64,000 nucleotides of DNA from Blastococcus sp. TML/M2B. GTDB taxonomy: Bacteria > Actinomycetota > Actinomycetes > Mycobacteriales > Geodermatophilaceae. Positions 1-64,000 of this stretch are shown piece by piece. Location of the stretch: NCBI RefSeq assembly GCF_016612865.1, contig NZ_JAENZZ010000002.1, positions 930,001 to 994,000 on the forward strand, in the 5' to 3' direction. The translations under genes were made by a program, and so were the position numbers. Positions within the stretch are counted from its first letter, which is position 1; every line of letters starts with the position of its first letter. Below the pieces are notes generated by a model. The model was not told where the DNA came from, made no database searches, and was given only the letters and a program-made list of their open reading frames with translations.

Positions 1-1119
1 GACCTGGTGCTCGAGCTCGGCGACGGCGACGAGGCGGCCGGGCGGCGGGCGTGGGCCGACGCCGTCGGCTCGGTGCCGGTCGCCTCCTTCACCGCGACCA
101 AGCTGCGCTGGCTGGCTGACGCCGAGCCGGCGCACGCCGACCGCACCGCCGCGGTCTGCCTGCCGCACGACTGGCTGACCTGGCGGCTCTCCGCGGACCG
201 GGCGCTCGGCACGCTCACCACCGACCGGGGCGACGCCAGCGGCACCGGCTACTGGTCGGCGCGCACCGGCGGGTACCGCCTGGACCTGCTGGAGCGGGCG
301 ATGCGCGGGCGCCGCCCGGCCGTGCCCCGGGTCGCCGGGCCCGCCGAGCAGGTCGGCACGGTCGCCGGCTCCGGCGCGCTGCTGGGTCCGGGCACCGGCG
401 ACAACGCGGCCGCCGCGCTCGGGCTGGCCGCGCGGCCCGGCGACGTCGTCGTCTCCATCGGCACCTCGGGCGTGGTCTCCGCCGTCACCCCTACGGCGGT
501 CGCCGACGTGACCGGCACCGTCGCCGGGTTCGCCGACGCGACCGGCAACCACCTGCCGCTGGTCGCCACCCTCAACGCCGCGCGGGTGCTCGATGCCGCC
601 GCGACCCTGCTCGGCGTCGACCACGCCACACTCTCCGACCTCGCCCTGGCCGCGCCCTCCGGCGCCGACGGGCTGGTCCTCGTCCCCTACCTGGAGGGCG
701 AGCGGACGCCGAACCTGCCGCACGCCACCGGCTCGGTGCACGGCCTCACCCTGCGCAGCTCGACGCCGGCCCACTTCGCGCGGGCGGCCGTCGAGGGCCT
801 GCTGTGCGGGCTGGCCGACGGCATCGAGGCGGTCGTCGCGCAGGGCGTGGCCGTCGAGCGGGTGCTGCTCGTGGGAGGGGCGGCCCGCTCCCCCGCCGTC
901 CAGCAGCTGGCGCCGGGCATCCTCGGCCGGCCGGTGCTGGTGCCGCCGCCGGGCGAGTACGTCGCCGACGGCGCGGCCCGCCAGGCGGCGTGGGTGCTGT
1001 CCGGCGCGGCCGGGCCGCCGGAGTGGGCGCAGCCGGGCCTGCAGGCGTTCGAGGCGCCGCCGGCCCCGGCCGTGCGGGAGCGGTACGCGGAGGTGCGCGG
1101 CCGGACCGACGGCCAGTAG
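1..1119 (+). CDS. FGGY-family carbohydrate kinase (xylulokinase-like), 5' end cut by window
   Basis: C-terminal ~370 residues of a sugar kinase; the frame is open to base 1, so the true start lies upstream. FGGY kinases phosphorylate a sugar or polyol with ATP in the cytoplasm. Visible family features are the second-domain phosphate-binding stretch (DNAAAALG, then [11 protein letters not shown]) and the [13 protein letters not shown] segment, typical of xylulokinases. Near the C-terminus, [20 protein letters not shown] followed by a [13 protein letters not shown]-type stretch matches the adenosine-binding part. Substrate cannot be fixed from this half of the protein; xylulose is the best guess. 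It converges on the esterase gene with only 4 bases between the stop codons. Confidence 0.85.
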
Positions 1120-1123
1120 GCGG

Positions 1124-1777
1124 TCAGCCGAGGCCGGCCAGGACGGCGGCCACCTCGGCGGGGTGGGACTGCGGCGTCATGTGCGCGGCGCCGGGCAGCT
1201 CGACCAGCCGGCCGTGCGTTGCGGTGGCCGCCAGCCGCGCAGCCCAGTCCCCCGGGCAGAGCGCGTCGCGGCTGCCGCGCACCACGACGACGGGCACGGC
1301 GATGCGGGCCAGCCGCGCCTCGATCCGGTCCGGCGAGGCCCGCCGCCACAGCGCGCGCATCGCCCTGGGTCCGGTGCGCGACCACTGGGCGAGGATCCGC
1401 GGCACCTCCGGCAGGGGCTCGCGCACCGCCGTCCGCAGCCAGGCCGGCACGAGCCCGCGCAGCCTGCGCAGCCGCGGGTCGGTCGTCGGCCCCAGCAGGA
1501 CGACGGCGGCGACCCGGGGATCGCGCTCGGCGACGGCGGCCACGACCTGGCAGCCCTGCGAGTGGCCGGCGAGCACCACCGGCCCCGGCCCCAGCCGTTC
1601 CCGCAGCCCGGCGGCGAGCAGTTCGAGCCCCGGCACGGGTTTCCGGCGGCCCATCCCGGGCAGGGGGACGACGTCCGCCGGCAGCGAGGCCGGCAACCGG
1701 CTCCGCACGCCCGCCCACGAGCGCTCGTCGAGCCCCAGACCGGGGACGACGACGATCCGGGTCGGCGCAGAGGTCAC
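1124..1777 (-). CDS. alpha/beta hydrolase
   Basis: 217-residue cytoplasmic alpha/beta hydrolase. The N-terminal strand and oxyanion region read IVVVPGLGLDERSW, the nucleophile elbow is GHSQG with Ser73, and a plausible acid (Asp171 in RGSRDAL) and His199 (PGAAHM) complete the triad. Size and layout fit small esterases related to the RBBP9/YdeN and lipase-like groups. The substrate is unknown. It is transcribed away from the NADH dehydrogenase gene, with 114 bases between the two starts to hold both promoters. Confidence 0.8.
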   Translation of the reverse strand: MTSAPTRIVVVPGLGLDERSWAGVRSRLPASLPADVVPLPGMGRRKPVPGLELLAAGLRERLGPGPVVLAGHSQGCQVVAAVAERDPRVAAVVLLGPTTDPRLRRLRGLVPAWLRTAVREPLPEVPRILAQWSRTGPRAMRALWRRASPDRIEARLARIAVPVVVVRGSRDALCPGDWAARLAATATHGRLVELPGAAHMTPQSHPAEVAAVLAGLG

Positions 1778-1891
1778 CCCGGCGGTCTACCCCCCGGGCC
1801 CGTGGACGGCCAGCCGGGCAGGTCGAGATGTGGTTCGGATCGCCCGGGGTCGCCCGGGGGCGGAGCCCGTCGGAGTGGGAGAATCGTGAGC

Positions 1892-3319
1892 ATGACGACA
1901 GCAGCGACGCGTGTCCCCGCCGGACGCGAGACCGACAGCGGGCGGCCGCGGGTCGTCATCATCGGCTCCGGCTTCGGCGGCCTGTTCGCCGCCCGGGCCC
2001 TGGCGAAGGCCCCGGTCGACGTCACGCTGATCGGGAAGACCGCCCACCACCTGTTCCAGCCGCTGCTCTACCAGGTGGCGACCGGCATCCTCTCCGAGGG
2101 CGAGATCGCCCCCGCGACCCGCGAGGTGCTCCGGCACCAGAAGAACGCGACGACGGTGCTCGGCGAGGTCGTCGACATCGACCTGGCCGCCCGCACCGTC
2201 ACCTCGGTCGTGCTGGGCCGCCGCACCGTGCACCCCTACGACGAGCTGATCGTCGCGGCCGGCGCCGGGCAGTCCTACTTCGGCAACGACCACTTCGCCG
2301 AGTTCGCACCCGGCATGAAGAGCATCGACGACGCCCTCGAGCTGCGCGGCCGCATCTTCGGCGCCTTCGAGCTCGCCGAGCTCGCCACCGACCCGGCCGA
2401 GATCGACCGGCTGCTCACCTTCGTCGTCGTCGGCGCCGGCCCCACCGGGGTGGAGATGGCCGGGCAGATCGCCGAGCTCGCGCGCCGCACGCTGCGCCGC
2501 GACTTCCGCCGCATCGACCCGACCAGCGCGCGGGTGATCCTGCTCGACGCCGCTCCCGCGGTCCTCCCCTCCTTCGGCGAGAAGCTGGGCGAGCGGGCCC
2601 GACGGCAGCTCGCCGAGGGTGGCGTGGAGGTCCAGCTGGGCGCCATGGTCACCTCGGTCGACGCCAACGGCATCGACGTGAAGGACGGCGACGGCCAGGC
2701 CCGCCGCATCGAGGCCGCCACCAAGATCTGGGCGGCCGGCGTGCAGGCCAGCGGGCTGGGCCGGCTCCTCGGCGAGCAGTCCGGCGCCGAGGTCGACCGG
2801 GCCGGCCGGATCGCGGTGCAGCCAGACCTCACGCTGCCCGGCCACCCCGAGGTGCACGTCGTCGGCGACATGATGGCGCTGGACAAGCTGCCCGGCGTCG
2901 CGCAGGTCGCGATCCAGGGCGGCCGCTACGCCGCCGACGCGATCAAGCGCCGGATCGCCGGCAAGGAGCCCAAGGCCCCGTTCCGCTACCGGGACAAGGG
3001 CTCGATGGCGACGATCTCCCGCTTCCACGCCGTCGTCGACCTCGGCGGGCGGCTGAAGTTCGAGGGCTTCATCGCCTGGGTGATGTGGCTGGCCCTGCAC
3101 CTGCTCTACATCGTCGGCTTCCGCAGCCGGCTCACCGCCGCGCTGCACTGGACGGTGAGCTTCCTCGGCCGCGGCCGGTCGCAGCGGGTGGCCACCCAGC
3201 AGCAGGTCTACGGCCGGCTGGCGCTCGAGCAGCTCGGCCCCGGCTGGGAGGCGTCGAAGACCGGCGGCCCCAAGGAGGCCCCGGCCGACGAGGACATGAC
3301 CGGGCGCGAGTCCGCCTGA
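1892..3319 (+). CDS. ndh: type II NADH:quinone oxidoreductase (NDH-2)
   Basis: 475 residues. Single-subunit flavoprotein that passes electrons from NADH to quinone at the inner face of the membrane without pumping protons. FAD-binding GSGFGG lies at residues 25-30, the NADH-binding GAGPTG at 181-186, the second FAD motif VHVVGDM around 321-327, and the quinone-site-like AQVAIQGG around 337-344. A hydrophobic C-terminal stretch (about 385-420) fits membrane association. I chose the ATG at 1892; an in-frame GTG six bases upstream is an alternative. The 3' end overlaps the convergent acyltransferase frame by 112 bases. Confidence 0.88.
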   Translation: MTTAATRVPAGRETDSGRPRVVIIGSGFGGLFAARALAKAPVDVTLIGKTAHHLFQPLLYQVATGILSEGEIAPATREVLRHQKNATTVLGEVVDIDLAARTVTSVVLGRRTVHPYDELIVAAGAGQSYFGNDHFAEFAPGMKSIDDALELRGRIFGAFELAELATDPAEIDRLLTFVVVGAGPTGVEMAGQIAELARRTLRRDFRRIDPTSARVILLDAAPAVLPSFGEKLGERARRQLAEGGVEVQLGAMVTSVDANGIDVKDGDGQARRIEAATKIWAAGVQASGLGRLLGEQSGAEVDRAGRIAVQPDLTLPGHPEVHVVGDMMALDKLPGVAQVAIQGGRYAADAIKRRIAGKEPKAPFRYRDKGSMATISRFHAVVDLGGRLKFEGFIAWVMWLALHLLYIVGFRSRLTAALHWTVSFLGRGRSQRVATQQQVYGRLALEQLGPGWEASKTGGPKEAPADEDMTGRESA

Positions 3320-4563
3320 ACCGACCGGCCGTAGCCGCGGTGGCGCGGCAGCGCGCCGGTCGCGAGAGCCGGGAAGGACACCGTTGCGGGCTCCGCGGCG
3401 GGGGCCGGGACCGGGACGGCCGGGCGACGGCGGGCGTCGTCGGCAGCACCGGCGCGCCCCGTCGTCCGCAGCATGGTCAGCGTGGCCGCGCGCAGCCGCC
3501 CGCTGAACGGCCGCTCGACCAGGTGGTGGAGGGCGGCGGCCGCGACCAGCGCCACCACCGTCGCGGCCAGCACCGCCACCCACGGCCCGACCGAGCCGCG
3601 CAGCAGGTGGATGACGAACCAGCCGAGGTTCTCGTGCACCAGGTAGAGCGGGTAGGTGAGCGCCCCCGCCAGGGTCATCCAGCGGGCGCTGCGCGCGGCC
3701 AGCGGCGTCAGCGTCACGAGCGCGACCAGACCGAAGCAGGCCAGCGTGCCCAGCGCGATGAGCGCGGTCGAGGGCGCCCACGGCGTCTCCAGGCCGAGCA
3801 CGACCGGGTAGTAGCCCATCGCGAAGTTCAGCGCGAACAGGCCCTGGAGCCCGACCAGCAGCCAGGTTCCGGTGTCGGAGCCGTCCCGGTGGATCAGGTA
3901 GAGCAGCATGCCGCCGGCGAAGAACGGCGCGTAGTCCGGCATGAGGAACGCCGTCAGCAGGCGGGACTCCGACCCGGCGGCCAGCGCACCGGCGACCGGC
4001 CAGAGGGCGCAGAACGCCAGGATCCGCCGGCGGGTGATGCCCACCAGCATGAGCAGCACGATCAGCAGGTAGAAGCGCGCCTCGTACCAGAGCGTCCAGT
4101 ACGGGCCGTCGACGTCGTGCACGCCGAAGGCGCCCTGCAGCATGGTCAGGTTGAGCAGCGCCTGCGAGGTGCTGATCTCGTGGTCGAAGAACGCCGGGTT
4201 CGCCGGCCACACGTAGAGGACCAGCACGATGCTGGCCGCCGCCGCCACCCAGTAGGCCGGGTAGAGCCGGGCGACGCGGGAGGCGACGAAGCCCGGGACG
4301 TCTCTCCCCCAGGAACTCATGAGCAGCACGAAGCCGCTGATGACGAAGAACAGCGGCACGCCCATCCGGCCGTAGGCCGCCCACTGGCCCACCGGCGCGA
4401 GCGCGTCGGGGACCGGGCCGTCCCACGCCGGGCTGTTCCGCGCGGTGAAGTGGAAGGCGACGACGCTCAGCGCCGCCAGCAGCCGCAGGACGTCGAGCAT
4501 GCCGAGACGGCGGTCCGGCGTGCTGGCAGGCGCTCCCGAGGTCACGGCGCGGACGCTAGCCAT
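3208..4563 (-). CDS. acyltransferase family 3 membrane protein (OafA-like)
   Basis: Integral membrane O-acyltransferase of the acyltransferase-3 family, about 10 hydrophobic segments. These enzymes acetylate surface polysaccharides or other exported glycans. The N-terminus has the family pattern: LDVLRLLAALSVVAFHF (catalytic His), then MGVPLFFVISGFVL, then RLYPAYW. The start at 4563 is one of several; ATG at 4500 would begin right at the first conserved block. The last ~70 residues are proline/alanine/serine-rich and run 112 bases into the NDH-2 gene, so the natural stop may have been lost or this tail may be dispensable. Confidence 0.8.
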   Translation of the reverse strand: MASVRAVTSGAPASTPDRRLGMLDVLRLLAALSVVAFHFTARNSPAWDGPVPDALAPVGQWAAYGRMGVPLFFVISGFVLLMSSWGRDVPGFVASRVARLYPAYWVAAAASIVLVLYVWPANPAFFDHEISTSQALLNLTMLQGAFGVHDVDGPYWTLWYEARFYLLIVLLMLVGITRRRILAFCALWPVAGALAAGSESRLLTAFLMPDYAPFFAGGMLLYLIHRDGSDTGTWLLVGLQGLFALNFAMGYYPVVLGLETPWAPSTALIALGTLACFGLVALVTLTPLAARSARWMTLAGALTYPLYLVHENLGWFVIHLLRGSVGPWVAVLAATVVALVAAAALHHLVERPFSGRLRAATLTMLRTTGRAGAADDARRRPAVPVPAPAAEPATVSFPALATGALPRHRGYGRSVQADSRPVMSSSAGASLGPPVFDASQPGPSCSSASRP

Positions 4564-4713
4564 GGTCGGGCCCGGACCCGGGGACGCGGGAGCGCGACGG
4601 GAACCCTCCGTCACATCCGCCTCAGGGAGCGCTGGGGACGCCTCTCCCCCGGGCGGGGCAGCGTCGGCGCCGGGGCCCTACAGGTGGGGAGCGGGAACGA
4701 CGAGGATGGGGAC

Positions 4714-5647
4714 ATGGATCGCCCCCACGGGGCGCCGGCGGTTCCGCTGCTGGCGGCGCTCTACCTCGTCAGCGGAGCCCTGTGCCTCGCCGGTGCCGCC
4801 TGGCCGGTGAACCCGGACGCCCCGGTGCAGCTGCTCTGGGTCCTGGGCTGCACCGGCGTGGGCGTCGGCGGGGTGCTCGCGCTGCTGCGCGACGAGCTGC
4901 CGGCGTGGGCCGTCGACGCGGGGCTGTTCCTGATGTCCCTGCTGATCGGCGTCCTGGCCTGGCGGTCGGTGACGCAGGCCGGCGTCGTCGGGCTCGGCCC
5001 GGTGATGATCGCCGTGGCGCTCTACGCCGCGCACGTGCTGCCGCTCCCCGCTGCGCGGGTGCACGCCGTCGTCCTGGTCACGGCGACCAGCGCCGGCGCC
5101 GCCGCGGCCGCGCCGTCGGGGTTCCTCCCGGCCTGGGTCGCGCTGGTGGTCGCCGTGCTCGCGCTCACCGAGGTGCAGGGCCGCCTGGCCCGGCAGCTGC
5201 GCGACGCCGCCGACACCGATCCGCTCACCGGCGTCGCGAACCGGCGCGCGTGGCAGGCCGCGACCTCGCGGCACCTGGCCCACGCGCTGCGCACCGGCGA
5301 GCCGCTCACCGTGGCCATCCTCGACCTCGACCACTTCAAGCTGGTCAACGACCGCGACGGGCACAGCGCCGGCGACGCGCTGCTGCGCGAGCTGACCGCC
5401 GGCTGGACCGGGCGGCTGCGGCACGCCGACCTGCTCGGCCGCTACGGCGGGGACGAGTTCGTGCTCTGCCTGCCCGCGACCGACGAGGCCGGCGCACGGG
5501 ACCTCGTCGACCGCCTGCGGGGAGGCCCACGGCTTCGGCTGGTCGGCGGGCCTGTCGACCGTGCGCGCGGGCGACACCCTCGACGCGGTGCTGCGCCGCG
5601 CCGACGAGGACCTCTACGAGCGCAAGCGGGCCGGCCGCGCCTGCTAG
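4714..5647 (+). pseudogene. GGDEF-domain diguanylate cyclase, one +1 frameshift
   Basis: Membrane-anchored diguanylate cyclase that would make cyclic di-GMP. Six or so hydrophobic segments (residues 8-150) precede a GGDEF domain beginning TDPLTGVANRRAW, with LDLDHFKLVND and the active site RYGGDEF. After DLVDRLR the frame changes: the expected EAHGFGWSAGLST to ADEDLYERKRAG tail is read one frame later and ends at 5647. Removing one G from the GGGG run at 5519-5522 joins the parts perfectly, so this is a single-base insertion. There is no visible I-site RxxD upstream of GGDEF. The stop overlaps the convergent WYL regulator's stop in a shared CTAG. Confidence 0.82.
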
Positions 5648-6642
5648 TCGCGCACGCCGCGCTCGAACCGGCCGGCCCAGTCGGCCAGCAGGTCGCGCAG
5701 CTCGGCCGGTGCGAGCACCGTGAACTCCGCGCCGGTGCCGCCGAGCGCCAGCGCCGCCCAGCTGAGGTCGTAGGTCTCCATCCGCAGCCGGCACCCCCCG
5801 CCGGGCTCCTCGGTGATCGTAGTCCACTGCCCGACCCGGCGGCGGACGTCGTCGGCGGGTGCGGCGACGAGCGCCTCGACCACGTACCCGGCCGACCGGG
5901 CGTCGGTGCCGCGCCGGACGAACGCGGCCGCGTCCTCGGCGGGCAGCACCCGCGGCGCGAAGCGCTGTCCCGTGCCGCGCGGCGCGCTCAGCCGGTCGAG
6001 GCGGAAGCTGCGCCAGTCGCCCCGGCCCAGGTCGTAGGCGACCAGGTACCAGCGGCGGCCCATCGCGACGAGCCGGAAGGGCTCGGTCAGCCGCTCGCTC
6101 CGGGCGCCGTCGGCCGCGGTGTAGGAGAACTCCAGCCGCTCGGTGTCCCGGCAGGCGCCGGCGACGGCGACGAGCACCTGCGGGTCGACGACGGCGCCGG
6201 ACGCGCTGCCCGGAGCGGGCACGGTCATGGCGCTGAGCGCGTCGGCGCGGCGGCGGAGCCGGGCGGGCAGCACCTGGACGACGGTGGTCAGCGCCCGGAC
6301 CGACGCCTCCGCCATGCCGGCCACCGCGCTCTGCGCGGCCGCCTGCAACCCGACGGTCAGCGCCACCGCCTCGTCGTCGTCCAGGACGAGCGGCGGCAGC
6401 GCCGCCCCCGGCGCGAGCCGGTACCCGCCGTCGACCCCCGGCTGGGCCTCGACCGGGTAGCCGAGCTCGCGGAGCCGCTCGACGTCCCGGCGCAGGGTGC
6501 GCAGCGAGACGCCCAGCCGGTGCGCGAGCTCGGCACCCACCCAGTGCCGGCGCTGCTGGAGGATCGACAGCAGGCGCAGGGTGCGGTTCCCCGGGCCGGT
6601 CACGATCCGAGAGTCTGCCCCATTGCGGCCAGGATCTGACAC
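5644..6642 (-). CDS. WYL-domain transcriptional regulator (YafY type)
   Basis: 332 residues. N-terminal winged helix (about residues 20-75, LLSILQQRRHWVGAELAHRL then LRTLRRDVERLRELGYPVEA) followed by a WYL domain (about 165-260) with MGRRWYLVAYDLGR and a C-terminal effector-binding extension. Regulators of this class often sense nucleic acid or other ligands and control a divergent neighbour. Here the divergent neighbour is the DinB-family gene, 52 bases away, so the two are likely linked. GTG at 6642 has an AGGGG-type ribosome site; a later GTG at 6603 is an alternative. Confidence 0.85.
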   Translation of the reverse strand: MSDPGRNGADSRIVTGPGNRTLRLLSILQQRRHWVGAELAHRLGVSLRTLRRDVERLRELGYPVEAQPGVDGGYRLAPGAALPPLVLDDDEAVALTVGLQAAAQSAVAGMAEASVRALTTVVQVLPARLRRRADALSAMTVPAPGSASGAVVDPQVLVAVAGACRDTERLEFSYTAADGARSERLTEPFRLVAMGRRWYLVAYDLGRGDWRSFRLDRLSAPRGTGQRFAPRVLPAEDAAAFVRRGTDARSAGYVVEALVAAPADDVRRRVGQWTTITEEPGGGCRLRMETYDLSWAALALGGTGAEFTVLAPAELRDLLADWAGRFERGVRD

Positions 6643-6694
6643 CGATCGCCCCTAGCGTCGGAGAGGACAGCACCCCCGACGAGAGGCACCGGTC

Positions 6695-7210
6695 ATGACC
6701 ACCCCCACCCTGTCCCCCGAGCGCGCGGACCTGCTGGAGCTGCTGCAGGCCCACCGGCACTTCCTCCGCTTCACCGTGCAGGGCCTCACCGACGAGCAGG
6801 CCCGGCAGCGCACGACCGTGAGCGAGCTGACGCTCGGCGGGCTGATCAAGCACGTCAGCCGCACGGAGGAGGCCTGGGCCCGGTTCACCACCGAGGGGCC
6901 GGCCGCCATGGCGGCCCCGCAGGACGAGGCCGGCTACGCCGACTGGGCCGACGGGCACCGGCTGCTGCCCGGCGAGACGCTGGCGGGCGTGCTCGCGGAG
7001 TACGAGCGGGTCGCCGCGCGGACCGACGAGCTGGTCCGCACCCTCGACCTCGACGCGTCGTTCCCGCTGCCGGAGGCGCCGTGGTTCCCGCCGGGAGCGC
7101 GCCGGTCGGTGCGACGCGCGTTCCTGCACATCGCCACCGAGACCGCCCAGCACTCCGGGCACGCCGACATCCTGCGCGAGGCCCTCGACGGCCAGAAGAC
7201 GATGGGGTGA
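6695..7210 (+). CDS. DinB-family (DUF664-like) protein
   Basis: 171 residues, four-helix-bundle DinB/YfiT fold. Actinobacterial DinB proteins are putative metal-dependent thiol S-transferases, and many use mycothiol. The three metal-binding histidines expected for the family are plausible at IKHVSR, the mid-protein DGHR region, and HIATETAQHSGH near the C-terminus. Start ATG at 6695 follows GAGAGG and ACGAGAGG-like ribosome sites. It diverges from the WYL regulator. Function in this organism is not known. Confidence 0.8.
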   Translation: MTTPTLSPERADLLELLQAHRHFLRFTVQGLTDEQARQRTTVSELTLGGLIKHVSRTEEAWARFTTEGPAAMAAPQDEAGYADWADGHRLLPGETLAGVLAEYERVAARTDELVRTLDLDASFPLPEAPWFPPGARRSVRRAFLHIATETAQHSGHADILREALDGQKTMG

Positions 7211-7295
7211 GCCGTTCGCCCTGGGCGTGATCGCCGCCCCGGCCGCCCGATGCGGCGTTCACTGGTGCGCGCACGCGCGTGATCGGGAGGTCGCC

Positions 7296-8250
7296 ATGAC
7301 ACCGGAACCCGCCGCCCGCGCGCCGGAGACGGCGCTGGACGCCTACTCCCGCATCGTCACGTCGGTGGCCGCCGACCTCACGCCGCACGTCGCCGCGCTG
7401 GAGGTGCGCGGCGCGGACGGGCGCGGGGGTGCTGGATCGGCCGTCGTCGTCGACGACGCCGGGCTGCTGCTCACCAACGCCCACGTCGTGGCGGGCGCGC
7501 GGGCCGGCCGCGCCGTCTTGCGCCGACGGCTCGGAGGTCGACGTGGACGTCGTCGGCGCCGACCCGCTGTCCGACCTGGCGGTCGTGCGGGCGCGGGGCG
7601 GCACGCCGCCACCGGCCGAGCTCGGGGACGCCGGCACGCTGCGGGTCGGGCAGCTGGTCGTGGCGGTCGGCAACCCGCTCGGGCTGGCCGGTTCGGTCAC
7701 CGCCGGGGTGGTCAGCGGGCTCGGCCGGTCGCTGCCCACCCGCGACGGGCGCACCGCCCGGGTCGTGGAGGACGTCATCCAGACCGACGCCGCCCTGAAC
7801 CCGGGCAACTCCGGCGGCGCCCTGGCCGACGCCGCCTCGCGGGTGGTCGGCATCAACACCGCCGTCGCGGGGTGGGGCCTGGGCCTGGCGGTGCCGATCA
7901 ACGCCACCAGCCGCCGGATCCTCGCCGCCCTCGTCGCCGACGGGCGGGTGCGCCGGGCCTACCTGGGCCTGGTCAGCACCCCCGCGCCGCTGCCCGCCGA
8001 GCTGGCCCTGCGGACCGGCCGGCGGCGCGGGCTGCGGATCGTCGACGTCGTCCCCGGGGCGCCGGCCGACCGGTCCGGGCTCCGGCGCGGCGACCTGGTG
8101 CTGGAGGCCGGCCGCCGGCCGGTCGCCGACGCGCAGAGCCTGCAGCGGCTGCTGTTCACCGAGGCGATCGGCGAGCCGCTGCCGTTGACCGTGTTCCGCA
8201 GCGGCGCGATGGTCGACGTGATCGCGGTGCCCGGCGAGCTCACCGGCTGA
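7296..8250 (+). pseudogene. HtrA/DegP-like trypsin-type serine protease with PDZ, one +1 frameshift
   Basis: Serine protease of family S1C. Catalytic His lies in LLTNAHVV, Asp in DPLSDLAVVRA, Ser in LNPGNSGGALAD; a PDZ domain follows (YLGLV to the C-terminal region, with VPGAPADRSGLRRGDLVLEA). No signal peptide or membrane anchor is visible, unusual for HtrA proteins but seen in some actinobacterial cytoplasmic forms. The N-terminal frame runs to about 7519; the rest is one frame on. Dropping the G at 7520 in GTCTTGCGCC restores VFADGSEVDVDVVGADPL. All catalytic residues are present, so a sequencing error is as likely as real loss. Confidence 0.82.
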
Positions 8251-8265
8251 CCCACTCCGGCGTGC

Positions 8266-9231
8266 TCAGCCGCCGTTGAGGGACTCCACGTGCGCGACGG
8301 CGCGGTCGCGGGTCTCGGCGGCGTCGTCGGCGGCCCGCTGCGCGGCGGCCCGGCGGCGCTCCTCCCGCTTGAGCGCGGCGGCCGCGTCGGCCGCCGCCCG
8401 CTCGGCCTCGGCCAGCTGGTCGGCGAGCTCCTCGACCCGTTCCTGCAGCTCGGTCTGCCGGGCGGCGAGCTCGTCGGTCTGCCGGCGGTGCTCGTCCAGT
8501 GCTGCCGCGGCGTCGTCGGCGGCCGCGGTGGCCTCCTCGGCGGCCGCCCGCGCGGCGGCGAGCTCGCGCTGCCGCTTCTCCTCCGCGGCCCGCCGGCGCT
8601 CCTCCTGCTCGCGGGCCCGGCGGTCGGCGGCGGACTCCCCCGCCGGCTTCTCCTTCTCCGCACCCTTGGTCGCCGTGGTCGCGGCCTTCCCCGCGGGTGC
8701 GGCGGGGCGCTCCGCCCTGGGTGCGGGGTGGACCAGGCGCAGGTCGGGCTTCGCGACCGTCGTCCCCAGGCCGCTGTAGGACATCGGCGAGGTGAGCCGG
8801 CCGGTGAGCAGCGCCCGCCCGGCGTCGGGGTCGGCCATCGCGGCGCGCAGCGTCTCCTCGACCTGGGTGGCGACCGTCGTGCTCACCGGGTGCCCTCGGC
8901 CGGAGGCGAGCGCGCGCGCCTGCCGGGTCAGCGCGGTGACCAGCTGCCGCCGCTGGACGTCGAGGGCGCGCAACTGGTCACCGGCCAGGTTCTCCTGCGC
9001 CTCGCGGAGCAGGTCGCCGAGCTCGACGAGGTCCTCCAGCTCGGCGCGCTGCTCCCGGACCAGCAGGTTGCAGACCCACGCGCCGGCCGAGGGCTTGGGC
9101 AGCGCACCGATCTCCTTGGCCAGCGCCTTGTCGCCGTCGGCCTTCGCGGCGTCCTGCCGCTCCTTCCGGAGCGCGACGAACTCCTCCGGCGGCACCTCGT
9201 ACAGCTCGTCGGCCACCTCGTCGAAGTCCAC
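8266..9231 (-). CDS. conserved hypothetical coiled-coil protein
   Basis: 321 residues, cytoplasmic. The N-terminal 170 residues form a globular region (opening MDFDEVADELYEVPPEEF, with KERQDAAK and SAGAWVCNLLV motifs). The second half is a long, charged Ala/Glu/Arg coiled coil (about 190-315). Proteins with this layout occur in many actinobacteria next to unrelated genes and have no assigned function that I know. It converges on the protease gene with 15 bases between stops. Confidence 0.7.
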   Translation of the reverse strand: MDFDEVADELYEVPPEEFVALRKERQDAAKADGDKALAKEIGALPKPSAGAWVCNLLVREQRAELEDLVELGDLLREAQENLAGDQLRALDVQRRQLVTALTRQARALASGRGHPVSTTVATQVEETLRAAMADPDAGRALLTGRLTSPMSYSGLGTTVAKPDLRLVHPAPRAERPAAPAGKAATTATKGAEKEKPAGESAADRRAREQEERRRAAEEKRQRELAAARAAAEEATAAADDAAAALDEHRRQTDELAARQTELQERVEELADQLAEAERAAADAAAALKREERRRAAAQRAADDAAETRDRAVAHVESLNGG

Positions 9232-9256
9232 GCGGCGACCCTGCCAGAGAGGGACC

Positions 9257-9676
9257 TCAGCAGCAGGCGGGAGCCGGCTCCGCGGCGGTCTTCCCCTCGA
9301 GGTCGGGGCGGTCGTCGCCGGTGACGGTGTAGACCTCCCACGGCTCCCCGCCCGGGCCGGTCACCCACACCTTGTCCTGCACGGCGTAGCAGCAGGTGGT
9401 GCCCTCCTCCGGCCGCGTGGCCAGGCCGGCGTCGGCCAGCCGGGTGGTCGCCGCGGTGACCTCGCCGGTCGAGGCGACCTCGACGCCGAGGTGGTCCATG
9501 CGGGTGGGCTCGCCGGCGGTCCCCTCGAGCAGCACCAGCTTCAGCGGCGGCTCGGCGATGGCGAAGTTGGCGTAGCCGGGCCGGCGCTTGGCCGGCCGGG
9601 TGTCGAACAGCCGCGAGTAGAAGCCGACGGCGGCCTCCAGGTCGGCGACGCGGAGGGCGAGCTGGATCCGGGACAC
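9257..9676 (-). CDS. arsI: ArsI/CadI-family glyoxalase-fold protein (organoarsenical C-As lyase)
   Basis: 139 residues, one vicinal-oxygen-chelate domain. ArsI cleaves the carbon-arsenic bond of trivalent methyl- and aryl-arsenicals using Fe(II); CadI is the cadmium-induced homologue. The diagnostic vicinal cysteines are Cys95-Cys96 (TTCCYAVQDKVWV), and His62 (MDHLGVE) is a likely metal ligand. The protein ends in CC. GTG at 9676 has a strong AGGAGGT site just upstream. It diverges from arsR, with a perfect palindrome between them, so it is probably under the same arsenic control. Confidence 0.85.
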   Translation of the reverse strand: MSRIQLALRVADLEAAVGFYSRLFDTRPAKRRPGYANFAIAEPPLKLVLLEGTAGEPTRMDHLGVEVASTGEVTAATTRLADAGLATRPEEGTTCCYAVQDKVWVTGPGGEPWEVYTVTGDDRPDLEGKTAAEPAPACC

Positions 9677-9698
9677 GGGGGACCTCCTGAGATCGGGA

Positions 9699-9716
9699 CA
9701 TCGACGGGCGTCGATG
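9699..9716. promoter_or_regulatory. probable ArsR operator (palindrome)
   Basis: CATCGACGGGCGTCGATG is a perfect 8-bp inverted repeat with a 2-base spacer, 23 bases upstream of the arsI start and about 90 bases upstream of arsR. The ATCGA-TCGAT core is what many ArsR/SmtB repressors bind. Binding by the adjacent ArsR is inference. Confidence 0.6.
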
Positions 9717-9743
9717 CGACGAATGAACACCTGACATAGATGC

Positions 9744-9771
9744 TTGTCAATACGATGCGCGTCGTTACGAT
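9744..9771 (+). promoter_or_regulatory. candidate arsR promoter
   Basis: TTGTCA (9744-9749) and TACGAT (9766-9771) are spaced 16 bases apart and match sigma-70-type -35 and -10 boxes. A transcript would begin near 9778, before the arsR ribosome site AGGAG at 9793-9797. The match is by eye only. Confidence 0.4.
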
Positions 9772-9803
9772 GGCTACCGATGTCGACGACGCAGGAGACG
9801 ACG

Positions 9804-10148
9804 ATGAGCGACCCCGGCCTGGCGTGCTGCACGCCGCTCTCCAGCACAGCGATGTCCGCCGAGCAGGCGGAGCAGGTCGCGCCGCTGCTCAAGGCGCTGG
9901 CCGATCCGGTGCGGCTGCGGCTGGTCAGCCTGATCGCCTCCAGCACGACCGGGGAGGCCTGCGTCTGCGACCTCAACGAGGCCTTCGACCTCACCCAGGC
10001 GACGATCAGCCACCACCTCAAGGTGCTGCACTCGGCGGGCCTGCTGGTCCGCGAGAAGCGGGGCGTGTGGGTCTACTACGCGGTCCGCCCCGAGGCGCTG
10101 TCCGCGGTGGCCGGCCTGTTCTCGACCCCCGCGCTCGCGCCGGCATGA
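9804..10148 (+). CDS. arsR: ArsR/SmtB-family arsenic-responsive repressor
   Basis: 114-residue winged-helix repressor that leaves DNA on binding As(III). The recognition helix region reads LTQATISHHLKVLHSAGLL. Metal ligands are likely Cys53 and Cys55 in EACVCDL, which matches the classic ArsR ELCVCDL site, plus the N-terminal pair Cys8-Cys9. I chose ATG 9804 because AGGAG ends six bases before it; an upstream in-frame ATG at 9780 lacks such a site. The stop overlaps the acr3 start (ATGA), so the two are translationally coupled. Confidence 0.9.
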   Translation: MSDPGLACCTPLSSTAMSAEQAEQVAPLLKALADPVRLRLVSLIASSTTGEACVCDLNEAFDLTQATISHHLKVLHSAGLLVREKRGVWVYYAVRPEALSAVAGLFSTPALAPA

Positions 10149-11269
10149 GCGACGCCGTCCGCGAGAGCGCCCGACCCGACGTCCCCGCCGACGCCCCGGT
10201 CCTGCGGAGGCTCTCGACGCTCGACCGGTTCCTGCCGGTCTGGATCGTCGCCGCGATGGCGCTGGGCCTCGCGCTGGGCCGCTGGGTCCCGGGGCTGGAC
10301 GACGCCCTCTCCGCCGTCGAGGTCGGGGGCGTCAGCCTGCCGATCGCGGCCGGGCTGCTGCTGATGATGTACCCGGTGCTGGCCAAGGTCCGGTACTCCG
10401 AGCTGGACCGGGTGACCGGCGACCGGCGGCTGCTCGTCGCCAGCCTGGTGCTCAACTGGCTGGTCGGGCCCGCGCTGATGTTCGCCCTGGCCTGGCTGCT
10501 GCTGCCCGACCTGCCCGAGTACCGCACCGGCCTGGTGATCGTGGGCCTGGCCCGCTGCATCGCCATGGTGCTGATCTGGAACGACCTCTCCTGCGGCGAC
10601 CGCGAGGCCGCCGCGGTGCTGGTGGCGATCAACTCGGTCTTCCAGATCGCCGCCTTCGCCGCGCTCGGCTGGTTCTACCTGCAGGTGCTGCCGGGCTGGC
10701 TCGGCCTGTCGACGACGTCGGCGGAGTTCAGCGTCTGGGCCATCGTGCTCAGCGTGCTGGTCTTCCTCGGCATCCCGTTGCTCGCCGGCTTCCTGACCCG
10801 CACCATCGGCGAACGCCGCCGCGGCCGCTCCTGGTACGAGGAGCGCTTCCTGCCGCGGATCGGCCCGGTCGCCCTGTACGGCCTGCTGTTCACCATCGTC
10901 ATGCTCTTCGCGCTGCAGGGCGACGCGATCACCTCGAACCCCTGGGACGTCGCCCGCATCGCGCTGCCGCTGCTGGCCTACTTCGCGCTGATGTTCGGCA
11001 GCTCGTTCCTCCTCGGCATGCGGCTGGGGCTCGGGTACGCGAAGACCGCGACGCTCGCCTTCACCGCCGCCGGCAACAACTTCGAGCTGGCCATCGCCGT
11101 CGCCATCGGCACGTTCGGCGTGACCAGCGGCCAGGCGCTCGCCGGCGTCGTCGGCCCGCTGATCGAGGTACCGGTGCTGGTCGGCCTCGTCTACGTCTCC
11201 CTCTGGGCCGCGCGCCGCTGGTTCCCCGGCGACCCGACCGTCCCCGACCTCGTCAGGAGCACCCGGTGA
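10145..11269 (+). CDS. acr3: ACR3-family arsenite efflux transporter
   Basis: 374 residues, ten membrane segments, ACR3/ArsB family. Exports As(III) across the cytoplasmic membrane. The essential cysteine is Cys138 in LARCIAMVLIWNDLSCGD, and the second conserved block AAGNNFELAIAVAIGTFG is present. The start overlaps the arsR stop and the stop overlaps the arsC GTG start, making a tight arsR-acr3-arsC operon. Confidence 0.93.
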   Translation: MSDAVRESARPDVPADAPVLRRLSTLDRFLPVWIVAAMALGLALGRWVPGLDDALSAVEVGGVSLPIAAGLLLMMYPVLAKVRYSELDRVTGDRRLLVASLVLNWLVGPALMFALAWLLLPDLPEYRTGLVIVGLARCIAMVLIWNDLSCGDREAAAVLVAINSVFQIAAFAALGWFYLQVLPGWLGLSTTSAEFSVWAIVLSVLVFLGIPLLAGFLTRTIGERRRGRSWYEERFLPRIGPVALYGLLFTIVMLFALQGDAITSNPWDVARIALPLLAYFALMFGSSFLLGMRLGLGYAKTATLAFTAAGNNFELAIAVAIGTFGVTSGQALAGVVGPLIEVPVLVGLVYVSLWAARRWFPGDPTVPDLVRSTR

Positions 11270-11673
11270 CCGCGTCCGTCCTGTTCGTCTGCGTGCACAA
11301 CGCCGGCCGCTCGCAGATGGCCGCCGGCTGGCTGCGGCACCTCGCCGGCGACGCCGTCGAGGTCCGGTCGGCCGGCTCGCTGCCCGGCGACCGGATCAAC
11401 CCGGCGGCGGTCGAGGCCATGGCCGAGGTGGGCATCGACATCGCCGACCAGCAGCCGAAGGTCCTCACGACCGACGCGGTCGAGGCCTCCGACGTCGTCA
11501 TCACGATGGGCTGCGGCGACGCGTGCCCGGTCTTCCCCGGGAAGCGCTACCTCGACTGGCCGCTCGACGACCCGGCCGGGCAGGGCGTCGCGGCGGTGCG
11601 CCCGATCCGCGACGAGATCGAGCAGCGCATCCGCGGGCTGCTCGCCGAGCTCGGGGTCAGCCCTCGCGGGTGA
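11266..11673 (+). CDS. arsC: arsenate reductase (low-molecular-weight phosphatase fold)
   Basis: 135 residues. Reduces As(V) to As(III) for export by Acr3. The P-loop CVHNAGRS spans residues 9-16 with nucleophile Cys9. Further cysteines lie in MGCGDACPVFPG, and the catalytic Asp is in LDWPLDDPAGQ. In actinobacteria this family often couples to mycothiol and mycoredoxin, which I infer here. GTG start overlaps the acr3 stop. The 3' end overlaps the convergent DUF4334-like gene by 17 bases. Confidence 0.9.
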   Translation: MTASVLFVCVHNAGRSQMAAGWLRHLAGDAVEVRSAGSLPGDRINPAAVEAMAEVGIDIADQQPKVLTTDAVEASDVVITMGCGDACPVFPGKRYLDWPLDDPAGQGVAAVRPIRDEIEQRIRGLLAELGVSPRG

Positions 11674-12214
11674 GCACGAAGAAGAACGGGCCGTCCAGGC
11701 CGCGCAGGTCCATGACGCCGAGGCGGACGTCGTCGGACACCCGGCGGAAGACGTCGATGATCGGCAGCGCGTCGTAGACCATCGCCGCGGTGTGCACGCC
11801 GCGGTGCTCGACGGTGCGCAGCCGGGCCCGCGGCCGCGTCGTCGTCACCAGGGGGCGGGCCAGCCGGAACGCCGCGCGGGCCGCCCGGGAGTGCGCCAGC
11901 GCGGGCCGGTCGCGCAGCACCGCCATCGGCACGAACGCCGGGTCGACCGGCCGCGGGCCGGAGCGGGTGGTGAACAGCAGCGGGTGGACGGTCTCGGCGT
12001 CGAGGAACTCCTTGCCGTACCAGCCGTAGGCCTCGAGCAGGCCGTCCAGCGGTGACCCGGTCGGCAGCCCGCTCCCCCGCCACCGGCCGATCATCGCGGC
12101 CGGCTCGACCGGGCCGAGGGCGTCGAACAGCGCCAGCGCCTCCTCGGGAGCGGCGCCGGCCGCGAGCCCGGCCAGCCGCGCCTCCGGGCTCCCGGCCCGC
12201 GGTGCCGCGCTCAG
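11657..12214 (-). CDS. DUF4334/GXWXG-domain protein
   Basis: About 185 residues. The N-terminal GXWXG motif appears as MIGRWRGSGLPTGSPLDGLL, and the C-terminal part (HPLLFT to DVRLGVMDLRG) fits DUF4334. Function of the family is unknown. The start is uncertain: no ATG or GTG precedes the domain without overlapping the DUF4177 gene, and I placed it at a CTG (12214) that overlaps that gene's stop. An open frame extends to 12310, but those extra residues look like a shadow of DUF4177. Confidence 0.65.
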   Translation of the reverse strand: MSAAPRAGSPEARLAGLAAGAAPEEALALFDALGPVEPAAMIGRWRGSGLPTGSPLDGLLEAYGWYGKEFLDAETVHPLLFTTRSGPRPVDPAFVPMAVLRDRPALAHSRAARAAFRLARPLVTTTRPRARLRTVEHRGVHTAAMVYDALPIIDVFRRVSDDVRLGVMDLRGLDGPFFFVLTREG

Positions 12215-12420
12215 GCGACCGGCCGCTCGAAGGTGACCAGCACGCCCTCGACGCCGCCCGGGCCGATCCGGCCCTTGACCTCGACCGAGGTGATGGCCTT
12301 GAGCTGCCACCCCTGGCGGGCGTGCTCGTTGAGCACCTTCTCCAGCTTCCCGCCGGACATCTTGCCGCCGATCATCCCCTCGCGGATCTCCTCGACCTTG
12401 TACTCGAACCGTGCCGCCAT
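12211..12420 (-). CDS. DUF4177-domain small protein
   Basis: 69 residues. The pattern FEYKVEEIRE, then LEKVLNEHARQGWQLKAITSV, matches DUF4177, a family of small proteins with no known role. Ribosome site GAGGACAG precedes the ATG. It probably heads a two-gene unit with the DUF4334-like gene. Confidence 0.8.
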   Translation of the reverse strand: MAARFEYKVEEIREGMIGGKMSGGKLEKVLNEHARQGWQLKAITSVEVKGRIGPGGVEGVLVTFERPVA

Positions 12421-12478
12421 GCTGTCCTCCTCGGGTCGTCGCCAGCCTGCCCGGCCGCGGCCCGCCCGTCGAGAGGCG

Positions 12479-13348
12479 TCAACCCAGCACCGGCAGCGAC
12501 CGCTTGGCGGCGAGCCGGTCCATGCCTGCCTGGATCGCCGCCTCCACCTGGTCGTAGATCTTCTGCACGTAGGCCAGGTCGTCGGCCCGCTCCGGGTCGT
12601 CGTCCACCTCGATCGGCTCCAGCAGCGCGGTGCGGATCTTGGCCGGCAGCGGCACGTGCGCCGGCAGGATCTCCACGGCCAGCGGGAACGGGAAGCCCGC
12701 GATGATCGGCAGGTTGGCCCCGCGCAACGTCGTCTTCAGGCCGGTGAACCGGTCGAGCGCGTCGGCCAGCCACGTGCCCTCGGAGAGGACGAAGACCGTG
12801 TCGTGGCCGCCCACGGTCGCCACCGGGACGATCGGGACGCCGGAGCGGATCGCCTGCTTCACGAAGCCGGTCCGCCCGCCCAGCGTGGCGACGTCGCGCT
12901 TGCGCCAGCTGCGCATGGCGTCGACCTCGCCGCCGGGCCAGACGACGACGTCGTCGCCCTGCTCCAGCGCGGCGCCGACGCTCCGCCGGTTCGCGGCGAT
13001 GACGCCGACGGCGCGGAAGTAGTCGCCCAGGCCCGGCGCGGCCATGAGCACGTCGTGCGCGGTGCCGTGCAGGGTGCGGCGGCCCTCGAAGTGGGTGTGC
13101 CAGGCGTTGACCAGCGTCCAGGCGTCCATCGTCAGGGCGCCGCCGGAGTGGACACCGACCACGAGGCTGGTCCGGTCGGGCACGTTCTCCCAGCCGTCGA
13201 TCTCCAGCCGGAAGTACCACCTGTCCAGCAGGTCCCACAGCGGCTGCTGCAGCTTGAGCAGCGTCTCGTTCGGCGGCTGCGGTTCCATGGCGGCGCTCAC
13301 CCGCCAGGCGATGAGGCGCTGGAGGAGGTTCTGCTGCTTCCCGGCCAC
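12479..13348 (-). CDS. lysophospholipid acyltransferase family protein
   Basis: 289 residues. Acyltransferase of the LPLAT/MGAT-like group, acting on lipid acceptors at the membrane. Recognisable blocks are VGVHSGGALTMD (in place of the usual HX4D), GVIAANRRSVGAALEQGDDVVVWPGGE and RTGFVKQAIRSGVPIVPVATVG. GTG at 13348 follows GGGAGCAGC. It lies downstream of, and on the same strand as, the lipase gene (92-base gap), so a shared role in lipid turnover is plausible. Confidence 0.78.
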   Translation of the reverse strand: MAGKQQNLLQRLIAWRVSAAMEPQPPNETLLKLQQPLWDLLDRWYFRLEIDGWENVPDRTSLVVGVHSGGALTMDAWTLVNAWHTHFEGRRTLHGTAHDVLMAAPGLGDYFRAVGVIAANRRSVGAALEQGDDVVVWPGGEVDAMRSWRKRDVATLGGRTGFVKQAIRSGVPIVPVATVGGHDTVFVLSEGTWLADALDRFTGLKTTLRGANLPIIAGFPFPLAVEILPAHVPLPAKIRTALLEPIEVDDDPERADDLAYVQKIYDQVEAAIQAGMDRLAAKRSLPVLG

Positions 13349-13440
13349 GCTGCTCCCTCGGTCGTGGAGGACGACGGCTGTGCTGTGCAGGACAACGGCG
13401 GCGGACCCGGAAGGTGACGCCGCGGGCACGGGCTCCCCGG

Positions 13441-14722
13441 TCAGCCCTCCGCCGGCGTCCCGGGCGCCGGGGGACGCGGCCCCTCCGGCCGGTCGGTGAG
13501 CCAGCGCCGGATCGCCGCGTACACCCGCGGGTGGTCCAGGAGGTCGACGTGGTGCAGCCCACCGAGCCGCTGGACGTGGTCGGCGGGGAAGGCCAGCCGC
13601 TCGTCGTCCCCGGTGTCGCCCAGGGCGCTGCGGGGGGACACCATCAGGTCGCCGAACAGGTCGGCCAGCCGGCCCGACGTGTTCGGGCTGAGGGTCGCGA
13701 GGACGACGAAGTGCCGGGCGCCGTCCTGCAGCGGGACGAGCGTGCGGCTGCTCGGGGCCGGGGCGTCGGGATCGGTACCGGTCCAGTCGTCCTCGACAAC
13801 GGTTCCCCGGCCGAGGTCCTTGATGCCCGCGCTGCGGAGCGCCAGCACCCGGGCCAGCGGGCGGGTCTCGGGCAGCCGGGCCAGCTGCGCGGCCAGCCGG
13901 TGCACCCCGCGCTCCAGCGGTGCGCCCAGGTGCGGCGAGCCCAGGGTGACGGTGTCGCGCACCAGGGCGGTCCAGGGCTGCGCCCCCGCGTCCCCGTCGC
14001 GGGCCTGGTGCAGGGCGCTGCGCGCGACGAGCCCACCCAGCGAGTGGCCGAGGACGACGAGGTCCTGCACCTGCTGCGGCCAGGCCTCGACCAGCGCGGC
14101 CAGCAGGGCGGCGAGCGCGCGGCCGTTGTCGGAGATGTGCCGGCCGGTGTTGTAGCGGACGTACACGGGGGTGAGCCCGAGGTCGGCCTGCAGCAGCGAT
14201 CCGTAGGTGACGCCGGCGCGGCCGAAGTGCTTCTCGGCGCCGTAGGCCCAGGAGTCCTCGGTCTCGGTGAGCCCGTGCAGGAACACCGCGATGCGGCCGG
14301 TGGCCTCCGGGAACGCCGTCCGCAGCGCCTCGGCCTCCGGCGGCACCACCCGGCCGCCGACCCGGACCGTCATGCCGACGTCCAGCCCGGGTGCGGCCGC
14401 GTGCACCAGGTCGCCGTGCGCCCCGTTGAGCACTCCGAGGGCCACCCGGCCGCGGCGCTCCTCGTCCAGGCCCCGGCCGCTGGCCCGCCCGGCGGCCACC
14501 CGCCCGACGGCCCGCGCGCCCCAGCCCGAGCGCGACCCCCACGCCGGCGTAGCCCAGCCCCGCGACGGCGTCGTGCCAGAGCCGGACCGGCCGCCCGACC
14601 GGGCCGACCACGTCGAACACCCGGCCGGCGATGCCCGAGTGCACCTCCCGGACGCGGTGGGTGGTCCCCCGTACCGCGAGCCGCGACAGCTCGGAGATGC
14701 CCTGGACCTCGTCCCTCCGCAT
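13441..14722 (-). pseudogene. alpha/beta-hydrolase esterase/lipase (PGAP1-like), one +1 frameshift
   Basis: About 426 residues when repaired. The N-terminus (MRRDEVQGISELSRLAVRG and onward) is read in one frame and the catalytic part in the next. Nucleophile elbow GHSLGG lies in LVVLGHSLGGLVARSALHQA, the oxyanion block is VFLHGLTETEDSWAYG, and the catalytic His is probably in LGGLHHVDLLDHP. The frame changes in the C run at 14519-14522 (GGGG on the coding strand); dropping one base gives a continuous GVALGLGARAVGRV. A single extra base explains everything, so the gene may be intact in the organism. Confidence 0.78.
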
Positions 14723-14821
14723 GCCCGGCCCCCTACCCGCGCGGCCCCGGCTTCTCCCGTGCCGTGCGCCACCGGGCCTAGGGTGGATCGCGCACCCGCC
14801 CGACGACCTCAGGAGTTCCCC

Positions 14822-14992
14822 GTGCTGCGTCTGCTCGGCTGGCTGGTCGTGATCTGGCTGGCGCTCAGCATCCTCGGCGCGGTCATCAAGGGGCTGTTCT
14901 GGCTGACCGTCCTCGGTCTGCTGCTCGCCGGCGCCACCGTCGCCCTGGGCTGGACCAAGCGCGGCCGCAAGGAGCTCCCCCGCCGCTGGTGA
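14822..14992 (+). CDS. small hydrophobic membrane protein
   Basis: 56 residues with two hydrophobic stretches (LLGWLVVIWLALSILGAV and LFWLTVLGLLLAGATVALG) and a basic tail. GTG at 14822 follows CAGGAG. Small proteins of this type are common in actinobacteria; function unknown. Confidence 0.65.
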   Translation: MLRLLGWLVVIWLALSILGAVIKGLFWLTVLGLLLAGATVALGWTKRGRKELPRRW

Positions 14993-14996
14993 CCGG

Positions 14997-15164
14997 TCAG
15001 TCGCCGTCGACGTCGCCGGACATCCCGTCGCCGTAGGGCAGCGGCTCCCCGGCGACCGGCGCCGGGACGACGGGCACCGCCTGCATCTCCACCTGCTCCG
15101 CGCGGGCCACCTCGGCGCCGGCGACGAACTCCTCGAGCGGGATGGCGTACCGGGGATCGACCAT
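14997..15164 (-). CDS. small acidic hypothetical protein
   Basis: 55 residues opening MVDPRYAIPLEEF and ending in an acidic tail. GGAGG lies upstream of the ATG. It is 41 bases downstream of the flavoprotein gene on the same strand and may be the last gene of the glutamine synthetase-like operon. No family recognised. Confidence 0.45.
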   Translation of the reverse strand: MVDPRYAIPLEEFVAGAEVARAEQVEMQAVPVVPAPVAGEPLPYGDGMSGDVDGD

Positions 15165-15205
15165 GCCCGGCAGCCTCCCGCTCCACGGGGCGACGGTCCA
15201 GCCCC

Positions 15206-16391
15206 TCAGCGCATCTCCCCCGCCCCGACGTACGGGAACGGGCTGGTGAGCAGGTGCCCTTCGGCGAAGCGGGAGAGCCGGAAGTCCGACTCCGGGACGT
15301 CGGGGTGCGAGCTCTTCCCGTCGACGACGAGGTCGGCCACCAGCCGGCCGACCGACGGCGAGATCTTGAAGCCGTGGCCGCTGAAGCCGGCCGCGACCAC
15401 GAGGCCCTCGACGGGGGTCTCCGAGATGACCGGGTTGAAGTCCGGCGTCACGTCGTAGCAGCCGGCGTAGGTGCCGCTGACCGAGGCGTCCTCCAGCCCG
15501 GGGAAGCGGTGCGCGACTCTTGCCGACGGCCATCTCCAGGAAGTCGTCGGTGGCCCGGTTGAGGTAGGCGTCGGGGTCGGCCGGTTCGGGCACCGACAGG
15601 TCGCTGTTGCCGAACAGCAGCTGCCCGCCGCTCTCGGCGCGGATGTACTGCAGCGACACCAGGTCGGAGAACACCGGCACCGGGCCCAGGTCGGCACCGG
15701 GGTCGAGCAGCACGATCGCCTCGCGGTGCACGCGGACGGGCAGGTCGATGCCCAGCGGCGCGAGCAGGGCGACCGACCACGGGCCGGCCGCGACGACGAC
15801 GGTGCCCGCGGTGACGGTCGAGCCGTCGGCGAGCCGGACGCCGGTGGCCCGCCCCTGCTCGACCAGCACCTCGGTCACCGCCGTCCCCTGCCGGATGCGG
15901 ACGCCGGCCCGGCGGGCGGCCGCGGCGAACGCCTGCGCGGTGCGGTGGGCGTCGCCGTACCCGCCGCGCGGCTCCCAGCCGAAGGCGGCGAAGTCGTCGA
16001 GGTCGGCCGCGGGCCAGAGCCGGGCGACCTCGTCGCGGTCGATCTCCTGCGTGTCCACGCCCAGTGCGCGCTGGTTGGCCAGGCTGGCGCGCAGGGAGCC
16101 CACGTTCTCCGGGCCGACGCCGACGACGTAGCCGGTCTGCGTGAAGCCGACGTCCTCCCCCAGCACGTCCTCGGCGTGCTCGAAGAGGTCCAGCCCGGCG
16201 TGGGCCATCGCGGCCAGCGACGAGACCCCGTAGTGGCAGCGCACCACGCCGCTGGACTTGCCGGTGCCGCCGGAGCCGACGGTGTCCCGCTCGCAGACGA
16301 CGACGTCGGTCACGCCCCTGTGCGCCAGCGCCCAGGCGGTGGCGACGCCCTCGAGGCCGCCACCGACGATCACGACGTCCGCGCTGGTCAC
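15206..16391 (-). pseudogene. FAD-dependent oxidoreductase (sarcosine oxidase beta/MgdA-like), one +1 frameshift
   Basis: About 395 residues when repaired. DAO-family flavoprotein: N-terminal ADVVIVGGGLEGVATAWAL binds FAD, GSGGTGKSSGVVR follows, and the C-terminal block VVAAGFSGHGFKISPSVGRL is typical of sarcosine/glycine oxidases. Such enzymes oxidise N-methyl amino acids. In the N-methylglutamate pathway the matching subunit (MgdA) would release formaldehyde from N-methylglutamate. The frame slips at about 15517-15520 (CTCTTGCC); removing one base gives a continuous EMAVG-VAHRFPGL. GTG start overlaps the upstream gene's stop. The partner subunits MgdB-D are not in the window. Confidence 0.8.
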
Positions 16392-17708
16392 AGCCCCCGC
16401 CCCGGGATCCACGAGGTCCCGGCCAGCGGCACCCGTGCCATGGCGGCGGCCTCGATGGTGAGCGCGACGAGGTCCTCCGGCTCCAGCGAGTGCAGGTGCG
16501 CCTTGCCGCAGGCGCGGGCGATGACCTGGGCCTCCATCGTCATGACGCGGATGAAGTTGGCCAGCCGCCGGCCGGCGAGGACCGGGTCGAGCCGGGCGGC
16601 CAGCTCCTCGTCCTGCGTGGTGATGCCCGCCGGGTCGCGGCCGGCCTGCCACTCGTCGTAGAACCCGGCCGCGGAGCCGAGCGCGCGGTACTCCTCGTCC
16701 AGGTGCGGCGAGTTGTCGCCGAGCGCGATCAGCGCGGCGGTGCCGATGGCCACGGCGTCGGCACCGAGCGCCATGCACTTGGCGAGGTCGGCGCCGTTGC
16801 GGATGCCGCCGGAGACGATCAGCTGCACCTTCCGGTGCAGCCCCTCCTCCTGCAGCGCCTGCACCGCCTGCGGCAGCGCGGCCAGCGTCGGGATGCCGAC
16901 GTGCTCGATGAACACGTCCTGGGTCGCCGCGGTGCCGCCCTGCATGCCGTCGAGCACGATGACGTCGGCGCCGGCCTTGGCCGCGAGCTTGACGTCGTAG
17001 TAGGTGCGGCTGGCACCGGATCTTGACGTAGACCGGCTTCTCCCAGTCGGTGATCTCCCGCAGCTCGCGGATCTTGATCTCCAGGTCGTCCGGGCCGGTC
17101 CAGTCCGGGTGCCGGCAGGCGCTCCGCTGGTCGACCCCCATCGGCAGGGTGCGCATGCCGGCGACCCGCTCGGTGATCTTCTGGCCGAGCAGCATGCCGC
17201 CGCCGCCGGGCTTCGCGCCCTGCCCCAGCACGACCTCGATCGCGTCGGCGATGCGCAGGTGGTCGGGGTTCATCCCGTAGCGCGACGGCAGGTACTGGTA
17301 GACGAGGTGCTTGGACTGCCCGCGCTCCTCCGGTGTCATGCCGCCGTCCCCGGTGGTGGTCGACGTGCCGACCTCGCTGGCGCCGCGGCCCAGCGCCTCC
17401 TTCGCCCGGCCGGAGAGCGCGCCGAAGCTCATCCCGGCGATGGTCACCGGGGTGGACAGGTGCAGCGGGTAGGCGGCGTTGCGGTCGCCCAGGACGACGT
17501 CGGTGTCGCACCGCTCCCGGTACCCCTCGAGCGGGTAGCGGGACATGCTCGCGCCGAGGAAGAGCAGGTCGTCGAAGTGCGGGACGCGGCGCTTGGCGCC
17601 GCCGCCGCGGATGTCGTAGATGCCGGTCTCGGCGGCGCGCTGGATGCCGGCGATGGTGGCGCGGTCGAAGGTGGCGGACTCGCGCAGGGCGGGGTTCGGG
17701 CTGGTCAC
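16388..17708 (-). pseudogene. FMN-binding glutamate synthase-like subunit (GlxD/MgsC), one +1 frameshift
   Basis: About 440 residues when repaired. Corresponds to the FMN/Fe-S synthase domain of glutamate synthase. Seen are PHFDDLLFLGASMSRYPLEGY, SFGALSGRAKEALGRGA, the GGGGMLLGQKI loop, and after the slip LDGMQGGTAATQ and ALGADAVAIGTAALIALG. The frame breaks at 17018-17019: GATCCGGTGCC should read GATCGGTGCC, giving VYVKIGASRTYYDVK. One extra base explains it. GTG at 17708. Third of the glutamate-synthase-like trio; in methylotrophs MgsC makes N-methylglutamate from methylamine or glutamylmethylamide. Confidence 0.83.
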
Positions 17709-17720
17709 GGGGTCGTCCCC

Positions 17721-18452
17721 TCAGTACGCCGAGGCGTGGTCGACGGAGAAGTTGTAGAGCCGGCGGGCCGAGCCGTAGCGCCGGAAGTCGGCGGGGTCGG
17801 CTGCCATGCCGGCGGCGGCGAGCAGGTCGGCGAGCTCGGCGCGGTGCTCGGGCCGCATCTCCTTCTCGACGCAGTCCGCACCCAGGGACTTCACCGAACC
17901 GGCCACGTAGATGCGGGCCTCGTAGAGCGAGTCGCCGAGCGCGTCGCCGGCGTCGCCGCAGACGACGAGCCGGCCGGCCTGGCCCATGAACGCGCTCATG
18001 TGCCCGACGTCGCCGCCGACGACGATGTCCACGCCCTTCATGGAGATGCCGCACCGGGCGGCCGCGGAGCCCTCGACGACGAGCAGCCCGCCGTGGGCGG
18101 TGGCGCCGGCGGACTGGCTGGCGTTGCCGCGCACCCGCACGGTGCCGCTCATCATGTTCTCGGCGACGCCGACGCCGGCGTTGCCGTGCACGGTCACCGA
18201 GGCGGTCTTGTTCATGCCGGCGCAGTAGTAGCCGACGTGCCCGTCGATCTCCACGGTCACCTCGGCGTCCAGGCCGACGGCGATGCTGTGCCGCCCGTCG
18301 GGGTGGGTGACCCGCCAGGACGGCGTCGTCTCGGCGACGTCGGGAGCGTGCAGCGCCGCGTTCAGCTGCCGGACGTCGGTCACCGACAGGTCGACGACGG
18401 TGGGTTCCGGGCGGACCGGGGCCGCCATCAGGACGTCGCTCAGCGCTGCCAT
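17721..18452 (-). CDS. glutamate synthase GXGXG-domain subunit (GlxC/MgsB)
   Basis: 243 residues made mostly of the right-handed beta-helix GXGXG domain of glutamate synthase (YYCAGMNKTASVTVHGNAGVGVAENM, then VRGNASQSAGATAHGG, then GDVGHMSAFMGQAG). This domain is structural and scaffolds the glutamine- and FMN-domains, here on separate proteins. The start overlaps the upstream amidotransferase gene by 13 bases. Confidence 0.87.
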   Translation of the reverse strand: MAALSDVLMAAPVRPEPTVVDLSVTDVRQLNAALHAPDVAETTPSWRVTHPDGRHSIAVGLDAEVTVEIDGHVGYYCAGMNKTASVTVHGNAGVGVAENMMSGTVRVRGNASQSAGATAHGGLLVVEGSAAARCGISMKGVDIVVGGDVGHMSAFMGQAGRLVVCGDAGDALGDSLYEARIYVAGSVKSLGADCVEKEMRPEHRAELADLLAAAGMAADPADFRRYGSARRLYNFSVDHASAY

Positions 18453-19333
18453 GCGTAGACCTCTTCCGGCTCGGGTTCGAAGATGCGGGCGTTCTCGATG
18501 CCGGGGAGTCCGGCGAGGGCGCGGTACTCCGACGCCATCGCGACCCACTCGGGGGTCTCGGCGACGACGGCGGGCTTGCAGGCGATGGCGTCGCGGACGA
18601 TCGCGAAGCTGTCCCTGGTGGAGACCAGCAGCGTGTAGAAGCCGTCGAACCGCTCGCACAGGAGCTTCAGCGACTTCTCCAGGTCGTAGCCCGCGGCGAG
18701 CTGGGCGGCGACGAACCGCGCACCGACCTCGGAGTCGTTGTCGGAGTCGAAGACCGCGCCGCCGGCGACGAGCTCGCGGCGGATGGTGGCGTGGTTGGCG
18801 AACGAGCCGTTGTGCACGAGGCACTGGTCGGCGCCGACGGAGAACGGGTGGCAGTGCGCCGGGGTGACGGCGGACTCGGTGGCCATGCGGGTGTGCGCCA
18901 CGCCCTGAAAGCCCTGGGCCTGGGCCAGCCCGAACTCGGCGGCGAGCAGCTGCGGGTGGCCGACGCCCTTGAGGACGGCGACGTCCTCGCCCGAGCCGAT
19001 GACCAGCACGTCGGGCAGCGCGGCGCGGACGGCGGTGACGAGGGTGTCGACGTCGACCGGCGCGTGCACGACCAGCGTCTGGCCGGCGTCGACCACCGTG
19101 ACGTCGGGGACTGCTCCGCGCAGCGCCGTCGCCACCTGGTCGGGGGCCGTCGTCCCGGGGAGGAGGGAGACCGAGGCGTGCCCGGGCGGTGACCACCGGG
19201 GGTCGCCGTAGACGGCGACGCCGGCGGAGTCCGGGCCGCGCTCGGTGACCTGGCAGAGCATCCCGGTCAGCAGCTCGCCGAGCCGGGGGTGGAGGGAGGG
19301 CTCCCGCAGGTGGAGCCCGACGATCCCGCACAT
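18440..19333 (-). CDS. class II glutamine amidotransferase subunit (GlxB/MgsA)
   Basis: 297 residues beginning MCGIVGL, so Cys2 becomes the N-terminal nucleophile that hydrolyses glutamine (or glutamylmethylamide). Conserved blocks are GPDSAGVAVYG, GVAHTRMATESAV, HPFSVGADQCLVHNGSFANH and DNDSEVGARFVA. It is the ammonia- or methylamine-releasing half of the three-part glutamate-synthase-like enzyme. A 33-base gap separates it from the glutamine synthetase gene upstream. Confidence 0.88.
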   Translation of the reverse strand: MCGIVGLHLREPSLHPRLGELLTGMLCQVTERGPDSAGVAVYGDPRWSPPGHASVSLLPGTTAPDQVATALRGAVPDVTVVDAGQTLVVHAPVDVDTLVTAVRAALPDVLVIGSGEDVAVLKGVGHPQLLAAEFGLAQAQGFQGVAHTRMATESAVTPAHCHPFSVGADQCLVHNGSFANHATIRRELVAGGAVFDSDNDSEVGARFVAAQLAAGYDLEKSLKLLCERFDGFYTLLVSTRDSFAIVRDAIACKPAVVAETPEWVAMASEYRALAGLPGIENARIFEPEPEEVYAWQR

Positions 19334-19366
19334 GAGTGTTCCTTTCTGGTTCTCGGTAGGCGCGGG

Positions 19367-20752
19367 TCAGAAGGCGGTGACGTAGCGGTCGACCTCCCAG
19401 CTGGACACCTGGCCGTGCCACTCGAAGAACTCGTCGCGCTTGAGCCCGGCGAAGTAGCTGCTGACCCCGGGGCCGGCGGCATCGAGGGCGCCGGCGACGA
19501 CGGCGTCGGCCTCGAGCTGCTCGACGGCGTGCAGGAGGGTCGGCGGGAGCGGGTTGCTGCTGGTGGCGCCGGGGTCGCCCGGGTCGAGGTTGCGGCGGAT
19601 GCCGTCCAGGCCGGCGGCGAGCGCGGCCGCGGCCGCGAGGTAGGGGTTGGCCGAGCCGTCGCCGCCGCGCAGCTCGACGCGGTTGCCGTCGGGGACGCGC
19701 AGCAGGTGGGTGCGGTCGTTGCCGCCGTAGGTCGCCGTCCGCGGGGACCAGGTGGCGCCCGAGCGGGTGGAGGTGGCGCCGGTGCGCTTGTAGGAGTTGA
19801 CCGTGGGGGCGAGCACCGCCTGCAGGCCGCAGGCGTGGTCGAGCAGGCCGGCGACGAAGGAGTAGGCCAGCGGGCTCAGACCCAGGCCGCGCGAGTCGCC
19901 GCCGTCGGGGAAGGCGGGTGCGCCGTCACGCCACAGGCTCAGGTGCAGGTGCAGCCCGCTGCCGGTGCGGTCGGTGAACGGCTTGGGCATGAAGGTGGCG
20001 GTCATGCCGCGCTCCTCGGCCATGACCGAGAGCAGGTACCGGAGGGTGACGACGCGGTCGGCGGTGGTCAGGGCGTCGGCGTAGGCGAAGTTCTGCTCGA
20101 ACTGACCGTTGCCGTCCTCGTGGTCGTTGGCGTAGTTGCCCCAGCCGAGGGAGTTGATCGCCTTGGAGACCGCGGTGAGGTGCTCGTACATGCGGGTGAG
20201 GCCACGGGCGTCGTAGCAGGGGCGCTCGGCGGTGTCCTTGGCGTCGGCCGGCCGCAGCGTGCCGTCCGGTGCGCGCTCGACGAGGAAGTACTCGACCTCG
20301 GCGCCGACCTTGAGCTCGAGGCCCAGCTCGGCGGCCCGCGCGATCTGCTGACGCAGGATGACCCGCGGGGCGTAGGGCCACGGCGCGCCTTCGACGTGCG
20401 GGTCGCAGTGCACGATCGCCAGGCCTGGTCGCAGGAACGGCACCGGCATGTAGGACGACGGGTCCGGGATCGCCATGAGGTCGGGGTCGCGCGGCTCCTG
20501 CCCCATCGCGCCCACGGCGTAGCCGGCGAAGCCGACGCCGTCGGTCTGCAGCTCCTCGACCGCCTCGATCGGGACGAGCTTGGCGCACGGCTTGCCGGTG
20601 AGGTCGACGAAGAGGGCGAGGATGAACTCGACGCCGTCGGCGCGGGCGCGCGTGGCCAGGTCGGGGGTTGTCTCCGCGAGCGGCGCCTCGGCGGTGCGCG
20701 GGACCTGCTCGAGGACCGGCGGGGCGTCGGGGCGGGCGGCGGTGAGCGACAC
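19367..20752 (-). CDS. glnT: glutamine synthetase class III-like (GlnT / gamma-glutamylmethylamide synthetase GmaS)
   Basis: 461 residues. ATP-dependent amide ligase. The metal and substrate blocks are visible: GAEVEYFLVERAP, DHEDGNGQFEQNFAYADAL, HLHLSLW, and NRVELRGGDGSANPYLAAAAALAAG. Type III GlnT enzymes and GmaS (which joins glutamate to methylamine) are close relatives, and the sequence alone does not separate them. The following amidotransferase, GXGXG and FMN subunits plus a sarcosine-oxidase-like flavoprotein favour the methylamine reading. GTG at 20752 has GGAGG just upstream. A perfect palindrome lies 21 bases before the start. Confidence 0.87.
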   Translation of the reverse strand: MSLTAARPDAPPVLEQVPRTAEAPLAETTPDLATRARADGVEFILALFVDLTGKPCAKLVPIEAVEELQTDGVGFAGYAVGAMGQEPRDPDLMAIPDPSSYMPVPFLRPGLAIVHCDPHVEGAPWPYAPRVILRQQIARAAELGLELKVGAEVEYFLVERAPDGTLRPADAKDTAERPCYDARGLTRMYEHLTAVSKAINSLGWGNYANDHEDGNGQFEQNFAYADALTTADRVVTLRYLLSVMAEERGMTATFMPKPFTDRTGSGLHLHLSLWRDGAPAFPDGGDSRGLGLSPLAYSFVAGLLDHACGLQAVLAPTVNSYKRTGATSTRSGATWSPRTATYGGNDRTHLLRVPDGNRVELRGGDGSANPYLAAAAALAAGLDGIRRNLDPGDPGATSSNPLPPTLLHAVEQLEADAVVAGALDAAGPGVSSYFAGLKRDEFFEWHGQVSSWEVDRYVTAF

Positions 20753-20772
20753 GGGGACCTCCGGCGAGCGCT

Positions 20773-20788
20773 GTTCACTGCTGTGAAC
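20773..20788. promoter_or_regulatory. palindromic operator upstream of glnT
   Basis: GTTCACTGCTGTGAAC is a perfect 6-bp inverted repeat with a 4-base spacer, placed where a repressor would block the glnT operon. A GTTCACTG half-site recurs at 26071-26078, just upstream of the ammonium transporter. The XRE-cupin protein encoded at 24004 is a candidate binder; this is inference. Confidence 0.5.
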
Positions 20789-20832
20789 CTCTGTCGCATA
20801 GGAGTAGACGGGGGCTCCGTTTCGCCGGCGTT

Positions 20833-20848
20833 ACCCCTGCGGGGTTTT
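20833..20848 (+). terminator. short terminator-like hairpin
   Basis: ACCCC-TGC-GGGGT followed by TTT. It has terminator shape on the plus strand, but no plus-strand gene ends before it. On the minus strand it would lie in the glnT leader. Confidence 0.3.
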
Positions 20849-21055
20849 CGTGTTGCGTCGTGTCCCATGAGCTCGTTCGCGTGCTGGCGCAGCCGCACCC
20901 CGGCCGCGGCGGACCGGCTGCCCGCGGTGACCGCGGGGACCGGCTCGCCGGGCGGGCCCGACCGGGTAGCACCACCGGGCGAGCTGTCGAGAACTTCTCG
21001 GCCCGCAGGCCGCTGAGCAGCGAAAATTGTCAGACCCTCTCCGTAGCTTGGCTGC

Positions 21056-22633
21056 ATGACGGTGACCGCGGAGCAGCCCGAGGGCGGGTTGATCGAGTGG
21101 TTGCTGTGGCGGGAGCCGTCGGTCGAGCGGCTGCCGGTCCAGCGGTTGACCACCGAGCAGAAGGTCACCGAGCTGCAGCGGGTGCGGGCCCGCAAGGCGA
21201 TGGACGACGCCTACGAGGCCGAGCTGCTGATGGCGCTGGCCGCGGACCGGCCCGACACCGACGACCCGCCACCCGGGCATCCCGGCGCGCGGCGCCGCGG
21301 CGGTGGCTCACCGGTGCCGGGGACGTCGGAGTTCCTGCCCGACGAGGTGGCGCTGGTGCTGAACTGCGGGCGCCCGTACGCGGTCGGCCTGCTGTCCGAT
21401 GCCTTCCAGCTGGTGGCGCGGATGCCGGCGGTGCACGCCGCCTGCGCCGCGGGGCGGCTGGACTGGTTCCGGGCCCAGGTGTTCGCCGACGTGCTCGCCG
21501 GCGCCATGGATGAGGTCGCTGCCGCGGTGGTGGCGGCGGTGCTGCCGGAGGCCGCGGGCCTGTCGTCGGGGAAGCTGCGCAACCGGCTGGTCGCGGCGGC
21601 GATTGCCGCGGACGAGGAGTTCGCCGAACGCCGCCGCGTCCAAGCCGAACGCCGAGCGGCCGTGCGCATCTACCCGACCGGCGACGGGATGTCGGCGCTG
21701 ACCACCGAGGCCCCCTCGGCCGTGGCCGCGGCGATGTGGTCGGTCATCGACCAAGCCGCGCAGCTCGCGCGCACCGCCGGGGACGACCGGCCGATCGGGG
21801 TGCTGCGCGCCGAGGCGCACGCCGCCCTGGTGCTGCGCACCGGCGACGACGGCCGCCCGGCGATGACCGGGCACCTGACGATCACCGCTCCGCTTTCCGC
21901 GCTGCGGCGGCCCGGGTCCCCGGGAGGGATGGGCGCCGCCGACTCCGCGGGAGAGGCGGGAGCGCGAGACGACTACGGGGCGGGCGCCACCGGGGCGGGC
22001 ACCGACCCACGGCAGCTGGGCGAGGGGATGCCGCAGCTCGGCAGCATCCCGATCACCGCCGCGCACCTGCGCGAACTGCTCGCCCAGCTCGGCGCGCTCG
22101 GCGTCCAGGCACCGCCCGGCGGCAGCCTGGCCGTGGCGCTGACCGACGACGACGGCGCGCTGCTGGCCACCACCACCCCCGCCGAACTCGCCCGCCTCGC
22201 CGCCCGCGGCTGCACCACCCACGGCCGCGACGCGGACTGCTCCTGCCCCGCCCTCGGCCCCCCACCCGAGGTCCCTGGCTATCACCACACGCCCGCGCAG
22301 GAACGCTTCCTGCGGCTGCGCGACCGCACCTGCCGCCACCCCGGCTGCGGCCAACCCGCCGGCCGCACCGACGCCGACCACGTCCTCGCCTACAACTGCG
22401 GCGGCAGAACCACCTGCCAGAACCTGTGCTGCCTGTGCCGCACCCACCACCGGCTGAAGACCTTCGCCCGCCGCTGGCGCTACCGCATGCACCCCGACGG
22501 CACCCTCACCGTCACCACACCGTCGGGCGTCACGAGGACCACCCGCCCACCCGGCCTGCGCCACCCCCAGCAGCAACGAGCCCTGCCCTCACCCCGACCC
22601 AGCCCGGTCGCCGAGGACACCCCGCCCTTCTGA
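21056..22633 (+). CDS. DUF222 / HNH endonuclease family protein (13E12 repeat type)
   Basis: 525 residues. N-terminal DUF222 domain (about 1-300, with LRNRLVAAAIAADEEFAERRR and MWSVIDQAAQLAR), a variable Gly/Ala-rich linker, then a C-terminal HNH nuclease (CRHPGC, DADHVLAYNCGG, LCRTHHRLKT). These are abundant, repeated, probably mobile genes in actinobacteria with no settled role. The TTGTCAGACC stretch 20-30 bases before the ATG resembles leaders I associate with this family, from memory. The gene sits inside what otherwise looks like a methylamine/glutamine locus, which suggests insertion. Confidence 0.85.
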   Translation: MTVTAEQPEGGLIEWLLWREPSVERLPVQRLTTEQKVTELQRVRARKAMDDAYEAELLMALAADRPDTDDPPPGHPGARRRGGGSPVPGTSEFLPDEVALVLNCGRPYAVGLLSDAFQLVARMPAVHAACAAGRLDWFRAQVFADVLAGAMDEVAAAVVAAVLPEAAGLSSGKLRNRLVAAAIAADEEFAERRRVQAERRAAVRIYPTGDGMSALTTEAPSAVAAAMWSVIDQAAQLARTAGDDRPIGVLRAEAHAALVLRTGDDGRPAMTGHLTITAPLSALRRPGSPGGMGAADSAGEAGARDDYGAGATGAGTDPRQLGEGMPQLGSIPITAAHLRELLAQLGALGVQAPPGGSLAVALTDDDGALLATTTPAELARLAARGCTTHGRDADCSCPALGPPPEVPGYHHTPAQERFLRLRDRTCRHPGCGQPAGRTDADHVLAYNCGGRTTCQNLCCLCRTHHRLKTFARRWRYRMHPDGTLTVTTPSGVTRTTRPPGLRHPQQQRALPSPRPSPVAEDTPPF

Positions 22634-22649
22634 CCCCCGACGGGGCGCA

Positions 22650-22686
22650 CGGATGCGTCATCCCTCAGCCCGGAACGACGCATCCG
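22650..22686. terminator. bidirectional terminator-like hairpin
   Basis: Perfect 10-bp stem CGGATGCGTC / GACGCATCCG with a 17-base loop, between the convergent HNH and ATPase genes. Further partial pairing extends the stem outward. No T run is visible. Confidence 0.5.
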
Positions 22687-22723
22687 CGCACCCGGTCGAC
22701 GGCGCGCTACCGACGTGCGCGGC

Positions 22724-23881
22724 TCACCGCGACGGCCAGCGCCAGAGGGGACGGTCGAGCATGCCCTGGCCGTCGACGCGCGTCTCCCCGTTCTCCTTGA
22801 CCAGGTGCAGGTCCGCGACATCGGCGCCTTCCGTGGCCGCAGCCAGCAGTCCGCGCAACGCGGCGGAGTGCGTCACCACCACGACCTGGGCGCGAACGGC
22901 CGCGCTCGCCACCATCTCCGCCAGAGGTGGGAGCAGGTCGGGGTGCAGGCTTGTCTCGGGCTCGTTCAGCACGAAGAGCTCCGGGGGCCGCGGGGTGAGC
23001 AGCGCCGCCGTCCAGAGCAGGAAGCGCAGCGTGCCGTCGGAAAGTTCGGCGGCGTCCAGCGGCCGGAGCAGCCCGGACTGGCGCAGCCGCACCCGGAACA
23101 GCCCGTCCTGGTCGACGACCTCCAGCCGGCTGCCGGGGAAGGCGCCGGCCACTGCTGCGTCGAGCTCCTCCGCGTGCCCGAGCTCGCGCAGCGTCTGCAG
23201 CGCCGAGGCCAGGTCGGCACCGTCGTCGGCCACGACCGGCGTGAACGTGCCGGGCTGGGCCCGGCGCGCCGGAGCCCCGGCATCGGTGCGGAAAGAGTCG
23301 TAGAACCGCCACCCCCGCACCCGGTTGCGCACCCGCAGCACCTCGGGTGCGCTCTCGATGTCGGACACCTCGGCCAGCAGGCTGTCCTGCCGGGCCAGCC
23401 GCCGGCCCGTGTCGAGCCATCGACCGTCTTCCCGGGTCATGACCGCCGACCCCGCGCGCCGGCTGAGCAGGGCCGCGGGGCGCAGCACGGGGCCGGCCCA
23501 GACGACCTCCTCCTTGATCTCGGGGTCGCGTTGGAACATCGAGGTGCTGTCCGGCACCGGGAGGCCGAAGTCGACGGCGTAGCCGAGGTCGTCGCCGCCG
23601 AGCCCGATCCGCACGGCCACCGGCCGGGTGCGCACCGAGCCGGAGAGGTCCTCGTCGTCCGCCGCACGCTCCGGCCCCGCCCAGAGGACCGATGCGATGC
23701 CACCCTCGGCCGCGAGGGCCCGCACCGCTCCCCCGTCCGCGGTGGCTGCCAGCAGTCGCAGCACCCGGTAGAGGTTGGACTTGCCCGAGCCGTTCGCGCC
23801 CGTGACGACGGTCAGCTGAGCCAGCGGGACCACCAGGCTGCGCAGCGAGCGGTACCCCTCGACCGCGACCGTCTGCAGCAC
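22724..23881 (-). CDS. AAA-family ATPase (ABC/SMC-type, OLD-like without TOPRIM)
   Basis: 385 residues. Walker A GANGSGKS at residues 28-35, an ABC-signature-like LSDGTLRFL near 270, Walker B LFVLNEPETSLHPDLLPPL, and a switch His in VVVTHSAAL. This is the architecture of predicted ATPases related to RecF/OLD. Several such proteins act in DNA repair or phage defence, but no nuclease domain or partner gene is seen here, so its role is open. It stands alone between the HNH gene and the XRE-cupin regulator. Confidence 0.82.
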   Translation of the reverse strand: MLQTVAVEGYRSLRSLVVPLAQLTVVTGANGSGKSNLYRVLRLLAATADGGAVRALAAEGGIASVLWAGPERAADDEDLSGSVRTRPVAVRIGLGGDDLGYAVDFGLPVPDSTSMFQRDPEIKEEVVWAGPVLRPAALLSRRAGSAVMTREDGRWLDTGRRLARQDSLLAEVSDIESAPEVLRVRNRVRGWRFYDSFRTDAGAPARRAQPGTFTPVVADDGADLASALQTLRELGHAEELDAAVAGAFPGSRLEVVDQDGLFRVRLRQSGLLRPLDAAELSDGTLRFLLWTAALLTPRPPELFVLNEPETSLHPDLLPPLAEMVASAAVRAQVVVVTHSAALRGLLAAATEGADVADLHLVKENGETRVDGQGMLDRPLWRWPSR

Positions 23882-24003
23882 CGCACGACCGTAGCGGGGC
23901 GGCCCGACGCGACCCCGCTAGCAGCACCCCGGACGGGTTACCCGCCCGTTACGTTCTCGCTGCCGCGCCGTTCGGGCCTGGCCCTCCGACCTATGCTCGA
24001 CCG

Positions 24004-24624
24004 GTGGAGGTCACCCCGGAGCCCGCGGCCACCGCCCCGGACGAGACGCCGAGCGGCCACCTCGAGGACGTCATCGCGATGCGCGTCCGCGAGCTGCGGC
24101 TGGCCAAGGGCATCTCGCTGGCCGAGCTGGCCCGGCTGACCGGCATGAGCAAGGCGATGCTCTCCAAGATCGAGAACGCGCAGACCTCGTGCAGCCTCTC
24201 CAGCCTGGCCCGGCTGGCCGACGCGCTCGCCGTCCCGGTGACCGCGCTGTTCCGCGGCCTGGACGACCAGCGCGAGGCCGTGCACACCCCGGCCGGCCAC
24301 GGCGCGCAGATCGCCCGCCGCGGCAGCAACGTCGGCCACCTCTACCAGCTGCTGGGCGCGCTCCGCGGCGAGCACAAGCGCCTCGAGCCGCTCCTGGTCA
24401 CCCTCACCGAGGCCAGCGAGGTCTTCCCGCTCTTCCAGCACGCCGGCACCGAGTTCCTCTACGTGCTCGAGGGCGTGATGATCTACGGCCACGGCCAGGC
24501 CCGCTACGAGATGCACCCGGGCGACTCGCTGGTCTTCGACGGCGAGGGGCCGCACGGCCCGGCCGAGCTGATCGAGCTGCCGGTCCGCTTCCTCGCCGTC
24601 ACCGCCTACGGCCACGTCTCCTGA
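24004..24624 (+). CDS. XRE-family regulator with C-terminal cupin domain
   Basis: 206 residues. Helix-turn-helix at about 28-82 (LAKGISLAELARLTGMSKAM, then ENAQTSCSLSSLARLADALA), cupin at about 125-200 (EVFPLFQHAGTEFLYVLEG, YEMHPGDSLVFDGEGPHGP). Such regulators bind small effectors in the cupin barrel and often control amine or amino-acid catabolism. It neighbours the ammonium transporter and lies 3 kb from the glutamine synthetase-like operon. GTG at 24004 lacks a clear ribosome site; an ATG at 23993 is out of frame. Confidence 0.85.
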   Translation: MEVTPEPAATAPDETPSGHLEDVIAMRVRELRLAKGISLAELARLTGMSKAMLSKIENAQTSCSLSSLARLADALAVPVTALFRGLDDQREAVHTPAGHGAQIARRGSNVGHLYQLLGALRGEHKRLEPLLVTLTEASEVFPLFQHAGTEFLYVLEGVMIYGHGQARYEMHPGDSLVFDGEGPHGPAELIELPVRFLAVTAYGHVS

Positions 24625-24665
24625 GCCCGGACCGCACGACCGGGCACACCCCCGGGCACGACGAA

Positions 24666-24693
24666 GGGGCCGGCATCCCCCGCTGCCGGCCCC
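24666..24693. terminator. bidirectional terminator
   Basis: Perfect 10-bp stem GGGGCCGGCA / TGCCGGCCCC with an 8-base loop, midway between the convergent XRE-cupin and ammonium transporter genes. Confidence 0.7.
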
Positions 24694-24709
24694 TCGCCCC
24701 CGCCGTGGA

Positions 24710-26059
<1,350 letters not shown>

Positions 26060-26198
26060 GGGAACCCCTCGTTCACTGGTGGTGGTCGCTGTCAGGCGGC
26101 AGTAGACGGCCCGTGTGTTGCCCGCGCGGTCATCCCCGGTGACGTTCACGTGACATCGGGCGGGAACCGGGTGCGCCGCCCGTGACACGCTCGACGGC

Positions 26199-27602
26199 GT
26201 GACGACCAGCGCCGACCCCACCGCGACAACCCGCGCCGCAGCGGGCTACCTGCGCACCTGGCTCGAGACGCAGGCCGCGCACCGCCGGGTGCCGGGCGTG
26301 CAGGTCGCCGTCCGCTCGGGTGGGGAGCTGCTGCTCTCCGCGGCGGTCGGCGTCGCGGACGCCGGCACCGGCGCGCCGCTCACCACCGAACACCTCTTCC
26401 ACGTCGCCTCGCACTCCAAGACGTTCACCGCGACCGCCGTCCTCCAGCTGGTCGAGGCCGGCCGGATGCGGCTCGACGACCCGATCGGCACCCACGTCCC
26501 CGAGCTCGCCGGCTCGCCCCTGGCGCGGGCCACCGTGCGCGAGCTGCTCGGCCACCAGTCCGGGGTCACCCGCGACGGCGCGCACGCCGACTTCTGGCAG
26601 CTGGAGGCGGCCTTCCCCGACCGCGCACGGTTGCTCGACGAGGTCCTGCCGGACGGCGTCGTGCACGGGCGGAACGAGCGCTTCAAGTACTCCAACGTCG
26701 GCTACGCGCTGGTCGGGCTCGCCGTCGAGGCGGTCACCGGCCGGCCCTTCGCCGAGCACGTGCGCGACGCCGTCCTCACCCCGCTCGGCCTGACCCGCAC
26801 CGGCGCCGACCACGACCCGGCCCGCGCCGACGAGTACGCCGCCGGGCACACCGCGCTGCTGCTCGGCGCGCAGACCCGGCAGGTGCTCGGGCACGCTCCC
26901 ACCGGCGCCTACGCCCCGGCCACCGGGTTCTGGTCGACCGCCGAGGAGCTGAGCGCCTTCGCCCAGGCCGCGCTCGTGCACGGCGACGAGCGGCTGATCC
27001 CGGACGACGCCAAGCGGGTGATGCAGCGGCTGGACTCGGTGGTCACCGCCTACGGCAAGGAGGTCGGCCGGTACGGGCTCGGCGTCGACCTCTCCACCGT
27101 GGGCGAGCGCGCCCTGGTCGGGCACAGCGGCGGCTGGCCCGGCCAGATCACCCTGACCCTCGCCGACCCCACCGCGGGGCTGGTCGTCAGCGTGCTCACC
27201 AACGCGATCGACGGACCCGCGCAGGAGCTCGCGCACGGCCTGGTCGCGCTCGTCGACGCCGCCCTCACCCCGCGCGCCGAGGTGCCGCCACCCCCGGCCG
27301 ACGCCCCGCCGCCGAGCGCCTTCACCGGCCGGTTCACCGGCCTGTGGGGCGTGCTCGACGTCGCCGAGCTCGGCGGCCGGCTGGTGCTGCTGCGCCCCAC
27401 GCTCGCCGACCCCCTGCACGGCATGGAGGAGGCGCAGGTGGTCGACGACGGCACGCTGCGGCTGGCAGCCCAGCCCGGGTTCGGGGCGGCCGGCGAGCTG
27501 GTCCGGCTGGAGCGAGACGGCAGCGGGACGGTGACCGCGGTGCGCCTGGGCGGGGTGACCCACCGCCGGACGGCGTCCCTCCCTGACGCGCTCGGGCGAT
27601 GA
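26199..27602 (+). CDS. serine hydrolase of the class C beta-lactamase fold
   Basis: 467 residues. SxxK motif Ser71-His-Ser-Lys74 (HVASHSKTF), the YSN triad member at Tyr164 (FKYSNVGYALVG), and the third motif HSG in LVGHSGGWPG (about residue 308). A C-terminal beta domain (about 370-460) follows a proline-rich linker. No signal peptide, so probably a cytoplasmic esterase or peptidase rather than a beta-lactamase. Divergent from amt. Confidence 0.84.
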   Translation: MTTSADPTATTRAAAGYLRTWLETQAAHRRVPGVQVAVRSGGELLLSAAVGVADAGTGAPLTTEHLFHVASHSKTFTATAVLQLVEAGRMRLDDPIGTHVPELAGSPLARATVRELLGHQSGVTRDGAHADFWQLEAAFPDRARLLDEVLPDGVVHGRNERFKYSNVGYALVGLAVEAVTGRPFAEHVRDAVLTPLGLTRTGADHDPARADEYAAGHTALLLGAQTRQVLGHAPTGAYAPATGFWSTAEELSAFAQAALVHGDERLIPDDAKRVMQRLDSVVTAYGKEVGRYGLGVDLSTVGERALVGHSGGWPGQITLTLADPTAGLVVSVLTNAIDGPAQELAHGLVALVDAALTPRAEVPPPPADAPPPSAFTGRFTGLWGVLDVAELGGRLVLLRPTLADPLHGMEEAQVVDDGTLRLAAQPGFGAAGELVRLERDGSGTVTAVRLGGVTHRRTASLPDALGR

Positions 27603-27606
27603 CGCG

Positions 27607-28038
27607 CTACCCGTCCCGGCGGGCGCGGACGGTCGCGGCGGTCCCCCAGACGGCGGCCGCGGCGAGCACCGCGGCGACGAGCAGCAGCAGGTTGCGGCCG
27701 ACGTCGTGCGGCAGGAAGGACGGGTTGCCCGGGTCCGCGCCGTAGCCCAGCACGAACGGGAACGCGACGAGCGCGAGCACCCCGGACACCGCACCGCCCA
27801 CGACGGCGGCCGGACGGGCCGGGCGCGGCAGCAGGCGCACCGCGAGCCGGCCGAGGCCGATCCACAGCGGCGCGAGGACCAGGTCGTGGAGCAGCGCGCT
27901 GCCGACGAACCAGGTCGCCCAGGCGCGCAGCGGCACGTCGGTGGCGACCAGCCCCGAGGCGCCGTAGCCGACGGCGGCCAGCCCGGGCAGCAGGAGGAGC
28001 CAGCGCCACCAGAGACCAGAAGTGTCCGGAGCGGTCAT
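27607..28038 (-). CDS. small multi-pass membrane protein
   Basis: 143 residues with four hydrophobic segments (WWRWLLLLPGLAAVGYG, ALLHDLVLAPLWIGLG, GAVSGVLALVAFPFVL, NLLLLVAAVLAAAAVWG). Function unknown. Its ATG overlaps the stop of the molybdopterin oxidoreductase gene, so it is the last gene of that operon and may help that membrane enzyme. Confidence 0.72.
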   Translation of the reverse strand: MTAPDTSGLWWRWLLLLPGLAAVGYGASGLVATDVPLRAWATWFVGSALLHDLVLAPLWIGLGRLAVRLLPRPARPAAVVGGAVSGVLALVAFPFVLGYGADPGNPSFLPHDVGRNLLLLVAAVLAAAAVWGTAATVRARRDG

Positions 28039-29231
28039 GCCGGCGCCACCCGGGTGACCCACTTGGTCTGCAGCACGCCGGGCCGGTTGGGCGCGATCAA
28101 CCGCACCGGGTAGCCGTGGTCCGGGTCGAGTGGCGCCCCGTTCAACCCGGTGGCCAGCAGCGTCCGGGGACTGCGGGCGTGCGGGGGCGCCACGGTCGAG
28201 CGCCGGTACAGCCCGCGCTCCTGCAGCGACTCGACGACGACCTCGGTGTCCCGCGGCAGCCCCGCCGCGGCGAGCAGGTCGCCGAGCCGGACCCCGGTCC
28301 ACGTCGCGTTCGCGCTCCAGCCCTCGACGCAGGCGATCGGCAGCCGCTCGGTGCGCTGGGGGAAGGCGGCGAGGTCGGCCAGCGTCAGCTCCAGCCGGTC
28401 GGGTCCCTCGACGACCAGCCGGTACCCGGGCCCCACGTCGGTGACGCCGGCGGCCCGCGCCGTCTGCCGCACCGGCAGCCCCTGCGGGCCGACGCCGGGC
28501 TGCCGGGGCGCGAGCAGCGAGACCGCGCCCAGCGGGGAGAACGTCTGGCCGGCGGTGGTGAGCGTGACGGCCCCGACGCCGAGGCCCGCGGCCAGCACGA
28601 ACGCCCGCCGCGGCACCGGGCCGGACTCCTCGGCCCGCACCTCGGCGGCGTCGGCGACCGGGCTGCTCCGGCGGGCCAGCCCGCGGCGGATCTCCGGGGC
28701 CTTGGCACCGACGTGCACCGCGACCGCACCGATCGCGATCCATGCCGTCCAGTAGTGGGCGACCGGGAAGAAGAAGCCGAACGGGTACCACTGGGCGGTG
28801 TTGATGATGCCGGTGACCAGCTGCATCGCCGCCGCCCCGACCAGCACCAGGACCGACAGCCGGCTGACGACCCGCGCGACCGTGCCGGCCACCGGCCAGG
28901 CGAACAGCGCCGGGTAGACCGTCCAGAGCTTGACCAGCAGCAGCGGGACCGCGGCCAGCCCGGTCGCGACGTGCAGGCCCTGGGTGACGCGGTACAGCCA
29001 GGACGGCGAGGCGGGCCAGACGAACCAGCCGGGCGGGTGCTGCACGAGGTGGCTGACCAGCCCGGTGGCGAAGCAGACCGCGAAGGCCAGTCCCAGCCAC
29101 ACCCCGCTCCGGGCGGCCCGCCGCTCGGAGTGCAGGGGGCTGGAGAAGGCGTCCGCGCGGAACGGCCCGCGGCGCAGGGCCTCGGGCGGCCCGGGCACGG
29201 GTGCCCCCAGCAGCCGGTCGAGGACGGTCAC
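28035..29231 (-). CDS. molybdopterin-dependent oxidoreductase fused to a b-type cytochrome-like membrane domain
   Basis: 398 residues. The first ~210 form a four- to five-helix membrane domain with histidines placed as in cytochrome b561/DUF4405 proteins (LHVATGL, VAHYWTAWIAIGAVAVHVG). After a further hydrophobic segment comes a sulfite-oxidase-fold domain, with the likely molybdenum-ligating cysteine in LPIACVEGWSANATWTG and the substrate-side NRPGVLQTKWV near the end. It could be a periplasm-facing reductase or dehydrogenase such as a methionine-sulfoxide-reductase-like enzyme; the substrate is unknown. GTG start overlaps the upstream stop. Confidence 0.82.
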   Translation of the reverse strand: MTVLDRLLGAPVPGPPEALRRGPFRADAFSSPLHSERRAARSGVWLGLAFAVCFATGLVSHLVQHPPGWFVWPASPSWLYRVTQGLHVATGLAAVPLLLVKLWTVYPALFAWPVAGTVARVVSRLSVLVLVGAAAMQLVTGIINTAQWYPFGFFFPVAHYWTAWIAIGAVAVHVGAKAPEIRRGLARRSSPVADAAEVRAEESGPVPRRAFVLAAGLGVGAVTLTTAGQTFSPLGAVSLLAPRQPGVGPQGLPVRQTARAAGVTDVGPGYRLVVEGPDRLELTLADLAAFPQRTERLPIACVEGWSANATWTGVRLGDLLAAAGLPRDTEVVVESLQERGLYRRSTVAPPHARSPRTLLATGLNGAPLDPDHGYPVRLIAPNRPGVLQTKWVTRVAPA

Positions 29232-29902
29232 GCCGGGCTGCCCACGTCCGCGGCCGTGGCGGCGACCGCCCGCGCCGTCCGGCTCCCCGGGGCGCACAGC
29301 GCGGCCACCGCGACGGCGTCCGGGAAGTGGTCGATGTCGGTGAGCTCGGGCAGGTCGACGACGACGAGGCCGCGCCCCTCGAGCGCCGCACGGGTGCGGA
29401 CGGCGGTGTCCTCGCGCGACATCGGCACCGTCGCCAGCACCGCGGCGTCCTCCGGCCGGTGCACGCCGAGCGCCCACCAGCCACCGTCCGGTGCGGTGCC
29501 GAGCACCGCCGTCCCCGGGCCGGCCGCCTCCAGCCGCTCCGCGCACCGGGCGAGCAGCTCGGGCGTCACCTGCGGGGTGTCCATGCCGATGAGCAGCACG
29601 GGCGCGGTCGAGCCGGCCATGGCGTCGGTGAACGCTGCCGCCAGCCGGGTGCCCAGGTCGCCCTGGACCTGCGGGACGACGGCGAAGCCGGTCAGGTCGA
29701 GCGCTCCCGGCGGCCCGTCCAGCGCGACGACGCGGCCGGCCACCGGAGCCGCGCGCACCGCGTCGAGGGTGTCGCCGACCGCGGCGGCAGCGATGGCGGC
29801 CGCCTGGTCGGGGCTGCACGGCGGGGTGAGCCGGGTCTTGCTCCGCCCGGGCACCGGTGCCTTGGTGATGACGAGGGCCCGGGTGCGCAGCGCGCCGGTC
29901 AC
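29228..29902 (-). CDS. TIGR04282-type glycosyltransferase (DUF2064)
   Basis: 224 residues. Nucleotide-sugar-transferase-like fold with the N-terminal TRALVITKAPVPGRSKTRL, then LLIGMDTPQVTPELL and APDGGWWALGV, all typical of DUF2064 proteins. Family members sit beside GT2 glycosyltransferases, as here. Overlaps both neighbours by four bases, so it is translationally coupled. Confidence 0.85.
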   Translation of the reverse strand: MTGALRTRALVITKAPVPGRSKTRLTPPCSPDQAAAIAAAAVGDTLDAVRAAPVAGRVVALDGPPGALDLTGFAVVPQVQGDLGTRLAAAFTDAMAGSTAPVLLIGMDTPQVTPELLARCAERLEAAGPGTAVLGTAPDGGWWALGVHRPEDAAVLATVPMSREDTAVRTRAALEGRGLVVVDLPELTDIDHFPDAVAVAALCAPGSRTARAVAATAADVGSPA

Positions 29903-30573
29903 CGGGCCAGCACCGCGCTCATGTCGCGGATCGTGCGGGCGGTGCCGCGCACGGTGCCGGTGACCTTCGACCGCGAGCCGGCGGTGCGCACGGCGTAGTC
30001 GACGTCCACCTCCCGGATGCGCCAGCCGTCGTCGGCCGCCGCGGTGACCATCTCCAGCGGGTAGCCGAACCTGCGGTCGGTGAGGTCGAGCGCGAGCAGC
30101 GCGGACCGGCGGGCTGCCCGCATCGGGCCCAGGTCGTGCAGCCGCAGGCCGGTGCGCCGGCGCAGCATGCGGGCCAGCGCGATGTTCGCGATCCGCGCGT
30201 GCACCGGCCACGCCCCGCGCGCGGGGCGGCGCCGGCCCAGCACCAGGTCGGCCTCCCCCGCCAGCACCGGCCCGGCGACCCGCGGCAGCTGCGCCGGGTC
30301 CATCGAGCCGTCGGCGTCGCAGAAGCAGACCAGGTCGGCGGTCGCCGCCTCCAGCCCGGCGTGCGCGGCGGCGCCGAACCCACGCTGCGGCACGTGCACG
30401 ACCAGCGCGCCGTGCGCGGTGGCGACGGCGGCCGAGCCGTCGGTCGAGCCGTTGTCCGCGACGATCGCCCGGTAGCCGGCCGGGAGGCGGGAGAGCACCC
30501 ACGGCAGCGACGCCGCCTCGTCCAGGCAGGGCAGGACGACGTCGACCGGCGGCGGTTCAGCGGGGGCAGCCAT
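29899..30573 (-). CDS. family 2 glycosyltransferase
   Basis: 224 residues. GT-A fold: VDVVLPCLDEAASLPWVLSR opens the nucleotide site, ADNGSTDGSAAVA is the typical second strand, and CFCDADGSMDP holds the DxD-like metal site. Family members use polyprenyl-phosphate or sugar acceptors. Partner of the DUF2064 protein; the pair is common in actinobacterial operons of unknown glycan product. Confidence 0.86.
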   Translation of the reverse strand: MAAPAEPPPVDVVLPCLDEAASLPWVLSRLPAGYRAIVADNGSTDGSAAVATAHGALVVHVPQRGFGAAAHAGLEAATADLVCFCDADGSMDPAQLPRVAGPVLAGEADLVLGRRRPARGAWPVHARIANIALARMLRRRTGLRLHDLGPMRAARRSALLALDLTDRRFGYPLEMVTAAADDGWRIREVDVDYAVRTAGSRSKVTGTVRGTARTIRDMSAVLAR

Positions 30574-30605
30574 GACCGGCGTTCGTGCCGGGGCCCGCGT
30601 CCGGT

Positions 30606-31970
30606 TCACCAGGGCGTCCGGACGGTCACCTCCACGGTGATCGCCAATAGCGCTGCGAGCGCCAGCCAGAATCGGTGCGAGCGGGCCGGCAACGACGCCG
30701 TCGCCGGCAGCAGCCAGACGACGAACGGCAGCCAGATCCGCTCGGTCTCGCCGAGCACCAGGCCGGAGAGGTCGCTGACCAGCACCCCGCCCAGCGACGC
30801 CAGCGGCAGCCAGGCCACCCGGCCGCGCACGCCGGCCAGCCCGGCGACCACGGCCGGCCCCGCGGCGACCGCACCCGCGGCGAGGTTGGCGGCCAGGAAC
30901 CAGGTCGCCTGCGCGGCGCGGTCCTCGTACGCGGCGCCGTCGCGGACCCGCTGCGACACCGCCTCGATCCCCTCGACCCACCAGTAGCCCCCGGCGGTGA
31001 ACAGCGCGGCCACCAGCAGCACCCCGGCGGCGGCGACCGCGAGCACCCGCAGCACGCCGGCCCAGTCCAGGCGCGCCCGCTGCAGCAGCACGACGGTCAG
31101 CGCGAGCAGCCCCGCCGCGGCCAGCCCGAAGGACAGGTACAGGCTCAGCCCTAGGAGTACGCCCCCGGCCAGGGCGCGGACCCAGCCGGCCCGTGCCGGG
31201 AACCGTGCGGCGGCCAGCGCCAGCAGCGCCACGCCCCAGGCGGTGACGCCGGCGAAGAACGCGTCCGCGCTGGTGGCGATCCACACCGCGCCGGGCAGCA
31301 GGACGGCGAACGGCGCCACGGTCCGGGCGGCGGCCTCGTCGGCGACCACCCGGACGGTGACCAGCACGGCGGGGACGGCGAGCGCGCCCCCGGCGATGCA
31401 CAGCGCGGCGGCCCAGCCCGGTCCGCCCAGCCCCACCCGGTCCAGCAGCACGAACGCGAGCAGCGCACCCGGCGGGTGCCCCGACACGTGGGTGACCCAC
31501 GGATCGGGAGAGCCGACCGGCACCGAGTCGACGAAGGTGGCCAGGAAGGTGCGCAGGCCCCCGACCCGGCCGACGTCGGCGACGTACTCGTGCTCGGTGG
31601 CCATCGGCGCGGCGAGCGCGGACCAGCTGCTGCTGAGCGCCAGCGCGACCGCCCACGCCGCGGCGCCCGCGGTGCTCGCGGCGAGCACCGCGGGCCAGCG
31701 CAGCCGGCGGGCCGTCGCCGGACCCCACAGCACCACCGCGACCGCGACGGCCACCGGCAGGAGCATCCGCGGGGTGAGCACGACGTCGAACGGGCCGACG
31801 ACGACGTAGCCCTCGCGCAGGCTGAGCTGCCCGCCGTCCCGGGTGATCCGCCGGCCGCTGAGCCAGACGGCCAGCACGCCCGCCGCGACCAGCACGACGG
31901 CGAGCCCGCGGGCGGTGCGGCCGCGCGCGGGCGTCGTCGTCCCGGCGGGGCGGGGCGGGGCGGTGGTCAC
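30606..31970 (-). CDS. polytopic membrane protein, probable lipid-linked glycosyltransferase
   Basis: 454 residues with about 11 hydrophobic segments. A loop near residue 130 (WVTHVSGHPPGALLAF) has the HPPG motif seen in actinobacterial GT-C-like membrane proteins. GTG at 31970 overlaps the epimerase stop. Together with GT2 and DUF2064 it suggests assembly of a membrane-linked sugar. The glycosyltransferase call is inference from topology and context. Confidence 0.65.
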   Translation of the reverse strand: MTTAPPRPAGTTTPARGRTARGLAVVLVAAGVLAVWLSGRRITRDGGQLSLREGYVVVGPFDVVLTPRMLLPVAVAVAVVLWGPATARRLRWPAVLAASTAGAAAWAVALALSSSWSALAAPMATEHEYVADVGRVGGLRTFLATFVDSVPVGSPDPWVTHVSGHPPGALLAFVLLDRVGLGGPGWAAALCIAGGALAVPAVLVTVRVVADEAAARTVAPFAVLLPGAVWIATSADAFFAGVTAWGVALLALAAARFPARAGWVRALAGGVLLGLSLYLSFGLAAAGLLALTVVLLQRARLDWAGVLRVLAVAAAGVLLVAALFTAGGYWWVEGIEAVSQRVRDGAAYEDRAAQATWFLAANLAAGAVAAGPAVVAGLAGVRGRVAWLPLASLGGVLVSDLSGLVLGETERIWLPFVVWLLPATASLPARSHRFWLALAALLAITVEVTVRTPW

Positions 31971-32768
31971 CGGCTCGGTGCGGCCGGGCGGAGCGGGTCG
32001 GTGGCGAAGGCGCGCATGCCGTCGGCGAAGGTCACCCGCGCCCGGAAGCCGAGCTCCCGCGCCGCGCGCTCGGGGCTGGCGACGACGTGCCGCACGTCGC
32101 CGATCCGGTACTCGCCGGTGGTCCGCGGCTCGGGGCCGCCGAACGCCTCGGCCAGCGCGCGGGCCATGTCGCCCACGGTGTGCGGGGAGCCCGAGGCGAC
32201 GTTGTGCGCGCGCAGCGCCCCCTCCGGCGGCTCGGCCGCCAGCGCGCACAGGTTGGCCTGCGCGACGTCGGTGACGTGCACGAAGTCGCGCTGCTGGCCG
32301 CCGTCCTCGAACACCGCGGGCGCGCGGCCGGCCTCCAGGGCGCTGCGGAAGATCGCCGCCACCCCGGAGTACGGGGTGTCCCGCGGCATGTGCGGGCCGT
32401 AGACGTTGTGGTACCTCAGCGCGACCGCTCCGCCGCCGGTCGCGGACGCCCACGCGGCGGCCAGGTGCTCCTGGTGCAGCTTGGTGGCGGCGTAGGTGTT
32501 GCGCGGATCGGCCGGGGTCTCCTCGCCGACGGTGTCCCACGCGAACACGTCGGCGCGCGCCATGGCGGCCGCAGCACCGCCGCCGGCCTCCAGGGCGCTC
32601 GACGCCCGGCCCACCAAGATCGCCGTCCAGCGCCCGGTCGACGGTGGCCGCGTCGCGCACGTCGCCGTGGTGGAACTCGACACCGTCGGCAGCTGCGGGC
32701 CGTCGAGCAGACCTCGTGGCCGACGGCCCGCCGATGAACCCGGCGCCGCCCGTGACCAGCACCCGCAT
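31967..32768 (-). pseudogene. NAD-dependent epimerase/dehydratase, internally deleted and frameshifted
   Basis: Begins MRVLVTGGAGFIG (Rossmann NAD-binding) and continues VEFHHGDVRDAATVDRALDG, then changes frame near 32613 and resumes with DPRNTYAATKLHQEHL (catalytic YxxxK), ALRYHNVYGP and DFVHVTDVAQANL. The piece between the HGDVRD block and the YxxxK block is roughly 70-80 residues shorter than in the family, so the HxAA and S/T catalytic region is missing, and the segment after FIG is also scrambled. A single base slip cannot explain this; it looks truly broken, or mis-assembled. Confidence 0.75.
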
Positions 32769-33421
32769 CAGGAGGCCCGCAGCCGCAGCACGGGCGCGTC
32801 GCCGGCGACCGGCGCCAGGGCGGCGGCGGGGACGGCGACGGCGTCGGCACCGACCTGCGCCCACGGGAACCAGCTGCCCCTCTCGGCACCGCGTTCGAGC
32901 CGGACGCGGCCGGCGCGCAGCCCCGTGCCGGGGCGCCCCAGCTCCACCAGCACCCGGCCGGTGGGCGTCAGGAGCTCACGGCAGCGGGACAGCAGCGCGA
33001 CCGGGTCGCCACCGATGCCGATGTTGCCGTCGGCGAGCAGGACGGTGTCCCAGCCGCCCTCGGCGGGCACCGGCTCGAAGACCGACCGCCGGACGGCGGT
33101 TGCACCGAGCCCCCGCGCGATCCGCACCGCCTCCCGCGAGGTGTCCACGCCGAGCGCCTCCCGGCCCTGCCCGGCCAGCTCCGCGGCCAGCCGGCCCGGC
33201 CCGCAGCCGGCGTCCAGCACCGTGCCCTCGGCGCGGTCGAGCAGCTCGCGGTCGGCGTCGTCGGCGGTGCCGACCCACTGGCCGAGCGCACCTGCCAGCG
33301 AGTGCCGGCCGCCGCCCTCGTACCGGGCGAACCACCGCCACCGCTCCGCCGGGGAGCCGGCCGACCGCAGCGCGGTGTCGTACAGGTCGGCCGGCGCCGG
33401 CTCGGCGATCGCGAGGCTCAT
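32768..33421 (-). CDS. class I SAM-dependent methyltransferase
   Basis: 217 residues. SAM-binding motif I is VLDAGCGPGRLAAELA, followed by ALGVDTSREAVRIAR (motif II) and WDTVLLADGNIGIGG. Substrate unknown. First gene of the minus-strand operon that runs through the epimerase, membrane protein, GT2, DUF2064 and molybdopterin enzyme; its TGA overlaps the epimerase ATG. Confidence 0.83.
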   Translation of the reverse strand: MSLAIAEPAPADLYDTALRSAGSPAERWRWFARYEGGGRHSLAGALGQWVGTADDADRELLDRAEGTVLDAGCGPGRLAAELAGQGREALGVDTSREAVRIARGLGATAVRRSVFEPVPAEGGWDTVLLADGNIGIGGDPVALLSRCRELLTPTGRVLVELGRPGTGLRAGRVRLERGAERGSWFPWAQVGADAVAVPAAALAPVAGDAPVLRLRAS

Positions 33422-33608
33422 CGGCCCGCGCCCGGGGTCGCGGGGCGGGGGGCGACGGCGCTGCGGATTCGACTCACGTGCAGGCGTTCGTGCCGGGGAG
33501 GCGGTCCGGTTCACCCCGAACCCGATCGAGGAAGTTCGCGTCGGGGGCAATCCGATCGCGGACCTCGGGTCGAAGGCCTGCTGACATCCGATCGAACGAG
33601 GAGATCCC

Positions 33609-34304
33609 ATGACGCAGTTCCGCTCCCCCGCCAAGCTCCTGGTCGCCGGCGTGGCCCTCACCGCGGCCCTCGGCCTCAGCGCCTGCAGCGACGACGCCTC
33701 GGCCGACGACGCCACGACGTCGAGCTCCTCCTCGGAGAGCGCGCAGTTCGCCCGCCCCGAGCCGGTCGCCTCCCTGCCGGCGATCCCGGCCGGTGGCAGC
33801 ACCGCCGTCGCCCTGGACGCGGCCTTCGTGGACGCGCTCGGCAGCCTCGGCCTCACGCCGGGCACCGTCGGCGGCGCGACGCTCGCCGACGGCTCGGTCA
33901 GCTTCCCGATCACCGGTGGCACCGTGACCGTGTTCGACAAGTCGACCGGCTACAAGCCCTACGTGCAGGGCACGCTGTTCCACCAGGGCAGCGGGCTGAG
34001 CCTGACCGCCGGTGGCACCACGGTGGAGCTGACCAACTTCACCATCGACCCCGGCACCCCGTCGCGGCTGTTCGGTGACGTCTCGGTCAACGGCGAGCTG
34101 GCCGTGCCGAGCGCCCCGCTGTTCGACCTGGACGGCAGCACGCTGAACCCGCCGACCATCGAGGGCGGCGAGGCCACCCTGCAGGGCACCGAGGTGCTGC
34201 TCAGCGCCGAGGCCGCCGAGCTGCTGAACACGACCTTCGACACCGACGCCCTCGCGGGCGGCTTCCTCATCGGCGTCGCGACGATCACCGTGCCGACCAG
34301 CTGA
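33609..34304 (+). CDS. putative secreted lipoprotein
   Basis: 231 residues. N-terminal signal with a lipobox (LGLSAC, lipidated Cys about residue 26), a Ser/Asp-rich linker, then a beta-rich domain rich in Thr/Gly (for example VSFPITGGTVTVFD). The domain pattern of ITGG and GTTVELTNF repeats resembles HtaA-like or other surface beta proteins, but I cannot assign a family. AGGAG-type site before the ATG. Followed by a strong terminator. Confidence 0.72.
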   Translation: MTQFRSPAKLLVAGVALTAALGLSACSDDASADDATTSSSSSESAQFARPEPVASLPAIPAGGSTAVALDAAFVDALGSLGLTPGTVGGATLADGSVSFPITGGTVTVFDKSTGYKPYVQGTLFHQGSGLSLTAGGTTVELTNFTIDPGTPSRLFGDVSVNGELAVPSAPLFDLDGSTLNPPTIEGGEATLQGTEVLLSAEAAELLNTTFDTDALAGGFLIGVATITVPTS

Positions 34305-34323
34305 TGCGCTAGCCGGCAACGCA

Positions 34324-34359
34324 CAGGAGGGGTGGAGCCGGTCGGCTCCACCCCTCCTG
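34324..34359. terminator. strong rho-independent-type hairpin
   Basis: Perfect 16-bp stem, CAGGAGGGGTGGAGCC paired with its complement across a GGTC loop, between the lipoprotein and the convergent M20 gene. Probably bidirectional. Confidence 0.8.
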
Positions 34360-34376
34360 CGCGTCTGCGCCCGGTG

Positions 34377-35630
<1,254 letters not shown>

Positions 35631-35774
35631 GTCGGCGGCTCCTTGGGTGGTCGGCCGTGGCCGGCGGATCGGGAGGCGACCGTATCCCGGCACGTGGCCG
35701 CCGTCACCGACCCGGGGTGACCGGCGGCACAACCCTGGGTCCGCCGGCCGGCAGCGCTTCGCTACGGTCCGCAC

Positions 35775-37568
35775 ATGACCGACCGCCGCCCGATCCGCAT
35801 CGGCAACTTCTCCGGTTACCTCGGCGACCGGTTCACCGCGATCGAGGAGGCGCTGGCCGGCGACCCGGTCGACGTCCTCATGGGCGACTACCTGGCCGAG
35901 GTCACCCTCGCCTCGCTGTCGACCACCTACCGGCAGAACCCGGAACGCGGCGGCTACGTCCCCACGTTCCTGCGGCAGCTCGCCCCGCACCTGCCGGTGC
36001 TGGCAGAGCGCGGGATCAAGGTCGTCACCAACGCCGGCGGGTTCGACCCGGCGGGCATGGCCGCCGCGGTGCGGCAGCTGGTCGCCGACGCCGGGCTGGC
36101 GCTGGAGGTGGCGCACGTCGACGGCGACAACCTGGTCGGCCGGCTCGAGGAGTTCCACGCCGAGGGGCACGCGCTGGAGAACCTGGACACGAACGCGCCG
36201 CTCAAGGACTGGGGCGTGGAGCCGATCGCGGCCAACGCCTACCTCGGCGGCTTCGGCATCGCCGAGGCGCTGCGGGCCGGCGCGGACATCGTCGTCACCG
36301 GGCGGGTCACCGACGCCTCGCTCACGGTGGGCCCGGCCGCGTGGTGGCACGGGTGGACGCCGGACGAGTGGGACGCCCTGGCCGGCGCGGTCACCGCGGG
36401 GCACATCATCGAGTGCGGCGCGCACGCCACCGGCGGCAACTTCTCCGGCTTCCGCAGCGTGCCCGGCATGACCCGGCCCGGCTTCCCGATCGCCGAGATC
36501 GCCGCCGACGGCAGCAGCGTCATCACCAAGCACGCCCGCGACGGGGGGATGGTCACCGTCGACACGGTGACCGCCCAACTGGTCTACGAGATCCAGGGCC
36601 CGCGCTACCTCAACCCGGACGCGACGGTGCACCTGGAGACGGTGCAGCTCACGCAGGTCGGCCCGGACCGGGTGGCCATCGGGCCGGTGACCGGGTCGCC
36701 GCCGCCGGTCACCGCCAAGGTCGCCGTCTTCGCGCCGATCGGCTTCGAGATCTCCACGATGCTGTTCTGCACCTCGCCGGACGTCGAGGCGAAGGTGGAC
36801 CTGCTGCGCGCGCAGCTGGAGCTGCTCCTCGGCGACGTCGTCGACGAGCTGGACGTGACCGCGCTGGGCACCGCGGCGCCGGACCCGGCGACCCAGTGGG
36901 CGGCGACCGTGCCGATCCGGGTGATCGCCACCGCCCGCGAGCGCGAGCAGCTGCGGGCGTTCCCGTCGGCCGTGAGCGGCCTGTACCTGCAGGGCTTCCC
37001 CGGCTTCCACCACGACGGGCACGCGCAGGCCGCCCGCGAGCCGTGGCCCCGGATCGACTACTGGCCGGCGCTCGTGCCGGCCGAGGTGCTCGTGCACCGG
37101 GCGGTGCTGGCCGACGGCACGGTGCTCGACGCCCCGACGCCGTCCCGGACGGCGACCGACGACGAGATCGCCCAGCCCCGCCACCCCGAGCCCTCCCCCG
37201 CCGCCGACGCCGGGGCGACCCGGCGGGTGCTGCTCGGCGAGTTCGCGCACGCCCGCGCCGGCGACAAGGGCGGCAACTCCAACGTGGGGTTGTGGGTGAG
37301 CGACCCGGCGCACTGGGAGTGGCTGCGGACGACGCTGACCACCGACGGGCTGCGGGCGCTCATGCCGGAGGCGCGCGAGCTGACGCTGCGGCGGCACGAG
37401 TTCCCGCACCTGCGGGCCGTCCACTTCGTGCTCGAGGGGCTGCTGGGCACCGGTGGCTCGTCGAACCTGCGGGTGGACCAGATCGGCAAGTCCGTCGGCG
37501 AGTACCTGCGCTCCAAGCTGGTGCCGGTGCCCGAGGAATGGGCCGGCCGTTCCGCGACGTTGCCGTGA
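35775..37568 (+). CDS. AtuA-family protein (DUF1446, acyclic terpene utilisation)
   Basis: 597 residues. N-terminal DUF1446 domain (IRIGNFSGYLGDRFTAIEEAL, VVTNAGGFDPAGMA, VTGRVTDASLTVGPA, ECGAHATGGNFSGF) followed by a C-terminal domain with FAHARAGDKGGNSNVGLWV. AtuA takes part in citronellol/geraniol catabolism in Pseudomonas; its precise reaction is unknown. Followed 31 bases later by a quinone-oxidoreductase-like gene, likely the same transcript. Confidence 0.87.
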   Translation: MTDRRPIRIGNFSGYLGDRFTAIEEALAGDPVDVLMGDYLAEVTLASLSTTYRQNPERGGYVPTFLRQLAPHLPVLAERGIKVVTNAGGFDPAGMAAAVRQLVADAGLALEVAHVDGDNLVGRLEEFHAEGHALENLDTNAPLKDWGVEPIAANAYLGGFGIAEALRAGADIVVTGRVTDASLTVGPAAWWHGWTPDEWDALAGAVTAGHIIECGAHATGGNFSGFRSVPGMTRPGFPIAEIAADGSSVITKHARDGGMVTVDTVTAQLVYEIQGPRYLNPDATVHLETVQLTQVGPDRVAIGPVTGSPPPVTAKVAVFAPIGFEISTMLFCTSPDVEAKVDLLRAQLELLLGDVVDELDVTALGTAAPDPATQWAATVPIRVIATAREREQLRAFPSAVSGLYLQGFPGFHHDGHAQAAREPWPRIDYWPALVPAEVLVHRAVLADGTVLDAPTPSRTATDDEIAQPRHPEPSPAADAGATRRVLLGEFAHARAGDKGGNSNVGLWVSDPAHWEWLRTTLTTDGLRALMPEARELTLRRHEFPHLRAVHFVLEGLLGTGGSSNLRVDQIGKSVGEYLRSKLVPVPEEWAGRSATLP

Positions 37569-37599
37569 GCCAGACCACACGACGATCAGGAGTGCACGC

Positions 37600-38602
37600 A
37601 TGAAGGCAGCCGTCTACCACCGCAACGGTCCCCCCGACGTCCTCCAGTACGAGGACGTGCCGGACCCGGAGGTCGGCCCGGGCATGGTGCTGATCCGCGT
37701 GGAGGCGGTGTCCATCGAGGGCGGCGACACCCTCAACCGGCTCGGCGGCCCGCTGATCACCGTGCCGCACATCGTCGGGTACCAGGCCGCGGGGACCATC
37801 GTCGCGGTCGCCCACGACGTGACCGACCGGGCCGTGGGCGACCGCGTGGTGGCGACCAGCAGCCACGGGTCGCACGCCGAGCTGTTCGCCGTCTCGGCGC
37901 GGACCACGTGGAAGGTGCCCGAGGGGGCCGACATCGCCGCGGCCGCCTGCGTGCCGGTCGCGTACGGCACCGCGCACGACTGCCTGTTCGAGTTCGGCCG
38001 GCTGACCGAGGGCGAGACGGTGCTGGTGCAGGCCGGTGCCGGTGGCGTCGGGGTCGCCGCCATCCAGCTCGCCAAGCGGGCCGGTGCGACGGTGATCGCG
38101 ACCGCGTCGTCCCTCGCCCGGCTCGAGCCGCTGAAGGAGCTCGGCCTGGACCACGCCGTCGACTACTCCAAGCACGGCTGGGTGGACGAGGTGCGCGGGC
38201 TGACCGAGGGCGGGCGCGGGGTGCACGTCGTCGTCGACTCGGTGGGCGGCAAGACGCTGCAGCAGTCGGTCGCCTGCCTGCGCCGCCGCGGCCGCGCCAT
38301 CACCGTCGGCAACGCCGGCCGGGACGTGACGCCGTTCAACGCCGGGGTGCTGGGCATGCAGAACCAGTCGCTGACCGGCGTCTACCTGGGCGGGGAGATC
38401 ACCACACCGCGCGTGCAGCAGATGGTGCAGGGCCTGGTGGACGACGTCGCCGCCGGCCGGCTCGCCGTCCTGATCGACCGCACCTTCCCGTTGTCCGCGG
38501 CCGCCGCGGCGGCACGAGTACATCGAGAGCCGCAAGGCCGTCGGACGGGTCGTCCTCACCCCGAACGCACCGGAGGAGGTCGTCGCCACCGACGACGACT
38601 GA
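37600..38602 (+). pseudogene. zinc-free MDR-family quinone oxidoreductase, one +1 frameshift near the C-terminus
   Basis: About 333 residues when repaired. Medium-chain reductase with GroES-like N-terminal domain and NADPH-binding VLVQAGAGGVGVAAIQLAK. No structural-zinc cysteines, so quinone-oxidoreductase or enoyl-reductase type. The last ~30 residues (HEYIESRKAVGRVVLTP) are read one frame on; one extra G within GCGGCGGCAC at about 38505-38512 explains it, and a stop at 38602 then ends the protein where family members end. Downstream of the AtuA-like gene. Confidence 0.82.
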
Positions 38603-38643
38603 GGCAGTCCGCGGCGGACGACGGTCCGTCGCGAGCACCGGCA

Positions 38644-38676
38644 GAGGGGTGCGGGGACGAGGTCTCCGCACCCCTC
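38644..38676. terminator. hairpin, repeated in inverse orientation at 40350
   Basis: Stem GAGGGGTGCGGGGAC pairs with GTCTCCGCACCCCTC through one wobble, with a GAG loop. Probably the terminator of the oxidoreductase gene. Its reverse complement recurs almost unchanged at 40350-40382. Confidence 0.65.
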
Positions 38677-38811
38677 CGTGTCTCCGCACGCGTGCTCGCC
38701 GGCGACCGAGGTCCCGCCGCCACCGGGGCGGTCGACCCTGGGCCGCCGGACGCGCGGGGATCACCCTCGGGTCCGTCCGAGCACTCTGCCGACGGCTCCG
38801 GAGGACGTGCG

Positions 38812-39345
38812 ATGACCGACCCGGCGTCCCTGCTCAGCGTGCCGCGACCGCGTCACCCCGGCCCGGAGATGGCCGCGCTCGACCGGTTCTACGCCGACGT
38901 GACCTGGACCGGGACCATCGAGCCGGACGGGATGGGGCCGGGCAGCCCGGCGATGACCGCCCGAGGGTCGGGCGTGCACTCCCGCCTGCACGACGGGCTG
39001 TGGATCGTCGGGGACTACCGGCAGGACCAGTTCCTGCTGGACGGCACCTTCCTGCTCACCTGGCAGCTGCACTGGGTCACCGGCTGGGACGCCGACGCCG
39101 GCGAGTACCGGGCCACGCTGGCCGACAACTACGGCCATGCCGACGTCATGCGCGGCCGCCTGGATGGCGACCGGCTGGTGTACGCCTCGGTCGGGGATGC
39201 CCCGATCCGACTGCGGCTGACGTGGGACGTCTCCGACCCGGCGGCGGCGGAGTGGACCAACGAGGTCTCCGTCGCCGGGGGCACGTGGACGCTGGTCGAG
39301 CGCTACCGGATGACGCGGTCGGCCCCCTCGACCGCGGCCGGCTGA
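38812..39345 (+). CDS. hypothetical protein (DUF1579/lipocalin-like)
   Basis: 177 residues, beta-rich with no signal peptide. Pattern RGSGVHSRLHDGLWIVGDYRQDQF and WQLHWVTGWDADAGEYRATLADNYGHADVM resembles DUF1579-type lipocalin-fold proteins; not certain. GGAGGACG precedes the ATG. Only 5 bases before the next gene, so co-transcribed with the SRPBCC-like gene. Confidence 0.65.
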   Translation: MTDPASLLSVPRPRHPGPEMAALDRFYADVTWTGTIEPDGMGPGSPAMTARGSGVHSRLHDGLWIVGDYRQDQFLLDGTFLLTWQLHWVTGWDADAGEYRATLADNYGHADVMRGRLDGDRLVYASVGDAPIRLRLTWDVSDPAAAEWTNEVSVAGGTWTLVERYRMTRSAPSTAAG

Positions 39346-39350
39346 TCGCC

Positions 39351-40341
39351 GTGCCCACGCCCGCGCGATCCGTGGAACGAGCCGGACCGACCGCGGCGGA
39401 GCTCGCACGGGAGGTGCGGGACGTCCTCGCCGACCTGCCGCGCTTCGTCATCGCACCGCTGCTGCGTCCTTGGCACCGGCACTGGGGTGCGACTCCGGCG
39501 GAGGTCGCGGCACCGTTCCCGGGCGACGACCGGGTGGCCGATGCGCACCTCGGGGCCACCCGAGCCCTCACCATCGCGGCGCTGCCGGACGAGCTGTGGC
39601 CCTGGCTGGTGCAGGTGGGCTGCCTCCGTTCCGGGTGGTACGCCGACGACCTGCTGGACAACCTCGGTCACCCGAGCGCCACGGCGATCGTGCCCTCGTT
39701 GCAGGACCTCCGCGTGGGCAGATGGCTCCCGATGTCCCCGCGGCCGACGGAGCAGACCTCCTTCGTCGTCGACTCCCTACGACGAGCCGCGGTGGATGCT
39801 GTGGCGCACGCCGACGAGCACGTGGGCCTGGCGGCTCGCACCGCTGCCTGGCGACCGGACACGCCTGGCCACCCGGCTGCGCGTCACCTACGACCGGCGG
39901 CGTCCGGCGGCGGTCCTGCTTCTGGAGCTCGGCGACTGGCCGATGATGCGGCGGATGCTGCGGGGCATCCGGTCGCGCGCGGAGGCCGAGCACCGCCGGC
40001 GTCATCCGCCGGCCGCCCGCCCCCGCATCCTGGCGCTGATCAAGGCGGGGCACACCGCCCTCTGGGCCACGATCGAGTTCTGCGTCGGCTTCCTGCTGTG
40101 GTCCACCGTCCGCGGGCGTCGGGACAGGCGGGTCGCGGCGGCCGCCGCCGTCGTCGCGGCCGAGTGCCTGGTCTTCGTCGGGGCCGGTTTCCGGTGCCCG
40201 CTGACGGGACTGGCCGAGCGGGCCGGCGCACCCGCGGGCGGGGTCACCGACATCTACCTGCCGGCCTGGTTCGCCCGGAACCTGCCCGCCCTGTACGTGC
40301 CGGTGCTCGCCCTCGTCGTCTGGCTGCGCACCCGCCGGTAG
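39351..40341 (+). pseudogene. SRPBCC-family protein with C-terminal membrane segments, one +1 frameshift
   Basis: About 329 residues when repaired. N-terminal ligand-binding SRPBCC fold (RALTIAALPDELWPWLVQVG, WYADDLLDNLG, LRVGRWLPMSP), then WRLAPLPGDRTRLATRLRV, and C-terminal hydrophobic stretches (TALWATIEFCVGFLLW and LPALYVPVLALVVWL). The frame shifts at the CCC at 39776-39778; removing one C joins SFVVDS to YDEPRWMLW. Function unknown. GTG start. Confidence 0.75.
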
Positions 40342-40349
40342 CAACGCCA

Positions 40350-40382
40350 GAGGGGTGCGGAGACCAGGTCCCCGCACCCCTC
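40350..40382. terminator. hairpin, inverse copy of the one at 38644
   Basis: Stem GAGGGGTGCGGAGAC / GTCCCCGCACCCCTC with a CAG loop; flanking bases 40348-40349 and 40383-40384 extend the pairing to 17. Terminates the SRPBCC-like gene and marks the right edge of the ordinary chromosomal part. Confidence 0.65.
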
Positions 40383-40431
40383 TGTGCTCGTCACCTGGCG
40401 GTGACGTCGCGACTGGATCAGCTGTCGTCGG

Positions 40432-40683
40432 TCATCCAATGTCCGTCCAACGCCCACGTCGTGGGCTCGAACGGCGGCAGGCCCGCACCGATGGGGTGCG
40501 GGTGTGCCGTGGCGATGCTGCGCCGTTGGTGAAGTGCACGTCGATGGGTACCCGCAGCAAGGCGGGCTGGACATGACCGAGCTGCGCGGGCAGGCATGTC
40601 GCGGACGGCGCGGGCAGCCCCGGTCGGGGGTCGGGCTCCGGGCCGCAGGACGGGCAGCGGAACGCCGGGGCGGCGGTGTTCAT
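40432..40683 (-). CDS. small hypothetical protein with N-terminal CxxC
   Basis: 83 residues, opening MNTAAPAFRCPSCGPEP with a third cysteine further on. A good ribosome site GAGGAAAG lies 5 bases before the ATG, which is the main reason to call it. The rest is proline/arginine-rich and low in information. Could be non-coding. Confidence 0.3.
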   Translation of the reverse strand: MNTAAPAFRCPSCGPEPDPRPGLPAPSATCLPAQLGHVQPALLRVPIDVHFTNGAASPRHTRTPSVRACRRSSPRRGRWTDIG

Positions 40684-40864
40684 CGGTCTTTCCTCGGTCG
40701 AGTGGTCAGCGGGCTTGCTGTCTTCCGCGACCCGCACAGCCCGGCCCCTTCCGCACTCGAGCCGTGACTTCCGACCAGAGTGTCGGCGCCCATGGGACGA
40801 CAGTCATGGGCCTCTGCTCCAGCGAACGACACTCGACCAAGCCGCGCCTTGGTCGCCGCGCAGC

Positions 40865-41674
40865 TCAGTCCGCCGGGGTGGCCAACACCTCATGCTGCGG
40901 CGGCCACCCCGGCCGCATCACACCGTCACCCCACCCGGCCACCAGCCACCCCGCCGGACCGAGCGACAGGAACAGCGATAGCGACTGCACCGCCGTGTCG
41001 CTCTCCCACACGTGCGTCCCGTCGGCCTGCTGCGGCACCTGGTCGACCGGTGTCACCCGAATCAGCTCCAGCCCGGGGGCGACCAACCGGGGCCGGGTTC
41101 CCGTGCCGAGCTCCCGGTCGTCGAACATGCGCGCGATCACGTCGACCAGGTCGCGGCGGAGCACCCGCTCCAGGTGCGGCCACAGAGGATGCGCCGGCGG
41201 CAACGCGGCCAACTGCTCCGCCAACTGCTCGCGAGACGCGCCTCCAGTCAGCGGGTCGTTGAGCGCTCGCGGGTTGTTGAGTACCCACATCTGCACGTAG
41301 GACAGGCGGAAGTCGGCGTCCATGCCGCCCCAGACGCTCAACACGTCGCGGGCCCGGGCCTGCTCCACCCATTTCAGGGCGGAGAGCGCCACTTCCGCGT
41401 TCGCCGCAGTGGCGTCGAAGTCGAACCCAGAGTCGTCGGTCACGGCTGCATTGTGTGCCTGCTGGCTGACATCCCGGTCGGTGCCCGGGTCGGCGGAAGA
41501 GTGTCGCCTGTCGGAAACCGTGACCCGGGTCGGCGACACTTTCATCGGAACGCGCGTCGGCCCGTCGCTCCCATCCGGTTGGCCGCCGTCGTGCGTCTCG
41601 GAGACCCCCTTCAGTTGTTCGACGCCGTCGGCGTCGAACAAGTCCAGCTGTCCCATCACCTTCGCCCTGCGCAT
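40865..41674 (-). CDS. hypothetical protein
   Basis: 269 residues, no family recognised. The first ~80 residues are polar and probably disordered; the remainder is helical with VEQARARDVLSVWGGMDADF, YVQMWVLNNPRALNDPL and a Trp-rich C-terminus. No membrane segments. First gene of the accessory part with clear coding character. Base composition is less GC-biased at third positions than in the first 40 kb. Confidence 0.55.
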   Translation of the reverse strand: MRRAKVMGQLDLFDADGVEQLKGVSETHDGGQPDGSDGPTRVPMKVSPTRVTVSDRRHSSADPGTDRDVSQQAHNAAVTDDSGFDFDATAANAEVALSALKWVEQARARDVLSVWGGMDADFRLSYVQMWVLNNPRALNDPLTGGASREQLAEQLAALPPAHPLWPHLERVLRRDLVDVIARMFDDRELGTGTRPRLVAPGLELIRVTPVDQVPQQADGTHVWESDTAVQSLSLFLSLGPAGWLVAGWGDGVMRPGWPPQHEVLATPAD

Positions 41675-41833
41675 GTGCCCGACCGTGCGGACGTATGCGC
41701 AGGCGTCACGGAACCTTTCGAGATCCGGTGAGACGGTCGCCGTGGCTCCTCCGGCTCTCCGCGGTCGCCGCCTTCGATGCCTAGACGCGACAGCGATCTC
41801 GTCCGGCTGGATGCACGGCTGGCCGCGATCCCG

Positions 41834-43172
41834 TCAAGCCGAAAGCTGTCGCCGAGCGCGCCGGGAACCGCTCCTTCGAAGCGCGGCTAGCTCTCCGCGG
41901 ACCTCGCCGGCGAGCGCCTCCACCTTCTGCCGTGTGCTCCCGGCGAACCATCCCCCGCCTGGCTCTGCCTCCACGGCCTTCATGGCCTTGCTGATGCCGT
42001 CAACGAGGGCAACGCCGACCGCGGCCCGCTCCTCCCGCTGCTTCAGCTCGTAGTCCTCCAGCAGTGCTGCGGTCGTCGGGTCGGTCTGGGCGACTGCGTA
42101 CCGGTGCAGCAACTCCGCCACCATCAACGTGGCCTCCGCCTCGGCGTAGTAGGCAAGGCTGAACATCACATCGGGCACGGTGGTCTGCAGCGCCTCGAGC
42201 TTCTCGCGAGCATTCGACGGAAGTCGACCGAGGTCCCGCTTGAGCCGGGCGACCTCCTCGGCAGCGCGCTCCAGTTGCACCTCCAACGCGCGGCGGTCAG
42301 GCAGTTCGGCCGCCAGAGCTTCAGGCAGCGCTCCCAGCAACGAGGCGAGCTCGACCACCTTGACCACCCGTCGACGGTCCGCCCGTAGCTGGGCGATCTG
42401 CTGGTCCCGTTCCATCCCCTTCAGGTTGTCGAGGGCGGAGCCGACGGCGGTCAGCGTCTTCATCATCCGCGCCTGACCGGCGAGCGAAGCGGCGACGAAG
42501 ATCAGCCCGGGATACCGACGCCAGCGAACGCAACCCGGTCCCTGCTTGCTGCCACCGCACCAACGCCCGAATGCCCTTGTCTCCGCGGAGAACTCCGAGC
42601 ATCTCCCCGTTCGACATCACGGCGTCGAACTGCCGGAACTGCTCGACGCTGCTCTTCGCGACCTTGAACACCAGTCCGGCCTGCCGGACGTCCTCTACGG
42701 CGCTAGCCGCCTGCAGGGCCGCGGCCGCTGCGCCGAACGCTGTGCCCAACTCGGCGGTCGCTGCGTGCGTCAGCTGCGGGGACAGCGTGTACAGCGGCTT
42801 CCCCAAGTGAGCAACCAAGCCGGTGTTGCCCAGCACCAGGACCTTGTCGTCGTCCAGGCGCTGCACAAGCGCGTCGTCCGTGGTGAGTTCGGGCAGTCGC
42901 TCGACCACGACAGGCGCAGCGTCGCCCGATTCCCGCGCTGCAGCGGCCGCCCAGTCCTCCCATGGGCTCAGCAGTGATCGCGTGGACACGTCGTCCTCGT
43001 GCCCAGATTCGGGCGCATCCAGAAGCGCCGCGTCGGCATCAGGGGCGAACCGGACCCGAACACGGCCAGCGACCGGCGCTGCCAGCACCACCACGGGCAC
43101 GGTTCGCGTCACAGCGCGGCCCCGGGCCGCGCACGCGTACGTCCGCCCGATGGCAATGTCCGCTGCGCGCAT
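41834..43172 (-). pseudogene. hypothetical protein, one +1 frameshift
   Basis: About 445 residues when repaired; no family recognised. The first part starts MRAADIAIGRTYACAARG (an SH3-like strand pattern) and includes ALVQRLDDDKVLVLGNTGLV. After SLASVSR the frame moves; removing one G from CCCGGGCTG near 42520-42523 gives a continuous LIFVAASLAGQARMMKTL, then a long helical region (residues about 230-440) with coiled-coil character and KQREERAAVGVALVDGISKAM. An upstream ATG at 43256 is an alternative start. Confidence 0.5.
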
Positions 43173-43383
43173 GGTCCCCGACCCTGCCGTGAGACGTGCG
43201 CGGACACCATCCCCGAGCAGAGTGAAGGCGGGAGGGCCGCTCGACGCCACCAGCATCGGCGGCTCGGTCGCCTAACCCGCACCGAAAGCTCGCCGCGCGC
43301 TGGAGGCCCTAGCCGGCCTGGCGACACCTCATGGAGGACGGGAGGAACAGGAGCGGCGACAACTCGCGGGGGCCGCCGGTCAG

Positions 43384-44109
43384 CTAGGCGCCGGAAGCTG
43401 TCTTCACCGATTCAGCCTGCAGCCAGCCGTCTGTGGTTTCGCCGTTGATGGTGGCTTCCACGGCCTCCACGACCATCTCGACTCGCGTGCCGTTCTGCCA
43501 GCCGTCCGCGTCCGACTCGTCGACGAACACCGGTAGGTCGTCCGCTCCACCCTTCGCCATCACGTAGACGACGAAGTCCCCGGACGCCCCGACTCCCCAC
43601 GCGTCGGATTCGAACAACTCGGCCGTGATCCTGAACCGGTCCCCGGTGGCGATGCCACTCGAGCTGCCGGCGTTCAGCGCATCGAGCAGTTCATCGACCG
43701 TGGTGTCAGTGACGGGCGTGGGCGGGGTGTCCACCGGCTCGGTCGCCACGGGTGCCGGCGGGGCGTCTACCTGCTCGGTCGGCTCGGCCGCCGGCGGGGC
43801 GTCCGACTCCTCGGCCGTCACGGACGTCGAGGTAGCCGATGCGGAGTTCTTGCTGTCTCCATTCCCCTCGAGCAGGGCGCCGACTCCGATGACGCCGGCG
43901 AGAACCAGGACGGCGGCACCGGCGATCGCGATCTGACGCACAGGAAGTGGCGGCTTCGGCTTCCGGAAGTTGAGCGTCGTGTGCAAGGTGCCCGCGCTCT
44001 GGTCGACGAGCTCCCAGCCGTCCTTCTGCCACTTAGCGACCGACCTGCCTTCGGTACCGCGTATGGCCTTCACGGTCTTCAGCTCGTACCGCATACCGCC
44101 GTCACCCAT
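43384..44109 (-). CDS. DUF4839-like membrane-anchored protein
   Basis: 241 residues. The N-terminal stretch MRYELKTVKAIRGTEGRSVA with KWQKDGWELVDQS matches the start of DUF4839 proteins as I remember them. It is followed by one membrane segment (about 57-80), a Pro/Ala/Thr-rich linker, and an outward beta domain with FRITAELFESDAWGVGASGD and TDGWLQAESVKT. Function unknown. Not coupled to neighbours. Confidence 0.68.
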   Translation of the reverse strand: MGDGGMRYELKTVKAIRGTEGRSVAKWQKDGWELVDQSAGTLHTTLNFRKPKPPLPVRQIAIAGAAVLVLAGVIGVGALLEGNGDSKNSASATSTSVTAEESDAPPAAEPTEQVDAPPAPVATEPVDTPPTPVTDTTVDELLDALNAGSSSGIATGDRFRITAELFESDAWGVGASGDFVVYVMAKGGADDLPVFVDESDADGWQNGTRVEMVVEAVEATINGETTDGWLQAESVKTASGA

Positions 44110-44249
44110 GCCCCGACCCCCCCAGATCCCACTCGGACCTCCGGCTCCGGGGTCCGCGTGAGCTTAGGGCGTCACTGGGCGGTAGCCGGTGACCTTCCGA
44201 CCTTTACGGAGCAGCAACTTCCCCGGCGACAACGTCCGGCACAACAGAA

Positions 44250-45521
44250 TCAGCGCAGGGCCGCGTACTCGTGAGGAACCTGCACCAGTTCCACGTCCAT
44301 CAGATCGCAGAGCCCCTGCAGGCGGTCACGCCACACCGGCTGCTCATCGAGCACTGGAACGGCCACCGCGGCCCGCACCGCGGTGCGGTCCAAGCCGTGG
44401 CGGCTGAACCACGGGTCCAGCGGGCTGGCGCTGCGGATGAACTGGCGGTACAGGACCGCCTGGGCGACGGCGTGCCGGTAGTAGCCGCCCACTCCCCCAC
44501 CACCGCGGACCTTCATCTCCACGGCCCACGGCACGGAGCCCTGGCGCATCAGCGCGTCGAGGTAGCGGGCGGCGTTGCCCGTGGTGTGTCCCCAGCGGGT
44601 GGGGAACTGGCTGCCCCAGTTGGTCATGCCGTCATCGGGCTGCAGGAGCTCCAGCCGGCCGGAGGTAACACCGATCGGGCACGCGCCGCGCAGGATGCGT
44701 GACTCCAATGCGTGTTCGTTTTGCTTGGCCTCAGCTCCAGCGGCCGGTGCGCGGAACCAGTCGTCGGCGAAGGCGGTCAGTGCGGCCACGGCCAGCTTCA
44801 CGCTCTGCTCGTCGTCGTCGCGCACGATGAGTCGGGTGCCCCCGTCGGGCTGGACCGCGGCCGCTCGCCAGGCTCGGCGCGCCTCGCCCTCATTACCGGT
44901 TCGGCCGACCTTGCCGACGTCCAGCCATCCACGTCCGGCACGAATCCGGCCGACCTCCAGTCCTTCCAGCCGCAGCGACCAATCGGGATAGCCGGTCAGC
45001 ATCGGGTAGGCACGCAGCTCCGTGCGGCCGACCTCTTTCTGCAGCCGGCGCAGTAGGTCGGGCGGGCCGTCCTCGAGGCGGTCCATCAGGCCCAGGTACC
45101 GGACGGCCTTGGCGCTGGTGGAGAAGTCGGCCGGGGCGAGCGGCGGCAGCTGTCGGAGGCCGGTCGCGTCGGCGGTGTAGATGTGTACCGCCGGGCCGCC
45201 GCTCATGGCGGCCAGCAGGGAGCCGATCGCGTCGAGCGCCTCGGTGTTCTCCCGCTCACCGAGCACAACGGCGACCTCGCCGGCGGGCTCACCTTCGCCC
45301 GCAGACGCCCCGGCCCCGTGCAGGTGCAGGTCGAGCAGATCGAGAACGGCACCGATGCAGGTCTCGGTCGACGCACCACTGGCGACTGCGACGGTCCGCC
45401 GGCCATCGAGTCGACACCGCATGACCGTGGATGAGATGGAGTTCTTGCGGTCCTGCTTGTCGGTGACGTCCTGCGCGCCGGCGCGTTCGAGTGCGGCCTT
45501 GAGCTGGTCATGGGTGATCAC
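44250..45521 (-). CDS. putative PD-(D/E)XK nuclease-like protein
   Basis: 423 residues. The C-terminal third holds a nuclease-like site: Asp322 in ARYLDALM, then Glu335-Met-Lys337 in WAVEMKV, preceded by a Glu in HALESRILRG and followed by a helix with HAVAQAVLYRQF. The N-terminal two thirds are not recognised. GTG at 45521 (ITHDQLKAALERAG) is a likely start; an open frame runs further upstream. The nuclease call rests on motif spacing only. Confidence 0.5.
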   Translation of the reverse strand: MITHDQLKAALERAGAQDVTDKQDRKNSISSTVMRCRLDGRRTVAVASGASTETCIGAVLDLLDLHLHGAGASAGEGEPAGEVAVVLGERENTEALDAIGSLLAAMSGGPAVHIYTADATGLRQLPPLAPADFSTSAKAVRYLGLMDRLEDGPPDLLRRLQKEVGRTELRAYPMLTGYPDWSLRLEGLEVGRIRAGRGWLDVGKVGRTGNEGEARRAWRAAAVQPDGGTRLIVRDDDEQSVKLAVAALTAFADDWFRAPAAGAEAKQNEHALESRILRGACPIGVTSGRLELLQPDDGMTNWGSQFPTRWGHTTGNAARYLDALMRQGSVPWAVEMKVRGGGGVGGYYRHAVAQAVLYRQFIRSASPLDPWFSRHGLDRTAVRAAVAVPVLDEQPVWRDRLQGLCDLMDVELVQVPHEYAALR

Positions 45522-45683
45522 GGGGAGCTCGCCCTTTCCTGGTCTCGCCGCGAGAACGTGGAACGGCGGCACGGTCCTGCCTATCGGCTCGTCAGCGTGC
45601 CGGAACGCGACGCGCTGCGGGAGTGCCCTGCCTCGATGGGGGCGGACGCGCCCGCCCACCGAGCGGCCGGTGCGCGGTACGGC

Positions 45684-46838
45684 TCAGGCCTCGAGCTCTG
45701 CGGCAAGCTCCTGCAGGGCGGACAGCCGGAACGGGTAGCTGAGGCCCGTGGCGGTCGTGCCGACGCGCAGGTACACGCCGTCGGCCTCCAGCTCCAGGTC
45801 ACCGTCCCAATCGAGGGCGTCTTCGATCGCGTCGACGCTGTCAACGTCGAGCGCAGCCGCCAGCCCGTCCTCGTCCCACACCACATCCGGTGCGTAGCGC
45901 AGCACGTACTCCCGGCTGGTCAGGTCGGGGTCGAGGAACACTGCGGGGTCCATGACCGTGTACCGGTCGGTCTGGCGCAGCAACTGCTGCTCCCATACCT
46001 GCGACACCGACTGGCCCAGCGCGCGGTGTTCGGGGCGCGGCAGGGACCGCTGGTAGGCCTGGTTGTCCGGCGGCAGGACGTGCACCACGCGGACCCGGTC
46101 GGCGACGCCGGCCTTCTCCAAAGCGTGCGCCAGGAGCTGCTGGCGCACCAGCTGGTAGAACGGCTCGTCCAGCAGCAGATCGAAGGGCAGCACACCGTCA
46201 CGGATCGGGCCGGCGGGGTCGGCTACCGCCGCGGCGTACCGTCGGCGTCGGGTCTCGTCGCGTGCCGGCTCCGGGTCGCGCAGCCGGTAGGACTCCGTGT
46301 ACTTCCACTCCACCAGCACCAGCTCCCGGCCTCCATCGGGGGCCCGGTGCAGGAAGGCCGCGTCAACGCTGGTGCAGCGCGCGCCGCGGATCCGGTCGCT
46401 ACCGGGTGCCTCGCTGAAGAAGTCGGTCGGCCCGATGTACTCGAACGTCAGGTACCGGCCCGGCTCGATCTCCAGGACCTCGCCCACCGGCACGGTGCTG
46501 CCGAACGCGGCCGCGACCCGGGCCGGGTCGCTGACCGTCTGGCCCAAGGCGTTCACGCACTGCACCTGCGAAGACAGCAGGTGGTTGCCCGGTCCGCCGC
46601 CGATGCCGGCATGCCAGGGAATGCCCAGCTCGGCGAACAGCGCCAACGCGGCGTCACGCACGTCGGGCAGCAGGTTGTGCTCCGCGAGTGCCGCCGGGAG
46701 GCAGAACTCGTACGCCGGGCCGCCCGCCCGGCCGTCCTTGGCGACGTACGGCGCCGGGGCCTTCGCGGCCGTCGGCAGTGCTTCGGTGTGGTGCTTCCAT
46801 GCGGCGGCGTGGCGTCGTTGCTCAGTCGAGTAGCTCAT
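45684..46838 (-). CDS. PGN_0703-family putative restriction endonuclease
   Basis: 384 residues. PD-(D/E)XK site: Asp159 in CTSVDAAFLHR, Glu177-Trp-Lys179 in LVLVEWKYTESYR, with an upstream Glu/His-rich block (GGPGNHLLSSQVQCVNAL). The layout matches PGN_0703-type predicted restriction endonucleases, which are usually found as single genes. No cognate methyltransferase adjoins it. Clear ATG with an AGATGAGC-type leader. Confidence 0.7.
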   Translation of the reverse strand: MSYSTEQRRHAAAWKHHTEALPTAAKAPAPYVAKDGRAGGPAYEFCLPAALAEHNLLPDVRDAALALFAELGIPWHAGIGGGPGNHLLSSQVQCVNALGQTVSDPARVAAAFGSTVPVGEVLEIEPGRYLTFEYIGPTDFFSEAPGSDRIRGARCTSVDAAFLHRAPDGGRELVLVEWKYTESYRLRDPEPARDETRRRRYAAAVADPAGPIRDGVLPFDLLLDEPFYQLVRQQLLAHALEKAGVADRVRVVHVLPPDNQAYQRSLPRPEHRALGQSVSQVWEQQLLRQTDRYTVMDPAVFLDPDLTSREYVLRYAPDVVWDEDGLAAALDVDSVDAIEDALDWDGDLELEADGVYLRVGTTATGLSYPFRLSALQELAAELEA

Positions 46839-47101
46839 CTGCGGCGCACGCTACGGCGGGGGTACGACAGTTCCGCCGACGCTCGCTGACCGGCCGCACC
46901 GGAGACCTCCGATCGGGTGAGATCGCTGCTCAGCGCCTCGAGTCGTGCTCGCTGCTGCCGATGTCGTCAGTGCGCGGCGTCGTGGTCCAGACACGGTGGC
47001 GCGCCGCGGCCGAGGCTGGACCGACTCGGCTGCCCTCCGCTCGGTCCCGACCTACTGTCACTAGGCCGGGGCCGAGCGGAGACCTATGCCGTGGCCAAAG
47101 G

Positions 47102-48050
47102 TCAGCGGACAGCCCCCGACGACCTGAACCGGTACCGGCCTCTGCCGTCACGGGTGAAGTCGGCGTAGCCGGCGGTGCCAACTCCGGTGGCGTCGGCGCA
47201 CAGGTGAGCGCCGATCATCGTGCGGATCGTCGACTCCGCGTAGCCGGTGCCGCGACGACGCATCTCCGCGATGACCTCGGGCATCGTGAAGGCGTTTTGA
47301 CCGCTACGGCTGACGACGGCCTGAGCCGCGGCCAGAATTTCCGCCCGCGCCCCTTCGCGACTCGAGCGCTTCGCGATGACGGCGGCGTCGGTGTGGGCCG
47401 CTGCCTCGCTGGCATCGACTCCGGCCGTTATGACTCCGGTGACTAGCTCGGCGGCGGGCAACTGGTCGATCCGGAACGCGTAGAGCAAGAGCCCCTCACC
47501 CGCCGGCTCGATGACGGCACAGGTCGCCGACACGGTGCCCGACACCGCAGCAGCACCGATGGCGCGGACAGCCGTCACCGGCAGACCGGCCAGAGCCGAA
47601 GCGGGCAGCGTCATGGTGCCGCCGACGGCCTCGGGCCAGGCAAGGCCGTGACGAAGACAGGCGTTGATGACATAGCGAGCGAGCCGGTCGTTGAGCAGCT
47701 GCACCACCCACCGGTCATCAGCGGGCACCGCGGCCACGCGCAGAAAGTCCCGTAGCAGCTCACCGAACGTCATCGTGTCTGGCGAGAAGCCGGTGCGGCT
47801 GTCCCGCGGGTACTTCAGCTCCACTGCGACGCCACCGGGCGGGTCCACGACCAGGTCGAGCTTGCCTCCGGCGAGTTCGGGGGCGAGGACCTCGGCAGCC
47901 AAGCGCCCCGGTGCGACACCGAACTGCTCCAGCACAAGCACCGTCTCCAGCCGCACGGTGTCCTCGGTCAGCAGATGCCCGCGGCCGGCCGCCCGATGCG
48001 CCGCCACCGCGCGCCGCCACCGCGGCCCAGATTCCCGGCCAGTCGATCAC
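47102..48050 (-). pseudogene. PD-(D/E)XK nuclease-like protein with C-terminal winged helix, probable +1 frameshift
   Basis: About 315 residues when repaired. The core GGKLDLVVDPPGGVAVELKY gives Asp and Glu-x-Lys of a PD-(D/E)XK site; the C-terminus (QNAFTMPEVIAEMRRRGTG, then ESTIRTMIGAHLCADATG) is a winged helix-turn-helix. The likely N-terminus VIDWPGIWAAVAAR starts at a GTG at 48050, in another frame; one extra G in CGCGGTGGCGG near 48012 joins them. If the gene instead starts at the GTG at 48007 there is no frameshift, but no ribosome site is visible there. Confidence 0.55.
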
Positions 48051-48521
48051 CGCAGCATCGTGCCCCACCCGGTCCTCCCCGGCCTCTCCTGACGCACCGT
48101 CGGTTCCGCCTTCCTGGATGCGGGAGTTCCGCCCGTTACGGTCCGCGCCATGGTCACCCCTCCCCCGCCGGACGTTCCCGAAGGCTGGCCGCGGCCGGCG
48201 TCCAGCGAGCTGGAGTACGCGCGAGAGGTGACGATGGAGGCACTTTCCGACGACACCGCCCGACCGGCCACCGAGCGACTCGGCAAGCACTACGACCCCG
48301 TCCGGCGAGGCGCCGGCACAACTTTCCTCGAACTGGCGCCCGTCGACCCGACCACCATCACCGCGGCCGACCTGCACGCCCTCACAGTGCTCAACGCCGG
48401 CGTTGACGCGTTGACCACACGGCGGCTGCTCAGCGACCCCGGCATCCGCGCGGACATCGAGCAGGGACTGGCCGGGCTGCCTTCTGACGCAGACCTCGCA
48501 ACGGCCGACCACACCACGTTC

Positions 48522-48551
48522 GGGACTGCCCAGACTTCAGTTGACTCGTCT
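48522..48551. repeat. IS3 element terminal inverted repeat (left)
   Basis: GGGACTGCCCAG followed by TTCAGTTGACTC; matches the other end at about 26 of 30 positions. Confidence 0.85.
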
Positions 48552-48563
48552 CGGTAGGGGCGG

Positions 48564-49427
48564 TCAGGCCGCGTGAGCGGTCTGGGTCAGTGTCTCGAAC
48601 TCGATAGGGGTCATGCGGCCGAGGGCGTCTTGGCGCCGGCGGCGGTGGTAGGTCTTCTCGATCCAGACCACGATCGCCAGTCGTAGTTCCTCGCGGGTGG
48701 TCCAGCGTTGTCGGTTGAGGACGTTCTTCTGCAGCAGGCTGAAGAAGGACTCCATGGCGGCGTTGTCAGCACACGCTCCGACTCGGCCCATCGAGCCGCG
48801 CAACTGGGCCTCGCGCAGAGCCCGGACGTAGGCGTGGGAACGGAACTGGCTGCCGCGGTCCGAGTGCATGATCGCGCCGACCGGGCCGCGCAGGGCAATG
48901 GCATTACGGAGCGCGTTGACCGCCAGCTCGGAGGTCATCCGGGCGTCGATGGAGTAGCCGACGATCCGCTTGGAGCTGGCGTCCTTGATCGCGCAGAGGT
49001 AGAGCTTGCCCTCGGCGGTGGGGTGTTCGGTGATGTCGGTCAGCCACAGCTGGTTGGGGCGCTCGGCGGTGAAGTCCCGGCGCACCAGGTCGTCGTGCAC
49101 CGGCGGTCCGGGCTTGCGGTTCAGGCCGCGCTTGCGGGAGTGCACCGACCACAGCCGCTGCGAGGTGCAGAGCCGGTTGACCCGGTTGCGGGAGGCCCGC
49201 AGCCCCTTGTCGGCGAGTTCGTCGGCGATGAACCGGTAGCCGAACTCCGGATCGTCGTGGTGGATGTCGATCGCGGCGTTGATCAGGTGCGCGTCGTCCC
49301 AGTCGCGCTGACTGACCGGGTTGGCCTGCCACTTGTAGAAGGCCTGCTTGGAGAAGCCGAGCACCCGGCAGGTCACCGCGACAGGGATCTTGTCGGCGGC
49401 GAGGTCTTGGACCAGCGGGTACATCAT
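48564..49427 (-). CDS. IS3-family transposase OrfB (DDE integrase domain)
   Basis: 287 residues. N-terminal helical region (VTCRVLGFSKQAFYKW), HTH_21-like segment, and an rve-type catalytic core with Asp in LWLTDITEH, Asp in IMHSDRGSQF and Glu in AMESFFSLLQKN. The catalytic triad is intact. Starts within orfA's stop (ATGA). A fused product may form by frameshifting around CCAAAATGATG, as in other IS3 elements, but this is inference. Confidence 0.92.
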   Translation of the reverse strand: MMYPLVQDLAADKIPVAVTCRVLGFSKQAFYKWQANPVSQRDWDDAHLINAAIDIHHDDPEFGYRFIADELADKGLRASRNRVNRLCTSQRLWSVHSRKRGLNRKPGPPVHDDLVRRDFTAERPNQLWLTDITEHPTAEGKLYLCAIKDASSKRIVGYSIDARMTSELAVNALRNAIALRGPVGAIMHSDRGSQFRSHAYVRALREAQLRGSMGRVGACADNAAMESFFSLLQKNVLNRQRWTTREELRLAIVVWIEKTYHRRRRQDALGRMTPIEFETLTQTAHAA

Positions 49428-49732
49428 TTTGGGAGGACGTCGCGGGCGAAGTACGCGGTCGCCCGGCGCAGAATCTCGTTCTCCTGCTCCAGCTGCTTGG
49501 CCCGCTTGCGCAGCTCCCGGTTCTCGGCTTCCAGGTCGCTGCCGGTGCTCGAGCCGGCCGGCGGCGAGGTCTTGGCGGCCAGGCCGTCGTCGCGGTCGGC
49601 GATCTTCAGCCAGCGTTGCAGGCAGGACTCGGAGATCCCGAAGCTCTTGGCAACCTGTGCGATCGACTGGTCGCCCTGCCGGGCCACCGCGATCACGTCA
49701 CGCCGGAACTCCTTGGGGAACGGCTTGGGCAC
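49424..49732 (-). CDS. IS3-family transposase OrfA (helix-turn-helix)
   Basis: 102 residues. Helix-turn-helix (KEFRRDVIAVARQGDQSIAQ, then KSFGISESCLQRWLK), followed by a leucine-zipper-like coil (LEAENRELRKRAKQLEQENE) that mediates dimerisation. Binds the IS ends. Overlaps orfB by four bases. Confidence 0.92.
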   Translation of the reverse strand: MPKPFPKEFRRDVIAVARQGDQSIAQVAKSFGISESCLQRWLKIADRDDGLAAKTSPPAGSSTGSDLEAENRELRKRAKQLEQENEILRRATAYFARDVLPK

Positions 49733-49769
49733 GGTGCTGATCCTTCCAGCGAGGCCGAAACCTCACAGG

Positions 49770-49799
49770 CAAGGAGTCAACCGAACCCTGGGCAGTCCC
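49770..49799. repeat. IS3 element terminal inverted repeat (right)
   Basis: Reverse complement begins GGGACTGCCCAGGGTTCGGT, matching the left end; TTC target duplication follows at 49800-49802. Confidence 0.85.
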
Positions 49800-50159
49800 T
49801 TCGAGGCGATGGAGACCTTGGCGGGAGCGATTCACGGCGGTTGCTGCGACCCGTGGGTGGCCAAGCCCAACCCGTGGGTGACCTCAGCGAAGCTGTGCGC
49901 CCGCAAGCGCCCTCGACTGTTCCCGGTGCGCGACCGGGTGGTCTGCGAAGGGCTGGGGCTGTACGGCACCCCCATCCGGCGGTATGGCACCCGCCGGGTC
50001 GACTGGCAGGTGATCGCATTCCTGATGCGCGACGAGGCCATCGGCCGCCGCCTCGTCAAGCTCACCGAGCAGGTGAGGACCTCCCACGGCGTGCGTTGCG
50101 ATGATGTGCCACTGCGCGTACTCGACGTCGCCCTGTGGACCTGGCTGCGCCGCGACTGA

Positions 50160-50693
50160 GTTGACTCCCTAGCGTCTTGGTTTCGTCGACGGCGCACGTC
50201 GACGAAACGCGCCCTTCAGGTGCGCGTAGGCATGGTCTCAGCGATGGTTGCCGGTGCAGTCTGGACCTTTGATCACGTGACCTTGCGAAGCCAGCAGCCC
50301 CGACGGTCACGGTCGGGGCAGCTGCATGTCCGCACCGGTCAAAGGCGTCATCGGTCAGGTCAGCGACGCCCGCCGGGCAGTCAGCAGGCGCGGCTCGACG
50401 CTGTACGAGCCGTCGCTGTGGGCGTGGAAAGCCTGCAGGGCCAGTAGCCGCTCAACGACCTCTCTGGCGGAGCTGTCCATGTCGGCGGCGACGTGCAAGT
50501 CGGCCCGGCTGACCGGCTCTCGACCTGAGAGCCCGACGCCCTGGGGTCGAGCTCTCGCTGTTGCTCGGGCGCCCTCGCAGACTCAGTCCCACGCCGCTCG
50601 CGCGGGCGGTTGGGAGCCAGTGCTGCCGGGACAGCGAGAACGCACCGGGGCCATGGACGCGCAGTGACCCCCGAAGGGCCCGATGCGTACTGC
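50160..50693. other. 534-base region with hairpins, no confident gene
   Basis: Holds a long palindrome (50181-50207), a second perfect 8-bp hairpin GCCCCGAC / GTCGGGGC at 50297-50319, and a minus-strand open stretch ending at 50355. That stretch reads SRADLHVAADMDSSAREVVE, then RLLALQAFHAH, like part of a winged-helix protein, but has no start codon at its left end. It may be a remnant. Confidence 0.4.
50181..50207. repeat. 27-base palindrome
   Basis: TTTCGTCGACG and CGTCGACGAAA form a perfect 11-bp inverted repeat around GCGCA, 21 bases after the DUF6308 stop. Could be that gene's terminator. A related palindrome lies at 60476-60503. Confidence 0.7.
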
Positions 50694-51203
50694 CTACTGA
50701 GGCGGGATCGGGAGGGAGCTGTAGTCCCCGACCAGCTTGATGCCGATCTCGGCGGCTACTCCGTGGAGCCACTCGAGCGAATCGGCCTTGACGTAGCGGA
50801 GGCCGTCGATGTTCTTGATCGCACGGTCCTCGCTCCCCGGTCGGTCAGCCCACCCGTTGACGGCGCGAGCGTCGGGGTAGCCGGCCTTGAGCGCGTACTT
50901 GCGCACCTCGCCAGTGGTGGCTCCGCGACCCTGAGTCGCGTTGATGCGGGCGATTGCGCCGACGTAGGTCACGCTTGCCATCCCCTTGTGTGCCCTGGGG
51001 GCGTCGTGCGCGGGGTCCTGGGGCAGCGGAACCGGGTCGACCAAGGGGTCGTACTCGATGAGGTCCCCGTCTGCAGCCGCAGTGGCCGCGGGCGGTGTTG
51101 TGGGCGACTCGTCCAGGCCGTCGAGCGAGGCCAGGAAGGCCTGCGCTCCCGCGCGCATCGCGGCCTCCAGCCGGGAGGAAGGGTCGGTGCTATTGCGGTT
51201 CAT
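50694..51203 (-). CDS. hypothetical protein with a helix-turn-helix-like C-terminus
   Basis: 169 residues. The N-terminal half is acidic and probably disordered; the C-terminal half (TYVGAIARINATQGRGATTG, then EVRKYALKAGYPDARAVNGW) looks like a small DNA-binding or winged-helix domain. No family recognised. ATG at 51203 is preceded by GAGGAGCGCC, a good ribosome site. Confidence 0.6.
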   Translation of the reverse strand: MNRNSTDPSSRLEAAMRAGAQAFLASLDGLDESPTTPPAATAAADGDLIEYDPLVDPVPLPQDPAHDAPRAHKGMASVTYVGAIARINATQGRGATTGEVRKYALKAGYPDARAVNGWADRPGSEDRAIKNIDGLRYVKADSLEWLHGVAAEIGIKLVGDYSSLPIPPQ

Positions 51204-51568
51204 GGCGCTCCTCGATGTTCTGTGAAGTGCTGTGAAGGTGCAACAGTACGACAGATTGAAGGTTCTGGAAGTGCAGTTGCAGTACAGATTCACCTGGAGT
51301 CCGGAGGGGCCCGACCCCCTGCACAAGGTCGGGCCCTTTGGTCCGAGTCGTTGCGCGACAGCTGGGCGGTGGCCGCGCGGCCGATCATCGTTGTCCGGCG
51401 CAGCGGTCACGATCGGCCGGTGCAGAGCCGCTGACCGAAGCGGGTCAACTCCACTGACCCAGCAAGCGGGTGGCCAGCGCCGTGTTTATAATGCCGCATT
51501 CGCGGCATGCTCGGCCGGTGCCCTGAGCGGCCCACTCTGGGGCCAGCGCGGGGACGTACGGTTCGCGC
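51204..51568. other. 365-base region with a terminator-like hairpin, no gene seen
   Basis: Upstream of the minus-strand gene it contains near-direct repeats CTGTGAAGTG and CTGTGAAGGTG at about 51220-51240. It also holds the T-tailed hairpin at 51307-51339. No convincing reading frame. Confidence 0.4.
51307..51339 (+). terminator. terminator-like hairpin with T tail
   Basis: Perfect 10-bp stem GGGCCCGACC / GGTCGGGCCC, 10-base loop, then TTT. It has the form of a plus-strand rho-independent terminator, yet no plus-strand gene precedes it within 1 kb. Confidence 0.55.
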
Positions 51569-52044
51569 GTGGCCGCGCCCGCATCCGTCCTAATCCCTCG
51601 ATGGCGGCGCCTTGACGCGGCCATGAGCCGTGCCCGGGCTGCGGACGTCGGCTCGGCCACGGAGATGCCTGACGCGGTTGTTGCTGTCCTGCACGCGATG
51701 TACGACCTCTGGGAGGTCTGGCGGCGGGAAGCGCAGCTCAGCAGAAGGGCACAGAACGAACGCGCGGGTCGCGACGGCGGCGGGCAGACGGCTGCTGCGC
51801 TGATCTCTGCTCGCGGCGGCAGGATCATGAGCCCGTCGACTTCGCGAGGAACGAGGGCTTCGGACGCCAGCCCTTCGGGGTCACCCCCTTCGGTGGTGGC
51901 TGGTACTGGCAGGAGTACGTCGACGACCGCGAGGAGGAACGTGCCAGCTGGTACGCGAGCCGCGTCCGATGGAAACCGGTACTGATGCCCCTGGAGGTTG
52001 CCTACGAGCGGCTGGTCTCCCAGCCGGAGATCGATCACCCCTAG
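51569..52044 (+). pseudogene. hypothetical protein, apparently frameshifted remnant
   Basis: Two frames look coding. The first (from ATG 51569 or 51623) gives MSRARAADVGSATEMPDAVV and YDLWEVWRREAQLS. The second gives EPVDFARNEGFG, GGGWYWQEYVDDREEE and WYASRVRWKPVLMPLEVAYE, ending at the stop at 52042. They would join by losing a base or gaining two, unlike the other breaks in the window. No family recognised; aromatic, charged composition of the second part is the main evidence. Confidence 0.4.
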
Positions 52045-52172
52045 GGCCCACTCTGAGCGTTACCCCGACGCCCTAAGCGGCCCAATCAGGGACACCTGAA
52101 GCAACCGCCAGAGATGGTGATCGGGGTGAGCGCTGGGTACTTCTGGCGCGCCCACCCCGGGTGCCTGCACAG

Positions 52173-52224
52173 GTGTCCCGCCCCGGGTTCAGTGGAGGCT
52201 CGGTACTGACGGGGGGCGGGACAC
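52173..52224 (-). terminator. long-loop inverted repeat after the HTH gene
   Basis: GTGTCCCGCCCC and GGGGCGGGACAC form a perfect 12-bp stem separated by 28 bases, directly against the stop codon of the minus-strand gene. Confidence 0.5.
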
Positions 52225-52704
52225 TCACCACCCATGGATGCCGTACAACAGCGCGGCCATGACGGTGCCGCCCATGAACTGCTCCCCCGATAGGCAGCGG
52301 CTCCACGCCGACTCCGAGATGCCGAACGTGCGGCCGAGGCGGCGCCTGTCGCCGTGACGCCGGACAGCCTTGTAGCGCAAAACGAGATCGTGCTGCACAC
52401 GTGCGACGGCGGCGGACACCGGATCACCGCCCGGCGGAACAACACATTTCGCTTCCGGCGTACTGCCGAAGCCTCGTGGGATGTAGGCGCGCGGAGTCAG
52501 CGTGCGGCGGCGATCTAGACGGTTGGCACCCGGTCGATTCACGAGGGCAGTGGTGCCGGCCCGCGGGCAGCAGGCATTCGCCGCGGTCACCCGGTCGGGC
52601 GGGAAGTTGCCCAGCCATGGCCGGGCAGCTTCCTCGATCTCGATGCGCCGCCACACGGGCGGCACGTGCGCTTGGGGCCCCTCGCTGACGTGCAGCGACC
52701 CCAC
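52225..52704 (-). CDS. small protein with C-terminal helix-turn-helix-like region
   Basis: 159 residues from GTG 52704; a GTG at 52590 is an alternative start that would leave room for promoters. The C-terminal 60 residues (VQHDLVLRYKAVRRHGDRRR, LGRTFGISESAWSRCLSG, then FMGGTVMAALL) have the look of a lambda-repressor-like DNA-binding unit. Divergent from the E2-E1/transposition operon with only 16 bases between the outermost starts, so it is a candidate regulator of it. Confidence 0.6.
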   Translation of the reverse strand: MGSLHVSEGPQAHVPPVWRRIEIEEAARPWLGNFPPDRVTAANACCPRAGTTALVNRPGANRLDRRRTLTPRAYIPRGFGSTPEAKCVVPPGGDPVSAAVARVQHDLVLRYKAVRRHGDRRRLGRTFGISESAWSRCLSGEQFMGGTVMAALLYGIHGW

Positions 52705-52720
52705 TGAAGGGACGTATCCC

Positions 52721-53089
52721 GTGGACGATCAGTCCCCCGGCCCGAACAACCCCGACGCCAGCCCCGGCGAGGCGTCGCCCGCCGCCACCGGTTCCTTCTA
52801 CGCCCCCAGCGCCGGCGCCGAGGAGCCCAGCCCGCCGCAGGAGGCGGGTGAGGACGCGGACGGCGCCGCCGCGGAGGCCGCACCGGAGCCGCCGGAGGCT
52901 CCGACCGCCCCTGCGACGTCCCCGCCCCCGTCGGCGGGCGGGCCGGGACAGCGCCGGATCACCAGGTACACCACCACGTCGACGACGCGCACCGAGACGT
53001 CGACCGACGAGACGATCGTCGAGGACGTCCAGATGGCGCCGCCGGTATGGGCGGCGTCGTCGGGCGAGCACCCGCGGCCAGTGGGCTGA
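52721..53089 (+). CDS. low-complexity small protein heading the E2-E1/transposition operon
   Basis: 122 residues from GTG 52721, with GAAGGGA upstream. Residues 1-78 are rich in Pro, Ala, Gly and Glu and look disordered. Residues 79-110 (RRITRYTTTSTTRTETSTDE, then TIVEDVQ) alternate in a way that suggests beta strands. The protein ends in HPRPVG, a C-terminal glycine. Its stop overlaps the ATG of the E2-E1 fusion (TGATG). Position suggests a substrate or modifier for the conjugation enzyme, but the ordered part is short for a beta-grasp fold. No family recognised. Confidence 0.55.
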   Translation: MDDQSPGPNNPDASPGEASPAATGSFYAPSAGAEEPSPPQEAGEDADGAAAEAAPEPPEAPTAPATSPPPSAGGPGQRRITRYTTTSTTRTETSTDETIVEDVQMAPPVWAASSGEHPRPVG

Positions 53090-54960
53090 TGAGCGCGCCG
53101 GTGGCGGCCGGTGCCGCCCTCACGCCGTGGTGGATTGCCTACCCGCAGGTGTGGGAGCTGGAGCGGAAGGAGCTGGCCGCCGCCGGCGCGACCTGGACAC
53201 CTCTGGCCTTCGACCACGTCGCCGCCGGCCGGAGCGACGGCGTCGCGGCGCCGTCCCGGGGGCTGATGGTCAGCTGGCCGCACCCGGCGCCGCAGCCGGG
53301 TGACCCCGACCGGCTCGAGCTCTCCGTCCACTACCCGGCTCAGTTCCCGTGGTGGCCGCCGACGGTGCTGCTGCGCGAGCCCCTCGCCGGGCTGCACCGC
53401 CATCGGGACCCGATCATGGGGACGCTGTGCCTGCTCGGGGGCGAGCAGGAGTGGCTGCCCTCCACCACCCTGGCCGCACTGCTCACCACTCAGCTGCCGC
53501 TGTTGCTCGCCGCCGGGCGCACGAGCGGTGCGGATCCGGCGACGCTGGCGCTGGAGACCGGCGCGGAGCCGGTGTGGACGCGCCTGATGCCGGCCCGCGG
53601 CGGGCTGCTGGCCGACTCGGGGTGCCTGCCGCCGGCCGGCGTGCCCGGCGGCCTGGCGGCCCTGGCCGTGATCGGTGCCCTCCCACCGGTGCACGCCCTG
53701 GTGCAGCTGCTAGACGGGGACGGGGAGTTGCTGGCCGCGAGCGACCTGTACGCCGGCCTGGAGTCGGTGCAGATCCCATGGGTGCGGCTCACCGACCTGC
53801 CGCCGGGCCGCCTGATCGCGGCCGACCTGTGGCGACGAGGCTGGGCCCAGCTGGCCGCCACGGTGCCCACGGCCACCTACCTCCCCCGGCTGCAGGCACT
53901 GCTTGTGCTGGTGCCGTCCGAGGCCGGCGATCGTCGGGCCTGGGAGGAGTACCTGCTGCTCACCCTGCGCGCCGCCGCGCGGACCGGTGAACGCCCAGCC
54001 GCTGGCGACCCTCCACCGCCGGGACAACTGCCACTGTTTCCGGTCACCGAGCTCTGGCCCGCCGACCCGAACGCCGCAGAAACCGCAGACACCGCTCCGA
54101 CCGAACAAGCGAGCGCCCGGGCGCGGCTGCGGGTGACGGTCCACCGCAGTCACGCCATCGGCCGAGACGACCTCGCCGCCCGGCTACCGGGCAACACCGG
54201 GCAGCAGCTCTCCGGCGCCACGGTCACCGTCGTCGGCGTGGGCGCGGTCGGCGGCCCGATCGCGCTGGAGCTAGCACGTGCTGGCGTCGGCATCATCCAC
54301 CTTGTCGATGGGGACCGGCACGAGGCGGCCACGGGCTCCCGGCAGATTCCCGCCGTCGCGGACGCGGGTGAGTACAAGGCGCTCGCCGTCGCGCGGCGCA
54401 TCCTCGAGCACAACCCCCACGTCGAGCTCACCTGCGGCTTCCGCCACCTCGGCCGCGACGACGGCCAGGAACTCCCCCGGCTGACCGGGAGCGATCTGGT
54501 CGTTGACGCGGCCGCGAACCCCACCGTTTCCCGTTTCCTCGCCGCGCACCTGCGGCGGACCGGCACGCCCCTGCTGATCGCCTCTGCCACTGCTGGCGGG
54601 TGGGGCGGGGCGATCGTGGCGCAACCCGCGGCCGGCGGCGGTTGTTGGGAGTGCGCCCAGCTGCACCGTGCCGAGCGCACGCTGCCGTGGCCTCCCGCCG
54701 AGGACGGCGCGTGGCTGACCCCGGTGGGATGTTCGGAGGCCACGTTCGTCGGCGGCGCGTTCGATCTCGGTGAGGTTGCGCTGCAGGCGGTGCGCACCGG
54801 ACTGGCCATCCTCACCGCCCCTGCGGACACGGTGCGGCGATCGCCGTACGGGGACGTGCAGGTGTTGTCGCTACGCGGGCGTCGGGGGCCGCAGCAGCCG
54901 CGCTGGCAGTCCCGCCGCCTGACTGTGCACCCCGACTGCGCCCTTCACGCGCTGCGGTGA
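53089..54960 (+). CDS. ubiquitin-conjugation-like E2-E1 (ThiF) fusion protein
   Basis: 623 residues. N-terminal E2-like domain (about 15-145): VHYPAQFPWWPPTVLLREP, then HRHRDPIMGTLCLL and EWLPSTTLAALL follow the E2 pattern, with the active-site cysteine likely Cys114. A linker domain (about 150-345) is unassigned. The C-terminal E1/ThiF adenylating domain (about 360-600) has the nucleotide motif VVGVGAVGGP (381-390), DGDRHE, the CWEC pair (Cys519/522) and the block GCSEATFVGGAFDL (Cys548). Such proteins adenylate and transfer a small modifier, as in CBASS Cap2, but no cyclase gene is near. GTGA overlap with the next gene. Confidence 0.85.
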   Translation: MSAPVAAGAALTPWWIAYPQVWELERKELAAAGATWTPLAFDHVAAGRSDGVAAPSRGLMVSWPHPAPQPGDPDRLELSVHYPAQFPWWPPTVLLREPLAGLHRHRDPIMGTLCLLGGEQEWLPSTTLAALLTTQLPLLLAAGRTSGADPATLALETGAEPVWTRLMPARGGLLADSGCLPPAGVPGGLAALAVIGALPPVHALVQLLDGDGELLAASDLYAGLESVQIPWVRLTDLPPGRLIAADLWRRGWAQLAATVPTATYLPRLQALLVLVPSEAGDRRAWEEYLLLTLRAAARTGERPAAGDPPPPGQLPLFPVTELWPADPNAAETADTAPTEQASARARLRVTVHRSHAIGRDDLAARLPGNTGQQLSGATVTVVGVGAVGGPIALELARAGVGIIHLVDGDRHEAATGSRQIPAVADAGEYKALAVARRILEHNPHVELTCGFRHLGRDDGQELPRLTGSDLVVDAAANPTVSRFLAAHLRRTGTPLLIASATAGGWGGAIVAQPAAGGGCWECAQLHRAERTLPWPPAEDGAWLTPVGCSEATFVGGAFDLGEVALQAVRTGLAILTAPADTVRRSPYGDVQVLSLRGRRGPQQPRWQSRRLTVHPDCALHALR

Positions 54961-55637
54961 GCACAGCCGCGAGGGCAATCACTGGGCGGCGGATCCTCGG
55001 CCGGGCGCAGTACCGGGCCGCACTGCACCGAGGTACCGCCCCCGCCCCCGGCCAGATCTGGATCGCCGGGCGACTGACGACGGCTGCGGGCACCGAACGG
55101 TGCCCGCACATGTTCTACGACGACGAGGAACTGGCCCGCTCCAGTCAGGTGGGCGTGCTCGTGCACGCCACCATCGGCACCCTGGCCGCGCGCACCCGCA
55201 CGCCCACGGCGGCGGAGCTGCGCATCGCCGCCGACCGCGCGATGCACATGTTCGCCCCGATCGAGGCACGCGCCCACCGGCAGAACATCGCCTCGCTGAC
55301 CGGCAGCTACTTCTGGCACCTGCTGCCCCCTCCCGGCTGGCTGTTCGCCGGCACCGAGCTGGACGTGGGTGTCGGCCGGATCGACCTGCTCTGGCGCGAC
55401 CGCGACGACCGGGTGCTGATCGACGAGATCAAGGCCGGCAGCCCCCGCGGGATCTCGCTGGCTCGCACCAGCGCGCAGGTCACCCGCTACGGCGACTGCG
55501 CAACCCGGCTGTGGCCGGACCAGTTCATCGGCATCCGGCTGCTCAGCCTCACCGAGCCGCACCGCTCGGTGTTCGTGCGCTCCGACGGCGGCCGGATGCC
55601 CCTGTTCCACACCGACGTCGTGACCAGAAGGAAGTGA
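54957..55637 (+). CDS. PD-(D/E)XK nuclease, possible TnsA-type partner of the transposase
   Basis: 226 residues. RecB/Cas4-like nuclease core: His70 (VGVLVHATIG), Glu134, Asp143 in VGRIDLLW, and Glu157-Ile-Lys159 in LIDEIKAGS, followed by the helix ARTSAQVTRYGD. In Tn7 the TnsA nuclease with this fold cuts the 5' ends; here the gene lies directly before a TnsB-like transposase, so a similar role is inferred. Start and stop overlap both neighbours by four bases. Confidence 0.75.
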   Translation: MSTAARAITGRRILGRAQYRAALHRGTAPAPGQIWIAGRLTTAAGTERCPHMFYDDEELARSSQVGVLVHATIGTLAARTRTPTAAELRIAADRAMHMFAPIEARAHRQNIASLTGSYFWHLLPPPGWLFAGTELDVGVGRIDLLWRDRDDRVLIDEIKAGSPRGISLARTSAQVTRYGDCATRLWPDQFIGIRLLSLTEPHRSVFVRSDGGRMPLFHTDVVTRRK

Positions 55638-57166
55638 GCTCCGTGAACACCCGCGAGCCGAAGAAGAACACCAACAAGCCCAAGTACATGCGCACTGCCC
55701 GGGACCGCGCGGTCGACGCGCTGATGGAGCTGGCCAAGACGCGACCGGTGACGCCGGACGACGTGCGCCGGGAGGCGGCGAAGGTCGGCTACAGCGCCCG
55801 GCAGGTTCAGCGCGCCCTGGACGCGAAGACGCAGGGCCGGTCGCTGCCGGGTGCGGCGCGGTTCGCGGTGACCGAGGCGGTCATCACCGCGGTGTTCCTG
55901 TGCTGCGGCGGACTGGCGCAGGCCTACCAGCTGCTCGCGGGCAGCATGTCGCTGCCCAGCGAGAGCACCTTCCGCCGGTGCGTGCGCGCGGCCATGGGCA
56001 GCCAGATCGAGTACGCCCGCGGCGGGTCGGCCGGCTACCGGGACCACCAGCTGTACCTGCGCAACGACTACCCGCACCGGATGCACAGCGTGCTGCTCGA
56101 CCACACCGAGCTGCCCATCTTCGTCGTGCCGCGCGGGTACAAGACGGCGGTCAAGCCGTGGATCACCGCGGTCATGGACGGCTCCACCCGCTACGTCCTG
56201 TCCTGGGTGGTCACCTTCGGGCGGCCCACCGCCGAGGAGGTCCGGGCGTCGCTGGTGCAGGCGATGACGCTGCGCGTCGCCGGGGACGGCGAGACCATCG
56301 TCGGCGGCAGGCCGATGAAGGCGGTGTGGGACCGCGGCCTGGAGTTCCTGGCCACCCTCATCACCGAGTCGTGCCTGCGGCTGCAGGTCATGCCGATCGC
56401 GTTGGCCGCATACTCCCCGCACTTGAAGGGCCGTCTCGAACGGTTCTGGCTCACCCTCAAGCGCAGCCTGCTTCCGCCGCTGCCCGGCTACAGCGAGGGC
56501 CCGCACGACCTGCGCGGTCAGCACGCCATCGCCGACAACGCCCTCGGCGAGGACGAGTTCCTGGTGCTGCTCGATGAGTGGATCACCGACTACAACACCA
56601 ACCACGTCGTCAGCACCATGAAGATGACGCCGCTGCAGGCCTGGAAGGCCGACGGCACCCCGCTGGAGGAGATCGCCCCCGAGCAGCTCTGGCACGACTT
56701 CCTGACCTCCAAGGACCGCTGCAAGGTCAGCAAGAACGGCATCCGCTGGGACACCATCGACTGGGTCGCCCCCGAGCTGGTCGACGTCATCGGCCGGCAC
56801 GTCGAAATCCGGCACCTCCCCCACGACCGGTCCTTCATCGAAGTGTTCCTCAACGGCGAGCACCTGTGCACCGCCATTCCGGTGCAGGAGCTGTCCGACG
56901 AGGAGCGGCAGGCCACCATCGAACGCCGGCAGGCCGCCCGCGCCCAGGCGCAGAAGCGCTTCACTACCGCCAACCGGATGCGCGTCAAGAACCACCCCGG
57001 CACCTCCAAGATTCGCAAGGACAAGGACGGCAAGCGCCAGGTCATCGGCACCTCCGATGACCTGCTGTCCGGTGGTGACGACGCGCTCAAGCAGCTCCTC
57101 GGCCAGCTCGACGCGGACGGCGCCGACGGCCTCGGCGGCGTTCACGCGCAGCTGCGGATCATCTGA
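55634..57166 (+). CDS. TnsB/Mu-type DDE transposase
   Basis: 510 residues. N-terminal helix-turn-helix (about 20-75), rve catalytic core with Asp156 (LLDHTELPIFV), Asp233 (VWDRGLEFLA) and Glu269 (KGRLERFW). Spacing between the second Asp and Glu is exactly 35 residues, as in retroviral-type integrases. A C-terminal Mu-transposase-like beta domain (about 350-430) and a basic tail (RRQAARAQAQKRFTTANRMR) follow. All catalytic residues are present, so probably active. GTG 55634 overlaps the upstream stop; GTG 55643 is an alternative. TGATG overlap with the ATPase gene. Confidence 0.87.
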   Translation: MSSVNTREPKKNTNKPKYMRTARDRAVDALMELAKTRPVTPDDVRREAAKVGYSARQVQRALDAKTQGRSLPGAARFAVTEAVITAVFLCCGGLAQAYQLLAGSMSLPSESTFRRCVRAAMGSQIEYARGGSAGYRDHQLYLRNDYPHRMHSVLLDHTELPIFVVPRGYKTAVKPWITAVMDGSTRYVLSWVVTFGRPTAEEVRASLVQAMTLRVAGDGETIVGGRPMKAVWDRGLEFLATLITESCLRLQVMPIALAAYSPHLKGRLERFWLTLKRSLLPPLPGYSEGPHDLRGQHAIADNALGEDEFLVLLDEWITDYNTNHVVSTMKMTPLQAWKADGTPLEEIAPEQLWHDFLTSKDRCKVSKNGIRWDTIDWVAPELVDVIGRHVEIRHLPHDRSFIEVFLNGEHLCTAIPVQELSDEERQATIERRQAARAQAQKRFTTANRMRVKNHPGTSKIRKDKDGKRQVIGTSDDLLSGGDDALKQLLGQLDADGADGLGGVHAQLRII

Positions 57167-57918
57167 TGGCCCTCGCCGGACTCGAGGAGGCGCGAGTGGT
57201 CCGCACCCCCGCCTTCGCCCGCATCGCAGACACCGCCGCCCTGGTGGTCCCCCGCCACGAGATCGCCCTCATCCACGGGCCGCACTCCACCGGCAAGCGC
57301 ACCGCCCTCAACACCTGGCTCGCCGGCCAGGAGCTGCCCGTGGCCAGGCTGACGCTCGCGGGCAACGAAAGCGGCCGCAAGCTGCTGCAACTGCTGCACG
57401 ACCAGGTCATCGCCCCCGACGACCTGCCCGAACGGGACCTGCAGGACGACCTCGTTGAGGCCCTCGCCGCGCAGCCCCGGATCGTCGTCGTCGAGCACAC
57501 CGAGCGGTGCACCGCCGAGGCCGCCGGGCAGATCGAGTGGCTGCACGGCCGCCCCGGACAACAGGCCGCCTGGTTCCTCCTCGGCGGCCCGCAGGCGGCG
57601 AAAGCGATCGGCCGCGACCCGCTGCTGTGGGACGCCATCTGCGCCACCGTCGAAGTCGCTCCCCTGACCGATGAGGTTCTGCTGCGCGCCCTGCGGGGCA
57701 TGCACGACCTGTTCGCCGGCGCCGACACCGACCTGCTCACCGAAATCGACACCCGTGTGTGCCACGGCGTCCTCGGCCGCTGGTCGCGGTTCCTGCAGCA
57801 CGCCATCCACCTTCGCGACCAGGCCGTCGCCCTCGGACGCGAGCGCCCCGTTCTGGACCGCCCGTTCGCGAAGGCGGTGCTGGCGTCCATGCCGGCCACC
57901 GTGCTGAAGAAGCGCTGA
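57166..57918 (+). CDS. TnsC/TniB-type AAA ATPase
   Basis: 250 residues. Walker A GPHSTGKRT at residues 38-46; Walker B RIVVVEHTERC, acidic residue at about 110; and a sensor-like stretch AAWFLLGGPQAAKAIG. Position directly after a TnsB-type gene, size and motifs match TniB/TnsC/MuB, the ATP-dependent target-selection proteins that activate the transposase. The start overlaps the transposase stop. Confidence 0.8.
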   Translation: MALAGLEEARVVRTPAFARIADTAALVVPRHEIALIHGPHSTGKRTALNTWLAGQELPVARLTLAGNESGRKLLQLLHDQVIAPDDLPERDLQDDLVEALAAQPRIVVVEHTERCTAEAAGQIEWLHGRPGQQAAWFLLGGPQAAKAIGRDPLLWDAICATVEVAPLTDEVLLRALRGMHDLFAGADTDLLTEIDTRVCHGVLGRWSRFLQHAIHLRDQAVALGRERPVLDRPFAKAVLASMPATVLKKR

Positions 57919-57921
57919 CCG

Positions 57922-59091
57922 ATGTCCCCCACCATCCTCAGCGTCGACGTCACCGGCGCCCCGGTGACCATCCCGGCCCATCCGCCGCTGGTCACCGGGG
58001 CCCTGTGGGCCGAGATCCGCCCCGACCTGCGCCGGCTGCACGTGCTCGCTGGCGACCTGCTCGCCGCCCTCGGCAAACGCCGCGACCTGGCCGGCACCGG
58101 CCGTAACGAACAAGACGACGTCCGCCACGCCCTGGCCTGGATGTGCGCACACGACATCGCCGACGTCGTCCTCACCGAGGCCCAGCGGCTGCACCCGGTG
58201 CTGCTGAACAGCCTGGTGCGGCTCACCGACACCGCAGGGGCGCGGCTGTGGCTCCTGCACCGGCCGCCGCGCAGCGACACCTTCGTGCGCGCACTGGGAC
58301 GCCGCCGCAGCGCCGCCACCGCCGACCTCGCCGCACCCAGCGCCGCACCCGCGCCGCACCTCCCCGTGCCGGTCGACCTGCCCGCCGTCCCCGCCGCGGA
58401 GTTCACCACCTTCCGCAGCGCCTACCGGCGCACCCTCAGCGCCGCCGACGCCGCCCGCGTTGACGCCGTCTTCAGCACCACCGCCCGCGACTGCACACAG
58501 GGCCTGCGCGCGCACGGCGCTACCCGGGGCACCGTCGCCGACCTGCTCTACGGCCTGCTCAACCCCGCGCCGCCGGACGCACAGCTCACCGTCCAACTGC
58601 GCGCACTTCAGGCCGCCGCCTGGCACCACGACCTCTACGTCAAGATCGACCTCGCCCGGCTGCTGCACGGCGAGGAACGCCCCCGCATCCCCGCCGCCGT
58701 CGCCGACGCCGCCCTGGCCCCCTACCGCCAGCCCTACCGGCCCATCACCGTCATGCTCACCCGCAACAGCTGGGACCTCGCCAGCATCGGAGCGATCCGC
58801 ATCAGCGACGCCGCCGGCGACGGGGCCACCCTCGCAACCACCACCGGCCGAGTCTCGTTCGGCCCGCACACCGCCCGCGCCGTGCGCGCCCAGGTGCAGT
58901 TGCGCCGGGCTGCCGGCGCGGAGGACAACGACCCGCTGCTGCCACACAGCCCCAAGGCCCTGGCCAAGGCCCTCACCGAGGCGGCCACCGACCTCGGCCT
59001 CCACGTCCACGGCCGCCGCGCCGAACGCACCCGCGACCACACCGAAGGCGCGCTGCGGGCCCTCGGCGTCACCGTGGAGGCCCTTCCGTGA
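57922..59091 (+). CDS. ATPase-like protein of the transposition operon, no visible Walker A
   Basis: 389 residues, no family recognised. Around residues 65-115, HALAWMCAHDIADVVLTEAQ, RLHPVLLNSLVRLTD and RLWLLHRPP resemble the Walker B/sensor half of TniB-like ATPases (DExQ-like TEAQ), but no P loop is visible. The C-terminal 200 residues are helical (TVADLLYGLLNPAPPDAQLT, LARLLHGEERPRIPAAVADA). It could be a divergent second ATPase or a TniQ/TnsD-position protein that couples the ATPase to a target. Begins 3 bases after the ATPase and overlaps the next gene by four. Confidence 0.6.
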   Translation: MSPTILSVDVTGAPVTIPAHPPLVTGALWAEIRPDLRRLHVLAGDLLAALGKRRDLAGTGRNEQDDVRHALAWMCAHDIADVVLTEAQRLHPVLLNSLVRLTDTAGARLWLLHRPPRSDTFVRALGRRRSAATADLAAPSAAPAPHLPVPVDLPAVPAAEFTTFRSAYRRTLSAADAARVDAVFSTTARDCTQGLRAHGATRGTVADLLYGLLNPAPPDAQLTVQLRALQAAAWHHDLYVKIDLARLLHGEERPRIPAAVADAALAPYRQPYRPITVMLTRNSWDLASIGAIRISDAAGDGATLATTTGRVSFGPHTARAVRAQVQLRRAAGAEDNDPLLPHSPKALAKALTEAATDLGLHVHGRRAERTRDHTEGALRALGVTVEALP

Positions 59092-59714
59092 TCGACGTGA
59101 ACGCAGTGCGCCGGCTGCGCACCGATCGCGGGCTGTCCCAGCGCCGGCTCGCCGCCGCCATCGGCGTCGACCCGCTCACCGTCAAACGCCTCGAGGCCGG
59201 CGCCGACCCCGGCGACCTGCCCCTGCGCGTCATCGAACGCCTCGCGCACACCCTCGCGGCACCACTGCAGGACCTGCTGCTGCCCCAGCACCGGGCAGGC
59301 GAGGACACGCAGCTGGGCCCGGCCGTGGGCGCCGCACTGCTCGCCCACGGCCGCACCACCGTCACCGCCCTCGCGACCGCACTGCACGCCACCGTCGCGG
59401 AGGTCACCGAAGCCATCGAGGCGCTGAACTACCAGCTGCCCGACGCCGGGATCGCGGTCTCCCGCCACCACGACGACGTCTGGCTTGTCCCGCACGTGCA
59501 CACGCCTGCGGACGTCGCAGCTGACCGCCCGCTCACCCTCGCCGAAGCCCGCCTGCTGCGCCGCATCCAGCGCGGAGAAGATGTCCGCCGCAAGCTGAGC
59601 CGCACCGGCCGTGAACTCACCCTGCCCGCCCTGCACCGCCGCGGCCTCGTCGAGGACCACGGCGACGGCCCCGTCCTCGCCGCGCACGTCGCTACCTCTC
59701 TGGAGACTGCGTGA
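59088..59714 (+). CDS. XRE-type helix-turn-helix protein
   Basis: 208 residues. N-terminal XRE domain (AVRRLRTDRGLSQRRLAAAI, GVDPLTVKRLEAGADPGDLP), then a second winged-helix-like region (about 80-190, GPAVGAALLAHGRTTVTALA, LTLAEARLLRRIQRG). Could regulate the operon or bind element ends or targets. GTG start overlaps the upstream stop. Last gene of the seven-gene operon. Confidence 0.8.
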   Translation: MIDVNAVRRLRTDRGLSQRRLAAAIGVDPLTVKRLEAGADPGDLPLRVIERLAHTLAAPLQDLLLPQHRAGEDTQLGPAVGAALLAHGRTTVTALATALHATVAEVTEAIEALNYQLPDAGIAVSRHHDDVWLVPHVHTPADVAADRPLTLAEARLLRRIQRGEDVRRKLSRTGRELTLPALHRRGLVEDHGDGPVLAAHVATSLETA

Positions 59715-59845
59715 GGGCGACGTGGCATGGGCCAGCGAGGAGCCATCCGGCACCGTCGGCGTCCGTCCCGGCACACCCGCGACCCGGCGGAGCCCGGGAG
59801 CCCCACCTAGGCCCGTTCCTGAGCCGCGCGACGCCGCCCCGCTTC

Positions 59846-60463
59846 TCAGTGCGTCGACGGTCCGTTCGAGACACGTGCAGGCCAACGCACCAGCGCTGCA
59901 CCGAACGGTGCATACCCCTGCGCTGCATGCGGGCCGGCAAATCGGAGACGTCCGGGCAACAGATCCACCTCGGCGGCCCCGTCAACTACCCACCGGTTCC
60001 ACCAGCGGGTACACACGCTGGCCGGCAGCAGCGCGATGGTGTCGTGGCCGTCGTCGGCCGCCTGAACCATCCGCTCGAGGAACCGCGGGAGCAACCGCGC
60101 GGAGTACGGGGGGTTGCACCAGATCGATGTTCCGGGCTCCACGAAGTCCGACCAGCGGACCAAGGTCGCGTCCCTGCGGCTCTCCACGGGATTCGTCGGC
60201 CCCAGCCAACTGCCGGGCACGAGCGTCGACTCCGCGCACGCTGCGGCGTCCAACCCCAGGTCGTACACCGACACCCGCTCCCTGATCTCCGGCGGCGTCC
60301 ACCACTGCGACCAGTCCGGCCCCGCCTGCAGGCGCTGCTCCCGGCGGCGCCGGCGCGCCCACATCGCCTGCCGGCAGCGCTGCCCGCAGTACTCCCGCGG
60401 CCGACCCGTCTCCGCCTGCGCCAGCGGTTCCCGACACCCCACGCACACACGACGCCGACCCAC
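59846..60463 (-). CDS. phage-type DNA N6-adenine methyltransferase with zinc-finger N-terminus
   Basis: 205 residues from GTG 60463. N-terminal CVGCREPL and REYCGQRC give a four-cysteine zinc knuckle. Then comes the phage Dam-like domain: SQWWTPPEIRERVSVYDLGL and the catalytic motif CNPPYSARLLPRFLERM. Modifies adenine in DNA; small solitary enzymes like this often ride on phages and mobile elements. Convergent with the transposition operon (131-base gap). Confidence 0.75.
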   Translation of the reverse strand: MGRRRVCVGCREPLAQAETGRPREYCGQRCRQAMWARRRRREQRLQAGPDWSQWWTPPEIRERVSVYDLGLDAAACAESTLVPGSWLGPTNPVESRRDATLVRWSDFVEPGTSIWCNPPYSARLLPRFLERMVQAADDGHDTIALLPASVCTRWWNRWVVDGAAEVDLLPGRLRFAGPHAAQGYAPFGAALVRWPARVSNGPSTH

Positions 60464-60793
60464 ATTCGCAGCTTCGTTCCGTCGACGTGCGCATCGACGG
60501 AACACACCCGACCGGAACCCAATCCGTGATCCGACCGTGACTGGCTTGGTCCGCCGGAAGCGCCTCGGTCCGGCAGCGCACATGGCGGGGAATGCGTTGG
60601 GGCCGGCGATGCGCCCGCGGCCAGCCCCCTGCGGGCTCTCGCTAGGCGCAACTGCCGCAGCGCCGGGCAACGGAGTCCGCGCATCCCGCGGGCGAGGTCG
60701 AGGACCCACCGTCTGGTGAAGGTGCGCGCCCCGAAGGCAGCCGGGCGCACCCACCATGCTGCTGCCGCGCGTGTGGTGGCGGGCGGCAGCTGC
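60464..60793. other. 330-base region with a palindrome, no gene seen
   Basis: Upstream of the methyltransferase and downstream of the restriction gene (both minus strand). Contains the palindrome at 60476-60503 and otherwise no supported gene. Confidence 0.4.
60476..60503. repeat. 28-base palindrome
   Basis: GTTCCGTCGA / TCGACGGAAC, perfect 10-bp arms around CGTGCGCA, 13 bases upstream of the methyltransferase start. Resembles the palindrome at 50181. Confidence 0.65.
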
Positions 60794-63343
60794 TCAGCGG
60801 CGCGCGGCGCGCGACCGAGTCAGGGCGTCGGGCAAGGTCCGCGCCTCGTTCACCACGTGCTGGGGAACGAGCAGGTACTGCCACTCACCGTGCTGGCCGT
60901 CGTCGGTGACGTACCGGGCCCACTGCTCGGCTGCCGCGCGCTTGCTCTGTACGACCGGGTCGTCGACGCGGTCGTCGCCCTTGACCTCGAGCAGGTAGTG
61001 GACGCTGGAGATCTCGGCGTGGAAGTCCGGGCTGTAGCGGCCGCCCTCCCACTCCACGACGAACTCGCCGCGCTGGATGCGCGCCCACACGGTGACCTCG
61101 GCGGCACTGTCGAGCAGGTTGGCGAACCTCCGCTCGGTCTCGCTGTCGAACCAGTTCAGCGGGTGCAGGGCCCGCTCACTCCACGTGGAGTAGGCGACCC
61201 CGCGGCTGAACTTCCCGTACCGGTTGGGCTCCACCGGCCGGCCGTTGGTCCGCGTAGGACCGAACGCCGTGGTGCTCACGCTCCGGTCGACCACCTCGGG
61301 GGCAGCCCGGTACTCCTTCTGCAACATCCGCTGTACCGCGGTCAGGGTCTGGTTGACGTACGGCGCCACGTTGTCGGCGCCTCCGGCGGCGTCGACCAAG
61401 ACGGTCGCGAGCCGCTTGGCCGCGTTGAGGTCGGAGCGACGCGCGGAGTCGATGAACTCGACGGCGAGGATGCCGTTCTTCAGCGAGCCGACCACGTCGC
61501 CGTACGGCAGCTCGGGGGTGCTCGCGTCGATGATGTCGGCGGCGTCGGCCGGCACGAGACGCAGCCCAGTCGGACTGCTGGGGTCCTCGACCACATCCAA
61601 ACGCTTGCGGGCCAAGCTTCCACCGCCTGCGCCGGCGACCTGCTTGCCGATGTCGGCGAGGAGGTCCTCGTCGACGTCGGAGAGCGCGAACGACCGAGCG
61701 ACGACGGTGCGCTCCACCTTCGGCATGACGATCTCGCGTGCGGCGGTGATCGGCGCAGCGACGCTCTCGGCCTGGGCGTTCGCGTCCCGCAGCCGTTCAT
61801 CCAGCGTGGTAATGGTTGACCCGCCAGTGGGTTCGTCGGCCGGTGAGACCGGAACCGGGGTGACGGCGTCGCTGCCGTCCACACCCGCCGCCGCGGGGGC
61901 GACATCGGTGTCCGCCGCGGGCTGCGTCGCCTCTGCCGGTGTCAGTTCCGCAGAGCGCTCAGCGGTCGGTCCGTCGGTCGGAGGCGCAGGTTCGTCGACG
62001 TCTGGAGCGGCAGGGTCGTCGCCGGTGGGGGCATCGACGACGCGGGTCACGTTCGGCACGTCGGTCGGCACCGGGACGACGCGGCGCTCGACCAGGCCCT
62101 CCAGGAGGACGCCAGCTCGCGAAAGCAGCGCGTCGTATCGCTCGTGCGAGAGCACCTCGACGGTGTCGAGCAGCTCGACGCCGGTGTAAGAGCCCCACGG
62201 CAGCCGGAGGCCGCGGCCGAGGGTCTGCTCCGTCAGGACGTCGGAGATCGACGGACGCAGGGAGCAGATGACGTAGATGTTCTTGACGTCCCACCCCTCC
62301 TTCAGCATGTCGACGCTCACGATGACCCTGACTGGGCTGTCGGGCTCCTCCACGGCCCCCAGCCGCGCCAGGGCGTCGTCGGCAGCCTTGCTGTGGACGG
62401 TGAGAACGCGCTGCTCGTAGTCGTGCTCGTACAGGCCGGGGCGGCGAAGCACCGCGGCGACTGCCTGCGCGGAGTCGATGGTGTCGGCCACGACGAACAT
62501 GACGGCGTGGATGCGTGGAAGGCCGTGAGCGTCGGAGTACGCGTCAGCCGCCTTCTGCTTCGCGTGCAGGAGGGAGACGCCGTCGCGCAGGCGCACCTCG
62601 ACGCTGTCCGCGGTGTCTGTCCGACCGACGAGCACCGGGGTCTTGACGTACTTGTCGGCGATGGCCCTGGCCAGCGGGTAGCGGTAGACGATCTTCGACA
62701 GGTCCGACTTCGCCGGCGTGGCCGTCAGCCCGACGAGTGCCAGCGGGTCCAGGTCTCGGATGGCTGCGGAGAACGACGCCGCTTCCTCGGAGTACACGTG
62801 GTGCTCGTCGGCGATGACGACCAGGTCTGGCCGCGACTTCAGGTAGGCGTAAAGGTCTTCGCCGAGCCACTCCTGGAACTTGCGGGTGCGGCGCGTGACC
62901 TTGTCCGGCTTCGTCAGCGCATGGACGGTGAACACGAAGAGCTTGACGGTGTCCTCGTCGCCCAGCGCGGTGGCCACGTCTCCGGTGTTGAAGTTGTCGA
63001 CCGTGACGATGGTCGGACGGGTGGTCATCCCGCCGAGCACCGACTTCTTGTGTCCCTCGGTGAAGTTGTTGACCGTCTTGTCCAGGATGGTGCGCCCCGG
63101 GGTCACCACAAGGACGTTGCGGACACCGGACTCGGCCAGGTACTCGACGAGACCGGCGGCCAGGTAGGTCTTGCCGACGGCGGTAGCCAGATCGCACACG
63201 GCCTCCGTCGAGGCCCCGGCTGCGGCGTCGATGTGCTTGGCAACGGCGGCCAGAGCCTCGGCGTTGGGCACCCGCAGGTCCAAGCGCGCGGCGACGTCGT
63301 CGATGAGGGCCTGATCGAAGGGCACACTGAGGTGGTCGCTCAT
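60794..63343 (-). CDS. res: type III restriction enzyme Res subunit
   Basis: 849 residues. Superfamily 2 helicase-translocase: ATAVGKT (53-59), ADEHH (178-182), LTATPAKSD, SVDMLKEGWDVKN, TLGRGLRLPWG. An acidic, low-complexity stretch (about 430-500) follows. The C-terminal nuclease domain has Asp773 (YSPDF) and Glu786-Val-Lys788 (LLEVKG). Cuts unmodified DNA after ATP-driven contact with a second site. Start overlaps the Mod gene stop (ATGA). All key motifs are present. Confidence 0.9.
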   Translation of the reverse strand: MSDHLSVPFDQALIDDVAARLDLRVPNAEALAAVAKHIDAAAGASTEAVCDLATAVGKTYLAAGLVEYLAESGVRNVLVVTPGRTILDKTVNNFTEGHKKSVLGGMTTRPTIVTVDNFNTGDVATALGDEDTVKLFVFTVHALTKPDKVTRRTRKFQEWLGEDLYAYLKSRPDLVVIADEHHVYSEEAASFSAAIRDLDPLALVGLTATPAKSDLSKIVYRYPLARAIADKYVKTPVLVGRTDTADSVEVRLRDGVSLLHAKQKAADAYSDAHGLPRIHAVMFVVADTIDSAQAVAAVLRRPGLYEHDYEQRVLTVHSKAADDALARLGAVEEPDSPVRVIVSVDMLKEGWDVKNIYVICSLRPSISDVLTEQTLGRGLRLPWGSYTGVELLDTVEVLSHERYDALLSRAGVLLEGLVERRVVPVPTDVPNVTRVVDAPTGDDPAAPDVDEPAPPTDGPTAERSAELTPAEATQPAADTDVAPAAAGVDGSDAVTPVPVSPADEPTGGSTITTLDERLRDANAQAESVAAPITAAREIVMPKVERTVVARSFALSDVDEDLLADIGKQVAGAGGGSLARKRLDVVEDPSSPTGLRLVPADAADIIDASTPELPYGDVVGSLKNGILAVEFIDSARRSDLNAAKRLATVLVDAAGGADNVAPYVNQTLTAVQRMLQKEYRAAPEVVDRSVSTTAFGPTRTNGRPVEPNRYGKFSRGVAYSTWSERALHPLNWFDSETERRFANLLDSAAEVTVWARIQRGEFVVEWEGGRYSPDFHAEISSVHYLLEVKGDDRVDDPVVQSKRAAAEQWARYVTDDGQHGEWQYLLVPQHVVNEARTLPDALTRSRAARR

Positions 63344-64000
63344 GCCGTGTCACCGTCCGGGGTGGAAGTCAGGGAAACCAGCTGGCTGGGGAGGATGCCG
63401 CGGCGCGCGAGGTCGCGCGGCACCTTCCGGACCTTCGAGCCGCCCCTGCGGGCCGCGAGCAGCTCCTCGGCACCGGGCTCGATGGCCTGGGCCACCACCA
63501 GGAGGGTCTCGCGGTCGGCGAGCTTGGAGAGCAGCAACTCGGCCACGCCGGCGGTCAGCATGCCGTCCAGCACCGCGAGCCGGCTGCGACCCCGTCGGCC
63601 GGTGAACGGCCCGTCGGGCTCGTACTCATAGCGCACCTGCGCACAAATGGCGCGAGCGAGCTCACCGCCGACCGCCCAGTCGGCGAGGTACAGATCGCCG
63701 TCCTCGTCGGCCTCGAACATGCTCGAGGCGACGCGTACGAGACGGAACCCGCCGCCGCCCGCCCACGCTGCCGTGCCGGTCACCCCTCCGGCGTCCTCGC
63801 CCTTGACCACCTTCTCCAGGCGCGGCCGCACGAACGTGTCGATGTTGCTCTCCGACAGCTCCACGGTGACGAAGCGGCGGCCCATCTTGTGCGCGACCGC
63901 CGCCGTCGTGCCGGAACCGGCGAAGCAGTCGAGCACGATGTCGCCTGGGTCGGAGGCGATGTGGATGATCTGTTCCATCAGCCGCTCGGGCTTCGGTGTC
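63340..64000 (-). CDS. mod: type III DNA methyltransferase Mod subunit, N-terminal part beyond window
   Basis: The last 220 or so residues. They open with TPKPERLMEQIIHIAS and SAM-binding motif I in VLDCFAGSGTTAAVAHKMGR. In beta-class methyltransferases this motif lies C-terminal to the catalytic DPPY, which would be upstream, outside the window. Recognises the target and methylates adenine for the paired Res. The gene continues past 64000. Confidence 0.9.
   Translation of the reverse strand, partial: TPKPERLMEQIIHIASDPGDIVLDCFAGSGTTAAVAHKMGRRFVTVELSESNIDTFVRPRLEKVVKGEDAGGVTGTAAWAGGGGFRLVRVASSMFEADEDGDLYLADWAVGGELARAICAQVRYEYEPDGPFTGRRGRSRLAVLDGMLTAGVAELLLSKLADRETLLVVAQAIEPGAEELLAARRGGSKVRKVPRDLARRGILPSQLVSLTSTPDGDTA

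Follow-up and report, generated by a model that had tools for sequence, protein, structure and literature searches.

Organization of the gene block

The window, the whole 64,000-nucleotide stretch of Blastococcus sp. TML/M2B DNA that was analysed, contains seven plus-strand genes between positions 52721 and 59714 which overlap or nearly touch each other. At five of the six junctions the adjoining genes share 1 or 4 bases, and a gap of 3 bases separates tnsC from P6. The initial annotation had described this tight arrangement, and its coordinates and overlaps were borne out by ORF calls. Its limits hold for the core genes only, the transposon itself being wider (40423 to beyond the window). The features of the locus are as follows.

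40418..40422, no strand: 5-bp target duplication TCAGC, left copy; its right counterpart is at 72118 (window numbering), outside the window, abutting the nrdJ stop codon
40423..40446, plus strand: left transposon end, TGTCGTCGGTCATCCAATGTCC..., an inverted relative of the right end (16/24 positions)
52225..52704, minus strand: divergent gene, upstream of the peptide/E2-E1 pair in all four Blastococcus-type modules (tblastn); possibly HTH
52721..53089, plus strand: low-complexity protein, proposed modifier; 122 aa, without Lys or Cys, 10% large hydrophobics, C-terminal end GEHPRPVG
53089..54960, plus strand: Cap2-like E2-E1 fusion; 623 aa, E2 Cys114, E1 Cys548 (CSxxT), C519/C522/C617
54957..55637, plus strand: TnsA-like PD-(D/E)XK endonuclease (RIDL...DEIK); with the GTG at 54957 as start it overlaps the E2-E1 stop, ATG 55110 being the alternative
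55634..57166, plus strand: TnsB-like D-D-35-E transposase, from Pfam and catalytic residues
57166..57918, plus strand: TnsC/MuB-like AAA+ ATPase; Walker A GPHSTGKR, profile match
57922..59091, plus strand: P6, fourth conserved transposition gene (by conservation); candidate target-selection partner
59088..59714, plus strand: XRE-type HTH protein (HTH_31) that closes the block; a candidate for recognition of the nrdJ 3' end
60794..63343, minus strand: cargo, type III restriction (Res) subunit, from a domain match
63340..63978, minus strand: cargo, part of a type III Mod methyltransferase that runs on past the window (L059 7440-8612)

The HTH hint for the divergent gene is a weak match, obtained from its relative in genome G311 only.

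Transposition proteins and transposon ends

Genes 3 to 7 of the block (TnsA-TnsB-TnsC-P6-XRE) are the core of a Tn7-like transposon. The nuclease, transposase, TniB/TnsC-type ATPase and XRE protein named in the initial annotation were all recovered. TnsA matches PDDEXK_1 in Pfam (1e-5) and has its RIDL/DEIK motifs at 141/156. Its start is ambiguous: the E2-E1/TnsA overlap requires GTG 54957, the gene finder favoured ATG 55110, and conservation with TnsA of a second element, from Blastococcus sp. KM273128, starts at residue 39. TnsB matches Mu-transpos_C (3.9e-9) and rve (3.4e-4) and has catalytic residues D156, D233 and E269, the last two separated by 35 residues. For TnsC, profile matches were MuB (3.4e-14) and ShTnsC (1.1e-10), and the XRE protein matches HTH_31 (1.4e-8). 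The description of P6 as ATPase-like was not confirmed, as the searches gave no significant match for it. No Pfam or NCBIfam match to a TniQ/TnsD target selector was found in the XRE protein or in P6, whose AlphaFold model was poor (mean pLDDT 42).

The exact ends and the target duplication, which the initial annotation had proposed to map, place the transposon at 40423 to 72117 (window numbering, past the window end), a 31,695-bp element with termini TGT...ACA flanked by TCAGC. The search for the same gene order in other genomes found it once more, in the KM273128 element, which has the same ends and duplication; the TCAGC duplication and TGT/ACA ends are thus present in both elements (2/2). 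Strict GGYCA..AATGTCC sites, putatively bound by the transposase, occur once or twice per element end and nowhere internally. Related elements share the nrdJ stop codon as end point, including one in another family. These sequence features indicate a Tn7-like transposon that inserts site-specifically at the nrdJ stop codon in Blastococcus and relatives, with the block as its core. Like Tn7 and Tn7-like transposons in the available text of PMC8649781, the element has TnsA, TnsB and TnsC, duplicates 5 bp of its target, lies at the end of a conserved gene and carries defence cargo. It differs from the known elements of that text in its nrdJ site, the lack of a TniQ/TnsD match, the presence of P6 and XRE after TnsC, and the E2-E1 pair upstream of tnsA.

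The E2-E1 fusion

The initial annotation had reported an E2-E1 fusion with an E2-type Cys114 and a ThiF motif. The ThiF match is strong (Pfam, 1.7e-22), and Cys114 of the 623 residues is invariant in 14/14 aligned E2 domains, so an E2 domain lacking its cysteine is not the case here. The best solved structure for the E2-E1 profile is Cap2 7TO3 (8e-23, over profile positions 289-483); the E2 profile matches UBE2L3 (1.7e-6), and PADLOC gives an E1-E2 match (3e-29). Cys548 was assigned as the E1 cysteine by conservation, and its CSxxT context presumably reflects the CTxxT motif of such enzymes. The AlphaFold model of the fusion was poor (mean pLDDT 39). At the sequence level the protein has a Cap2-like architecture, an N-terminal E2 with a conserved cysteine fused to a C-terminal E1 with a conserved cysteine.

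The surroundings of the fusion differ from those of Cap2. In type II CBASS, Cap2 (E1-E2) acts with a CD-NTase/cGAS partner that ends in glycine (or alanine) and has no beta-grasp fold (available text of PMC10097602 and PMC11153139). The window pair resembles that system, as described there, in its single-polypeptide E2-E1 fusion, its E2 and E1 cysteines and its glycine-ending partner. Unlike type II CBASS, the partner is a low-complexity peptide (40-122 aa across loci) and not a cyclase, and no nucleotidyltransferase (CD-NTase) was matched among the neighbours of the pair (peptide, divergent gene, tnsA), nor a JAB (Cap3) among the genes of the window operon. JAB is annotated beside E2-E1 at 10/14 plasmid places.

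The peptide upstream of E2-E1

Immediately upstream of E2-E1, 23/23 loci inspected, from Actinomycetota, Alphaproteobacteria and Bacteroidota, have a short ORF of low complexity, in most cases rich in proline. The peptides end in PVG at 20/23 loci and in QVG, HVG and PVGQQ at the remaining three. By fixed scoring rules, 22 of the 23 have a VG end, 20 have PVG, and 18 combine a VG end with 8 or more prolines among the final 40 residues. The same rules applied to ORFs upstream of 408 control genes (those other than E2-E1 genes, with a coding score of at least 40, sufficiently far from a locus edge and outside loci L058 and L059) gave 2, 1 and 0, counting proline-rich VG ends for the last. Among ThiF-family controls, 1/16 had a VG-type ending and that one was not proline-rich; 4 of 20 such loci were dropped because no gene could be assigned. 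When tails with at most 4 differences over 40 positions were pooled, the 23 loci formed 15 groups. The tail codons vary synonymously, Val being encoded by all four of its codons and Gly by three, which indicates that the tail is conserved at the amino-acid level and rules out its conservation merely as overlapping DNA.

The pN/pS of the peptide is 0.96, and its conservation is confined to the C-terminal part. ILMVFWY content was 4-12% in 20 peptides, and 8 peptides searched against Pfam/NCBIfam gave no family apart from one weak low-complexity match. The low hydrophobic content and the absence of family matches, both read from sequence, argue against a beta-grasp fold. The four Blastococcus-type peptides, including that of the window, are longer and have 4-5 Pro in the last 40 residues; they therefore resemble the short proline-rich peptides mainly in place and tail. 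The Hymenobacter tail PVGQQ is longer by two residues, which the neighbouring JAB may remove.

The peptide ORFs stop at the E2-E1 start or close to it, in many cases with a stop/start overlap, and we therefore considered whether they are leader or regulatory peptides governing E2-E1 translation rather than modifiers. The spacing is -1 to +9 bases, with 35 (Iamia) and 85 (NXT3) to annotated starts; the -1 to +9 values depend on E2-E1 starts set partly by hand, the point used in Iamia is not a start codon, and the Sphingobium peptide, counted among the 23, is masked by the annotated E2-E1 start. Yet the Val-Gly tail is kept while spacing and codons vary, and lengths range widely. Moreover, a C-terminal glycine is what E1 enzymes use, and the PVGQQ variant adjoins a JAB gene. 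We thus regard a leader function as unlikely. Broadly as the initial annotation had surmised in proposing a conjugation test, the 122-residue protein is the likely substrate of E2-E1, and by analogy with Cap2 and cGAS (PMC10097602) we propose that such peptides are modifiers which would be conjugated by the enzyme.

Distribution of the pair and its relation to transposition

The initial annotation suggested that transposition, target choice or a defence function may be under the control of protein modification. Were the first two controlled in this way, the pair would be a working transposition part, and the peptide conjugated to TnsABC, P6 or a host factor would switch transposition or choose targets. 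The KM273128 element favours this view to some extent, since gene order is identical and a possible GTGA overlap of the E2-E1 stop and tnsA start is found in both elements while other cargo differs (type III RM in the window, Wadjet in KM273128). The same conservation leads us to reject chance proximity of E2-E1 and tns genes, which the initial annotation had allowed for. It had also allowed that TnsB relatives might normally lack E2-E1, and largely they do. E2-E1 is present at 2/18 related TnsB loci and absent from 16/18, a count that sets aside a weak G360 match and a second weak G296 match, and two family genomes (G350 and G311) carry the pair and have no TnsB match. E2-E1 is thus not a standard transposition gene of Tn7, and the suggested control of transposition is unsupported. 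The KM273128 copy of E2-E1 has a frameshift, which falls in a run of G in a draft assembly. Between the two elements pS is 0.43-0.51 for E2-E1, 0.28-0.35 for tnsA, tnsB, tnsC and P6, and 0.43 for XRE; the higher value of E2-E1 than of the tnsA-P6 genes means that a common history is not proven. We consider a role in transposition itself unlikely.

A profile scan of genome contigs with the TnsB alignment found only the KM273128 locus, and searching 397 genomes of the order and 396 of the phylum with TnsB (E <= 1e-40) gave two further loci, G588 and G908, both without E2-E1. The E2-E1 search matched 13 of 112 family genomes (E <= 1e-15), 8 with E2-E1 (one split) and 5 with the ThiF part only. 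One further genome, G855, was found among 296 phylum genomes. Of the matches listed for 296 class genomes, all but that of the window itself covered only a section of the protein, within or close to ThiF; another 364 class genomes gave 0 matches, which carries little weight as that set had no known positive. Viral contigs scanned with TnsB, E2-E1 and two E2-E1 alignments gave no relative. E2-E1 relatives sit on plasmids, several typed conjugative; this sample took in 13/35 matching records, and those listed among the other 22 were MoeB matches over 26% of the query.

These locations bear on whether the pair might be anti-phage cargo of the ordinary kind, placed before tnsA by coincidence, with the peptide as a conjugated defence signal. 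Tn7-like elements often carry defence genes (available text of PMC8649781), the cargo nearby is type III RM or Wadjet, the relatives are plasmid-borne, and Cap2 is a defence enzyme (available text of PMC10097602). On the other hand, no effector or sensor gene was recognised alongside the pair, and the pair stays beside tnsA while other cargo turns over. We give this explanation about an even chance.

Discussion

Our main reading, to which we assign a probability of roughly 0.7, is that a Tn7-like nrdJ transposon captured a self-contained two-gene conjugation module, the peptide and the Cap2-like E2-E1, upstream of tnsA. The module is apparently in the same operon as tnsA and would be transcribed with it. 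The sequences show the gene order, the transposon ends and duplication, both conserved cysteines, C-terminal amino-acid conservation and peptide linkage at every locus inspected. We infer that the E1 domain would adenylate the C-terminal glycine of the peptide (PVG), which would then be held as a thioester on Cys548, passed on to E2 Cys114, and coupled by E2 to a target amine. The function of the module most probably lies in defence or element fitness, not in the transposition reaction.

Bacterial ubiquitin-like systems such as Bil and Bub have operons of E1, E2 and often JAB with a modifier that ends in glycine, and these modifiers are beta-grasp Ubl proteins; the peptides here, in contrast, look too poor in hydrophobics for that fold. 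Pup is a small disordered protein attached through its C terminus, which ends in GGE/GGQ, by PafA and not by E1-E2. The peptides resemble Pup in being small and presumably disordered with joining proposed via the C terminus, and differ from it in their E1-E2 enzyme and VG end. Iyer et al. 2006 describe operon types 6b/6c, located on plasmids and ICE-like elements, which encode an E2+E1 protein and in many cases a JAB; their row 6b lists NGR234a and an Arthrobacter species ('Asp.') with a pol-beta nucleotidyltransferase as the named partner (available text of PMC1779556). The NGR234 and Arthrobacter FB24 stretches differ from that row in having no annotated pol-beta nucleotidyltransferase, and a peptide ORF precedes E2-E1 there. 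In its main text, as available, 'proline' appears once and not for a modifier. Among the open-licence PMC papers that searches listed, none could be recognised as a description of Tn7-like genes combined with E2-E1, in line with the initial annotation, which knew of no such element, nor as one of a proline-rich modifier.

It seems reasonably probable that these pairs form an unrecognised class of bacterial ubiquitin-style conjugation, with a disordered low-complexity (mostly proline-rich) modifier ending in PVG and a Cap2-like E2-E1, without a CD-NTase or beta-grasp protein. Plasmids and other mobile DNA would spread this class, joined in Blastococcus by a Tn7-like transposon in which the module has come to stand first in the transposition operon. 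For E2-E1(-JAB) operons that have no cyclase, a substrate is not obvious; the linked peptide with its near-invariant Val-Gly tail supplies a candidate, and the pairing makes the question testable with two genes. If true, ubiquitin-style conjugation would be possible without a folded modifier. The transposon, for its part, extends the Tn7-like elements by a family that is site-specific for nrdJ and carries an unusual partner module.

The seven-gene block in a Tn7-like transposon

The initial annotation had described seven genes between 52721 and 59714, and all seven are present there and densely packed. Its naming of the E2-E1 fusion, TnsA, TnsB and the XRE protein concurs with domain matches, and a profile search returned a MuB/TnsC-like protein for TnsC. 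The sixth product (P6), encoded after TnsC, gave no significant match in domain or profile searches. The block is part of a Tn7-like transposon, the ends of which were placed in this 4.1-Mb genome by comparing its two sides. The following features were read (numbering past 64,000 continues that of the window):

40423-72117: transposon, left end to right end, 31,695 bp
48150-48557 and 49857-50159: one gene, apparently interrupted by an IS3-like pair (48564-49732)
52721-59714, plus strand: seven-gene block
59846-60757: Dam-family gene (Pfam), near the E2-E1 module
60794-63978: type III restriction-modification (Res/Mod) pair

The element has TGT...ACA termini, which match at 16 of 24 positions, and a TCAGC duplication at both flanks. 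The corresponding element of Blastococcus sp. KM273128, a member of the same genus, is 19,337 bp long, with an identical duplication and the same terminal match (16/24). In both elements the strict site GGYCA..AATGTCC occurs in one or two copies per end and at no internal position.

TnsB relatives are present in 16 of 112 genomes of the family. Their neighbours are mostly TnsA-, TnsC- and P6-like, often also XRE-like, and one genome outside the family has a TnsB relative with all five genes alike. In the alignment, the proteins at the TnsA position of two genomes (G326, L040 9998-10651; G381, L041 8237-8854) have no E-x-K segment of the nuclease signature. Nine of the 18 TnsB loci read have nrdJ within the fetched stretch, and the repeat arrays finish at its stop codon. 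Judging by its sequence, nrdJ encodes the B12-dependent ribonucleotide reductase.

In the window genome nrdJ lies outside the window (L059, the stretch to its right, 16221-18100), in two reading frames with a shift about 130 residues ahead of the C-terminal end. It is in a single frame in several other genomes, and the shift is either an error or a true frameshift. Two genomes of the same genus (G302, G315) have a terminator-like repeat after nrdJ and lack an array of the transposon type. A similar repeat lies at about 40350-40383, immediately left of the window element, as expected if it was displaced by insertion. In five other genomes (G301, G304, G306, G312 and G316; L069-L072 and L074), the stop codon of nrdJ is the site of array-like transposon ends, yet TnsB has no match there at E <= 0.001; thus the site seems to be used by other transposons or to keep remnants. 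One Tn7 survey (PMC8649781) contains neither "nrdJ" nor "ribonucleotide", and a second does not contain "ribonucleo".

The E2-E1 pair as a separable module

All seven genes recur in KM273128 in unchanged order, starting with the low-complexity gene. Its proteins match those of the window at 74% (TnsA), 76% (TnsB), 81% (TnsC), 70% (P6) and 69% (XRE). In both elements an in-frame GTG of TnsA overlaps the E2-E1 stop, and later TnsA starts are also possible. The remaining cargo is unlike, being type III restriction-modification in the window and Wadjet genes with an AAA protein in KM273128. This same order despite differing cargo suggests that the pair of peptide and E2-E1 genes has a lasting place before tnsA. 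The KM273128 E2-E1 gene is split by a frameshift, possibly an error, at a G run in the draft assembly.

E2-E1 was found at two of the 18 TnsB loci with surroundings read. By tblastn it is absent from the other 16 and from three additional TnsB loci on plasmids; among these three, L024 apparently represents the plasmid already counted under G588. Genomes G350 and G311 have no TnsB match; there the pair stands apart from any TnsABC genes, with an integrase-like gene nearby that has a weak match in Pfam. The pair is thus a separable module. A divergent gene accompanies it in all four cases (window, KM273128, G350, G311; tblastn). The pN/pS values of E2-E1 (0.53-0.65) and the tns block (0.35-0.59) are close; pS is higher for E2-E1 (0.43-0.51; tns block, 0.28-0.43), and faster evolution of E2-E1 or a history partly its own is therefore possible.

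Beside the pair, G350 (L094 10633-12120) and G311 (L095 5155-6624) encode a protein of 489-495 aa that is paired with the integrase-like protein, matches no Pfam family and is possibly a transposase. G311 also has, near the module, a gene similar by eye to the window Dam-family gene (L095 142-798). The gene apparently interrupted by the IS3-like pair has relatives of greater length (some 241 aa, judged by eye) at L040 17155-17880, L043 16573-17301 and L094 12297-13022. Res/Mod-like pairs are recurrent cargo in or beside many of these elements; those at L040, L043, L044, L048, L050 and L053 resemble by eye the window pair, which was itself assigned by family matches.

The enzyme and the peptide encoded before it

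Cap2 is the top match of the E2-E1 profile among solved structures, with the match in the E1 part; taken by itself, the E2 part matches human UBE2L3, among others. His105 and Cys114 are invariant in 14 of 14 E2 domains, as are Cys548, Cys519, Cys522 and Cys617 in 16 of 16 aligned proteins (KM273128 being represented by its E1 piece).

A peptide ORF precedes E2-E1 at all 23 loci (14 places in 13 plasmid records and nine genome loci), pooling two kinds. In the window, KM273128, G350 and G311 the protein is of the Blastococcus type, with about 103-122 aa, a common C-terminal stretch and the ending GEHPRPVG; more distant E2-E1 genes have proline-rich ORFs of 40-59 aa upstream. The ending is RPVG in 20, RQVG in Indioceanicola, KHVG at one NGR234 locus and RPVGQQ in Hymenobacter. 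Upstream ORFs end in VG at 22 of 23 E2-E1 loci versus 2 of 408 control genes, in PVG at 20/23 versus 1/408, and in VG with at least eight prolines in the last 40 residues at 18/23 versus 0/408. The 40-residue tails are of 18 distinct sequences, or 15 groups when those with at most four differences are pooled. At 20 loci checked, the tails use all four valine codons and three glycine codons.

Among twenty peptides, proline accounts for 15-48% and large hydrophobic residues for 4-12% of the composition, and none contains cysteine; lysine is absent from the four Blastococcus-type peptides and that of Iamia. None of eight peptides tested falls into a Pfam family or, convincingly, into one of NCBIfam. 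In an annotation table that its makers describe as incomplete, the ORF is entered at one of the 14 plasmid places (Hymenobacter). The Hymenobacter peptide (L108 3818-3991) runs two residues past the glycine, adjoins a JAB gene and looks like a precursor requiring trimming. Four plasmids (L104, L105, L110, L111), two each from Sinorhizobium and Sphingobium, have divergent RES/Xre toxin-antitoxin-type genes immediately upstream of the pair.

Proposed role

By analogy with Cap2 and its partner, the glycine-ended peptide encoded before E2-E1 would serve as the modifier, with the same chemistry. Iyer et al. assigned NGR234a and Arthrobacter to an operon type containing a nucleotidyltransferase (PMC1779556); the NGR234 and Arthrobacter stretches read have no annotated nucleotidyltransferase near E2-E1. 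The pair possibly acts in transposition, which we consider the weaker reading. Its mobile context, the defence-rich cargo and the link to Cap2 lead us to favour a role in defence or in the fitness of the element.
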